From: a bacterium
GTDB lineage: Bacteria; Patescibacteriota; Patescibacteriia; UBA9934; GWF2-40-263
Direction: 5' to 3'
Assembly: GCA_020057555.1 (NCBI GenBank)
Contig: JAGVFR010000017.1
Span: 1 to 44,793 of the forward strand
Length of the DNA stretch: 44,793 nucleotides
Below are positions 1-44,793 of the stretch, one piece after another. Position numbers and translations under genes: made by a program. Position 1 is the stretch's first letter. The number at the start of each line of letters is the position of its first letter. The notes below the pieces were generated by a model. That model saw only the letters and a program-made list of their open reading frames with translations. It ran no database searches and was not told where the DNA came from.

Positions 1-614
1 AAAAGCTCTGGATTTACGGTTTGCAAAATAAGCGACACTGAAATCAATAACAACAAACCGATAATTCCATTTTTAATTCTATCTTTCGCTTTTGTAACAC
101 TGGTCGCTCCCCCAGCTGACAAAACCCACTCCAAACCGCCAATCATAATAAAGATAACAGCAATCACAGCTGCGGCTCCAAGCATCCAACTGTACGCAAC
201 ACTCACATAAGTTCCTAAATCTTCAACAGTTTCCATTGCTCCAATTTTTACATTCAATTTAGCTTTAACAGCTTGGGATTCAGGAAAACAATTCTTCATG
301 CCGGTCGGACATTCTGGCGGTTGTGTTGCAGACAGTTTACCCTTGACTTTCGCGCAATCAGCCGCTGTAAAACAAAGCGCGTTATTGCCGGGAAATTCTT
401 TTGTAGTTGCCGCGCACGAAAGAAAATCCGAACCGTTTTTTTCACACAACGACTGACATTTATCAAGTGTGACTTTTGATTCTGAAATCTGAACCGCACC
501 GCTTTTCGTCGCGCAAAAACACGCGCAAGTCGTTTCAGCTTGAACAGCAAACGGAGACAAAAACAAAACCATCATTGCAAAAAGCGGAAGAAATTTTTTA
601 AGCGGTGTCTTCAT
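1..614 (-). CDS. TrbC/VirB2-like pilin-type membrane protein (3' end runs off window)
   Basis: Minus-strand ORF from ATG at 614 (MKTPLKKFLPLFAMMVLFLSPFAVQAETTCACFC...) to the window edge. Signal peptide, Cys-rich segment, then two TM helices (AVIAVIFIMIGGLEWVLSAGGATSVTKAKDRIKNGIIGLLLLISVSLILQTVNPEL), the TrbC/VirB2-like pattern. Confidence 0.75.
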   Translation of the reverse strand, partial: MKTPLKKFLPLFAMMVLFLSPFAVQAETTCACFCATKSGAVQISESKVTLDKCQSLCEKNGSDFLSCAATTKEFPGNNALCFTAADCAKVKGKLSATQPPECPTGMKNCFPESQAVKAKLNVKIGAMETVEDLGTYVSVAYSWMLGAAAVIAVIFIMIGGLEWVLSAGGATSVTKAKDRIKNGIIGLLLLISVSLILQTVNPEL

Positions 615-1327
615 ACTCCGATCAACTTCTCAAATATATCTCTCGGAATCGCCCCTTGAATCTTTGATCCATTTATGAAAAACGTCGGTGTCCCACGAAC
701 GCCAGCTTGAAGCCCATCTTGATAATCCTTTTCAACTTCATCTTTATACGTTCCGGAATCCAAACACGAACGGAAAAATGAAGTGTTTAAATTCAATTCA
801 GCGGCAAATTGATACAATCGTTCTTGCGACAAATCCGATTGATTCTGAAATAGCTTGTCATGATATTCCCAAAACTTTCCTTGATCAGAAGCGCATTCAC
901 TCGCTTCTGCCGCTTTTCTCGCAAGAGGATGAATATCGGACAAAGGAAAATCACGATAGATATAATTGATTTTTTTAGGATATTTTAATGCAAGTTCTCT
1001 CATTACAAAACTCGCTTCACGCGAATATGAACATTGAAAACCCGCAAACTCAACGATTGTCACTGGCGCATCTTTTCTTCCAAGCGATGCGTCATCATCG
1101 GAAACAATGTTGGCTGGTTGATCGGAAAGTGGAATAGCAGATAAACGCAAACTCGACATTGACTTATTGGTGAAATCAAAACTGTCTGGACTGATCTCTC
1201 CTGTTTGGATTTGCCTGGCAAGCGACAAAACTCGCCAAACAAAAAAAGAAAGCAAAAAAATGATTGTCAATGTTACAACTGTGGCAACCCAATTCCGCTT
1301 TTTATGAAGTTCGAAATCTGATAACAT
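611..1327 (-). CDS. DsbA-like thioredoxin-fold protein, membrane anchored
   Basis: N-terminal TM, DsbA-like core (APVTIVEFAGFQCSYSREASF...), GTPTFFINGSKIQGA cis-Pro region. Active site reads CSYS instead of CxxC. Confidence 0.85.
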   Translation of the reverse strand: MLSDFELHKKRNWVATVVTLTIIFLLSFFVWRVLSLARQIQTGEISPDSFDFTNKSMSSLRLSAIPLSDQPANIVSDDDASLGRKDAPVTIVEFAGFQCSYSREASFVMRELALKYPKKINYIYRDFPLSDIHPLARKAAEASECASDQGKFWEYHDKLFQNQSDLSQERLYQFAAELNLNTSFFRSCLDSGTYKDEVEKDYQDGLQAGVRGTPTFFINGSKIQGAIPRDIFEKLIGV

Positions 1328-1537
1328 ATCAAAAGTATATCATGGAAATGGCAGAAAAGGCAGAAATTGCAGAAAAGGAAAAACAAAAAAGTATGAAAAA
1401 AGAAATTGAAATAGAAGAAACACGAACAAAACGGCGAGAGAAAAAACTTCGGCCAAAAATGAAAATGTCTGGAAAAGGAATGAAACGAAAGCTCACCCGT
1501 TGACGTATCTTCGCTGATTTGTTAGTATTTGGACGAT

Positions 1538-1759
1538 ATGAATCTTCAATCAATTCTAAACATCACGCAAATCGTATTGGCTGTTTTGCTTTCTGCCGCA
1601 ATTTTAATGCAAGCGCGCGGAACTGGAATTGGCGCCGCTTTTGGTGGAGGTGGAAATGTATACCGCACAAAACGCGGAGTAGAAAAAAAACTCTTTCAAC
1701 TTACAATCCTTCTTGCAATTCTATTTTTTGGTGTGGCTCTCGCAAACGCTTTAGTGTAA
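1538..1759 (+). CDS. secG: Preprotein translocase subunit SecG
   Basis: ~73 aa, two TM helices, MQARGTGIGAAFGGGGNVYRTKRGVEK signature. Start MNLQS preferred; TTGACG-17-TAGTAT promoter 8 nt upstream. Confidence 0.85.
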   Translation: MNLQSILNITQIVLAVLLSAAILMQARGTGIGAAFGGGGNVYRTKRGVEKKLFQLTILLAILFFGVALANALV

Positions 1760-1814
1760 CTATCTGTTCCCTTTCATAAAACGATCTTCTTTTAATACAT
1801 CAAAAGACCTGACA

Positions 1815-3518
1815 ATGCGTCAGGTACTTTGTGTATCTAAAACTCGTCGTTTCCCAAGTTTTAGACAATGGAAACAACTTTCGAATGTCCTTTCAAAAAC
1901 AGAAAAACAAGTAGTTCAAACAGCCTTTCTTCTTATTGTGGTTTCAATTGCTTCAATTGTTAGTTTATATTTATTTATCAATCGAGTTGAAATACCAACT
2001 CAAGGAGGTGAATATACCGAAGCTCTTGTTGGAGAACCACAATTGATAAATCCTCTTTACGCGACTTCAAACGATGTTGACAAAGATCTTGTCACACTTA
2101 TTTATTCAGGTCTCATAAAATGGAAACCAGAGGAAGGACTGGTTCCGGATTTGGCAGAATCAATAAACATAAATGAGGAAGGAACAGTTATCACAGCAAC
2201 GATTCGTGAAAACGCGCGATTCCACAATGGTGATCCAATTTTGGCTCGTGACATTCTTTTCACAATCAATGCAATTCAAAACCCGGCATATCGAAGTCCG
2301 CTCTATGGATCATTCAAAGGCGTGTCTGTTGTTCAAGAAGGAGATCGCGTTGTTTCGTTTGTGATTGAAAAACCTTCAGCAGTATTCTTACAAAATTTAA
2401 CTGTTGGAATTTTGCCTTCTGGATTGTGGGCCGATGTTTTACCTCAAAACGCTCCACTCGCGGCTCTAAACTTGCAACCAGTTGGAAGCGGCCCTTTCCA
2501 ATTTGTGGAATTCACAAAAGATAAAAAAGGATCAATCAGATCTTACACACTCAAACCCTTCAAAGATTGGTATCAATCACCTGCTTTCATAGATAGGTTG
2601 ACTTTTCAATTTTATCCTGACCAAAAAAGCGTGCTCGATGCTCTTGAAAACAAATATGTCAAAGGTGTAAGTGTTGTTCCGTTTGAAGATAAGGAAAAGA
2701 CTGGACAAAATCGCGCTGTTGTGCTACACTCCCCTCTTCTTGATCGTGAAGTTGTTTTGTACTTCAACCAAAAAACGAACGAGCAACTGAAAAGAAAGAC
2801 AGTTCGTGAAGCTATTGCGCTTGCAATCGACAAAACAGAAATCGTAAATAATATTATTCAAGGACAGGGACGTGTTATTAACGGTCCGCTCTTGTCTAGT
2901 ATGCTTGGGTATAAAGAAGCTGAAACAACACAAGTTATTGATTTGGAAAAAGCGAGAACAATGTTAAAGGAAGTAATGGAAGTAACGGAAGAAGCTGTAA
3001 AAAAACCAAACAAGCTCACTCTTACAGTTCCATCGGGAGAAGAATTTTCGCGTGTTGCCAATTACATCAAAACACAACTAGAAGCAATTGAATTGGAAAT
3101 AGAAATCATCACAATTCCATCTCAAACATTTTTCGACGATGTTATTTCACCGCGTAACTTTGAACTTTTATTAACAACTGTAATGTTTGACGCAACTCAA
3201 GATCCATATTTATTCTGGCATTCTTCACAGATTGGAAGTGCTGGACTGAATATCGTTGAATATCAAAACGCTGACGTTGATAAGCTTCTTGAATCAGCGC
3301 GTGCAACAATCAAAACAGAAGAAAGACAAACTGCATATCAAACATTTGAGGAAAAAGTAGTCGCTGATCTTCCGGCAATCTTCTTGTATCAATCAAATTA
3401 TAACTACGCGGTTTCACGCGATATTCAAAACGTGAAACTAGATTCAATTCGCGTTCCATTTGATAGATTCGCGAAAATAAATGAGTGGTATATTAAAACA
3501 AAGAAGACGTTTCGGTAG
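1815..3518 (+). CDS. Peptide/nickel-type (family 5, OppA/DppA-like) ABC transporter substrate-binding protein
   Basis: 567 aa; EALVGEPQLINPLYATSNDVDKDLVTLIYSGLIKW, DPILARDILFTINAIQNPAYRSPLYGSFKGV, REAIALAIDKTEIV motifs. Confidence 0.88.
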   Translation: MRQVLCVSKTRRFPSFRQWKQLSNVLSKTEKQVVQTAFLLIVVSIASIVSLYLFINRVEIPTQGGEYTEALVGEPQLINPLYATSNDVDKDLVTLIYSGLIKWKPEEGLVPDLAESININEEGTVITATIRENARFHNGDPILARDILFTINAIQNPAYRSPLYGSFKGVSVVQEGDRVVSFVIEKPSAVFLQNLTVGILPSGLWADVLPQNAPLAALNLQPVGSGPFQFVEFTKDKKGSIRSYTLKPFKDWYQSPAFIDRLTFQFYPDQKSVLDALENKYVKGVSVVPFEDKEKTGQNRAVVLHSPLLDREVVLYFNQKTNEQLKRKTVREAIALAIDKTEIVNNIIQGQGRVINGPLLSSMLGYKEAETTQVIDLEKARTMLKEVMEVTEEAVKKPNKLTLTVPSGEEFSRVANYIKTQLEAIELEIEIITIPSQTFFDDVISPRNFELLLTTVMFDATQDPYLFWHSSQIGSAGLNIVEYQNADVDKLLESARATIKTEERQTAYQTFEEKVVADLPAIFLYQSNYNYAVSRDIQNVKLDSIRVPFDRFAKINEWYIKTKKTFR

Positions 3519-3546
3519 CCTACGGCTTTAGCCGTGGAACTTAAAC

Positions 3547-3631
3547 GGGCGGGTGGCGGAACTGGTATACGCGTACGTCTCAGAAGCGTATGGGGCAACC
3601 CTTGGGAGTTCGAGTCTCCCCTCGCCCACCA
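3547..3631 (+). tRNA. tRNA-Leu (anticodon CAG), CCA encoded
   Basis: Acceptor GGGCGGG/CTCGCCC, anticodon stem TACGT-CTCAGAA-GCGTA, T arm GGGAGTTCGAGTCTCCC, 3' ACCA. Confidence 0.95.
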
Positions 3632-3827
3632 AGATTTAATTAACGTGCTCTTTTCCGGTTGCACGCAAAACGTACATCTCAAAAAGATCACGTATCGTTT
3701 ATCATTATTTGTTCTTTACAATTGAAAAATTAGAAGCGAGAAGCATGAAGCAAGAAGTTAGGATAACCACTTTATTCCTCCCTTTACTACTTTGCTACTC
3801 TACTACTTTACTACTAACTAAATACTT

Positions 3828-5636
3828 ATGTCCCCAAAACAACCAACAACAACTCGCAACTCTGGCGCGCGCAATCCGCGCGGCCACAGTCGCTTCAAAG
3901 GGCGCGTATTTCGCGCAAAGCCATTACAAAGACAACCTCACGTTCACTCACTTAAAGATCCTGGCAGAACATTAAGCGACGAAAATCTTCGCATCATGGT
4001 CCTTGGTGGCTGTGAAGAAGTCGGTCGCAACTGCACACTTCTTGAATACAAAAACGACATCATCCTTATTGACATGGGACTTCAATTCCCAGAAGAGGAC
4101 ATGCCTGGAATCGATTACATCATTCCAAACATGACCTATCTCAAAGGAAAAGAAAAAAATGTTCGTGGAGTTATCATAACCCATGGTCACTATGACCACA
4201 TCGGAGCGATCCCTCACACAGTTCCAAACATTGGAAACCCGCCGATCTATGCTCTTCCAATGTCAGCGGCAATTATCAAACGCAGACAGGAAGATTTTCA
4301 CACACGAAAACTGGATGTTAAAGTTACAAAAATTGATGACATCCTAAAACTTGGCGCGTTCACAGTTTCTTTCTTCCATATCAATCATAACATTCCAGAC
4401 TCTGCCGGTATTGTAATTGAAACGCCAGAAGGAGTTGTGTGCCACACTGGCGACTGGAAATTTGATTTCCATCCAGCTGGCGCTGAACACGCGGACTTTC
4501 AAAAAATTGCCGCGATCGGCAAAAGCGGTGTCTTGTGTCTTATGGGTGATTCAACAAACTCAAACAGGCCAGGACATCAAGTCAGTGAAAAAGTCATTGG
4601 TGATGAACTTGAATACATAAATGAAAAATCGGGTGGACGACTTATTGTCGGAACGTTTGCTTCCCTGCTCTCGCGCGTAAAACAAATTATTGAATCATCA
4701 GAAAAACTCGGCAAGAAAGTTGCAATAGATGGATATTCAATGCGCACAAACGTTGAGATCGCAAAAGAACTTGGATTTATCAAATGTTTGCAATCAACGC
4801 TTATCAAACCTGAACAGATGGACAGTTATCCTGATAATAAAATCGTCCTCATCTGTACAGGCGCGCAAGGCGAAAAAAATGCAGCGCTTAACCGCATCGC
4901 CAACAACGAACACCGCGCAATAAAAATCCGAAAAACAGACACAGTGATCTTTTCAAGTTCTGTTATTCCTGGAAACGAAGCATCGGTTCAACGGCTCATG
5001 GACACTCTTTATCGCAAAGGCGCGAAAGTCATCAACTATCAAATGATGGATGTTCACGCTGGAGGTCACGCGAAAAAAGAAGACATCAAACTAATGCTCG
5101 CTCTGTTCAAACCAAAGTATTATGTTCCAATTGAAGGCAATCATTTTCTCCTTCGAGAAAATGCCGAAGTAGCGTATTCAATGGGTTGGGACGAAGATCA
5201 TGTCTTTGTCGTTGATAATGGACAGGTCATGACTTTTTCAAATCAAACTGGAATACTTACAAAAGAAAAAGTTATAACTGATTATGTGTTTGTTGACGGA
5301 CTTGGAGTCGGGGATGTATCACAAGTTGTTCTTCGTGATCGAAAAGTCTTGGCTGAAGACGGAATGGTCGTTATTATCGTTCAGATCGACAAAAAAACCG
5401 GAGCGCTCATTGGCAATCCAGATATCATCAGTCGCGGTTTCATTTTCATGAAAGAGCACCGTGAGCTTATTGAAGAAACACGAAATGAAGTTCGAAAAGC
5501 AATGGCAGATAAAGATCCAAAATCAGAAGCAGACCCAAAGTATGTACGCGAACAAATTCGCGACAGGCTTGGAACATTCTTCTTTAAGAAAATTGAACGC
5601 AGACCAATGATTCTTCCTGTGATATTGGAAATGTAA
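3828..5636 (+). CDS. rnj: Ribonuclease J (metallo-beta-lactamase/beta-CASP)
   Basis: GGCEEVGRNCTLLEYKNDIILIDMGLQFPEEDMPGIDYIIPN, ITHGHYDHIGAIPH, GDSTNSNRPGH, VHAGGHAKKEDIKLML. Confidence 0.95.
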   Translation: MSPKQPTTTRNSGARNPRGHSRFKGRVFRAKPLQRQPHVHSLKDPGRTLSDENLRIMVLGGCEEVGRNCTLLEYKNDIILIDMGLQFPEEDMPGIDYIIPNMTYLKGKEKNVRGVIITHGHYDHIGAIPHTVPNIGNPPIYALPMSAAIIKRRQEDFHTRKLDVKVTKIDDILKLGAFTVSFFHINHNIPDSAGIVIETPEGVVCHTGDWKFDFHPAGAEHADFQKIAAIGKSGVLCLMGDSTNSNRPGHQVSEKVIGDELEYINEKSGGRLIVGTFASLLSRVKQIIESSEKLGKKVAIDGYSMRTNVEIAKELGFIKCLQSTLIKPEQMDSYPDNKIVLICTGAQGEKNAALNRIANNEHRAIKIRKTDTVIFSSSVIPGNEASVQRLMDTLYRKGAKVINYQMMDVHAGGHAKKEDIKLMLALFKPKYYVPIEGNHFLLRENAEVAYSMGWDEDHVFVVDNGQVMTFSNQTGILTKEKVITDYVFVDGLGVGDVSQVVLRDRKVLAEDGMVVIIVQIDKKTGALIGNPDIISRGFIFMKEHRELIEETRNEVRKAMADKDPKSEADPKYVREQIRDRLGTFFFKKIERRPMILPVILEM

Positions 5637-5672
5637 GAAAAAATCGTCGCTCCTTCAAGCGGCGATTTTTCA
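5637..5672 (+). terminator. Intrinsic terminator after RNase J
   Basis: aaaaaatcgtcgc-tccttcaa-gcggcgattttt hairpin with T-run. Confidence 0.7.
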
Positions 5673-5704
5673 TTTGACGCCTTCTTTGTTACTATGACTG
5701 CAAT

Positions 5705-6688
5705 ATGTCAAAAGTCCTCACAGCTCTTCAACCTTCTGGTATTCTTCATATTGGTAATTATTTTGGAGCAATAGAACCATTTGTGAAACTGCAAGATTCT
5801 GGCAACACAAATGTCTTGTTTGTTGTTGATTATCACGCAATAACAGTTCCGCAAGATCCTGAAAAACTTCGAAAAAACATAATGTTCGCGACAGCGACTT
5901 ATCTTGCCGTTGGTGTTGATCCAAAAAAGACTCTCTTGTTTCAACAATCTCATGTCTCACAACATACAGAACTTGCATGGATTCTAAATTGCATTACTCA
6001 CATGGGAGAACTAGAACGCATGACGCAATACAAAGACAAAACTCGCGGCAAAGGCGAGGCAGTAACTGTTGGTCTGTTTGATTACCCAGTGCTTATGGCC
6101 GCAGACATATTGATGTACGGAACAGAAATTGTCCCAGTCGGTGATGATCAAAAACAACATGTAGAATTGGCGAGAGATCTGGCTGAACGTTTTAACAAAC
6201 GATTTGGAGAAACATTCGTCATTCCAAAACCGCAAATCAGAAAAGAAGGCGCTCGAATTATGGCACTCGACGATCCAGAAACAAAAATGTCAAAATCAGC
6301 AAAGAGTGAAAAAAATTTCATCTCACTTATGGATGATGAAAAAACAGTTGAGAAAAAAATAAAAAGCGCTGTCACTGATTCGCAAGGAACAATAAAGTAC
6401 GATGAAAAACGAAAAGGTCTTGCAAATCTCATTACTATCTATTCGCTTGTCACAGGGGAAACAAACAAACAGATTGAGGAATCGTATAAAGGAAAAGACT
6501 ATAAAGAATTTAAGGAAAATCTTACAAAAAAACTTAACGATTTCCTAAAGCCGCTTCAAAACAAAATCAAAATTTATCTGTCAGACGAAACTGAATTGAA
6601 AAATATTCTGGATCAGGGCGCAAAAAAGGCACAAACATTGGCTGAACAAAAAATGAAAGATGTGAGAAATAAAATAGGCGTCTATTGA
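5705..6688 (+). CDS. trpS: Tryptophanyl-tRNA synthetase
   Basis: ALQPSGILHIGNYFGAI (HIGN), VGDDQKQHVELARDLAERFN, KMSKSAKS. Confidence 0.96.
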   Translation: MSKVLTALQPSGILHIGNYFGAIEPFVKLQDSGNTNVLFVVDYHAITVPQDPEKLRKNIMFATATYLAVGVDPKKTLLFQQSHVSQHTELAWILNCITHMGELERMTQYKDKTRGKGEAVTVGLFDYPVLMAADILMYGTEIVPVGDDQKQHVELARDLAERFNKRFGETFVIPKPQIRKEGARIMALDDPETKMSKSAKSEKNFISLMDDEKTVEKKIKSAVTDSQGTIKYDEKRKGLANLITIYSLVTGETNKQIEESYKGKDYKEFKENLTKKLNDFLKPLQNKIKIYLSDETELKNILDQGAKKAQTLAEQKMKDVRNKIGVY

Positions 6689-6713
6689 CAAATTGGTTTA
6701 TTTTGATATCATT
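6686..6713 (+). promoter_or_regulatory. Putative promoter of rnpB
   Basis: ttgaca-(16 nt)-tatcat directly upstream of the RNase P RNA. Confidence 0.55.
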
Positions 6714-6716
6714 CAT

Positions 6717-7175
6717 CCGTTCCAGGAATGTCGGGTGATTACGTGTTGAGGTTAAACTCAATCCGAGGAAAGTCCGAACACCACAAACTTCGCAAGATGT
6801 TTGTAAAAAGAAAGTCGCTAACAGCGACCAGGCATAAGAATCGGGAGTCGCGGAATTGGAAAAATCCATTCCATGATTCCGGAATCAAAACCTAGGGATT
6901 AGTGCCACAGAGACAATACTAGTTTGGTCGCAAGGCCTTACGAAACGTGAAAAGTAACATGATGTGTCTGTTGGGGTTCTCACAGATGCTACATGTTTCG
7001 CCTTATGGTGACATAAGAGCGCGGAAAACCCTTTCTGGTGTAAGAGCAAATTTGGTAGCTCGCTATGACCGGCTTTGCCGGTCTTGATCCGGCCAGCAAT
7101 GGTCGGGCTAGATAGATGATCGCCTCCCCGCGTAAAAAACGGGCAGACAAAATTCGGCTTACAGACATTTCCTGG
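6717..7175 (+). ncRNA. rnpB: RNase P RNA (bacterial type A-like)
   Basis: 5' conserved gaggaaagtccgaacacc, internal gtgacataagagcgcggaaaacc, 3' gacaaaattcggcttacagaca. Boundaries approximate. Confidence 0.9.
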
Positions 7176-7178
7176 AAC

Positions 7179-7214
7179 ATCAAAAATCTCTCGTCAATTC
7201 GAGAGATTTTTGAT
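7179..7214 (+). terminator. Intrinsic terminator of rnpB
   Basis: Perfect hairpin atcaaaaatctctcg-tcaatt-cgagagatttttgat. Confidence 0.85.
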
Positions 7215-7266
7215 AGCATGTAAACACATTCTTCCTTTCCATCCATTACTTCCTTTTCTTCCACTT

Positions 7267-8679
7267 ATGAAACGCTCTGAACTCGTTTTCACACTCGCCC
7301 TTGTTCCTATTGATCTTCTCTCACTTCTTGCCGCCGCGATTGGCGCGTTCTATCTTCGTTTCAATCCATACTTTACTTCAATCCGCCCTGTCATTTTTGA
7401 TTTGCGTCTTGAAATATATATCTCCATTGTTTTTCCAATTGCTTGCATTTGGATTATCGTATTTGCAGTCTCTGGTTTGTATTCAACACACCGTGTCGCA
7501 ATTGCAACTGAGCTCACTCGAATCATACTCGCAAGCTCGTCAGCAATGGCAATAATTTTTGCAGTAACTTTTTTCTCACGAACACTTTTTGAATCACGTT
7601 TTATCGCGCTTGCCGCGTGGGTGCTAGCAATTTTCTTTGTAGCCCTAGTGCGTCTCGTTGTACGCGGTTTACAACGTTCACTTCTTAAACTTGGAGTCGG
7701 TGTGCATCGAATTATTATAATTGGAGACAATCCAACAGCGAGCTCTTTGATAACAGAATTTGGCAATAAATCTCGTCTTGGTTTCCGCGTGATTGAACAA
7801 TTCAAAACATTTGATGATGAAGTTGCAAAACGAATTCAAAAATTAAAACAAAACGACAAAATTGACGAAGTTGTTTTGGCTGATCCTCAAGCCGACCGAG
7901 AAACAACATGGAAACTAATCGCTCTCACTGATAGTGAACATCTTGGATTTAGATATTCAGCAGATCTTTTCGCGTCAGCTGTTGGAAGATCAATCAATCA
8001 TACATACGCAGGAATTCCTGTGATCGAGGTTCAAAAGACTCCACTTGATGGTTGGGGAGCAATTTATAAACGGTTGTTTGATATTTTTGGCGCGCTATTT
8101 TTAATCATCATCAGCTCGCCAATAATGCTTCTTACCGCAATCGCAATAAAATCTGATTCACGCGGACCAATTTTGTTTTCAAAGATTGATAAAAACATGT
8201 TGTCAATGCGTATTGGACAAGACGGAAAACCGTTTCGTTATTTCAAATTCCGCTCAATGATTCCAAACACACATCAAATGCGCTACAACGAACTCTCGCA
8301 ACAAGACACACGAAAAGGCTCACCGCTTGTCAAAATAAAAAACGATCCGCGTATTACAAACGTTGGACAATTTATTCGTAAATATTCAATTGACGAACTC
8401 CCTGAATTTTTTCTTGTACTAACTGGAAAAATGTCGCTTGTTGGACCGCGCCCGCATTTACCAGAAGAAGTCAAAAAATATCGTTCAGAACACAAAAAAG
8501 TTCATACAGTAAAACCTGGTATAACCGGAATGGCGCAAATCTCCGGCAGAGCCGATCTTGATTTTGAAGATGAAGTCAGACTCGATACTTATTACATTGA
8601 ACATTGGAATCCGTGGCTCGATTTTTATATTTTACTCAAAACACCGTTTGTTGTGATTTTTAGAAAAGGAGCGTATTAG
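7267..8679 (+). CDS. Exopolysaccharide biosynthesis polyprenyl-phosphate sugar phosphotransferase (WbaP/EpsL-like)
   Basis: N-terminal TM segments, then KRLFDIFGALFLIIISSPIMLLTAIAIKSDSRGPILF, KFRSM, SLVGPRPHLPEEV, KPGITGMAQISGR. Confidence 0.93.
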   Translation: MKRSELVFTLALVPIDLLSLLAAAIGAFYLRFNPYFTSIRPVIFDLRLEIYISIVFPIACIWIIVFAVSGLYSTHRVAIATELTRIILASSSAMAIIFAVTFFSRTLFESRFIALAAWVLAIFFVALVRLVVRGLQRSLLKLGVGVHRIIIIGDNPTASSLITEFGNKSRLGFRVIEQFKTFDDEVAKRIQKLKQNDKIDEVVLADPQADRETTWKLIALTDSEHLGFRYSADLFASAVGRSINHTYAGIPVIEVQKTPLDGWGAIYKRLFDIFGALFLIIISSPIMLLTAIAIKSDSRGPILFSKIDKNMLSMRIGQDGKPFRYFKFRSMIPNTHQMRYNELSQQDTRKGSPLVKIKNDPRITNVGQFIRKYSIDELPEFFLVLTGKMSLVGPRPHLPEEVKKYRSEHKKVHTVKPGITGMAQISGRADLDFEDEVRLDTYYIEHWNPWLDFYILLKTPFVVIFRKGAY

Positions 8680-8719
8680 CATTTTTGTCAAAACCACGAA
8701 TCATTGGTAGGATCGGGGC

Positions 8720-9805
8720 ATGAAAATCGCGCTTGTACACGACTATTTCATCCAAGACGGCGGCGCTGAAAAAGTGCTCGCTGTTATGCAGGAAATCTGG
8801 CCGGACGCTCCAACGTACGCTTTGTTTTTTGATCCAAAAAAATTTCAACACTTGGCTGGCCGCGATATTAGAACATCGTTCTTACAGAAAATGCCTTTCG
8901 CGCTCAAAAAATATCAATGGTACATCATGCTAATGCCAACCGCGACAGAACATCATGATTTATCTGATTATGACATTGTTGTTTCATCAACAAGCGCGTT
9001 TGCAAAAGGAGTGCTAACTCGTCCAAACACAACACATATTTGTTATTGCCACACACCAACGCGATATCTATGGAGCGACACACATAGCTATGTTGAAGAA
9101 TTACATGTGCCGAGATTCATAAAATCAATTCTCCCTCCAGTTCTTTCGTGTCTTCGCATGTGGGACAAACAAGCGGCTGATCGTGTGGATCAATTTGTCG
9201 CAAACTCTCAAACTGTGCGCGAGAGAATTCAAAAATATTATCGCAAAGACGCGCACGTAATTTTTCCACCAGTTGATACGCATCGTTTTCACATTTCACC
9301 TCGACCTAAAACTTACTTCCTAACTGGCGGAAGACTTGTCGCATACAAACGATTTGATCTAGTTATTGACGCGTGTAACAAAACAGGAATTCCACTAAAA
9401 ATTTTTGGTTCTGGTCCTGTTGAAGCTGACCTTCGCAAACAAGCAAACTCAAATGTTGATTTTCTTGGCAAAGTTTCAGACGATGAACTTCATGATCTGT
9501 ACGCAGACGCGCTTGCATTCATTCACCCGCAAGAAGAAGACTTCGGAATCACGCCCATTGAATCAATGGCGAGCGGAAGACCTGTGATCGCGTACAAAAA
9601 AGGCGGAGCTGTTGAAACAGTTGTTGAAGGAGTTAGTGGAGAATTTATCGAAACGCAAGAATGGGAGGAACTCGCTGATCATCTGATTCGTTTTGATGAA
9701 AAAAAATACGATCCGCACAAAATAAAACAACACGCGGACCAATTTGGAAGAGAAAGGTTTAAGCGAGAGTTGAAGGAATTTGTTGAAAGTAAATATGCTA
9801 GATAA
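8720..9805 (+). CDS. Glycosyltransferase family 4
   Basis: MKIALVHDYFIQDGGAEKVLAVM N-terminus; HPQEEDFGITPIESMASGRPVIAYKKGGAVETV. Confidence 0.92.
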   Translation: MKIALVHDYFIQDGGAEKVLAVMQEIWPDAPTYALFFDPKKFQHLAGRDIRTSFLQKMPFALKKYQWYIMLMPTATEHHDLSDYDIVVSSTSAFAKGVLTRPNTTHICYCHTPTRYLWSDTHSYVEELHVPRFIKSILPPVLSCLRMWDKQAADRVDQFVANSQTVRERIQKYYRKDAHVIFPPVDTHRFHISPRPKTYFLTGGRLVAYKRFDLVIDACNKTGIPLKIFGSGPVEADLRKQANSNVDFLGKVSDDELHDLYADALAFIHPQEEDFGITPIESMASGRPVIAYKKGGAVETVVEGVSGEFIETQEWEELADHLIRFDEKKYDPHKIKQHADQFGRERFKRELKEFVESKYAR

Positions 9806-9992
9806 GGCAATAAAGATAGTCCTGTCGTTTGTTTAGTAGAGACAGACAGGCCGACTTTTTCTTGGCCTTATACATAGAGTAGAGGCAGAAAAAGCGTCCC
9901 GTAACTGTCTCTTGTGGACCTTTGTGGTTTATTGGTTGGTTGAAGGCTGAAGAGTGGGGTTTTTAAGATCGTTCGGTTATCTTTATTACAAT

Positions 9993-11126
9993 ATGCGAAT
10001 CCTTGTTGACATTCGACATCTCAATCAACAACAGCAAAGCGGCGTTGGAGAATACACTCAACAACTCCTGCGCGCGCTTTTTGAAATTGATAAAAAGAAT
10101 GAATACATATTGCTTTCTTCTGGTAGCCATAAGCTTCAACCTGCGTTTGAAACCACAAAAAACACCTCTTTTGTCCACATCAACCAACCAAACAAACTTT
10201 TGAATCTTCGAACTTTATTTCTCAAACATCCAACAATAAATTGGCGCGTGCACGAATCAATTGATCTAATCTTTCTTCCAAACCTTAACATCACTTCACT
10301 TCCAAATGACATTCCAACTGTTCTAACTGTGCATGACTTGTCATGGAATTTTTTCCCTGAATTTTATTCAAGCAAAATGCGACTCTGGCATAAAGCAACG
10401 CGTCCAAACGAGCTCATAAAATCATCCGCGCACATTCTCACTCCGTCAACTTCGACAAAACAAGATGTCATGAGTGTTTTTCAAAAACCTGAAGAAAAAA
10501 TCTCTGTTGTGCCACATGGAATTGATTCGATTTTCTCACCAAAAATGGAAGCGCGCGATCATGGTGTTCGCTCACGTCTTAAACTTCCAAAAAACTTTGC
10601 TTTGTTTGTTGGAACATTGGAACCCAGAAAAAATATCCTCGGACTTATTGAAGGAATCAAACAATATCGCGACAAATACCACGACGATCTTTCATTGGTG
10701 CTTGTTGGCAAGTGGGGATGGAGATCAACACAACTCCGCCATCGACTTTGGAAAAAAGATGTGAACTCATGTGTACATCATCTTGGATATGTTCCAAGCG
10801 AAGACAGACCAGCACTTTACCGTTCAGCATCTGTTCTCACTTGGCCTTCCATTTATGAAGGTTTTGGACTTCCAGTGCTTGAAGCAATGGCAAGCGGAAC
10901 TCCAGTTATCACAAGCAATACATCTTCTTTACCAGAACTTACGCAAAACAGCGCAATTTTGGTTGATCCATATAATCCAAACGATATTTCAGAAGCCTTA
11001 CGAGGACTTTTGAACTCAAAACCGCTTCAACAACGACTAAAAGAAAAAGGTCTTTTGCGAGCCTCTGATTTTTCATGGCAAAAAACCGCAAAGCGCACTC
11101 TGGAAATTTTCGAATCATTTTCATAA
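9993..11126 (+). CDS. Glycosyltransferase family 4
   Basis: MRILVDIRHLNQQQQSGVGEYTQQLL; FALFVGTLEPRKNILGLIEG; PSIYEGFGLPVLEAMASGTPVITSNTSSLPE. Confidence 0.93.
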   Translation: MRILVDIRHLNQQQQSGVGEYTQQLLRALFEIDKKNEYILLSSGSHKLQPAFETTKNTSFVHINQPNKLLNLRTLFLKHPTINWRVHESIDLIFLPNLNITSLPNDIPTVLTVHDLSWNFFPEFYSSKMRLWHKATRPNELIKSSAHILTPSTSTKQDVMSVFQKPEEKISVVPHGIDSIFSPKMEARDHGVRSRLKLPKNFALFVGTLEPRKNILGLIEGIKQYRDKYHDDLSLVLVGKWGWRSTQLRHRLWKKDVNSCVHHLGYVPSEDRPALYRSASVLTWPSIYEGFGLPVLEAMASGTPVITSNTSSLPELTQNSAILVDPYNPNDISEALRGLLNSKPLQQRLKEKGLLRASDFSWQKTAKRTLEIFESFS

Positions 11127-11183
11127 CCTCTTGGTCCTCTTAGTCCTCTTCGACCTCTCCCCACTTTCTGCTATAATATCCCC

Positions 11184-12305
11184 ATGCGAATCGGGATTGA
11201 CGCAAGAATGTACGGTCCGGAGGTGGGTGGCGGTGGTTTAGGTCGATATGTTGAACAACTGGTAAATCATTTGCCAGAAATCGATCACCAAAACCGCTAT
11301 GTTTTTATTATGAAAGAAGGGGCAAGTGGAAAGGGGCGAGTGGAAAGGGAAAAATTGGAAAGTGTCACTACCCCAATCCACTGGTACACACTCAAAGAAC
11401 AACTTTTTCTTGCGCCGCTCATTGACAAACAAAAATTGGATCTTGTTCATTTTCCACACTGGAATGTTCCAATCAAACTTCGAACACCGTTTGTTGTCAC
11501 AATCCACGACCTTATCTTGCTTGAAGAACCACGCTCTGCTCGCGCAACAACAAAACATCCGTGGATCTATGGTTTGAAATATCTTGGATTCCGTAAAGTT
11601 CTTACACACGCGATTCAGTCTTCAAAAAAAATCATTGCGGTTTCGCAAGCAACAAAGAATGATATTCTAAAACACTTCCCAAGTGTTCCTGAAGATAAAA
11701 TCAGTGTGATTTATGAAGGTGTTACGCAATTGAAACAGACACACCAAGCCACGGCTGAAGCCGTGGGCTACCCATTCCTTCTATACATCGGTAATTGCTA
11801 CCCGCATAAAAATCTCGAAACACTGCTTTCTGCTTTCTCGATACTTCATAAACAAATACCGGATTTACATCTAGTGATCGCTGGACGAAGCGATGTGTTT
11901 TTCAAAAGGCTGAAAGACGGATCCAACTCACTCGAAGCAGTGTCGTTTATACACTTTGAGGAAAATCCATCAGACGAACGACTTTCAGAACTTTACGATC
12001 AAGCGGAATTGTATGTCTTCCCTTCTCACATTGAAGGATTTGGACTTCCGCCACTTGAGGCTATGAGTCAATCAACACCTGTCGCATGTTCTGATATTCC
12101 GTCACTTAAAGAAATTCTTGGAAACGCCGCTGTATATTTTCCAAAAAATAATCCTGATGAAATAGCAAAAGCCATTTCCGAAATTATAAACGACCCTAAC
12201 AAAAAAACAGAACTCATCAATCGTGGGCTCGAGCAAATCAAAAACTATTCTTGGAAAAAAATGGCAGAAGAAATTGTGAAACTTTATAACGACTGTGCCA
12301 ATTAA
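11184..12305 (+). CDS. Glycosyltransferase family 4
   Basis: MRIGIDARMYGPEVGGGGLGRYVEQLV; FPSHIEGFGLPPLEAMSQSTPVACSDIPSLKEI. Contains an in-frame palindromic insert (see findings). Confidence 0.93.
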   Translation: MRIGIDARMYGPEVGGGGLGRYVEQLVNHLPEIDHQNRYVFIMKEGASGKGRVEREKLESVTTPIHWYTLKEQLFLAPLIDKQKLDLVHFPHWNVPIKLRTPFVVTIHDLILLEEPRSARATTKHPWIYGLKYLGFRKVLTHAIQSSKKIIAVSQATKNDILKHFPSVPEDKISVIYEGVTQLKQTHQATAEAVGYPFLLYIGNCYPHKNLETLLSAFSILHKQIPDLHLVIAGRSDVFFKRLKDGSNSLEAVSFIHFEENPSDERLSELYDQAELYVFPSHIEGFGLPPLEAMSQSTPVACSDIPSLKEILGNAAVYFPKNNPDEIAKAISEIINDPNKKTELINRGLEQIKNYSWKKMAEEIVKLYNDCAN

Positions 12306-14805
12306 AAAACGTACAAAAAAACCCGTAACAAAAAAACACGCGCGAAAGCCCGCGACTCTTGAGATTGTTCATCCAATCCACGATCTTTCGATCCGATTGG
12401 GTGATCACTCTCTTTCTCCTTTTGTTATAAACTTGCAAAGCACTGTTCCAACACCGGAAGAAATAATGAACGAAGGAGCGCGCATCAATTTGAATTTCTT
12501 GTTTAACTTTCCACAGCAAAAACCTAAAACCCAAAACCCTACACCATCTCTTGAACTTCAGCCTTCAGACATTATCGAACAACTGCGAGAAGAACAATTC
12601 TTTTCAAAGCAGGAACGTTGGATCTTGCCAAAATTTCCATTATTTTCTCCCCTTTCTGCCCTTCCCTCCTTTTCCTCCAAACTTAGTTCTCCTGTTCCTT
12701 CAGACACTTTTGCTCCCAAACCAATTCCAGAAGATATTTTTTCATATTTTGATATTCCGGAGGAAGAAGCTGGAGAAGTTAAAGAAATTGGAGAAGCTGA
12801 AGAAAGTGAACTCGTCGAACTTAATGGGACAGAAGTGGAACGAGTCTCTTTTGGTTTTTCATTTCGTCCAATCGGAGCGTTTATTCTTATTTCGTTTATT
12901 TTTGTTCTCCCGCTTCACGCGATGAATGTTGTTTCACAATTGCGTCAAACAAAAACAGAAGTTGAAGATGCTTCCAAATCAGCTTTTTCATATTTGCAAC
13001 AAGGCGCTGATGCAACACTTGTGAATGAAACAGAAGGAGCTGATTTTGCCTTTTCAAAAGCATCACAACATTTCTCAAACGCAAAACAAACAATCTCTGA
13101 ACTTGGACTTGGAACATCATTTCTTCTTTCAGCACTTCCTTCAACAAACAAAAATTTCAATTCAGTAAATAGTTTGATAAAAGCTGGCGACGAACTTGCA
13201 ACAGCTGGCAGTCGGATAAGCGAGGCACTTGATTCATTGTCGCAAGAAGTTGACCCAACTCCGGTTTCACGTATTAGAATTTTGCAATCATATCTACGTT
13301 CAGCCTTGCCACACCTAACAAAAGCAAATCAAGAACTCAAAAAAATAAAATCAGATGTCATTCCAGAAAATGAGAGAGAAGTTTTTGTTGAAACAAAAAA
13401 TCGTTTACCGGCTTTGATAAATTCTTTGTCTGAATTTGAAACTCTATCGGATGTTGCCGCGAACATCTTGGGTGAAAATGGAACAAAACGTTATCTTCTT
13501 GTTTTCCAAAATAATACTGAAATTCGTCCAACTGGAGGGTTCATGGGAAGTTTTGCTGAAATAAAAGTACGAAACGGAATTCTTGAGCAACTCAATGTTC
13601 CAACAGGAGGAACATACGATTTGCAAGGAAGTCTAACACGCTCGCTTGTTGCGCCAAAACCTTTGCAACTACTCAAAGCTCGTTGGGAATTTCAAGACGC
13701 AAACTGGTTTCCGGATTTCCCAACCAGTGCGCGACAGATGATGGAGTTTTACAATGACGCAGGCGGTCCGAGTGTTGATGGAGTTATCGCAGTCAATGCC
13801 ACATATGTTGCAAAACTCATTGGTCTTCTTGGCCCAATTGAAATGGCAGACTATGATCGCGTGATTGACGAAGAAAATTTCATTTTTGAAACTCAAAAAA
13901 TTGTTGAAGTTGAATATGATAAGGAAGAGAATCGTCCTAAACAATTTATTGGCGATCTTGCTCCAAAACTTATTGAACGAGCGCTTGAATCAGAGCCTGA
14001 AGTCTTTTTAAGTCTTATTGATAATCTTGGAAATGGACTTACGCAAAAAGATATTCAAATGTATTTTGCCGATGATTCTCTTCAAAAAGTTGTCCTTAAT
14101 AATAATTGGGGCGGAACAATACTCCCGACAACAGGCGATTATCTAATGGTTGTTGATACAAACTTGGGCGGCGGAAAAACAGATGGAGTTATCAAAGAGC
14201 GAGTTGACCTTGATGTTGCCATTCAAAAAGATGGAGCAACAATAAACACGGTTATCATTTCCAGAACACATCAAGGAATTCCGGGTCTTGTGTTTTCTGG
14301 AGTGAATAATGTTGATTATCTGCGGCTTTATGTTCCAAAAGGAAGTGAGCTAATATCAGCGAGTGGTTTCCAAATCCCAAATGAAAATTTGTTTGAAAAA
14401 CCAAATCAAGAATGGGAGATAGATGATGACTTGCAATTCGCATCTCTTGGAGAAAAGAAAGATGAAGATAGCGGAACTGACATTTACGAAGAAAATGGAA
14501 AAACTGTTTTTGGAAATTGGGTGCAAACCGCGCCAGGTATTACAACGCAAACAAAATTTTCATATCGTGTTCCTGAAATAATGTTTGAGAAAAAATCCCT
14601 ATTTTTCCCATCGACTCAATCTTATTCGCTCACAATTCAAAAACAATCCGGTATGATCGATCGCGAGACTTCAGTCACTCTTTCAACACTTTCACAGATG
14701 AAAACAATCTGGCAGTCGCACAATCTTTCACAAACGATCTTTGATAATAAAACGGATGGATTTTTTGGTGCATTATTTGAAGAGACTTCAGACACCACAT
14801 TATGA
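12295..14805 (+). CDS. DUF4012-type large membrane/surface protein
   Basis: GTG start; central TM; RYLLVFQNNTEIRPTGGFMGSFAEIKVRNG characteristic of DUF4012. Confidence 0.82.
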   Translation: MPIKKRTKKPVTKKHARKPATLEIVHPIHDLSIRLGDHSLSPFVINLQSTVPTPEEIMNEGARINLNFLFNFPQQKPKTQNPTPSLELQPSDIIEQLREEQFFSKQERWILPKFPLFSPLSALPSFSSKLSSPVPSDTFAPKPIPEDIFSYFDIPEEEAGEVKEIGEAEESELVELNGTEVERVSFGFSFRPIGAFILISFIFVLPLHAMNVVSQLRQTKTEVEDASKSAFSYLQQGADATLVNETEGADFAFSKASQHFSNAKQTISELGLGTSFLLSALPSTNKNFNSVNSLIKAGDELATAGSRISEALDSLSQEVDPTPVSRIRILQSYLRSALPHLTKANQELKKIKSDVIPENEREVFVETKNRLPALINSLSEFETLSDVAANILGENGTKRYLLVFQNNTEIRPTGGFMGSFAEIKVRNGILEQLNVPTGGTYDLQGSLTRSLVAPKPLQLLKARWEFQDANWFPDFPTSARQMMEFYNDAGGPSVDGVIAVNATYVAKLIGLLGPIEMADYDRVIDEENFIFETQKIVEVEYDKEENRPKQFIGDLAPKLIERALESEPEVFLSLIDNLGNGLTQKDIQMYFADDSLQKVVLNNNWGGTILPTTGDYLMVVDTNLGGGKTDGVIKERVDLDVAIQKDGATINTVIISRTHQGIPGLVFSGVNNVDYLRLYVPKGSELISASGFQIPNENLFEKPNQEWEIDDDLQFASLGEKKDEDSGTDIYEENGKTVFGNWVQTAPGITTQTKFSYRVPEIMFEKKSLFFPSTQSYSLTIQKQSGMIDRETSVTLSTLSQMKTIWQSHNLSQTIFDNKTDGFFGALFEETSDTTL

Positions 14806-16622
14806 GAAAACGCCGATCCAGCCGAGATATAAAGAAAGAACTCCGTGCAATCTATTCAGGAAATGATGGAAGACTTCCTGATTTAACACGACTTTCGCGT
14901 CACAAATCTTCCGCAACAACTCAATTTTTAGTAAAAATTATTGCCATTCTCGCAGTCCTCTCTTTAGTGGCATGGTCTGGATTTTTTTTATTAACAAAAG
15001 GACTTTTTGATAATGAAGAAACACTTGGTGTAAAAATTGAAACCCAAGACAACATTCGAGCTGGAGAAGAAACATCATTTTCAATTCAATACGAAAATAC
15101 TGGAAGGGCCCCAATTGCATCACTAAATCTCAAACTAAATCTTCCGACAAGTTTTCATCTTATATCCTCAATCCCTGAAGCAATCGACGAAACTCAATGG
15201 GCAATCGGATCTCTCACGCCGGGTTCTGATGGAGCTGTTACTGTGAAAGGAATTTTCTTGTCTGAAGTTCCGAGTGTTCAACGCATTCAAGCCTTGTTCA
15301 CATACAAACCAGCAAACTTTAATTCTGATTTTCAAGAAATTGAAAACAAAAGCGTTGAACTAAAAACTTCAGTTGTTGAAATGACAATGACAGGACCTGA
15401 AAAAGCTCTGGCAGGAGATGAAGTAACATACAAAATCAATTTGAAACACAATGGAAAAGAACCAATATTTAATTTGCGAGTAATCCCAAACTTGCCAAAT
15501 GATTTTTCAATTTCATCTTCAAAACCAGAACTCAAAGCTAATCAACCTCATTGGGAAATCGCTTCAATCGAACCTGGAAAATTGCAAGAAATTTCACTAA
15601 AAGGATCGTACACTTCTACCGCTTCAGGCACTCTTCCGGTAACTGCAAGTGTTGGTTTTATGGATGAAGAAACGTTTTATGAACAAGCAAAAACTCAAGT
15701 TCAAACAGACGTTCTTGGCGGAGCTGTGAGTTTTCATCTTATAGTAAATGGTTCTGACAAAGATCAAGCAATCGAAGCTGGACAATCGCTCCGCGGATCA
15801 ATTGATTATAAAAATCCCGGGACAGAACCAGTCGAGGGAATCAAATTCACTCTTGATCTAAAATCAAACGGTTCGCTCCCTATTGATTGGAACAAAGCAA
15901 ATCTTTTTGATGGAAAACATGATGGTTCAGTTGTGCGTTGGGACAAGTCAACAAACAAAGAGCTTGGAAAAATTGATCCTGGAAAAGACGGTGTGATTGA
16001 TTTTACAATTCCACTTGTTGAGACTTTATTGTCAGGACAAGCTGATCAATTTACAATCGCGCTTTCATTAAATGTTGAACGAATAGGATCGCGCGAAAGC
16101 ACTCACACAATTGACGCAACACCGATTATCGTTTCCATAAATTCAAACGCACGTTTATTTTCAGAGGCAAGATATTTTTCAGAAGAAGGAACACCGATCG
16201 GATCAGGAGACTTGCCTCCTCGTGTTGGAAAAACTACAACCTACAGAGTCGTTTGGAATTTGAGCAACTCTTTGCATGAACTTGGAAACATTGAGGTATC
16301 AACAATACTGCCTCAAGATGTTGCGTGGAAAGAGAACTCGGCAAAAGATATTGGCGAAATGACTTTCAATTCAACGACAAGACAAGTGCGTTGGCAAATT
16401 TCAAAATTGCCAAGTGAGATTAAAAACGCTCAAGCGTGGTTTGATATTTCAATAACACCAAAAGATCAAGACGCCGGTAAATTCATGAAACTAACAAATC
16501 AAGTAACACTCGAAGCGATTGACTCGATCACAAAAACAGAAATGAACTCAAGCCTCCTTTCTCTTACAACTGAATTGCCAAACGACGAATTCGCAAAAGG
16601 AAAAGGAATTGTGAGTAAATAA
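14802..16622 (+). CDS. Membrane-anchored surface protein with repeated DUF11/CARDB-like beta-sandwich domains
   Basis: N-terminal TM; repeats such as ENTGRAPIASLNLKLNLPTSFHLISS, HNGKEPIFNLRVIPNLPNDFSISS, KNPGTEPVEGIKFTLDL. ATGA overlap with the upstream gene. Confidence 0.75.
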   Translation: MRKRRSSRDIKKELRAIYSGNDGRLPDLTRLSRHKSSATTQFLVKIIAILAVLSLVAWSGFFLLTKGLFDNEETLGVKIETQDNIRAGEETSFSIQYENTGRAPIASLNLKLNLPTSFHLISSIPEAIDETQWAIGSLTPGSDGAVTVKGIFLSEVPSVQRIQALFTYKPANFNSDFQEIENKSVELKTSVVEMTMTGPEKALAGDEVTYKINLKHNGKEPIFNLRVIPNLPNDFSISSSKPELKANQPHWEIASIEPGKLQEISLKGSYTSTASGTLPVTASVGFMDEETFYEQAKTQVQTDVLGGAVSFHLIVNGSDKDQAIEAGQSLRGSIDYKNPGTEPVEGIKFTLDLKSNGSLPIDWNKANLFDGKHDGSVVRWDKSTNKELGKIDPGKDGVIDFTIPLVETLLSGQADQFTIALSLNVERIGSRESTHTIDATPIIVSINSNARLFSEARYFSEEGTPIGSGDLPPRVGKTTTYRVVWNLSNSLHELGNIEVSTILPQDVAWKENSAKDIGEMTFNSTTRQVRWQISKLPSEIKNAQAWFDISITPKDQDAGKFMKLTNQVTLEAIDSITKTEMNSSLLSLTTELPNDEFAKGKGIVSK

Positions 16623-16650
16623 AAACAAAAAAGAGCTCTGTGTGAGCTCT
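16621..16650 (-). terminator. Intrinsic terminator of the 458-aa orphan gene (minus strand)
   Basis: agagctc-acaca-gagctct followed by a T-run on the minus strand. Confidence 0.75.
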
Positions 16651-16653
16651 GAG

Positions 16654-18030
16654 TTAGTTGTTGTAGCCCTTGGCGTAAGGACGACAGACGCGGCCTTTCA
16701 AGGCAAGGAACCTGACAAGGATCGTTTGATGACGAGGCGGCAGAGATGTTAGGTACCCATCTGACGGACCACCTACTCCGCACACGAGTTCAACGAATTT
16801 TCGCTTGATCTTGTCCTGGGAACGTTGTTTTTTCAGCAGAATTTGCTCGGCTTCACGCGCGTTCTGTAGCTGATATCTTTCATAAGCTGTATTCTCAAGC
16901 CAATCCTTCACCATTCTAACAATGAAGGCTGCGACACCAGTGAGAATGACGGCCAGCACGACAAAACAGATAGTCATTGCTATCACAATCCCAACTTCAT
17001 GGAAACGATATACAAGAAAGTATGATATGAGTCCGACAGAAACCCATAGAATCGGCATGAGCAGAATGCGCAGGAGCACTGGAAATTTCTTGAATTGCTC
17101 GCCCGACTTTCTTCCGATTGTCCAGTATCCTTCTGCCATTCCGATCGAATGCGACGCCCAGTTTGCATTGATGTTTTTTAGGTCCAAAGCAAACGGACGT
17201 AAAATCGGAACAAGCGAAATCCATCGCCAGCCAATGAGCGCGAGAGTGAGTGCGAAGACGACTCCGCAAACTGCGCGCAATAGAATCCAGAGCAAGATCA
17301 TTGGCGGCTGGATTGTGAACGCAGTTATCATGCGCCTTCGAAAATGACACTCGTTTTTTTGTTTGCTTTCGAACCAAAGATTCACCCACCAAGAAAGCCA
17401 CGCAGGAGGAGCTGGCGCAAAGAACTCCTGGTCTATATTTACCTTGTACTCGTCGAAATCCGAGACAACTGGAAAAGCCACACACCCTAAATTATAGCCC
17501 GATTTTCCAATTTTTTTGATGTCAGGACGTCCGTATCCAAGGAAACTTGAACCAGACTTGATGATCGGTTCAATATATTCGAAAGCAGAAAACTGACCTG
17601 CTCTATCATGTTCAACATCAGCTCTCACTATCGTTGTGTAGATAGTGAATTCACCAGATTCGTAGAACTCGAGACGTGTTCCACCTTGTTTGAGCGGAAC
17701 AAGCTTTTGTTCGATGTCAAATCCATCTCTTTTAACAAGAATCAAGAGAAATGGATTGAAGATAAGCTCTTCCCCAAGCCTCTGCAAAAATTCTGGTGAA
17801 AGACACCATGTCATCTCGAGGCCCGGGCTTGCCTTGTCTGGCTGAACGATGTTCACTTTGTACGGAGCACCTGGAACTGTCTCCACACGAATCGGCCCGG
17901 CTTCTCTTGTCTCTTGCCTCTTGCCTTCGTTCGAATCCGGCTCGGTTTCTGTTGGTTGTCCTGATCCTGCACCAGCAGAAGCCTGCGCAACGAACATTCG
18001 TCGCTCTCTCTTTTTTCTCTTGCTGCTCAT
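16654..18030 (-). CDS. Multi-TM membrane protein of unknown function
   Basis: 458 aa ORF with SD (agaggtaaaagggATG), TTGACA-17-TACTCT promoter and terminator. Hydrophobic segments near ILLRAVCGVVFALTLALIGW, ILWVSVGLISYFLVYRF, IVIAMTICFVVLAVILTGVAAFIV. Confidence 0.8.
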   Translation of the reverse strand: MSSKRKKRERRMFVAQASAGAGSGQPTETEPDSNEGKRQETREAGPIRVETVPGAPYKVNIVQPDKASPGLEMTWCLSPEFLQRLGEELIFNPFLLILVKRDGFDIEQKLVPLKQGGTRLEFYESGEFTIYTTIVRADVEHDRAGQFSAFEYIEPIIKSGSSFLGYGRPDIKKIGKSGYNLGCVAFPVVSDFDEYKVNIDQEFFAPAPPAWLSWWVNLWFESKQKNECHFRRRMITAFTIQPPMILLWILLRAVCGVVFALTLALIGWRWISLVPILRPFALDLKNINANWASHSIGMAEGYWTIGRKSGEQFKKFPVLLRILLMPILWVSVGLISYFLVYRFHEVGIVIAMTICFVVLAVILTGVAAFIVRMVKDWLENTAYERYQLQNAREAEQILLKKQRSQDKIKRKFVELVCGVGGPSDGYLTSLPPRHQTILVRFLALKGRVCRPYAKGYNN

Positions 18031-18096
18031 CCCTTTTACCTCTTACTACGTTCGGTTTTGATAGAACGTTTCATCCCGCTTTACGGGAAGAAAAAT

Positions 18097-18125
18097 AGAG
18101 TAGAACAAAAACACCAGAATGTCAA
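18097..18125 (-). promoter_or_regulatory. Putative sigma70-type promoter for the 16654-18030 gene
   Basis: Minus strand TTGACA-17-TACTCT. Confidence 0.6.
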
Positions 18126-18136
18126 CCAACAACAAA

Positions 18137-18246
18137 GTTTTATTCCCTGAGCCTGTCGAAGGGATAAAATTTGGATAATTTGTCTACAGCCTTCGACAAC
18201 CCGCCCGTTCCGAACGGAACGTTCGGGCGGGGCTCAGGCAATAATT
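18137..18246. repeat. Dispersed palindromic element copy A with nested 32-nt palindrome
   Basis: ccctgagcctgtcgaaggg ... ccttcgacaa[cccgcccgttccgaacggaacgttcgggcggg]gctcagg. Related copies at 39147 and 41226. Confidence 0.85.
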
Positions 18247-18323
18247 AAGAGTATTTCAACAACATCACTTCTTTTCACAAAATCGGCAAAAACAAGCCGA
18301 TTATTGTTTTTCCTTATATAAGG

Positions 18324-18352
18324 TTGACAAAAACACGCTTTTCAACTAAGTT
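18324..18352 (+). promoter_or_regulatory. Putative sigma70-type promoter of the SBP/VWA/PspA/ABC/AAA operon
   Basis: ttgaca-17-taagtt, followed by a 5' leader containing the ttcggac-ttt-gtccgaa hairpin. Confidence 0.6.
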
Positions 18353-18468
18353 CTTGCATTCGGACTTTGTCCGAAAGTTCCTTCACTTTTGTGAAAAACC
18401 ACACGGACGAGCCTGTCGCGTACGAGTGGAAAACAAATGACAGGATACTGAAAGAAGGGGGAAGTTCG

Positions 18469-20373
18469 ATGCGAAAGAGTGCGTGGTTCCTGATGGTGCT
18501 CGTTGTCATGGCCTTCATCGGATGCGAGAAAAAGCCTCCGGAAACAACCAGTCCGACGGTTCAGCAAGGCGCTCCGACCTCTGGAGTTCCTCAAGCATCA
18601 ACCCCTGCAAGCGCGCCCAAGCTCTCGGCAAAGTTGCCTGGCAACAGTGTTCTTCCTGGAGCTCCGGACCAGCTCGGCTTCATTCTCTGGGGAGCAGACT
18701 ACGCAATGTTCTACTGCAACGGCGGTTTGCAGACTCGTGATGGAACGATCTGCGCAGAGTACGGCTTGAACTTCAAGCTCGATCCAGGCGACAACATGGA
18801 TCAGCAGATCGCTGACTACAAAGCTGGCAAGACTCACTTCTTGCGCGGCGTGTACCAGATGGTCGGCAAGCGCGTTGTCGAACTTTGCAAAGATCCTGAC
18901 TTGTGTCCAATTCCGTTCTTGCAGATGACGTGGTCAAGCGGCGATCACCTAGTATGTCGTGAAGCGATCAAAGATCTCAAAGAGCTGCCTGGAAAGACAA
19001 TCGCCATGCAGACAGGAGGTCCACACGAAGGATTTTCCAATGACCTGATCGAAGACGTCAACTTCAAATTCAGTGACGTGAAGATCAAGTGGACAGCGAA
19101 TCTCAACGGCCCAGATTCTCCGCCCGAAGCATTCCGAAATGACCAGAGTGTTGACTGCGCGTTCGCAATCACACCTGACATGATCGGGCTCACAGGCGGA
19201 CTGCAGTCAGTCGGAAGTGGAGCAGAAGGAAGTGTAAAGGGAGCGCACGTGTTGGTCTCGACAAACGACCGACGACGTTCAATCCCTGATATGTACTTCG
19301 TCTCTGCAAAGTTCGCGCGAGAAAATCCGGAAGTCGTGACCAAGTTCACTGCCGCGTACCTCAAGAGCGTTGAGAAAATTCTCGAACTCAAGAGCGCCTA
19401 CGAAGGTTCTGGCGGATCTCCGGAATACGAAGCACTGCTCGCTTTCGCTGTCGAAACGTACGGAACAACCGCGCTTCCAAATGCGGATGAAGCGCACGGG
19501 CTTTTGCTCGACTCTTCATTCGTGGGTCATGCTGGAAACGTCCAGTTCTTTGATCCAAAAACTGACATCGGCAACGTGCATTTCTCAAAGCGATCAAACG
19601 ACCTCGCGGCCGCGCTCAACATCACAACCGAGCGAAATGACCTGCTCAACTCTCCAATCGACTGGACTCACACGATCTTCAGTGGACTGAAGAGTGCAAA
19701 CATCAAGGCTGGTGCGCGATTCAATGCAGAGGCTTCGCAAAGAGAAATTGAAAAGCTGGACCAGCAAGGCGTTCTTGACGCAAACACAGTCCTCTCGTTC
19801 GTGATCTACTTCAACGAAGATCAGACAGAGTTCGACGCTACAAAGTACAGCGCCGAGTTCGATCGAGTGATCAAGCTTTCCAAAACCTACACGCGAGCTC
19901 CAATCGTGATTCGTGGACACACGGATACGACAGGACTGATCGCAAAGGTTTTGCGAACTGGCATGAAACTCGGAGTGATCCAGCAAGCTGGATCGCCAGG
20001 AAACTACAGTTACTCAATGAACGGCGAGCCGCTCGATCTCAAGAATGCAAAGAAGCTCATGGATCTCGTGCACATGTCAACGTTCAACGAAGGACATGAG
20101 CAAGGCACGAGTCCGGCAGAGATCGCAAAGGCCGCTCAGGACTTCTCGCGTGATCGAGCAGAAGCGGTTCGTGCATCATTGCTCGCCTACGCAAGCAACA
20201 TCCCAGGCGCAAAGCTCGACCCAACTCAAATCCAGGTGAAAGGTGAAGGAGTCACAAAGCCGTTCATCTTGAAGCCGCGATCAGAAGCAGAAGCGGCCAA
20301 GAACAGACGCGTCGAATTCTCCATCATCCGAGTCAGTGCCGAAGCAACATCCAAAACCGACTTCGAACTGTAG
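18469..20373 (+). CDS. Lipoprotein with NitT/TauT-type solute-binding domain and C-terminal OmpA-like domain
   Basis: Lipobox VVMAFIGCEKK; SBP-like region; IVIRGHTDTTG ... RDRAEAVRASLL ... AKNRRVEFSIIRV (OmpA-like). SD gaaggggga. TTG-started extension to 18367 rejected. Confidence 0.82.
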   Translation: MRKSAWFLMVLVVMAFIGCEKKPPETTSPTVQQGAPTSGVPQASTPASAPKLSAKLPGNSVLPGAPDQLGFILWGADYAMFYCNGGLQTRDGTICAEYGLNFKLDPGDNMDQQIADYKAGKTHFLRGVYQMVGKRVVELCKDPDLCPIPFLQMTWSSGDHLVCREAIKDLKELPGKTIAMQTGGPHEGFSNDLIEDVNFKFSDVKIKWTANLNGPDSPPEAFRNDQSVDCAFAITPDMIGLTGGLQSVGSGAEGSVKGAHVLVSTNDRRRSIPDMYFVSAKFARENPEVVTKFTAAYLKSVEKILELKSAYEGSGGSPEYEALLAFAVETYGTTALPNADEAHGLLLDSSFVGHAGNVQFFDPKTDIGNVHFSKRSNDLAAALNITTERNDLLNSPIDWTHTIFSGLKSANIKAGARFNAEASQREIEKLDQQGVLDANTVLSFVIYFNEDQTEFDATKYSAEFDRVIKLSKTYTRAPIVIRGHTDTTGLIAKVLRTGMKLGVIQQAGSPGNYSYSMNGEPLDLKNAKKLMDLVHMSTFNEGHEQGTSPAEIAKAAQDFSRDRAEAVRASLLAYASNIPGAKLDPTQIQVKGEGVTKPFILKPRSEAEAAKNRRVEFSIIRVSAEATSKTDFEL

Positions 20374-20382
20374 GAGGAAGGC

Positions 20383-21261
20383 ATGAAAAAGATTCTGATT
20401 TCCCTCGCAACAATCCTCCTGCTCGCGTCAAACGCCTTGGCACAGACAACGACTCACGACTACGTGATCGTTGTGCTGGATGGATCTGGTTCCATGAGCG
20501 AACGCATGCAGACAAGTGCCAGAACTTCTATCGTAAAGATGGAAGCGGCAAAGAACGCGCTCAAGAGCGTGCTTCAAAACATTCCGGAAAAAACCCAGGT
20601 CGGAATTCTCGCGTTCACAAACGACCGCATTTGGTGGGTCTGGAAAACTGGAATAGTCAAGTCTCCAGACATCAGCACAGCAATCGATCGCGTCAACGAA
20701 AGCGGTCGCACACCACTTGGATCAGCGATCAAAGCCGGAGCTGATGAACTCATGTTCTATCGCGAACAACAGCTCGGGTACGGACGATTCCAACTCGTCA
20801 TCGTGACAGATGGCGAGGCAACCGACGGCAGTTACATGGACGATGTTACGAAGGAAGTTCGCGCGAGGAGAATACGCATGGACGTAATCGGAGTCGCAAT
20901 GCCTGGCGGTGCAAAACACAGTCTTGCCGCGATCTCTGACTCGTACCAAAGTGCTGACAACGCGCAACAGCTCTCTGACGCAGTAAAGCGCGCGATCAAT
21001 GTGGAGAATACAAAGGGAGTTGCTGGAGTCGATGACTTCCAGATTCTCTCCGGACTTCCAAACGAGATCGCGCAGGCATGGCTTACCGAAGCTTGCAAGC
21101 CAGCGCCCAATTACCCAATCGGTGAATCACCACCTCATCCAAAAGTAGCGCGAACTTCAAACGACATACCAAAGGCAGTGGCACCTCAACAGATGCCAGT
21201 GCAACCAAACCAAAACATCGGCGACACTCCGCCGCCAGGATGCGCAGTTTCCTTTCAGTAG
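20383..21261 (+). CDS. Secreted von Willebrand factor A (VWA) domain protein
   Basis: Signal peptide MKKILISLATILLLASNALAQ; MIDAS VVLDGSGSMSERM; GRTPLGSAI; IVTDGEATDG. SD taggaggaaggc. Confidence 0.9.
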   Translation: MKKILISLATILLLASNALAQTTTHDYVIVVLDGSGSMSERMQTSARTSIVKMEAAKNALKSVLQNIPEKTQVGILAFTNDRIWWVWKTGIVKSPDISTAIDRVNESGRTPLGSAIKAGADELMFYREQQLGYGRFQLVIVTDGEATDGSYMDDVTKEVRARRIRMDVIGVAMPGGAKHSLAAISDSYQSADNAQQLSDAVKRAINVENTKGVAGVDDFQILSGLPNEIAQAWLTEACKPAPNYPIGESPPHPKVARTSNDIPKAVAPQQMPVQPNQNIGDTPPPGCAVSFQ

Positions 21262-21272
21262 CTAATCTTTCT

Positions 21273-21307
21273 GTCGTCTTCTGCCTAAAGCACAAGACGA
21301 CCTTTTT
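21273..21307 (+). terminator. Terminator-like hairpin inside the operon (after VWA gene)
   Basis: gtcgtctt-ctgcctaaagcac-aagacgac then cttttt. Confidence 0.65.
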
Positions 21308-21340
21308 CCCCAGAACAAGTCACAGTGACTTGTCTTGGGG
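21308..21340 (+). other. Second strong hairpin immediately downstream of the terminator
   Basis: ccccagaacaagtcac-a-gtgacttgtcttgggg, ~16-bp stem with one mismatch and one G-T pair. Confidence 0.6.
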
Positions 21341-21386
21341 GCGAAAGCTTTGTCCTTTTCATCACCCTTGCACGAAAGGTTAAATC

Positions 21387-22931
21387 ATGGACCAAGAACG
21401 CAAAGCTGGTCGATGGATCATACTTGGTGTGATCATCCTCGCGTTGATCGCACTTGGCGGTCTTGCATACAAGCACTTCATTTCGCCTGCAGTTCAAAAA
21501 ATGCAGGCAAAAGAAAAGTTGGCCGAACGTTTCAAAGGCGATGCACTTCGCTTTGGCACTGATTGGTTTGCCGGCTATGCAGTTCTGCGATCTCCGTATT
21601 ACCTCGACTTGCTGGCTCAAAAAACAATACACCTTGTAATTGAGGATGAGCCGGATTACAAAAAGCGAATGGAAAAACTCGCTTCTGGTGAACTGCACAT
21701 GGCAGTCTTCACAATCGACACCGAACTAAGCGTTGGGAGTCAATTGGGAAACTTCCCTGGCACGATCGTGCTTGTGATTGACGAAAGCGTTGGTGCTGAT
21801 GGAATAGTCGCCTACAAAACGGCTGTACCAAACGTCCAAGCGCTCAATCGTCCAGACGCAAAGATTGTTCTGTTCAAGGATACGCCAAACGAAACACTCG
21901 CCCGTCACATGATCAGCGGAATGCTTCCGGCTCTGACAGGAGATTCGTGGATCGTTGGTATGGAAAACGAAGAACAGGTTTATAAGGAATTCCTAAGAAC
22001 TCCAAAAACCGCACTTCGCGCTTTCGCGCTATGGGAGCCGTGGCTTTCCAAAACGCTAGAGAATCCAGATGCGATCTTGATCTATGACACAAGCCAAGCA
22101 ACATCAACAGTCGTTGATGTATGGATCGTGAGTAGCGCTTACTACAAAGCTGAACCTGTAAAAGTCAGACAGACGATAGAAACGTACCTACAAGCACTAC
22201 ACCACTACGAATCTCAATCTGGTGGGATGGTGCAACTTGTCATTGACGATGGAAAACAATCTGGTGACAACCTTTCTGAAAAACAGGCTCGCCAAATCGT
22301 CGCAAAAATCCGCTGGAAAAACACGATGGAAAACTACGCCCACTTTGGACTTCTGAACCTATCTGAATCCGGCGGCTTGCAAAGACTCGATTCAATGATT
22401 GCTTCGATCGCGCGCATGCTTGTGAAGACTGGAAAGATTTCTCGTCACCCAATGGCCGGACGTGAACACGAACTCTATGATGACCAAATTCTCTCGGCTC
22501 TCAAGCGTGAGAATTTCCATCCAGGAGATAGTGTTCAACATGATGGAGTGCGAGGTGTGAAAGAACTTCAAGCTCTAACACCGGAACAGTGGAACACGCT
22601 CTTGGTAGTTGGAAACCTTGACGCTCGCTCAATCGATTTTCTTCGATCTCAATCAAGCTTGACTGTTCAAGGCAAGCGCGATGTCGAAGAAGTCGCAGAG
22701 CAACTCAAGGCTTGGCCAAGCTACTATCTCACTGTCGTCGGAAACACGCGCAAGGAAGGAGACCCTGAAGCAAATCGCGTGCTTGCAAAAGCGCGAGCTG
22801 ACACGGTTGTTGAAAAAATGATCCAACTTGGGATCATCAAGAATCGTGTGCGAGGAATTGCTTCAACAGAAAATCAAAACAACCCGCAAGGACAGAGCGT
22901 CACGTTCAAGCTCCTGCGGCAAAGCTATTAG
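21387..22931 (+). CDS. Membrane-anchored NitT/TauT-type solute-binding protein with C-terminal OmpA-like domain
   Basis: N-terminal TM (WIILGVIILALIALGGLAY); SBP-like DALRFGTDWFAGYAVLRSPYYLDLLAQK; C-terminal YYLTVVGNTRKEGDPEANRVLAKARADTVVEKMIQLGIIKNRVRGI. Confidence 0.78.
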   Translation: MDQERKAGRWIILGVIILALIALGGLAYKHFISPAVQKMQAKEKLAERFKGDALRFGTDWFAGYAVLRSPYYLDLLAQKTIHLVIEDEPDYKKRMEKLASGELHMAVFTIDTELSVGSQLGNFPGTIVLVIDESVGADGIVAYKTAVPNVQALNRPDAKIVLFKDTPNETLARHMISGMLPALTGDSWIVGMENEEQVYKEFLRTPKTALRAFALWEPWLSKTLENPDAILIYDTSQATSTVVDVWIVSSAYYKAEPVKVRQTIETYLQALHHYESQSGGMVQLVIDDGKQSGDNLSEKQARQIVAKIRWKNTMENYAHFGLLNLSESGGLQRLDSMIASIARMLVKTGKISRHPMAGREHELYDDQILSALKRENFHPGDSVQHDGVRGVKELQALTPEQWNTLLVVGNLDARSIDFLRSQSSLTVQGKRDVEEVAEQLKAWPSYYLTVVGNTRKEGDPEANRVLAKARADTVVEKMIQLGIIKNRVRGIASTENQNNPQGQSVTFKLLRQSY

Positions 22932-22943
22932 AAGGAGGAAAAA

Positions 22944-23714
22944 GTGCTCGACAAGAAGCAGCGCACACAGCGCATAGCGCTTCGCATGATCGGGCATCCA
23001 TTTGTCGTGATCCCCGGAGTTCTCGGCGCTGGCGCCTTCATACTTTCCCTAATCGGGGTCGGCGGAGGCATTGGAGCCTTTGCCGGAATCATTCTTGCGC
23101 TCATCGCAACCGGTGTCCTAACTTGGAGATTCCTGTTTCGCCTGAAACAAACCTCACAAGAAACACTCGACGACATACAAAAAGAGATCGAGTCAGAACG
23201 TCAGAAACACATATCCAAACTTCGTGGCAAACTATCATCTGACAGAGACAAGCGCGATGAACGATTGCTCGATGAACTGTGCGAAGTAGAACAAGCATTC
23301 AAGGCTGACAAGTCATGGATGGAACAAGCTGGTGCCGGAACTGTCATGCAAGTTCTCAATCGCGTTGGTGAAGTTTTCGAAACTTCACTCAAGCTTCTTG
23401 AACGGTCATTTGATCTACGTCAAACAGCAAACCGTCTTCATGGAGAAGCACGCGATCAATTGCTTAAAACAAGCGATGAAATCCTTGAACAGGTCGGACA
23501 AAGTGTGAACGATCTTGGCAAGATTCTCGCCGGTGTTCAGAAATTGAGTGTTCAACGTCTCACTGGACAAACAATGTATCAGTCGGACTTGCAACAGGGT
23601 GTGAAGGAACTCAAACTGATACTCGACGCCGCTCAACAAGCAGAGGATCGGTGCCAAAAGCTCTTTAGCGGTTCTGGTGATAAGGACAGGTTCGCGGAGT
23701 ATCTGAAGGAATAA
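22944..23714 (+). CDS. Two-TM coiled-coil membrane protein (XpaC/TelA-neighbour-like; family uncertain)
   Basis: GTG start with SD gaaggaggaaaaa; two TM helices (VVIPGVLGAGAFILSLIGVGGGIGAFAGIILALIATGVLTW) then a charged helical domain. Confidence 0.65.
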   Translation: MLDKKQRTQRIALRMIGHPFVVIPGVLGAGAFILSLIGVGGGIGAFAGIILALIATGVLTWRFLFRLKQTSQETLDDIQKEIESERQKHISKLRGKLSSDRDKRDERLLDELCEVEQAFKADKSWMEQAGAGTVMQVLNRVGEVFETSLKLLERSFDLRQTANRLHGEARDQLLKTSDEILEQVGQSVNDLGKILAGVQKLSVQRLTGQTMYQSDLQQGVKELKLILDAAQQAEDRCQKLFSGSGDKDRFAEYLKE

Positions 23715-23778
23715 AGCTAAGGTCTGGGCTTTTGAAAGAAACAGGCTACAACAACTGAATGAAAGGAAGGTACTAGTC

Positions 23779-24615
23779 ATGTTCAGAGCACTCGGTCGTT
23801 ACTTCATGGCATTTCTCTACCTCGCCACAGGACGGATCGATCGCGCGCGCAAGGTTCTCGAGTCAGACCCGCACGTCGTGGCCGCAACCTACGACGAGGT
23901 GATTCGCGAAAAGCGTGGCAGAATCCAGCACTACATGGAAGCCGTGAGCACGCTCATGGCACAGCAGGAAAAAAAGAAGACTGAAGTCAAGCGACTTTCT
24001 GAAGAGGCAGGAAGACTCGACAAGATCAAGGCTGGAGCACTCGCCGCCGCGAAAAGGCGCGCGGCTGAACTACAAGCTTCTGGTAAGTCTGCCGAAGACA
24101 TCAAGCACGACGAGCAGTATCTCAAGCATCAAGGCGCATACCGCGACACAAGCACAACTCTTGAGGAGAAGAAGCAGAGAATCGCGGCGCTTGAAGGAGA
24201 CATCAAGACCTACGAGGGCCAGATCAGCACACACACGCTTCAGCTCCAGGGTCTGAATCGAGAGCTGGAAAATCTGCGAGGCGAAGCGGCCGACTCGGTC
24301 GCTCGCATCATCAGTGCGAACGAACAGAAACAGCTCTCTGACATGCTCTCGGGCTTGAGCACTGACAGAGGTTCCGAACGACTCGCTGGAGTACGGGATT
24401 CGGTCGCGGAAGCCGAGGCAGGAGCCAAGATCTCGAGCAAGCTCGCTGGCACAGACGCCAAAGTTGCAGAGGCAGAGTATCTGTCTTACGCTGAATCTTC
24501 TGCCGCAGACGACGAGTTCGCATCGCTTGTCGGACTCTCTGCCGCAAAGGAAGACGCGGCAAAGGGTGAGAAGGCGACTGCGGACGCCAAGGTCGCGGAA
24601 AGCCTGGATACCTAG
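23779..24615 (+). CDS. PspA/IM30-like coiled-coil protein
   Basis: Long coiled coil (EVIREKRGRIQHYMEAVSTLMAQQEKKKTEVKRLSEEAGRLDKIKAGALAAAKRRAAEL...) with A/E-rich C-terminus. SD gaaaggaagg. Confidence 0.7.
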   Translation: MFRALGRYFMAFLYLATGRIDRARKVLESDPHVVAATYDEVIREKRGRIQHYMEAVSTLMAQQEKKKTEVKRLSEEAGRLDKIKAGALAAAKRRAAELQASGKSAEDIKHDEQYLKHQGAYRDTSTTLEEKKQRIAALEGDIKTYEGQISTHTLQLQGLNRELENLRGEAADSVARIISANEQKQLSDMLSGLSTDRGSERLAGVRDSVAEAEAGAKISSKLAGTDAKVAEAEYLSYAESSAADDEFASLVGLSAAKEDAAKGEKATADAKVAESLDT

Positions 24616-24636
24616 TAGACTCACACGAGCCACACT

Positions 24637-24665
24637 GCGTGAGGAAACTCATCTCACGCTTTTTT
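24637..24665 (+). terminator. Terminator-like hairpin inside the operon (after PspA-like gene)
   Basis: gcgtgag-gaaactcat-ctcacgc-tttttt. Confidence 0.75.
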
Positions 24666-24722
24666 ACACACCGACCGGGAAATACCCGGAAGGAGTGACT
24701 AACAGAAACGGAGGTAGGTTCG

Positions 24723-25898
24723 ATGCGTACTTTCTCAAGGACTTTGCTGGGCATTCTCATGTTCAGCCTCATCGCCCTGTCATTGGGTGGATGCACCAAG
24801 CAGGAGGAAACTGCAAGCACTGTCACCACAACCCAGCCGAGTACGACAACGCCACAGACCGATCTCAAGGCAACGACCGCGACGCCGGAACCGAAGAGCC
24901 CACCGCCCGTCATCACGTTCCTATGGAGCTTTTACACAAGCTGGTCTTTGCTCGCGGCCGCATGCGACTTCGGACTCATCAACGAAAACAAAGGCGAGAT
25001 GGGTTCGCTCGAAAAGGAACACAACGTTGACATCGTGCTCATCAGGCAGGAATACGTTCAGAGCATGACAAGTTACCAGAGCGGAGTCGCAGACGGAGTA
25101 GTCGTCACAAATACTGACGCTCTCTCTCTCGCGTACAGTCGCAAGAAGCTGGTCGGTGATGCAACAGTCGCGGTCTTCCCCACTTCGTGGTCAGACGGCG
25201 CTGACAAGATCTTGGTCGAAAACACGATCAAGGCATGGGCAGACCTGATGGGTGTGACGGTCAAGGGTGCGGAATTCTCCGTATCACATTATCTGTGCTG
25301 GCGTTGCTGTCAGATCAACAACTGCGACTACACCAAGTTCAAGTTCGAGAACTTGGACCCGGTCAAGGGTGCGCCGCTATTCGCAAATGACGAGGAAGGT
25401 TTCCTCGCGTTCGTTGGATGGTCTCCGGAAACGTTCGTCGTTCTCGATCGCCGCCAAGACGTGATCGACATATGCAACTCGAGTATGCTCGAGAAGTACG
25501 AAATCGTTGACTTGGCAGTGATGGGCCAGGACGCGATCGACAAGCCAGGTGGAAAGGACGCGATCTGGGTCCTTTCCGAGGCAATGAATCTGATGGCGGT
25601 CTACATCGTGGATCCGACAAAGACACAACAGGCACACGCGGCAATGTCGAGAAGGTTCAACAACCTGTCATTCGTAGGCATCGATCGTGCACTCGTTCTA
25701 ACCAAGCTCTTGCCTCCGAGGACAGACTGGGCTGTTCTCTCGTCAAACGAAGTTCGCAAGAACATGAAGTACGTTGACGAATTCTCGATCGTGCACAACC
25801 TGACAGAGGGAACTCATGTCCCGTACGGCTGGGGCACGAAAGCGGAAGCGCCAACAGCAGTACTCCGCTTCGACACTTCGTTCCTGTTCGACAAGTAG
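24723..25898 (+). CDS. Lipoprotein NitT/TauT-type solute-binding protein
   Basis: Lipobox LIALSLGGCTKQ; TFLWSFYTSWSLLAAACDFGLI; DGVVVTNTDALSLAY; FLAFVGWSPETF. SD cggaggtagg. Confidence 0.8.
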   Translation: MRTFSRTLLGILMFSLIALSLGGCTKQEETASTVTTTQPSTTTPQTDLKATTATPEPKSPPPVITFLWSFYTSWSLLAAACDFGLINENKGEMGSLEKEHNVDIVLIRQEYVQSMTSYQSGVADGVVVTNTDALSLAYSRKKLVGDATVAVFPTSWSDGADKILVENTIKAWADLMGVTVKGAEFSVSHYLCWRCCQINNCDYTKFKFENLDPVKGAPLFANDEEGFLAFVGWSPETFVVLDRRQDVIDICNSSMLEKYEIVDLAVMGQDAIDKPGGKDAIWVLSEAMNLMAVYIVDPTKTQQAHAAMSRRFNNLSFVGIDRALVLTKLLPPRTDWAVLSSNEVRKNMKYVDEFSIVHNLTEGTHVPYGWGTKAEAPTAVLRFDTSFLFDK

Positions 25899-25913
25899 AA
25901 ATGCTGGAACGCT

Positions 25914-25939
25914 GGCCGAGGTTTTTCCTTGGCCCTTTT
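25914..25939 (+). terminator. Terminator-like hairpin inside the operon (after third SBP gene)
   Basis: ggccgagg-ttttt-ccttggcc-ctttt. Confidence 0.65.
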
Positions 25940-25998
25940 CTTGGGCAGAGCACATCACAAGGATATTGCTCTATCCAAGAGAAGAAAACGGAGGAATC

Positions 25999-26823
25999 AT
26001 GCGCACGCTCATTAAAACCTTCAAACCTCTCTTCATCATTCGAGGAACTGTAAGTCAACGATGGCAAATCGCGATCTTCTTTCTCGCAATTCTATCAATC
26101 ATTGTTGGTTACAGCCTGATGGCATACGCCAAGGACAACAAGCTTTTGCCAACATGGGACATGCTCTTTGTTGGTCTTAAGCGCATTATCACTGATCCTG
26201 AAACAGGAGACCACTATCTTTGGGAAGACACGATCAATTCCTTCAGTCGGATTATTCCAGCAGTTGGAATCGCAAGCGTGATCGGAATCGTGATTGGAAT
26301 GTACATGGGTGTCTATGTTGCGGCAGAGGCATTCTTCTCCAGAATACTCACGTTCATCAGCAACATTGCGCCAACCGCAATCATAGTTCTGTTCATAGTC
26401 TACTTCGGCTACCAATTCAAAATGTACGTGGCCGTTATCGTCTTCGGAATCTTCCCAGTGATCGCCAAAACAGTTTTCGAAGCTGTTAAGGAAATCGGCG
26501 ACGAAGAAATCTTCAGCTTGAAATCACTAAACGCATCAAGCTCGGAGATTGTGTGGACAGTACTCTTCCCTCAAGTACTTCCACAGATCATAAGCGCAAT
26601 CCAACAAGCCTTCGCTCCAGCAATCATCTATGTCATTTCCGCTGAATGGGTTTCTGGATCAAGTGGTTTTGGATATCGCCTCTTCATGTTCTCGCGTTCA
26701 AGCTTGTTGGAACTGACGTTTCCATACTTGCTCTATCTTGGAACTGTTGGTGTTGTAACACTCGCGGTGTTCAACTTGGCAACACGCATCTTGTGCCCAT
26801 GGTACAGAAAGGAGACAAAGTGA
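25999..26823 (+). CDS. NitT/TauT-type ABC transporter permease (SsuC/TauC-like)
   Basis: SFSRIIPAVGIASVIGIVIGMYMGVY; EEIFSLKSLNASSSEIVWTVLFPQVLPQIISAIQQAFAPAIIYVISAEW. SD cggaggaatc. Confidence 0.88.
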   Translation: MRTLIKTFKPLFIIRGTVSQRWQIAIFFLAILSIIVGYSLMAYAKDNKLLPTWDMLFVGLKRIITDPETGDHYLWEDTINSFSRIIPAVGIASVIGIVIGMYMGVYVAAEAFFSRILTFISNIAPTAIIVLFIVYFGYQFKMYVAVIVFGIFPVIAKTVFEAVKEIGDEEIFSLKSLNASSSEIVWTVLFPQVLPQIISAIQQAFAPAIIYVISAEWVSGSSGFGYRLFMFSRSSLLELTFPYLLYLGTVGVVTLAVFNLATRILCPWYRKETK

Positions 26824-27803
26824 TGAACCCGATCGAATGTGTTGATATCACACTCCACTGCGACAATGTTCACAAAGCATTTGAAGAACAACGAGTGCTC
26901 GGTGACATCACTCTCAAGATCGCTCGCGGACAGTTTGTCTCGATCATTGGCGGATCAGGTTGTGGCAAGTCAACTTTGCTCAATATGATTCACGGAACAT
27001 TCAAGCCAACGCAAGGACGTATTCTGATAAACAAGGATGGAGTCGAAACAGAAATCGACGGACATAGTCGTGAACGCGGAATGGTTTTCCAACACTATTC
27101 CATTCCACCACATCTAACTGCGATAAAAAACGTTGCGCTTGGCCCAATGCTAAGTGAAACGTCTATTCCAGGAAGAATGTTGGGACGAGTAACAAGATCA
27201 TGGCCGCGTTTGAGTCGAGAGCATCTGCAAAAAGCAGAAGAGTGGCTTGTTCGATTTGGACTCAAGGATGCATTGCATAAGTATCCTCACAAGCTCTCTG
27301 GCGGAATGAAGCAACGCGTTGCAATCGCACGCGAGCTTATTATGGAGCCTGAAATCCTGCTTCTTGATGAGCCATTCGGCGCGCTCGACGAAGAGAAAAG
27401 AACTGATGCGCAAGAGATTCTTCTTTCGCTCTACGAAGAAAACATGCAAGCGATTACGAGAGGAGAAAAGCCTCCGTACACAATCATCTTTGTCACACAT
27501 TCTCTGCAAGAAGCTGTACTTGTCGGTGACAGAGTCATAGGCATAAGCCGCAACTGGGACTGGCAAAGTGAAGGATTCGATAGGCACCCAGGCGCAAGTG
27601 TTGTTTATGACAAAGTAGCTCCAATATACTCGAAGGATACCCCAATCGATTCTCATCAGATTGAACTTCAAGCAAAAGAACTGCGAGGAGTTGTGCTCAA
27701 GGGAAGCAACATCTCCCGTCAAACCTACTGCACGTTCTGGGATGAAGTTCACAATGGAAGAGGTCGTGGTGTAATGAGTGGGCATGGAGAAAGAGATGAG
27801 TAA
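26823..27803 (+). CDS. NitT/TauT-type ABC transporter ATP-binding protein (SsuB/TauB-like)
   Basis: Walker A GGSGCGKST, signature LSGGMKQRVAIAREL, Walker B ILLLDEPFGALDEE. TGATG overlap with permease. Confidence 0.93.
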   Translation: MNPIECVDITLHCDNVHKAFEEQRVLGDITLKIARGQFVSIIGGSGCGKSTLLNMIHGTFKPTQGRILINKDGVETEIDGHSRERGMVFQHYSIPPHLTAIKNVALGPMLSETSIPGRMLGRVTRSWPRLSREHLQKAEEWLVRFGLKDALHKYPHKLSGGMKQRVAIARELIMEPEILLLDEPFGALDEEKRTDAQEILLSLYEENMQAITRGEKPPYTIIFVTHSLQEAVLVGDRVIGISRNWDWQSEGFDRHPGASVVYDKVAPIYSKDTPIDSHQIELQAKELRGVVLKGSNISRQTYCTFWDEVHNGRGRGVMSGHGERDE

Positions 27804-29649
27804 ACAGTTCGACCTCGCGTTCGACCACACGTTTCGCAAAAAGGCCGGACGCATTCTTGAATCAGGTCAGTCTCGCTCAATTATCCTGTCGGGTAATGTT
27901 CAAGACTTGTTCTATCTCACTCCAGAATTCGCTGGTGACAAATCACCAAACGGAAAATACGTTCCGCTTACTTCATATCTAAGCGCGCGTTGGGGACGAG
28001 TCAAAGACACAATCCTCATCGTGTACGAGTTGAACGGTCCAATCCGTTTCATGAATAACGATGAACGCGAACTTCTGAAAAACGCATGGCCGAGAACAGA
28101 AACTCTCAACGAAGAACCGGAATGGAATCTGCGCACGCTTGTGAACCACGCGAAAGATCAAATCGCTGGTGCACGAAAGAAGACAGATCCATTCGACGAC
28201 TACATGCAACGAGCAATCGGGCGACCAGCAGTTGCCCTTCAGCTCCTTCGCAAGTTCTGCCAACTCTCTCGAGAGGCAGAACCCGGAAGTCCGCTCTTTG
28301 GAAAACAGCTCCTCATTCTTGTTGAGTGGGCTGACATGATTCTTCCAGAAGGCGAAATCTCTCGCTTGAGCGAAGTGGATCGCGAACGAATCATGGTTTG
28401 CCAAGATTGGTTCTCGGATCCAGACTTTCTTGAAGGAGAAGATTCGGTTGTGCTCATCTCTGAATCAAGGAGCATGATCAACAATCGAGTTTCGCAAATG
28501 CCACAAATTCTCGAGGTTGCAATTCCATCTCCGGATGATGCAACAAGAGATCACTTCATCTCGTGGTTCGAAAACGGACAAAAAAAGAAACTCAAGCTCT
28601 GGGGGACACAACAGAATCTTGTCTCATTCAGCGCTGGACTAAGCCTTCATGCTATGCGCCAGATGCTGATCGGTTCAATCCATGATGAAAACGGACTCAT
28701 TCCTGCAGACGTGATCCGTGCAGTTGAAACCTACATCAAGAGCCAACTCGGCGAAGATGCTGTTGAATTCAAAGTTCCAATCCACTCAATGAACGACGTA
28801 ATCGGTTATACATCGCTCAAGCGATTCATCGAAACAGAAGTCGTGCCGAGATTTATCTCAACAGGAGATGACGCACTATCAGGAGCGATTGTCGCTGGCC
28901 CAATCGGCTCTGGCAAGACGTTCATCTGGGAAGCTGTCGCCTCGATACTGGGAATTCCAGTTCTAGTTCTAAAAAACCTGCGAAGCCAGTGGTATGGCCA
29001 AACAGACGTCATTCTTGAACGACTCATCCGCATTCTCATGTCACTTTCAAAGGTCATGATTTTCGTGGATGAAGCTGACACTGTATTCGGCGGTGTTGGC
29101 AAAGACGTTCACGAAACCGAACGGCGTCTCACAGGCAAGATTCAAGGGTGCATGTCAGACACAAGGCTCAAGGGAAAGGTGATCTGGCTTCTCATCACAG
29201 CACGCGTTTATCTGCTCTCGCCAGACATGAGACGAGAAGGCAGAGGCGGAAGTCTCATTGTTCCGATTCTGGATCCTGAAGGTGATGACCGTGATTCATT
29301 CATCACTTGGATGCTAAAGCGTGTCATGTCTGAAGTTCCAGCGAATAACTCAGAAGACTTTCAAAGAATACGCGCAGCAACAATGGGATATTCATCCGGA
29401 GCGTTTTCCTCGCTTCGTAGTGAACTCGTCGCTCTTGCAAAGGGCAGCCAACTCACGATAGAGCAAGTGCTCGCGCGAGTGCACGATCAACTACAACCGG
29501 ACATTGGTCTGACTCGAAAGTATCAGACGCTTCAAGCTATGTTGAATACCACTCGCCGTTGCCTTCTACATGACCCGAAAGTCACAGAGGAACAACGCAA
29601 AGCGTGGTACGACGAAATCCGAGCACTTGAAGCGCAAGGAATCCACTAA
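27796..29649 (+). CDS. AAA+ ATPase with large N-terminal domain
   Basis: GPIGSGKTFIWEA (Walker A), KVMIFVDEADTVFGG (Walker B); N-terminal QSRSIILSGNVQDLFYLTPE and LLILVEWADMILPEG. Overlaps ATPase gene by 8 nt. Confidence 0.88.
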   Translation: MSKQFDLAFDHTFRKKAGRILESGQSRSIILSGNVQDLFYLTPEFAGDKSPNGKYVPLTSYLSARWGRVKDTILIVYELNGPIRFMNNDERELLKNAWPRTETLNEEPEWNLRTLVNHAKDQIAGARKKTDPFDDYMQRAIGRPAVALQLLRKFCQLSREAEPGSPLFGKQLLILVEWADMILPEGEISRLSEVDRERIMVCQDWFSDPDFLEGEDSVVLISESRSMINNRVSQMPQILEVAIPSPDDATRDHFISWFENGQKKKLKLWGTQQNLVSFSAGLSLHAMRQMLIGSIHDENGLIPADVIRAVETYIKSQLGEDAVEFKVPIHSMNDVIGYTSLKRFIETEVVPRFISTGDDALSGAIVAGPIGSGKTFIWEAVASILGIPVLVLKNLRSQWYGQTDVILERLIRILMSLSKVMIFVDEADTVFGGVGKDVHETERRLTGKIQGCMSDTRLKGKVIWLLITARVYLLSPDMRREGRGGSLIVPILDPEGDDRDSFITWMLKRVMSEVPANNSEDFQRIRAATMGYSSGAFSSLRSELVALAKGSQLTIEQVLARVHDQLQPDIGLTRKYQTLQAMLNTTRRCLLHDPKVTEEQRKAWYDEIRALEAQGIH

Positions 29650-29655
29650 CTCAAA

Positions 29656-29683
29656 ACCGAGCATCTCTGCTCGGTATTTTTTT
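29656..29683 (+). terminator. Intrinsic terminator at operon end
   Basis: accgagca-tctc-tgctcggt-attttttt. Confidence 0.85.
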
Positions 29684-29690
29684 ACCCATG

Positions 29691-29747
29691 TGTCATCCTG
29701 CCTGCCCGCCAAAGCTTTAGCAACGGCGGGAACGAAGTGAAGAATCG
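29691..29747. repeat. CPR-style dispersed repeat with nested GC-rich palindrome
   Basis: gtcatcctgcctg[cccgccaaagctttagcaacggcggg]aacgaagtgaagaatc; resembles GTCATCCYGAACGAAGTGAAGAATC interrupted by a CCCGCC...GGCGGG hairpin. Confidence 0.65.
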
Positions 29748-29751
29748 TTTA

Positions 29752-30606
29752 TTATTTTCTAAAAAGCTTAATTGTTTTTTCCATTGACTCTGGAAAATTC
29801 TTATATATTCCGACACGGTATGTTTCATTTGGAATTTTAGCGTGACCACGCGAAAAAGCTGTTTCAGGATAATATCTTGGTTTCCCGATAGCTTGAAAAA
29901 TCTTTTGCGGATCTTCGTAAGCGAGTTGTTTTTCTAAAAATTTATTACTATCAATCTCGTACAAAAGATATAAAATTAAATACAGAGAAAGAATCATGAC
30001 ACTTGTAACTACATATGACAATAACTCTTCTGTTCTAAGAGAAAAAAGCAAAAAAGAAAGTATGACAGTCAAAATAATCAATATGAACCAATGAAGACCC
30101 ATCACAACGCGTGGAGCAGTAAAAGTTATTGACCGAAGCGTCTTAATAAGATTAAATTTTACTTCGTGCATTAAAGTCAAAGCGGCAATTCTTTTTCTTT
30201 TGTTATCTGCTGGTTCAAGTGTATCAATCAAATCAACAATCGATTGAAATTCCTTCTCTGTTTTCTTCGCGTACTCCATAAGCGAAAAATCAAGCGTGGC
30301 TATGTTATAGACATCAATTGCATCACTTAACTTCTTCGCAACATTTGGTTTAACTAATTTAGCAAAATTATAAAGTGAAATTAGATATGCTCCCTCGTCT
30401 GCGAGGTAAGAACAAAAATTTATATAATTCGTTGTTGCTGTTGCAATAAAAAAACCAACCAAAATAGCAAAAATCAATGAAAAAATTGAACTAAGAGTCT
30501 GTACATCAAGGGTAACTGTAAAAAGCGGGATGATAAATGGAAGTAACAATAATAAAATTGGAACTATTACTTCAATTATTATCTTTCTGAAAATATGTCC
30601 GCTCAC
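29752..30606 (-). CDS. DUF4239/bestrophin-like membrane protein
   Basis: GTG start; four hydrophobic segments (IIEVIVPILLLLLPFIIPLF, IFSLIFAILVGFFIA, HWFILIILTVILSFLLF, VVTSVMILSLYLILYLLY). Confidence 0.6.
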   Translation of the reverse strand: MSGHIFRKIIIEVIVPILLLLLPFIIPLFTVTLDVQTLSSIFSLIFAILVGFFIATATTNYINFCSYLADEGAYLISLYNFAKLVKPNVAKKLSDAIDVYNIATLDFSLMEYAKKTEKEFQSIVDLIDTLEPADNKRKRIAALTLMHEVKFNLIKTLRSITFTAPRVVMGLHWFILIILTVILSFLLFSLRTEELLSYVVTSVMILSLYLILYLLYEIDSNKFLEKQLAYEDPQKIFQAIGKPRYYPETAFSRGHAKIPNETYRVGIYKNFPESMEKTIKLFRK

Positions 30607-30711
30607 ATTTTTATTTTTATTTTCTTAAAATAGTTTTGATACGTCTTTACAATTCCACACTTGTATATTTTATCTGAAACAACCAAACAAAACCAGACCA
30701 TCGTTCACCAC

Positions 30712-30751
30712 TTAAATAAAAATCGTCGTACTGGAAGAAACCAATACGACG
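30712..30751 (-). terminator. Intrinsic terminator of the 153-aa orphan gene
   Basis: Minus strand cgtcgtattgg-tttctt-ccagtacgacg-atttttattt. Confidence 0.75.
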
Positions 30752-30769
30752 AGCGAGACAAGAAACGAT

Positions 30770-31231
30770 CTAGATATTGATAACAAGCGTAAGCTTGCCG
30801 TACCGACAACCGAAGTCGTTATTGAAGTACACCCTCGCAGTGCTTTCAAGAACAGCCATGCGAGACTCATATCTCACGTGTGTTCTTAGAGCTTGCGCGA
30901 GTGAGAACCACTCGTTTTTGGCCCATGCGAGTCCGCACAGAAAGTACACGAGCGCGATTGGATGCGGACATGTTCTACCGCGTACGTATCGAACAGGCTT
31001 GTAGCCTTTCTTTCCATACGCGTAGAGCATATAAACATCGAAACCAGCCGAACACAATCCATCCGCAAAACTCACGATGCACCCTTCCCTACTAACATGA
31101 CGCCCCGTAGCCCATCGAACCAGCTCCTGTGGATCCACTGTCCCGAGAAATCTGTCCCCCTGAGACACTCGAACCCACCGCTCCCAGTCCAAGTTCCTCG
31201 CCCTTGTGATCACGATGTCATTTCCACTCAT
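30770..31231 (-). CDS. Hypothetical protein, 153 aa
   Basis: SD caaggagaaaagccATG, upstream TTGACA-17-TATATT promoter and downstream terminator. Confidence 0.75.
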   Translation of the reverse strand: MSGNDIVITRARNLDWERWVRVSQGDRFLGTVDPQELVRWATGRHVSREGCIVSFADGLCSAGFDVYMLYAYGKKGYKPVRYVRGRTCPHPIALVYFLCGLAWAKNEWFSLAQALRTHVRYESRMAVLESTARVYFNNDFGCRYGKLTLVINI

Positions 31232-31376
31232 GGCTTTTCTCCTTGGGCCTTAAAGGCCACTGATGTTGTCTAGAACCTTACTTGCCACGAAGCAGATCTG
31301 GCATCATTTCTAAATCGAATGATGCGAATAATTGTGCTGTTCTATTACCAAATTATTAGTATAAAACAGACAAACA

Positions 31377-31405
31377 AATATACACTAAAATGGTAATTTT
31401 GTCAA
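31377..31405 (-). promoter_or_regulatory. Putative sigma70-type promoter for the 30770-31231 gene
   Basis: Minus strand TTGACA-aaattaccattttagtg-TATATT. Confidence 0.65.
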
Positions 31406-31415
31406 ACAAAAATAT

Positions 31416-31436
31416 CAAAAAACAGCATTTCTGCTG
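31416..31436 (-). terminator. Intrinsic terminator of tRNA-Arg transcript
   Basis: Minus strand cagca-gaaa-tgctg-tttttt. Confidence 0.8.
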
Positions 31437-31460
31437 ATCAATTAATACTGCGCTTTATTT

Positions 31461-31543
31461 ATCATTTTGAAGTCGAACCGTGTCGTAGGGGAACAGCGGC
31501 GACAGTCCGATGGCCCCGTAGACATGGTTCGATTCAAAATGAT
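31461..31543 (-). ncRNA. Candidate structured RNA: long imperfect hairpin between tRNA-Arg and its terminator
   Basis: atcattttgaagtcgaaccgtgtc (31461-31484) pairs with gacatggttcgattcaaaatgat (31521-31543); inner gggg/cccc and cgg/ccg helices. Confidence 0.45.
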
Positions 31544-31556
31544 CGAACGATTTGTC

Positions 31557-31633
31557 TGGTGATCCCGGTGGGATTTGAACCCACAGCCTTCTCCTTCGGA
31601 GGGAGACGCTCTATCCAGTTGAGCTACGGGGTC
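31557..31633 (-). tRNA. tRNA-Arg (anticodon CCG), CCA encoded
   Basis: Reverse strand GACCCCGTAGCTCAACTGGATAGAGC...TCTCC-CTCCGAA-GGAGA...GTGGGTTCAAATCCCAC CGGGATC ACCA. One acceptor mismatch. Confidence 0.92.
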
Positions 31634-32608
31634 TTAAACACCTCGCCGCACTCGTCGCGCAAGTTGATATACTTTATACCAAAACGGTTTTCGAACTAAG
31701 TCATAAGTTCCAGTATAAACAATTTCTTGTCCGGGAAATGATTTCTTGAAACGCGTAATTCCTGCCCATGGATGATTGGGTTTGTCAGACGGCGCAATTC
31801 CACGCCAATCATAAAGTGAAAGTCCTTTTTGTTTTGCATCTATGATAAGTTCCCAATGTAAAAGATGCGGAGCCATGAGTGCACGATACTCATGCGATGA
31901 AGCGCCATGAAGATAAGTTCTAACTCCACCAAAATCTAGCATAATGTTCACAGCGACCGGTTTTTGTTCAAACATCGCTGTTGCCAAAAAAATCTTACAG
32001 TCGTCTGAATTAAGATTCTCAAACATTTTTTCGTAATACATTTTCGAATGTAAACGAAACTCGCCGCGCGAACCTGTTTCAATAAAAATCGACCACACTG
32101 AATCAAAATCAATTTCATTAAATTTGATTTCAATGTTACGACGTTGCGCAAGGCCAATGTTGTATCGTGTTTTTTTGTGTAATGATTCAAAAAGTTTTTC
32201 TTCTGAAAAATCAAGTTGCGTAACCCATGTATGTGATGGTTGAACATCAATTGTTCTCACCCAATTCTTTTGACATTCAACAGACGCTTGTGGAACATCA
32301 AAGCGAAAAAATAAATTATCTGGAATTGTTCGCGCCAACTCAACGACTATTTTTTCATAAGATGAATTCGTGATCGGCCCGCACGGACAATACGCATATT
32401 GCCCAAAACCAGATAATGATCGAACAATCACGCTTGCAACACCGTCATCACAAAAGAATCTTTCAACTTTTTCTCCAACCGATTTCTGAAACTCTCCCCA
32501 TTCCCATGATTGCAAAAACCGACCCGACAATGAGCCATTCTTTTTTACATATTCGTTCCATTTTGATTTATCAAATTCCTCAACTCGTTTCCACATAATA
32601 TAATTCAT
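31634..32608 (-). CDS. FemAB/FemX-like peptidoglycan interpeptide bridge aminoacyltransferase
   Basis: [82 protein letters not shown]. Confidence 0.88.
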
Positions 32609-32755
32609 TCAAATAGATCGTCCGGTCCCTCTGTTCTTGATGCGTGAGTGAGCGAGAGGAGAGACATAGCCAAAGGCTTTGGCTATCCCGAGCGAACGAA
32701 CGTAATATGGATTCATATCCATACCGCCGCCGAAGCCGTTTAGGAAGACAAGTGT

Positions 32756-33301
32756 TTATCTCCCCAATGTCTTAAGTGCGGCGCGAATACGTTCTTCTGT
32801 TGTCTCACCAGAAACTCCACTCAATATATTCTCCGCATCTTTGCGAGAATATCCAAGCGAAATCAATGCCTCAACAGCGTCAGAATCAAATACTGAAAAT
32901 TCCGGTTCTTGTGCGAGTGCGCCTTTGAGTTCAAGAATAATTTTCTGCGCTGTCTTTTTACCAATCCCTGGAACGTTCGTCAAAAATGACAAATCTCCAG
33001 CCATGATTCTCTCTTTTGTTTTTTCAACCGTATCTGCAAAAACAATTTTCTGCGCTGTGCGCGGACCGACTCCTGAAACACCAATCAATTTCCAAAATAG
33101 TTCCAATGCTTCAATCGAAGCAAACCCAAAAAGTTCGTGATCTGGTTCTCGAATAATTTCATGTGTGTAAAATCGAACTTGTCCATGTTGTGCATGAGCA
33201 ACATCTTCTGGCAAAACAACTTTGTATCCGATTCCGCCTGTTTCAACAATAACAAATCCAAGCCCGTGATATGTAATTATGCCTTCGATCGATACAATCA
33301 T
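32756..33301 (-). CDS. ruvA: Holliday junction branch migration protein RuvA
   Basis: MIVSIEGIITYHGLGFVIVETGGIGYKVVLP; LIGVSGVGPRTAQKI; TNVPGIGKKTAQKIILELK. Confidence 0.95.
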   Translation of the reverse strand: MIVSIEGIITYHGLGFVIVETGGIGYKVVLPEDVAHAQHGQVRFYTHEIIREPDHELFGFASIEALELFWKLIGVSGVGPRTAQKIVFADTVEKTKERIMAGDLSFLTNVPGIGKKTAQKIILELKGALAQEPEFSVFDSDAVEALISLGYSRKDAENILSGVSGETTEERIRAALKTLGR

Positions 33302-33303
33302 AA

Positions 33304-34491
33304 CTATTCTCCAACCTTAAACGATTTTTTATAAAATTCACCGACTCTTCGTGAAAGCTCTTCATCAACTTTTTTTCCAAACTTTGGCATACTTGCCTGA
33401 CCAACAACAGCATACTGCAACTGTTTTAACACGCGACCAAAAGCAGGTCCAGGTTCCATTTTCAATAAATCCATAATTGAAATTCCATCCAACCCGACAT
33501 CTTTGAACAACAAATTTCGATCTTTGTGTTCTTGCTCTTCTTTGGTATGAATTTTTTCTGCTCTTTGCATTGGATCAACATCATGCTCTGCCTTAAAAGC
33601 GTTCACAAGCATCTCGATCTCGTGCCAATAACCATGAGCTGAAAGTCTTTGTGATCCACAAACAAAATCTAAAAAGATCGCGCCTTGAATGAAATCAATA
33701 AAATCATCCGCGTCATATCCTTTTGCTTGAGCAATATGAACATATGGACTCATGTTGCTTGTTTGTGTTTTTGAAAATTTCTTAAACGACAGATGATGAC
33801 AAACAATATCCTCAAGCATTGAGGCATGAATGTCAGTCAGTTGATGTGCTATCACGAATCGTTCAAACAGAGCGTGGTAAACCGGCGTGTGAATCATTTG
33901 ATCATGATGCGGATATTTCACTTCAATTTCGTATGTAAGATAAAAAAGTGATTGAATCTCACGCGGTGATTCATTTGGATGTTGCGTTTCGAATGTTTTG
34001 TACAAATCAAGATATTGTGTTCGCAATCGCGCGCGCTCTGTCAAATCAACATCTGGTTCATATGTCAGTTTTGAATTGAATCCAAGTTCAGCTCCACGGG
34101 ATTTTTCCGGTGAAACAAACACAACCGATGCCCATTTTGCCGCGTCGTGGCAAAGAGCAAACGCCTCAAACCATGCAAAATTTTCTTTGAATATATTGTT
34201 GAGTTCCTCAATCTCATATCCATAAGCTTTCAAACGACGCAGTTCCTCGATTTCAGTAAGTCGCAATGTTCCATCTTGAATCGCATACAGACTCATTAAA
34301 ATCAAACGCAAATGATCTCGCACAAACGGACCTTCAGCGTGAAAACGAATGTCTTGCGGAGTGCAAAGAGAGTCAGCTACAAGAGGCTCTGCTGTTGATA
34401 CAGCATGCAACATCGCATCAGCGCGATTGTATAATTTTTGATCAACGCAAACGCGTCTCATCAAAACATCAAAGAATTCCGAGTCATGCAT
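33304..34491 (-). CDS. HD-domain-like protein
   Basis: 395 aa; AFALCHDAAKWASVVF and H-rich helical segments. In a minus operon with ruvA. Confidence 0.55.
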   Translation of the reverse strand: MHDSEFFDVLMRRVCVDQKLYNRADAMLHAVSTAEPLVADSLCTPQDIRFHAEGPFVRDHLRLILMSLYAIQDGTLRLTEIEELRRLKAYGYEIEELNNIFKENFAWFEAFALCHDAAKWASVVFVSPEKSRGAELGFNSKLTYEPDVDLTERARLRTQYLDLYKTFETQHPNESPREIQSLFYLTYEIEVKYPHHDQMIHTPVYHALFERFVIAHQLTDIHASMLEDIVCHHLSFKKFSKTQTSNMSPYVHIAQAKGYDADDFIDFIQGAIFLDFVCGSQRLSAHGYWHEIEMLVNAFKAEHDVDPMQRAEKIHTKEEQEHKDRNLLFKDVGLDGISIMDLLKMEPGPAFGRVLKQLQYAVVGQASMPKFGKKVDEELSRRVGEFYKKSFKVGE

Positions 34492-34502
34492 ACTCTTCTA
34501 TT

Positions 34503-35360
34503 TTAGACGATTGCCTTGATATCACGCAATGTTACATGTGGTTTCCTTTTCTCATTTCGATATCCCCAATTACGATCTTGCCCAAATGTAAATCCTCCAA
34601 ACTTTTGAAAAAGATCCATTGCCTTGTCTGATTCCTGAACGTAAATCAAACCACGTTTACGTTCAATTATGATCAGCGAAGTTGGTTTGCCAAATTTCTC
34701 CGCAACAATTCGAGACAAGCGCGGACGAAGTTGAATATCTGCATTTATTTCAACAATAAAATAGCTTTTCCATTTTTTTCGCTTCTCCCAAGCTCCACGA
34801 ACTAAAGCTTGTTTGCGCATTTCTGTTTTTGGATTTTGAAGTTGTGAAAGAAGAGAATCGTGATAATTCAAAATCCGCTCGATTTCATTTTTTGAAAATT
34901 TTTCCTCTTGCAAAGCCCAAATAAAACCTCGATCCAAAATCCCGATTCCACGAATGAGCAGTGGTTCAAAACCTAATGCTCCTAATTTCGCATCAGTAAG
35001 GCGAAACATTTTTACGAATTGCTCAAGCGAAGATGGAAGCATTTTTCCTGATGCGCTGTGCGCGCGATCCAAACCCGTGTAGTGATGATGATCGATGATT
35101 ACAAGTTTGATTCCGGCTTTTTTCAGTCGCGCTTCAACTTTTGGTCCTGGCATTTCAACAACGATCACATTTTTATATCCGCCTTTTCTAATTATTGGAA
35201 AATAATCTCGACCCTTGTCGAGCGATGCGCCATGAGTTTGTTTTGAAACCAAAATCGGCAAACCAATCTTTTCAGCAATTTGGCTAATCAAAATCCCCTC
35301 CGCGTCATTTGGAGGAATTATTAAAATTGTCGATCGAAAAGATATAGAGGTCATTTGCAA
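34503..35360 (-). CDS. DHH-family phosphoesterase-like protein
   Basis: KLVIIDHHHYTGLDRAHSASGKMLPSSLEQF; C-terminal FTFGQDRNWGYRNEKRKPHVTLRDI. Confidence 0.7.
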   Translation of the reverse strand: MQMTSISFRSTILIIPPNDAEGILISQIAEKIGLPILVSKQTHGASLDKGRDYFPIIRKGGYKNVIVVEMPGPKVEARLKKAGIKLVIIDHHHYTGLDRAHSASGKMLPSSLEQFVKMFRLTDAKLGALGFEPLLIRGIGILDRGFIWALQEEKFSKNEIERILNYHDSLLSQLQNPKTEMRKQALVRGAWEKRKKWKSYFIVEINADIQLRPRLSRIVAEKFGKPTSLIIIERKRGLIYVQESDKAMDLFQKFGGFTFGQDRNWGYRNEKRKPHVTLRDIKAIV

Positions 35361-38213
35361 CTATTTTAACACGAACCCTATCACTATCTCATTCTCATTC
35401 ACTTGAAATGATTCGTTTATTTCAGGGACTTCCCCATCTTTGCGTGCAGAGCTTGAAAGTGTCCCATGCAAAATTGCGTCATTGTGCTCCTCAAGCGCGC
35501 GCATGACTTCGTCCGATCCTGAAGCAAACAATTCAATTCGATCGTTTATTGTTAAACCTTTTTCTTTTCGAAGTGAATTCACACGACGAATTATTTCACG
35601 CGCAATTCCATCGCGTAAAAGTTCTGGTGTAAGAGTTAAATCAAGTTCAACTGATAAATCTCCTTTTTGAACTTCAAACTTTTTCACATTTACTTCATCC
35701 AAAATCAGATCTTTATATTCTTGAGATAGTTCCCCCGTTGGAAGAGTTACCTTCATTGATCCAAGCGCTTGTCTAACTAGAATTCCGGCTTCTGAACGAC
35801 GTTCAAGAACACGAGAAACAATTCCTCGAGCGTGCTTCATATCCAAAAGTAATTTCTCATCAATTAAGGAATCATCTTGTGTTGGCCAATCTTCCAAATG
35901 AACAGATTCTTTATCTCCACCAATATCTTTATAGATTGTTTCGGAAAGAAATGGCGCGAACGGCGCAATGAGTTTTGAAAACGTCAAAAGACATTCATGC
36001 AAAGTCGCAATCGCAGAATTTTTATCACTTTCATCTGTTCCCTTAAATCGCTCGCGGGAACGACGAACATACCAAGTTGAAAGATCATCAATAAAATCCC
36101 CGAACTCGCGCACTGTTTCAGTGATGATGTAACTTTCAAGTTTTGAAGTTGTTTCTTTTGTGAGTTTGTGAAGCCTCGCAAGAATCCAGCGATCGAGAAT
36201 ATGAACAGAAGCCGAAGAAGTTGAAGACGCTGAAGCTGGAACAAACATCTTCCAAAACTCAACAACGTTCGATAAAATTCCAAAATTCTTTTTCACCATT
36301 TCTGAAAGAGCTTTCTCATCAAACCGTTTTGACTCGCCGGGCTGATTTATCGTGTACATGTACCAACGCACAGCATCTGCACCATACTTTTCAATCACGT
36401 CCATTGGCAAAACAATGTTTCCAAGCGACTTGCTCATCTTTTTTCCTTCAGCATCCAAGACGTGTCCCAAACAAATCACATTTTTGAACGGCCGTTCTTT
36501 CCCAAGCAAAGTCGAAACAGCGAGAAGTGTATAAAACCATCCGCGAGTTTGATCAATCGCTTCGGAAATATAATCGGCCGGGAATCCTTCACCAGAATCA
36601 ACAAGTTCTTTATTTTCAAATGGATAATGCCATTGCGCAAACGGCATTGCGCCAGAATCAAACCAAACATCACAAACATCTGGAACGCGTTTGGCAACTT
36701 GAGAACATTTTTCACACTTCAATTCGATCTCATCGATGTAAGGACGATGAGGGTCAAAAGTTTTTTTGTCCACGTTTAACTCTTCAAAACTTCCAACACA
36801 CATTTGATGTTTACAACTAACACATTCCCAAATTGGAAGTGGCGTTCCCCAATATCGTTCGCGCGAAAACGCCCAATCTTTTACTTCACGAAGCCACTCG
36901 CCAAAACGCCCATCTTTAATATGTTCTGGCTCCCAATGAATATTATCGTTTTGTTTCAAAAGCTCATCGCGTAATTTTGTCATTGCGATATACCAAGAGT
37001 CTTTGGCGTAGTAGATCAATTTGGTTTTACATCGCCAACAATGCGGATATGAGTGTTCAAACTTTTCTTTTGAAAACAAAAGTCCTCGATGCGCCAAATC
37101 TTTTATGATGTCCACTGCGACATCTTCATCTGTTACAAAACGACCAGAGAGAAAATCCATCCCTTCAATAAACGTCCCGTCAAGTTTCACAAGGTGATGT
37201 TTTGGAAGACCAATTTTATTTCCTAATTCAAAGTCATCAACTCCGTACATGACAGCCGTATGAACAATACCTGTTCCGTCTTCGGTTGTGACAAAGTCCG
37301 CTGGGACAATGGACCATGCAGGAGAGTGATGGAGTAGGTCACACAAAAATGGAAACAATGGCTCGTACTTTTTTCCAACGAGCTCTGAACCTTTTACTTC
37401 TTCGACAATTTCATATTCGTCTTTCAAAATTCCGAGACGCTCCTTCGCTAACCACAAAAATTCGTCGCCTTGTTTAACCTTCACATAATCAATATCTTTC
37501 CCAACCGCTAGCGCGACGTTTCCCGGTAAAGTCCATGGCGTCGTTGTCCACGCAAGAATATATTCCTGCTTTTTCTTCCCTTTCTGCCATATCTCCCCTG
37601 TGACCTTAAACTTTGCCGTGACTGACAAATCCTTCACATCCTTATACCCCTGCGCGAGTTCATGGCTAGACAAAGACGTTCCACATCGCGGACAATGCGG
37701 CGTCACGCGATAATCTTTGTAGAGCAATCCTTTATTCCAAACTTGTTTAATAACCCACCACAAAGATTCAATATATTCCGGCGCGTAAGTGACATATGCG
37801 TTTTCAAGATCAACCCAAAAACCGAGCCGTTTGGTAAACTCTTCCCATTCCTTTTTATATTTCCAAACGTTTTGTTTGCACAACTCATTGAATTTCGCGA
37901 TTCCAAATTCTTCAATCTGTGCTTTTCCAGTAAATCCAAGTTGCTTTTCGACTTCAATTTCAACTGGCAGACCATGTGTATCCCAGCCGCCTTTTCTCAC
38001 AACGCGATACCCCTGCATTGTTCGAAAACGTGGAATACAATCCTTAAACGCGCGAGCTTCGGCGTGATGGATTCCAGGACGTCCATTTGCTGTTGGAGGA
38101 CCTTCAAAAAACACAAACGGACCTTTCGGCGCGTCTTTCTCTAATGTTTTCTTGAAAATCTGATTGCGTTCCCATTTTGATAGTACCTCTTGTTCTTTTT
38201 CAGAAAAATTCAT
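35361..38213 (-). CDS. ileS: Isoleucyl-tRNA synthetase
   Basis: FFEGPPTANGRPGIHHAEARAFKD, GWDTHGLPVEIEVEKQLG, DAEGKKMSKSLGN. Start MNFSEKEQ at 38213 preferred; CATACT-like -10 lies 8 nt upstream. Confidence 0.96.
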   Translation of the reverse strand: MNFSEKEQEVLSKWERNQIFKKTLEKDAPKGPFVFFEGPPTANGRPGIHHAEARAFKDCIPRFRTMQGYRVVRKGGWDTHGLPVEIEVEKQLGFTGKAQIEEFGIAKFNELCKQNVWKYKKEWEEFTKRLGFWVDLENAYVTYAPEYIESLWWVIKQVWNKGLLYKDYRVTPHCPRCGTSLSSHELAQGYKDVKDLSVTAKFKVTGEIWQKGKKKQEYILAWTTTPWTLPGNVALAVGKDIDYVKVKQGDEFLWLAKERLGILKDEYEIVEEVKGSELVGKKYEPLFPFLCDLLHHSPAWSIVPADFVTTEDGTGIVHTAVMYGVDDFELGNKIGLPKHHLVKLDGTFIEGMDFLSGRFVTDEDVAVDIIKDLAHRGLLFSKEKFEHSYPHCWRCKTKLIYYAKDSWYIAMTKLRDELLKQNDNIHWEPEHIKDGRFGEWLREVKDWAFSRERYWGTPLPIWECVSCKHQMCVGSFEELNVDKKTFDPHRPYIDEIELKCEKCSQVAKRVPDVCDVWFDSGAMPFAQWHYPFENKELVDSGEGFPADYISEAIDQTRGWFYTLLAVSTLLGKERPFKNVICLGHVLDAEGKKMSKSLGNIVLPMDVIEKYGADAVRWYMYTINQPGESKRFDEKALSEMVKKNFGILSNVVEFWKMFVPASASSTSSASVHILDRWILARLHKLTKETTSKLESYIITETVREFGDFIDDLSTWYVRRSRERFKGTDESDKNSAIATLHECLLTFSKLIAPFAPFLSETIYKDIGGDKESVHLEDWPTQDDSLIDEKLLLDMKHARGIVSRVLERRSEAGILVRQALGSMKVTLPTGELSQEYKDLILDEVNVKKFEVQKGDLSVELDLTLTPELLRDGIAREIIRRVNSLRKEKGLTINDRIELFASGSDEVMRALEEHNDAILHGTLSSSARKDGEVPEINESFQVNENEIVIGFVLK

Positions 38214-38270
38214 ACGGATCGAGTATGCCAAAAAATCTGGAAAAAATCAAAAAAAATATAACACAAAAAG

Positions 38271-38301
38271 AAAAGCCCTGTCTGAAGATACAGACAGGGG
38301 C
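38271..38301 (-). terminator. Intrinsic terminator of the 201-aa orphan gene
   Basis: Minus strand gcccctgtctg-tatctt-cagacagggc-ttttcttttt. Confidence 0.8.
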
Positions 38302-38351
38302 AAAGAGTCAAAGAGACAAAGAAAATAACTAAGTGAACAAGAAACCAAGTA

Positions 38352-38957
38352 CTAGCTTGCGAGCATCGCCGCGGGATTCTGGTCATTCCAGCCATCGACG
38401 AGCCAGCTGAAGTTCCAGTTCCACGCACCGTCGTCCCAGCACAGGCAGCGAACGCACAGGTTGTCACTCGGGTCGCGATAAACCGTACCCCAGAAGTAGA
38501 TGTAGTGGGTATTCCCGTTCTCGTCGACCTTCCAGTCTTCGGGGATGATCTCGGGGTGAGCGATAAGGTAGTCGAGAACACATGCGTTCAGGACAGGAAC
38601 CTTGCTGTTCTCAAGTTCCTTGCGGAGCTTGTTGCCTTCGATCATCTTACCGTCTTTCTGGTTCGGCGAGAAGTGAAATTGGATCTTCGTGAGATCGAGT
38701 TCAAGCTGACCTTCGCCAACGTGTTTCTCAATCACCCACTTACCCTTTTTCCACGATGCAGGCATGCAGTCGCCCACGAGATCGACGATGTGCTTGATGA
38801 TATGAATGATGGCAGTGCCGCGTACAACATGCAGAACCTGCGCAAGTAGATCACCCTGACCGAGCTTGTTCACATCGGCCTTTGTCCATCTGTTGCGAGC
38901 AAAACCCATTTCAAGATGATGACCGAGACCTTGCCCCATTTCGAACTCGTCACTCAT
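38352..38957 (-). CDS. Hypothetical protein, 201 aa (Trp/Cys-rich C-terminus)
   Basis: SD aaaaaggagaacaagttATG, promoter and terminator; NTHYIYFWGTVYRDPSDNLCVRCLCWDDGAWNWNFSWLVDGWNDQNPAAMLAS. Confidence 0.8.
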   Translation of the reverse strand: MSDEFEMGQGLGHHLEMGFARNRWTKADVNKLGQGDLLAQVLHVVRGTAIIHIIKHIVDLVGDCMPASWKKGKWVIEKHVGEGQLELDLTKIQFHFSPNQKDGKMIEGNKLRKELENSKVPVLNACVLDYLIAHPEIIPEDWKVDENGNTHYIYFWGTVYRDPSDNLCVRCLCWDDGAWNWNFSWLVDGWNDQNPAAMLAS

Positions 38958-39103
38958 AACTTGTTCTCCTTTTTACGACACGTCCGTTTGGACTCGTCAC
39001 ATTTTTGCCAGCGGGCTTCTGACAACTCGCCAGATTTACCATAGCAAGAAATCGCCCTTTTTAGAGCAACTTTTTGCCAGAGTCAATCTGACTTTGATAC
39101 TCT

Positions 39104-39132
39104 AATCTACAATAAAATGGCTGGTTTGTCAA
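39104..39132 (-). promoter_or_regulatory. Putative sigma70-type promoter for the 38352-38957 gene
   Basis: Minus strand TTGACA-aaccagccattttattg-TAGATT. Confidence 0.65.
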
Positions 39133-39146
39133 TAGTTGGTCAGGAG

Positions 39147-39227
39147 CCAAATTTTATTCCCTGAGCCTGTCGAATGGATAAAATTTGGCTTGTTTGTCTA
39201 AAGCCTTCGACAAGCTCAGACAATAAT
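39147..39227. repeat. Dispersed palindromic element copy B
   Basis: ccaaattttattccctgagcctgtcgaatggataaaatttgg...agccttcgacaagctcagacaataat; matches copy A without its 32-nt insertion. Confidence 0.85.
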
Positions 39228-39271
39228 ATGAGTATACCAATGGTCCTGTCAGCTTTAATTCACATTTGTGC

Positions 39272-39287
39272 TAAAATACTCGCACTA
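39272..39287 (+). promoter_or_regulatory. Extended -10 / leaderless start of rpiB
   Basis: tttgtgcTAAAATactcgcactATG; nearly same layout as at 42192-42207. Confidence 0.5.
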
Positions 39288-39757
39288 TGGAAAAACAAAC
39301 AATCTACATGGGAGCTGACCATGGAGGATGGGCTCTTAAAGAAGCGCTCGAGGATTACTTGAATGTTAAAGGCTATAAAGTGGTTGACATGGGAAACCAA
39401 GACCTTGTCAAAGACGACGATTATCCAGAATTCGGATACGCTGTTGCAAAACGCGTTGTGACAGATGAGGGGTCGCACGGAATTGTGATTTGCGGAAACG
39501 CACAAGGAATCTGTATCGTTGCCAATAAAGTAAAAGGTGCGCGTGCGGCAACTGGGTTTGATGAACAAGTCGCGAAAACTTCTCGAACAGATGACAATGC
39601 AAATGTTCTCTGCTTGCCAGGAAATCACATAAAAATGGAAGAAGCCAAAAAAATCGTTGATATGTGGCTCTCAACAGAATTTTCCAAAGCAGACCGCCAT
39701 ATTCGACGTTTGAACAAAGTGACAGAAATCGAAAATCAAGAATACGGAAACCCTTAG
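39287..39757 (+). CDS. rpiB: Ribose-5-phosphate isomerase B
   Basis: YMGADHGGWALKEALEDYL; YPEFGYAVAKRV; GIVICGNAQGICIVANKVKGARAA. Confidence 0.93.
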   Translation: MEKQTIYMGADHGGWALKEALEDYLNVKGYKVVDMGNQDLVKDDDYPEFGYAVAKRVVTDEGSHGIVICGNAQGICIVANKVKGARAATGFDEQVAKTSRTDDNANVLCLPGNHIKMEEAKKIVDMWLSTEFSKADRHIRRLNKVTEIENQEYGNP

Positions 39758-39762
39758 AAAAT

Positions 39763-40431
39763 ATGTTAGAAATCGTCCCAGCGCTATTAGTCGAATCTGA
39801 AAAAGAATTTGAAACAAAATTTCGCGCGATCGAAAACGACTGTGTGCTCGTTCAAGTTGATGTTCTTGATGGAACGCTTTTTCCAAACACAACTTGGTTT
39901 GACCCTGTCGCGATCGGCGCGATTAAAACAAAAGTTGAAATCGAAGCGCATCTCATGGTTGAAAATCCAATTCCAATCGTCGAACAGTTCAAACAATTCG
40001 TTCCAACTTTCAAACGAGCAATCGTAAGCGCCGAAATGCACCGTCCGCTTGGAGCTGTTGTCGGTCACTTAAAAGACATCCTCGGGCTTGAAGTCGGCGT
40101 TGCAATCAATCCTGAAACTCCGCTCCATGAAATCGAGGAAGTTTTGCACACGATTGATCAACTGACTATAATGAGTGTTCATCCTGGTTCACAAGGACAA
40201 ACATTCGGTGATTCACAAAACTTTTCCAGTCCAGACGCAATCTTTGAAAAAATCGATCAAGCGCGTAGCCACAGAAAAGATATAACAATAGAAATAGACG
40301 GTGGAATAACAGAAGAACTCATAAAACCACTAATAAAAGCCGGGGTACAAAGAATCTGTATTGGTTCACTAATCTTCCGATCTGAAAATCCAAGTGATAA
40401 ACTCAAAGAGTTAAATAAATTTATCTTATGA
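39763..40431 (+). CDS. rpe: Ribulose-phosphate 3-epimerase family protein
   Basis: MLEIVPALLVESEKEFETKFRAI; VDVLDGTLFPNTTW; LTIMSVHPGSQGQTFGD; IEIDGGITEELIKPLIKAGVQRICIGS. Confidence 0.88.
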   Translation: MLEIVPALLVESEKEFETKFRAIENDCVLVQVDVLDGTLFPNTTWFDPVAIGAIKTKVEIEAHLMVENPIPIVEQFKQFVPTFKRAIVSAEMHRPLGAVVGHLKDILGLEVGVAINPETPLHEIEEVLHTIDQLTIMSVHPGSQGQTFGDSQNFSSPDAIFEKIDQARSHRKDITIEIDGGITEELIKPLIKAGVQRICIGSLIFRSENPSDKLKELNKFIL

Positions 40432-41219
40432 AAAAATTTATTCCTTCCTTCTTGGCCCTCTCGGTCATCTTGGCCCTCTTGGCCGTCCCTGCCTACGCCG
40501 CTGTTCCTGTTTCTTCGCTTCAATCAGGCGACCTAATCCGTAGCCAAACTTATTCATCGGTTTACTACTATGGAGCAGACGGATTTCGTTATGTTTTTCC
40601 AAACGATAAAACATACTTCACTTGGTACAGCAACTTCGACAATGTAAAATGGATATCGGACAATGACCTTGCAACTATCCAAATCAAAGGAAATGTAACA
40701 TACAAGCCCGGTGTAAAAATGATTAAAATAAATAGTGATCCAAAAGTTTACGCTGTTGCCGGAGGCGGAATACTTCGAGCAATAAATTCAGAACTGGTCG
40801 CAAAGGAATTGTATGGCGCAAACTGGAACAAACAAATTGACGATGTTCCGGATGGATTTTTTTCAAACTATAAAATCGGAAGCAAGATTGAACTTGTGTC
40901 GCAGTACAGCAGTAAAGCTGAAAAAGCCGATGCAATCGATATCAACTCTGACAAAAATCTCAAAGCCGCGAAAATCATTTCAATCTCAAACACTGGTTAT
41001 GAACCTCCAACCGCAACAATTGAAAGCGGCACAGCTGTTCGTTTCATAAACAACTCAAATATAAATCAATCAGCAACTGAATGGGACAGTGTATGGGGAA
41101 CTGGGACTCTAAAACCAGGAGAACATTTCACTCGATACTTTGTTGAAAAAGGAACTTGGAATTACTACTCAAAATATGTAAGCAAATCTGTAATGGGTGG
41201 CGCGATAATTGTAAAATAA
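40428..41219 (+). CDS. Secreted surface-domain protein with degenerate cupredoxin-like C-terminus
   Basis: Signal peptide; SLQSGDLIRSQTYSSVYYYGADGFRYVFPNDKTYFTWY domain; C-terminal cupredoxin-like fold lacking the His/Cys ligands. Confidence 0.75.
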   Translation: MKKFIPSFLALSVILALLAVPAYAAVPVSSLQSGDLIRSQTYSSVYYYGADGFRYVFPNDKTYFTWYSNFDNVKWISDNDLATIQIKGNVTYKPGVKMIKINSDPKVYAVAGGGILRAINSELVAKELYGANWNKQIDDVPDGFFSNYKIGSKIELVSQYSSKAEKADAIDINSDKNLKAAKIISISNTGYEPPTATIESGTAVRFINNSNINQSATEWDSVWGTGTLKPGEHFTRYFVEKGTWNYYSKYVSKSVMGGAIIVK

Positions 41220-41225
41220 TCGTAT

Positions 41226-41286
41226 ATACCCTGAGCCCGTCGAAGGGTGTACCTCACTTATTGCCTTCGACAGGCTCAGGCAATAT
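41226..41286. repeat. Dispersed palindromic element copy C
   Basis: accctgagcccgtcgaagggt...attgccttcgacaggctcaggcaat. Confidence 0.85.
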
Positions 41287-41334
41287 GATAAAATGACTTC
41301 ACATTTTAACTTCTTACTTCTAACTTCTAATTCT

Positions 41335-42150
41335 ATGACCCAACGCTTTTCTCTCACTCTTGTTTCTGCGTTCACAATCTTGGCCGCGGTTTTTGCAACA
41401 ATGATTGGATGGGCTCCGATCGCAAGCGCACAGTCTTATGTAAAACCAGCTGATCTAAAATCAGGTGATCTTATTCGTGGACAGTCATTTTCATCTGTTT
41501 ACTATTTTGGAAAAGATGAAATGCGATATGTTTTTCCAAACGACAAAACATACTTCACATGGTATAGCAACTTCAACAATGTGAAGTGGTTAACTGATGT
41601 TGATTTGGCAACAGTTCAAATCGGAGGAAACGTGACATACAAGCCTGGAGTCAAAATGATCAAAATCAACAGTGATCCAAAAGTTTACGCGGTCGGAAGT
41701 GGAGGAACACTTCATTATGTATCAACAGAAGCTATCGCAATAGCTTTGTACGGAAACACATGGAACAAAATGATTGATGATATGCCGGATGGTTTTTTTT
41801 CCAACTACAAAATAAGTAGCGTTATTGAAAATGCAGGCAGTTTCAGTGTTACAGCAGAAAAAGCCGAAGCAACAGACATAGATACTGATAAAGGTCTTCA
41901 AGCTCCTGTTGTTATAACCATGACAGATAATACGTACACACCAAGCTCGGTTTCCGTTACTGCTGGACGAGCTGTCAAATTTATTAACAATGGAGCAACA
42001 AAGCACTCGGCAAGTTCTGAAGATGGTTCATGGGGAACAGGGACAGTGCAACCTGGAGGAAAATTCATTAAGTATTTCAAAAAAGCAGGTTCGTTCCCAT
42101 TTCACTGTTCAGATCATAGCAGTATGACAGGAACGATCACAGTACAATAA
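41335..42150 (+). CDS. Secreted surface-domain protein with plastocyanin/azurin-like type 1 copper domain
   Basis: Paralog of the 40428 gene; C-terminal TKHSASSEDGSWGTGTVQPGGKFIKYFKKAGSFPFHCSDHSSMTGTITVQ carries His...Cys-x2-His-x2-Met ligands. Confidence 0.82.
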   Translation: MTQRFSLTLVSAFTILAAVFATMIGWAPIASAQSYVKPADLKSGDLIRGQSFSSVYYFGKDEMRYVFPNDKTYFTWYSNFNNVKWLTDVDLATVQIGGNVTYKPGVKMIKINSDPKVYAVGSGGTLHYVSTEAIAIALYGNTWNKMIDDMPDGFFSNYKISSVIENAGSFSVTAEKAEATDIDTDKGLQAPVVITMTDNTYTPSSVSVTAGRAVKFINNGATKHSASSEDGSWGTGTVQPGGKFIKYFKKAGSFPFHCSDHSSMTGTITVQ

Positions 42151-42158
42151 ACTATAAA

Positions 42159-42183
42159 ACAGAGTGGCAACACTCTGTTTTTT
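42159..42183 (+). terminator. Intrinsic terminator after cupredoxin gene
   Basis: acagagtg-gcaa-cactctgt-ttttt. Confidence 0.85.
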
Positions 42184-42206
42184 GTTTGTGCTACAATAGT
42201 TTCACT

Positions 42207-43103
42207 ATGCCCAACCTGACTCTTGGACCAAAGGTACGAAAACCGCTTCACTTACACGATAAAAAACTCAAACATCTTGAAGAAAAAGCTTTTGCTATAC
42301 GCGAAGATATTGTCAAAATGCTTGTTGAAGCTGGTTCCGGCCACAGCGCAGGTCCGCTTGGAATGGCGGATATTTTTACAGCTCTTTACTTTCATGTGAT
42401 GGTTCATGATCCAAAACGTTCAAATTGGAAAGATCGCGATCGTTTGATTCTTTCAAACGGCCATATTTGTCCTGTTCGTTACGCGACAATGGCTCACGCC
42501 GGATATTTTCCAAAAGCATGGCTTAAAACTCTGCGAAAATTCGGTTCACCTCTTCAGGGCCATCCGGAGCGTGAAAAATTATCTGAAGCTGAAACAACTT
42601 CTGGCCCACTTGGGTCTGGTTCATCGCAAGCTGTTGGAATGGCTTACGCAGGACTTCTCGATCGCGCACCATGGCGTGTGTACTGTGTAATGAGCGACGG
42701 TGAACTTGAATGCGGACAAACTTGGGAAGCAATGCTTTTTGCAGGACGAAATAAACTTTACAACTGCACATTTATTATTGATCGAAACAATATCCAAATT
42801 GATGGACAGACTGAAGAAGTAATGCCGCTTGAACCTTTGCAAGAAAAATTCGAAGCATTTAATTTGAATGTGATTCGTTGTGCTGGAAATTCAATTCGTG
42901 ATTTTGTAAATGCGATTGAACAAGCACATGGCATGAGCGAAAAAGCAACGGTTATAATCGCTGATACTGTTCCTGGATACGGAGTAGATTTTATGGAACA
43001 CAATTTTCTGTGGCACGGTAAACCACCAACATTCAAAGAAGGAAAAGAAGCGCTCGAATGGCTTCGCACACTTGGAGGAAAAATAAAGAGCGAACACGAA
43101 TAG
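42207..43103 (+). CDS. Transketolase, N-terminal (TPP-binding) subunit
   Basis: MLVEAGSGHSAGPLGMADIFTALYFHVM; GPLGSGSSQAVGMAYAGLLD; VMSDGELECGQTWEAMLFAGRNKLYN. Protein ends after ~299 aa, as in split transketolases. Confidence 0.93.
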   Translation: MPNLTLGPKVRKPLHLHDKKLKHLEEKAFAIREDIVKMLVEAGSGHSAGPLGMADIFTALYFHVMVHDPKRSNWKDRDRLILSNGHICPVRYATMAHAGYFPKAWLKTLRKFGSPLQGHPEREKLSEAETTSGPLGSGSSQAVGMAYAGLLDRAPWRVYCVMSDGELECGQTWEAMLFAGRNKLYNCTFIIDRNNIQIDGQTEEVMPLEPLQEKFEAFNLNVIRCAGNSIRDFVNAIEQAHGMSEKATVIIADTVPGYGVDFMEHNFLWHGKPPTFKEGKEALEWLRTLGGKIKSEHE

Positions 43104-44064
43104 ATAATTTATGTCCAGAGCAATGCTTAAGTAATCCTAAATACGAATCAACATTTGTGACATTCAGTCGCATCAACATTCTCCTTTTGATTCTTGCACG
43201 GAGTACACGATAGTAAGGTAGCGTGACATAGCCAAGAAAATCAATACCTTGGTTTAGTTTACAAATTTCAATTTTTTTTGGATGAAGAGTGAGTCTACGT
43301 TCTTGCCAAAGCCATTGCTCGATGACAGGAATGAATGAGAAGAGTTTGCTTTTGTCTGAATCTACAATCACAACATCATCGGTATATCTAATGTAATACG
43401 GAATCCGAAATTCTTCTTTAATAAAATGATCAAATGCATCAAGGTACACGTTTGCAAACAATTGTGAAGTTAGATTACCGATGGGAAGTCCTATTGGTTG
43501 TCTGACTTCAAATAACGACCCCCCCCCAACAGTGTGCTGTTTAGAGAAGCTAGAAATAATCTCTTTGACCAAAACAAATGTACGCTCACAATCAATCTTT
43601 CTTTTAAGAATTCGAAGTAAAATCTCGTGATCCACCGAATCAAAAAATTTCTTAATATCAAATTTGAGAATCCAACATTGTCCTCTGTAATTATCACTAA
43701 CATTTCTGGTAAATTTCTCAAGACGGTCAACGGCGGCATGTGTGCCTTTTGCTATCCTGCAACTGTAACTGTCGAAAATAAACGAGTGATCAAAAATTGG
43801 ATAAAGAACTCTATACACAGCATGATGAACAAGTCGATCTCGCACTGTCGCTTTATGTATCACGCGATGTTTGGGATCAAAAATATGGAAACGCTGATAA
43901 GGGCCGTGTCGATAATTATTACTCGAAAGATCAATATGAAGAGAAAATACGTTATCTTCAAGATGTCTTTCAAATCCTTGTACATCTTTCTTTCGTCGTT
44001 TACCACGCTTAAACTCCTTCCATGCAAAAAATAAATTCTCTAGTGAAATGATTTGGTCAAACAT
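43033..44064 (-). CDS. DGR-type reverse transcriptase
   Basis: ISLENLFFAWKEFKRGKRRKKDVQGFERHLEDNVF; CWILKFDIKKFFDSVDHEIL; GLPIGNLTSQLFANVYLDAFDHFIKE (SQ instead of SP, DGR type); YYIRYTDDVVIVDSD. Start at MFDQIISLEN. Confidence 0.93.
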   Translation of the reverse strand: MFDQIISLENLFFAWKEFKRGKRRKKDVQGFERHLEDNVFSLHIDLSSNNYRHGPYQRFHIFDPKHRVIHKATVRDRLVHHAVYRVLYPIFDHSFIFDSYSCRIAKGTHAAVDRLEKFTRNVSDNYRGQCWILKFDIKKFFDSVDHEILLRILKRKIDCERTFVLVKEIISSFSKQHTVGGGSLFEVRQPIGLPIGNLTSQLFANVYLDAFDHFIKEEFRIPYYIRYTDDVVIVDSDKSKLFSFIPVIEQWLWQERRLTLHPKKIEICKLNQGIDFLGYVTLPYYRVLRARIKRRMLMRLNVTNVDSYLGLLKHCSGHKLSIRVRSLFFLQVCEAIRALLFLL

Positions 44065-44400
44065 ATGAACACAACACCAGTATTCCAAAAAAGTTATGAT
44101 TTTTATAAACAGCTCTATATAAACCTCAGACAAATTCCAAAGCGTGACAGATTTACATGGGGTGAAAAATGCGACGAAATGGCGATTTGTCTTATCAAAA
44201 GCATCGCCGAATCGGAATTTAGTCAACCACAACAAAAACGACTGCTACTTAAAGACGCGAGCAGGACAGTCGATCTTCTAAAAATATATATACGACTTGG
44301 ATTTGAGCTTCGTATATTAGACCAAAAGAAGTACATCTCAATACAAAACGAACTTCAGGAAATAGGCAAAATGCTGGGCGGATGGATAAAATCTGTCTAG
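44065..44400 (+). CDS. avd: DGR accessory variability determinant (Avd-like four-helix bundle)
   Basis: MNTTPVFQKSYDFYKQLYINLRQIPKRDRFTWGEKCDEMAICLIKSI...KRLLLKDASRTVDLLKIYIRLGFELRILDQKKYISIQNELQEIGKMLGGWIKS. Confidence 0.88.
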   Translation: MNTTPVFQKSYDFYKQLYINLRQIPKRDRFTWGEKCDEMAICLIKSIAESEFSQPQQKRLLLKDASRTVDLLKIYIRLGFELRILDQKKYISIQNELQEIGKMLGGWIKSV

Positions 44401-44537
44401 CACAGCCAGGACACGGAACGCGATATTGTCGTTCTTGTTGTCAGACCAATTTCTGTTCACGTCCGAAAGACCACCGTTGTCGCGATTACCGACTATGAGC
44501 CGATTGTCGGAACCAAACTTTTTAACATTCCGTGTCC
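44401..44537 (-). repeat. DGR template repeat (TR)
   Basis: Minus strand reads W-T-R-N-V-K-K-F-G-S-D-N-R-L-I-V-G-N-R-D-N-G-G-L-S-D-V-N-R-N-W-S-D-N-K-N-D-N-I-A-F-R-V-L-A-V with many AAC/AAT codons, closed by an in-frame TAA upstream. Its end matches the VR at 44771-44793. Confidence 0.85.
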
Positions 44538-44697
44538 AAATTTATTCTTGTCCATCTGTTACAACCAAAATCAATATCTCTCCGTTCTGTGTTTGGCGGC
44601 GGTCCGCTCAAGACAAAAACAAGCAGTACTTTTCGAAGCTGGCGACTTGTTGCCTTGGCAAATAAGTTCACGAGCCGCTTCTAAAAAATTATATCAA

Positions 44698-44750
44698 ACA
44701 AAAACAGCTCTTGAAATCTGATCAGAAAAATGACCAAGAATCCAAGAGCT
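44698..44750 (-). terminator. Hairpin/terminator downstream of the DGR target gene
   Basis: Minus strand agctcttg...caagagct-gttttt, ~15 nt after the target stop codon. Confidence 0.45.
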
Positions 44751-44764
44751 AAGTGACAAAGAGC

Positions 44765-44793
44765 CTAGAGCACTGCCAGGACACGGAACGCGA
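44765..44793 (-). CDS. 3' end of DGR target protein including the end of its variable repeat (gene continues beyond window)
   Basis: Minus strand (a)tc gcg ttc cgt gtc ctg gca gtg ctc TAG = ...AFRVLAVL*; 44775-44793 identical to the TR end at 44405-44423. Confidence 0.75.

Follow-up and report, generated by a model that had tools for sequence, protein, structure and literature searches.

What does an operon that couples an ABC importer core to wall-anchoring and membrane-stress proteins do in a CPR genome, and how did it come to be there? The operon lies in a contig of a tiny Uhrbacteria genome that was analyzed over its whole length of 44,793 nucleotides (JAGVFR010000017.1, hereafter the window), and in a preliminary description it had been put forward as a candidate undescribed envelope system. 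"Undescribed" proved too strong a word: a comparative genomics study (Ravi et al., 2024; PMC11237479) mentions, in one passage and in passing, operons with PspA, a two-AAA protein (inactive N-terminal copy), an ABC ATPase, a permease and PBPB-OmpA, which carry neither a name nor a functional test there. These PspA/Snf7, double-AAA, ABC and PBPB-OmpA operons share their gene set with the operon in the window, and the same link between membrane remodelling and solute transport has been proposed for them; however, the main text of that study is without VWA, TelA, phages and plasmids, and the passage in question is without the three paralogous solute-binding proteins (SBPs) and the motif loss in SBP2. 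New here are the exchange of PspA for TelA, the PspA-CC and PspA-AAA pairs found elsewhere in genomes, the motif contrast between SBP1 and SBP2, and a ~13.4-kb insert.

Gene content of the operon

Nine genes form a single plus-strand operon (18469-29675), in which neighbors are separated by gaps of 9-125 bp or overlap, and which ends with a terminator-like hairpin and T-run (29656-29675) directly 3' of the last stop codon. Every component of the proposed ~11 kb operon is present at the positions given below; none of the nine reading frames is interrupted, and the catalytic motifs are intact.

SBP1 (18469-20373) is a lipoprotein (lipobox ..FIGC) with an NMT1/SsuA-type solute-binding domain (NMT1, E=3.5e-5) and a C-terminal OmpA peptidoglycan-binding domain (E=1.5e-8 by profile search), whose DAP-contacting residues are invariant among homologues (D486 and R563, 81/81 each). 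SBP2 (21387-22931) combines an N-terminal TM anchor, a solute-binding domain (SsuA/urea-SBP models at 1e-5 to 1e-6) and an OmpA-like domain (E=2.6e-9, likewise by profile search), which is kept with an incomplete canonical binding motif (Arg in 55/55 homologues, Asp in 0/55). The suggestion that OmpA fusions tether substrate capture to the wall needs modifying, in that the complete Asp and Arg motif is found in SBP1 only. The third binding protein, SBP3 (24723-25898), is a TauA/SsuA/TIGR03427-like lipoprotein (lipobox ..LGGC), which matches the urea-carboxylase-associated SBP model TIGR03427 at E=3e-24 and 85.8 bits, far under the cut-off of 333.9, and has as its closest solved relatives TauA and SsuA, which bind taurine and sulphonates. 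This kinship does not fix the ligand or allow a substrate class to be assigned. The vitamin or pyrimidine precursor suggested earlier finds no support in any of the evidence.

The permease (25999-26823; PF00528, E=2.5e-13) and the ABC ATPase (26823-27803; PF00005, E=2e-34; Walker A GGSGCGKST, LSGG, Walker B ILLLDEP) complete the ABC core, so that permease, ATPase and an SBP of the family are all present, as in an importer of the NitT/TauT type. By their domains, the permease, the ATPase and the SBPs fall into the superfamily of NitT/TauT/SsuA importers and the putative urea SBP of TIGR03427, but they score far under the equivalog cut-offs, and the operon differs from such systems in its three SBPs (two with OmpA) and its added envelope genes.

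Among the latter, the VWA protein (20383-21261; Pfam, E=8e-13) has a signal peptide and an intact MIDAS (DGSGS, T110, D143), which is invariant (DxSxS, T, D) in 72-73 homologues. The two-TM coiled-coil protein (CC, 22944-23714), a candidate membrane recruiter of PspA/TelA, reaches the cut-off of no Pfam family, and its AF2 model (pLDDT 83) has no fold match in the PDB below E=0.1, so that an ESCRT-III fold is not supported; nor is its identification as PspM/Rv2743c (NF047839, E=0.0012, 18.8 bits vs. an equivalog cut-off of 80).

The next gene (23779-24615) encodes a protein that, taken alone, is not a Pfam PspA_IM30 hit (E=0.35), as compared with 3/22 members of its family at E<0.01. Vipp1/PspA chains rank first when the family profile is compared with the PDB (E=1e-4), and they occupy all of ranks 1-8 in a Foldseek search with its AF2 model (best E=7.5e-4). 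This model, of moderate confidence (pTM 0.51), has helices at 2-16, 20-28, 31-100, 112-192 and 201-250, i.e., the N-terminal helix, long helical hairpin and further C-terminal helices of the fold. The protein is probably a divergent PspA/Vipp1-like member of the ESCRT-III superfamily, an assignment that rests on profile and model similarity and not on a Pfam-level match. In phage-shock-protein systems (PspABC, mycobacterial PspA-PspM) and the Lia system (LiaIH), a PspA-family effector likewise stands beside a small TM protein, and CC is weakly PspM-like; in contrast to them, the PspA of the operon is highly divergent and has ABC, SBP, VWA and AAA partners in addition, while PspB, PspC, LiaI and LiaF were not found within the operon.

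The last gene (27796-29649) encodes an AAA ATPase (PF00004, E=2e-14) with an active, Cdc48-like C-terminal domain (GPIGSGKT, IFVDEAD) and a degenerate N-terminal AAA half, which aligns with the C-terminal half at an hhalign probability of 92% (E=7e-7); Walker A and B are intact in the C-terminal half only. It fits the double-AAA type of Ravi et al. (2024), with two AAA domains of which the N-terminal one is inactive. The pairing of an ESCRT-III-superfamily protein with a classical-type AAA ATPase recalls ESCRT-III/Vps4; however, the nearest solved relatives of the operon AAA are Cdc48/VCP, followed by katanin and an archaeal AAA, its N-terminal AAA half is dead, and Pfam recognises no MIT domain.

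Lateral acquisition and persistence

The operon in the window is laterally acquired. It lies in an inserted segment of ~13.4 kb (18130-31556) between the gene p0 and a tRNA-Arg, which is absent from two congeners: the flanking genes are 1.6-1.7 kb apart in these genomes (G288, G287) vs. 15.0 kb here, and colinearity stops near 18129 and picks up again in the tRNA. GC content is 0.45-0.57 per operon gene vs. ~0.40 in the flanks. The ends of the insert have no common exact repeat >9 bp, and no integrase or phage gene was recognised in it. As for p0 itself (16654-18030, minus strand), membership in the system was rejected: it is native in the congeners, and a homologue was not found at the other loci. 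The operon occurs in 8/43 genomes of the family, and its AAA component was found in none of the 286 further genomes sampled from the phylum, where the search gave only FtsH-like matches. The presence of such machinery in a CPR genome, which had been called unexpected, is accounted for by horizontal acquisition, given the empty site and this distribution. The Uhrbacteria copies form a single clade of their own (support 99), and the system has therefore persisted in the family.

Conservation across genomes, plasmids and phages

Co-conservation was counted in 48 loci of sufficient sequence length that had been fetched with SBP1 alone. All nine genes are present in 15 of these loci, and most of the others, from many phyla, hold most of the genes (VWA in 46, SBP2 in 43, CC in 41, SBP3 in 37, permease and ATPase in 33 each, PspA or TelA in 32). 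Because the gene order recurs in many phyla at loci retrieved by SBP1 only, the operon goes well beyond what chance would produce. The genes are conserved together, which answers the objection anticipated in the preliminary description, and the coupling of an importer core to wall-anchoring and membrane-stress modules that it proposed is supported by their conservation as a unit.

Most homologous loci lie on genome contigs, from Planctomycetota, Desulfobacterota and Acidobacteriota. The operon is also carried on Vibrio plasmids, and eight of the nine genes are present on one 595-kb phage record; the copies on phage contigs lie among phage genes. A terminase was found on LR756511, where a sheath protein was looked for and not found. 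A tblastn search of plasmids with the PspA-like protein gave no match, nor did scans of viral contigs with SBP1 alone or with a PspA alignment; a scan with an SBP1 alignment returned one contig. Partial loci include those of Lak phages (one SBP-OmpA, permease and ATPase only), of a gammaproteobacterium (L072; SBP1, SBP3, permease and ATPase only) and of a member of Spechtbacteria (L112), in whose genome the permease was not found; the two halves can therefore exist separately. One further locus (L100) is not transporter-less, as it has SBP3, permease and ATPase downstream of the AAA, with a few ORFs between.

The PspA slot is occupied by PspA in 26 loci and by TelA in 12 loci, and by both together in none; TelA PF05816 is recognised in 11/11 slot proteins tested (best 6e-73). 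PspA and TelA are unrelated proteins that occupy the same operon slot in a mutually exclusive manner. In Desulfobacterota and Vibrio, the loci with TelA are without this AAA ATPase, as is the phage. Where the locus is without PspA/TelA, seven of eight such genomes carry this PspA elsewhere and six carry AAA, with CC and PspA adjacent in four of these regions and PspA and AAA in two. Both families have been linked to envelope stress and tolerance of cell-envelope agents, a TelA (lmo1967) mutant showing four-fold greater nisin sensitivity (PMC12791056). In the XpaC-TelA pair of Listeria (lmo1966-lmo1967), TelA also stands beside another envelope protein; however, Pfam does not place CC in XpaC, and at the operons described here TelA, in the PspA slot of those 12 loci, has ABC, SBP and VWA partners.

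Discussion

We interpret the operon as an ABC transport system that is anchored to the wall, was acquired laterally and is genetically joined to a PspA (ESCRT-III-type) membrane-protection machine, the net role of which would be envelope protection, and assign to this reading a probability of roughly 45%. SBP1 would be tied to the membrane through its lipid and to the wall through its OmpA domain, and together with SBP2, SBP3 and VWA it may surround the permease/ATPase as an outer complex, which would capture or sense a small solute of the taurine/sulphonate/urea type. On the inside, CC may act as the membrane receptor that brings the PspA-like protein (TelA in other lineages) to the membrane, where either would provide a stabilising scaffold to be stripped or remodelled by the Cdc48-like AAA, as by Vps4 on ESCRT-III. 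Protection of the envelope would in this way be coupled to ligand uptake or sensing.

A nutrient-directed explanation, in which the operon is a specialised NitT/TauT/SsuA importer with three SBPs, VWA, CC, PspA and AAA are chaperones or maintenance factors that keep a wall-anchored transporter in working order, and envelope protection is not its purpose, draws on the complete ABC core with intact motifs, the kinship of SBP3 with TauA and SsuA, and the loci (L072 and Lak phages) that keep binding protein, permease and ATPase without the PspA half. We consider it somewhat unlikely, as the PspA, CC and AAA genes are retained even when relocated in the genome, and SBP1 and SBP2 bear wall-type domains; to our knowledge, usual NitT/TauT importers are without PspA, CC and AAA partners.

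Carriage on Vibrio plasmids and among phage genes, the patchy, inserted occurrence in Uhrbacteria and the exchange between two families tied to cell-envelope-agent tolerance could instead point to a resistance or immunity device, in which a toxin that acts on the envelope (bacteriocin, peptide or metal oxyanion) is captured and cleared by the SBPs and ABC core while PspA/TelA mends the membrane, and which plasmids and phages would carry as protective or superinfection-exclusion cargo. With an ABC core of the import and not the export type, SBPs of small-solute families, a distribution mostly on genome contigs of three bacterial phyla and no defence genes recognised beside the window operon, this appears unlikely. 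Very improbable, finally, is a decaying mobile-element passenger useless to its CPR host: insertion, raised GC and operon-free congeners fit it, but nine open genes with intact catalytic motifs, persistence as a separate Uhrbacteria clade and an insert without a recognised integrase or phage gene argue against it.

The most far-reaching reading would see an envelope machine that is both mobile and widespread: an ABC sensor/importer anchored to the wall steers an ESCRT-III-like scaffold, PspA and TelA are interchangeable membrane effectors, and huge phages and plasmids carry the system to protect or close the host envelope; we regard it as possible, though doubtful. The operon, which ranges over several phyla, CPR bacteria, plasmids and very large phages, offers a functional setting for two groups of proteins that are poorly understood. 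One is bacterial PspA that has an AAA ATPase of its own; the other is TelA, an orphan known as a "toxic anion resistance" protein, which fills that slot as well. The operon also suggests a way in which a single transcription unit may join transport and attachment to the wall with membrane protection of the ESCRT-III type.

Operon architecture and co-conservation

The host genome (849 kb in 30 contigs, 96% complete) carries nine plus-strand genes at 18469 to 29649, in the order SBP1-OmpA, VWA, SBP2-OmpA, CC (a two-TM coiled-coil protein), PspA-like, SBP3, permease, ATPase and AAA, with short gaps or overlaps between them and a hairpin plus T-run (29656-29675) at the 3' end. The three solute-binding proteins (SBPs) are mutually related (hhalign 98-99%); sequence inspection revealed lipoboxes on SBP1 and SBP3, a signal peptide on the VWA protein, one N-terminal TM segment in SBP2 and two TM segments in CC. 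The VWA metal site is invariant. In OmpA, diaminopimelate is known to be contacted by an Asp and an Arg of the peptidoglycan-binding motif; both residues are invariant in SBP1 (81/81 each), and SBP2 has the Arg (55/55) and not the Asp (0/55). The AAA protein comprises a single active domain, near Cdc48/VCP, and a degenerate N-terminal half. As a lone query, the PspA-like protein was not recognized by Pfam. A 22-member profile searched against PDB sequences placed Vipp1/PspA first (E=1e-4), and the AF2 model (pTM 0.51; mean pLDDT 75, mostly 84-98 along the long hairpin) arranges its helices as PspA does and retrieved Vipp1/PspA at Foldseek ranks 1-8; the protein is treated here as a divergent PspA.

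Searching the SBP1 alignment against a collection with one genome per species yielded 78 loci (Planctomycetota, Verrucomicrobiota, Lentisphaerota, Desulfobacterota, Acidobacteriota, Aminicenantes, Uhrbacteria, Nealson- and Spechtbacteria, and others). Gene counts come from the 48 loci whose downstream sequence reaches 8.5 kb or more; a phage record and two Vibrio plasmids are among them. Because SBP1 alone selected these loci, the remaining genes provide an independent test. The counts are VWA 46/48, SBP2 43/48, CC 41/48, SBP3 37/48, permease and ATPase 33/48 each, PspA and AAA 21/48 each and TelA 11/48. Co-conservation, whose absence would have counted against the preliminary description, was borne out, with all nine genes at 15/48 loci and a distribution over many phyla.

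Phages and plasmids

Vibrio plasmids pIFO15640 and pSEA1 have the order ATPase, SBP1, VWA, SBP2, CC, TelA, SBP3, permease. A 595-kb record deposited as uncultured phage (LR756511.1) contains a terminase and the first eight operon genes in window order; these eight lie between matches to the phage families phrog_15577 (E=3.5e-100) and phrog_14336. Viral contig L116 ends after SBP1-VWA-SBP2-CC, and its locus also has DnaB and DNA polymerase phage families. At huge-phage locus L035, a DnaJ-like gene (22803-23834) shortly follows the ABC ATPase. Prevotella Lak megaphages have only an OmpA-fused NMT1-like binding protein followed by permease-like and ABC ATPase genes (L036, 13785-17675; L037, 13860-18694), which may amount to a mini-importer carried by phages. 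The gene for the binding protein was matched in 15/15 Lak records among the matches listed. The term "ABC transporter" is absent from the Lak papers found by literature search.

Probable gain of the operon in Uhrbacteria

Identity of the flanking genes to two congener genomes, G288 and G287, is 89% and 76% on the left and 71% and 74% on the right. These genes lie 1.6-1.7 kb apart in the congeners, enclosing only the p0 gene (native; window 16654-18030, minus strand) and tRNA-Arg, vs. 15.0 kb in the window. The extra ~13.4 kb comprises the operon, a small ORF and a low-GC (0.318) bestrophin-like channel gene (29752-30606, minus strand), which adjoins the operon and is not conserved with it. At the right end, tRNA-Arg(CCG) (31557-31633) differs in sequence from its positional counterpart in the congeners, as though the insertion event had exchanged it. 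The search for an integrase or a clear repeat was negative. Loss from the congeners, instead of gain here, is less likely because of the GC contrast. Within the family, 8/43 genomes carry SBP1, weak fragments excluded. Upstream, the 8720-14805 stretch encodes a DUF4012 protein and three glycosyltransferases; these genes resemble surface-polysaccharide genes and have native GC.

In the SBP1 tree, Uhrbacteria copies form one clade (support 99) and the Nealsonbacteria copy is placed apart, which implies two or more acquisitions of the system by CPR. The two phage copies group in the Planctomycetota-rich part. Locus L039 (MHBF01000038.1, 5.7 kb), labelled Lentisphaerae, is nested within the Uhrbacteria clade, where branches are very short; the label is probably a binning error.

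Functional implications

PspA (26 loci) and TelA (12 loci), an unrelated protein, share a slot between CC and SBP3 and co-occur in 0 loci. TelA accompanies AAA at CPR loci L100 and L112; AAA of the operon type is absent from the TelA genomes of Desulfobacterota, a Vibrio plasmid and a phage. Eight genomes have neither PspA nor TelA at the locus; PspA is encoded elsewhere in 7/8 and AAA in 6/8, with PspA adjoining another CC gene in four such regions and AAA in two. This off-locus retention and pairing argues for CC, PspA and AAA as one functional unit.

Ravi et al. (2024; PMC11237479) mentioned such operons and proposed that solute transport is linked to membrane remodelling; no further descriptions were found in the limited literature searched. 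PspA and TelA have experimental links to envelope-active agents (PMC12791056). The PspA/TelA exchange and the satellite pairs are the strongest functional clues, and the SBP/ABC half points to a small candidate solute of taurine/sulphonate/urea type.
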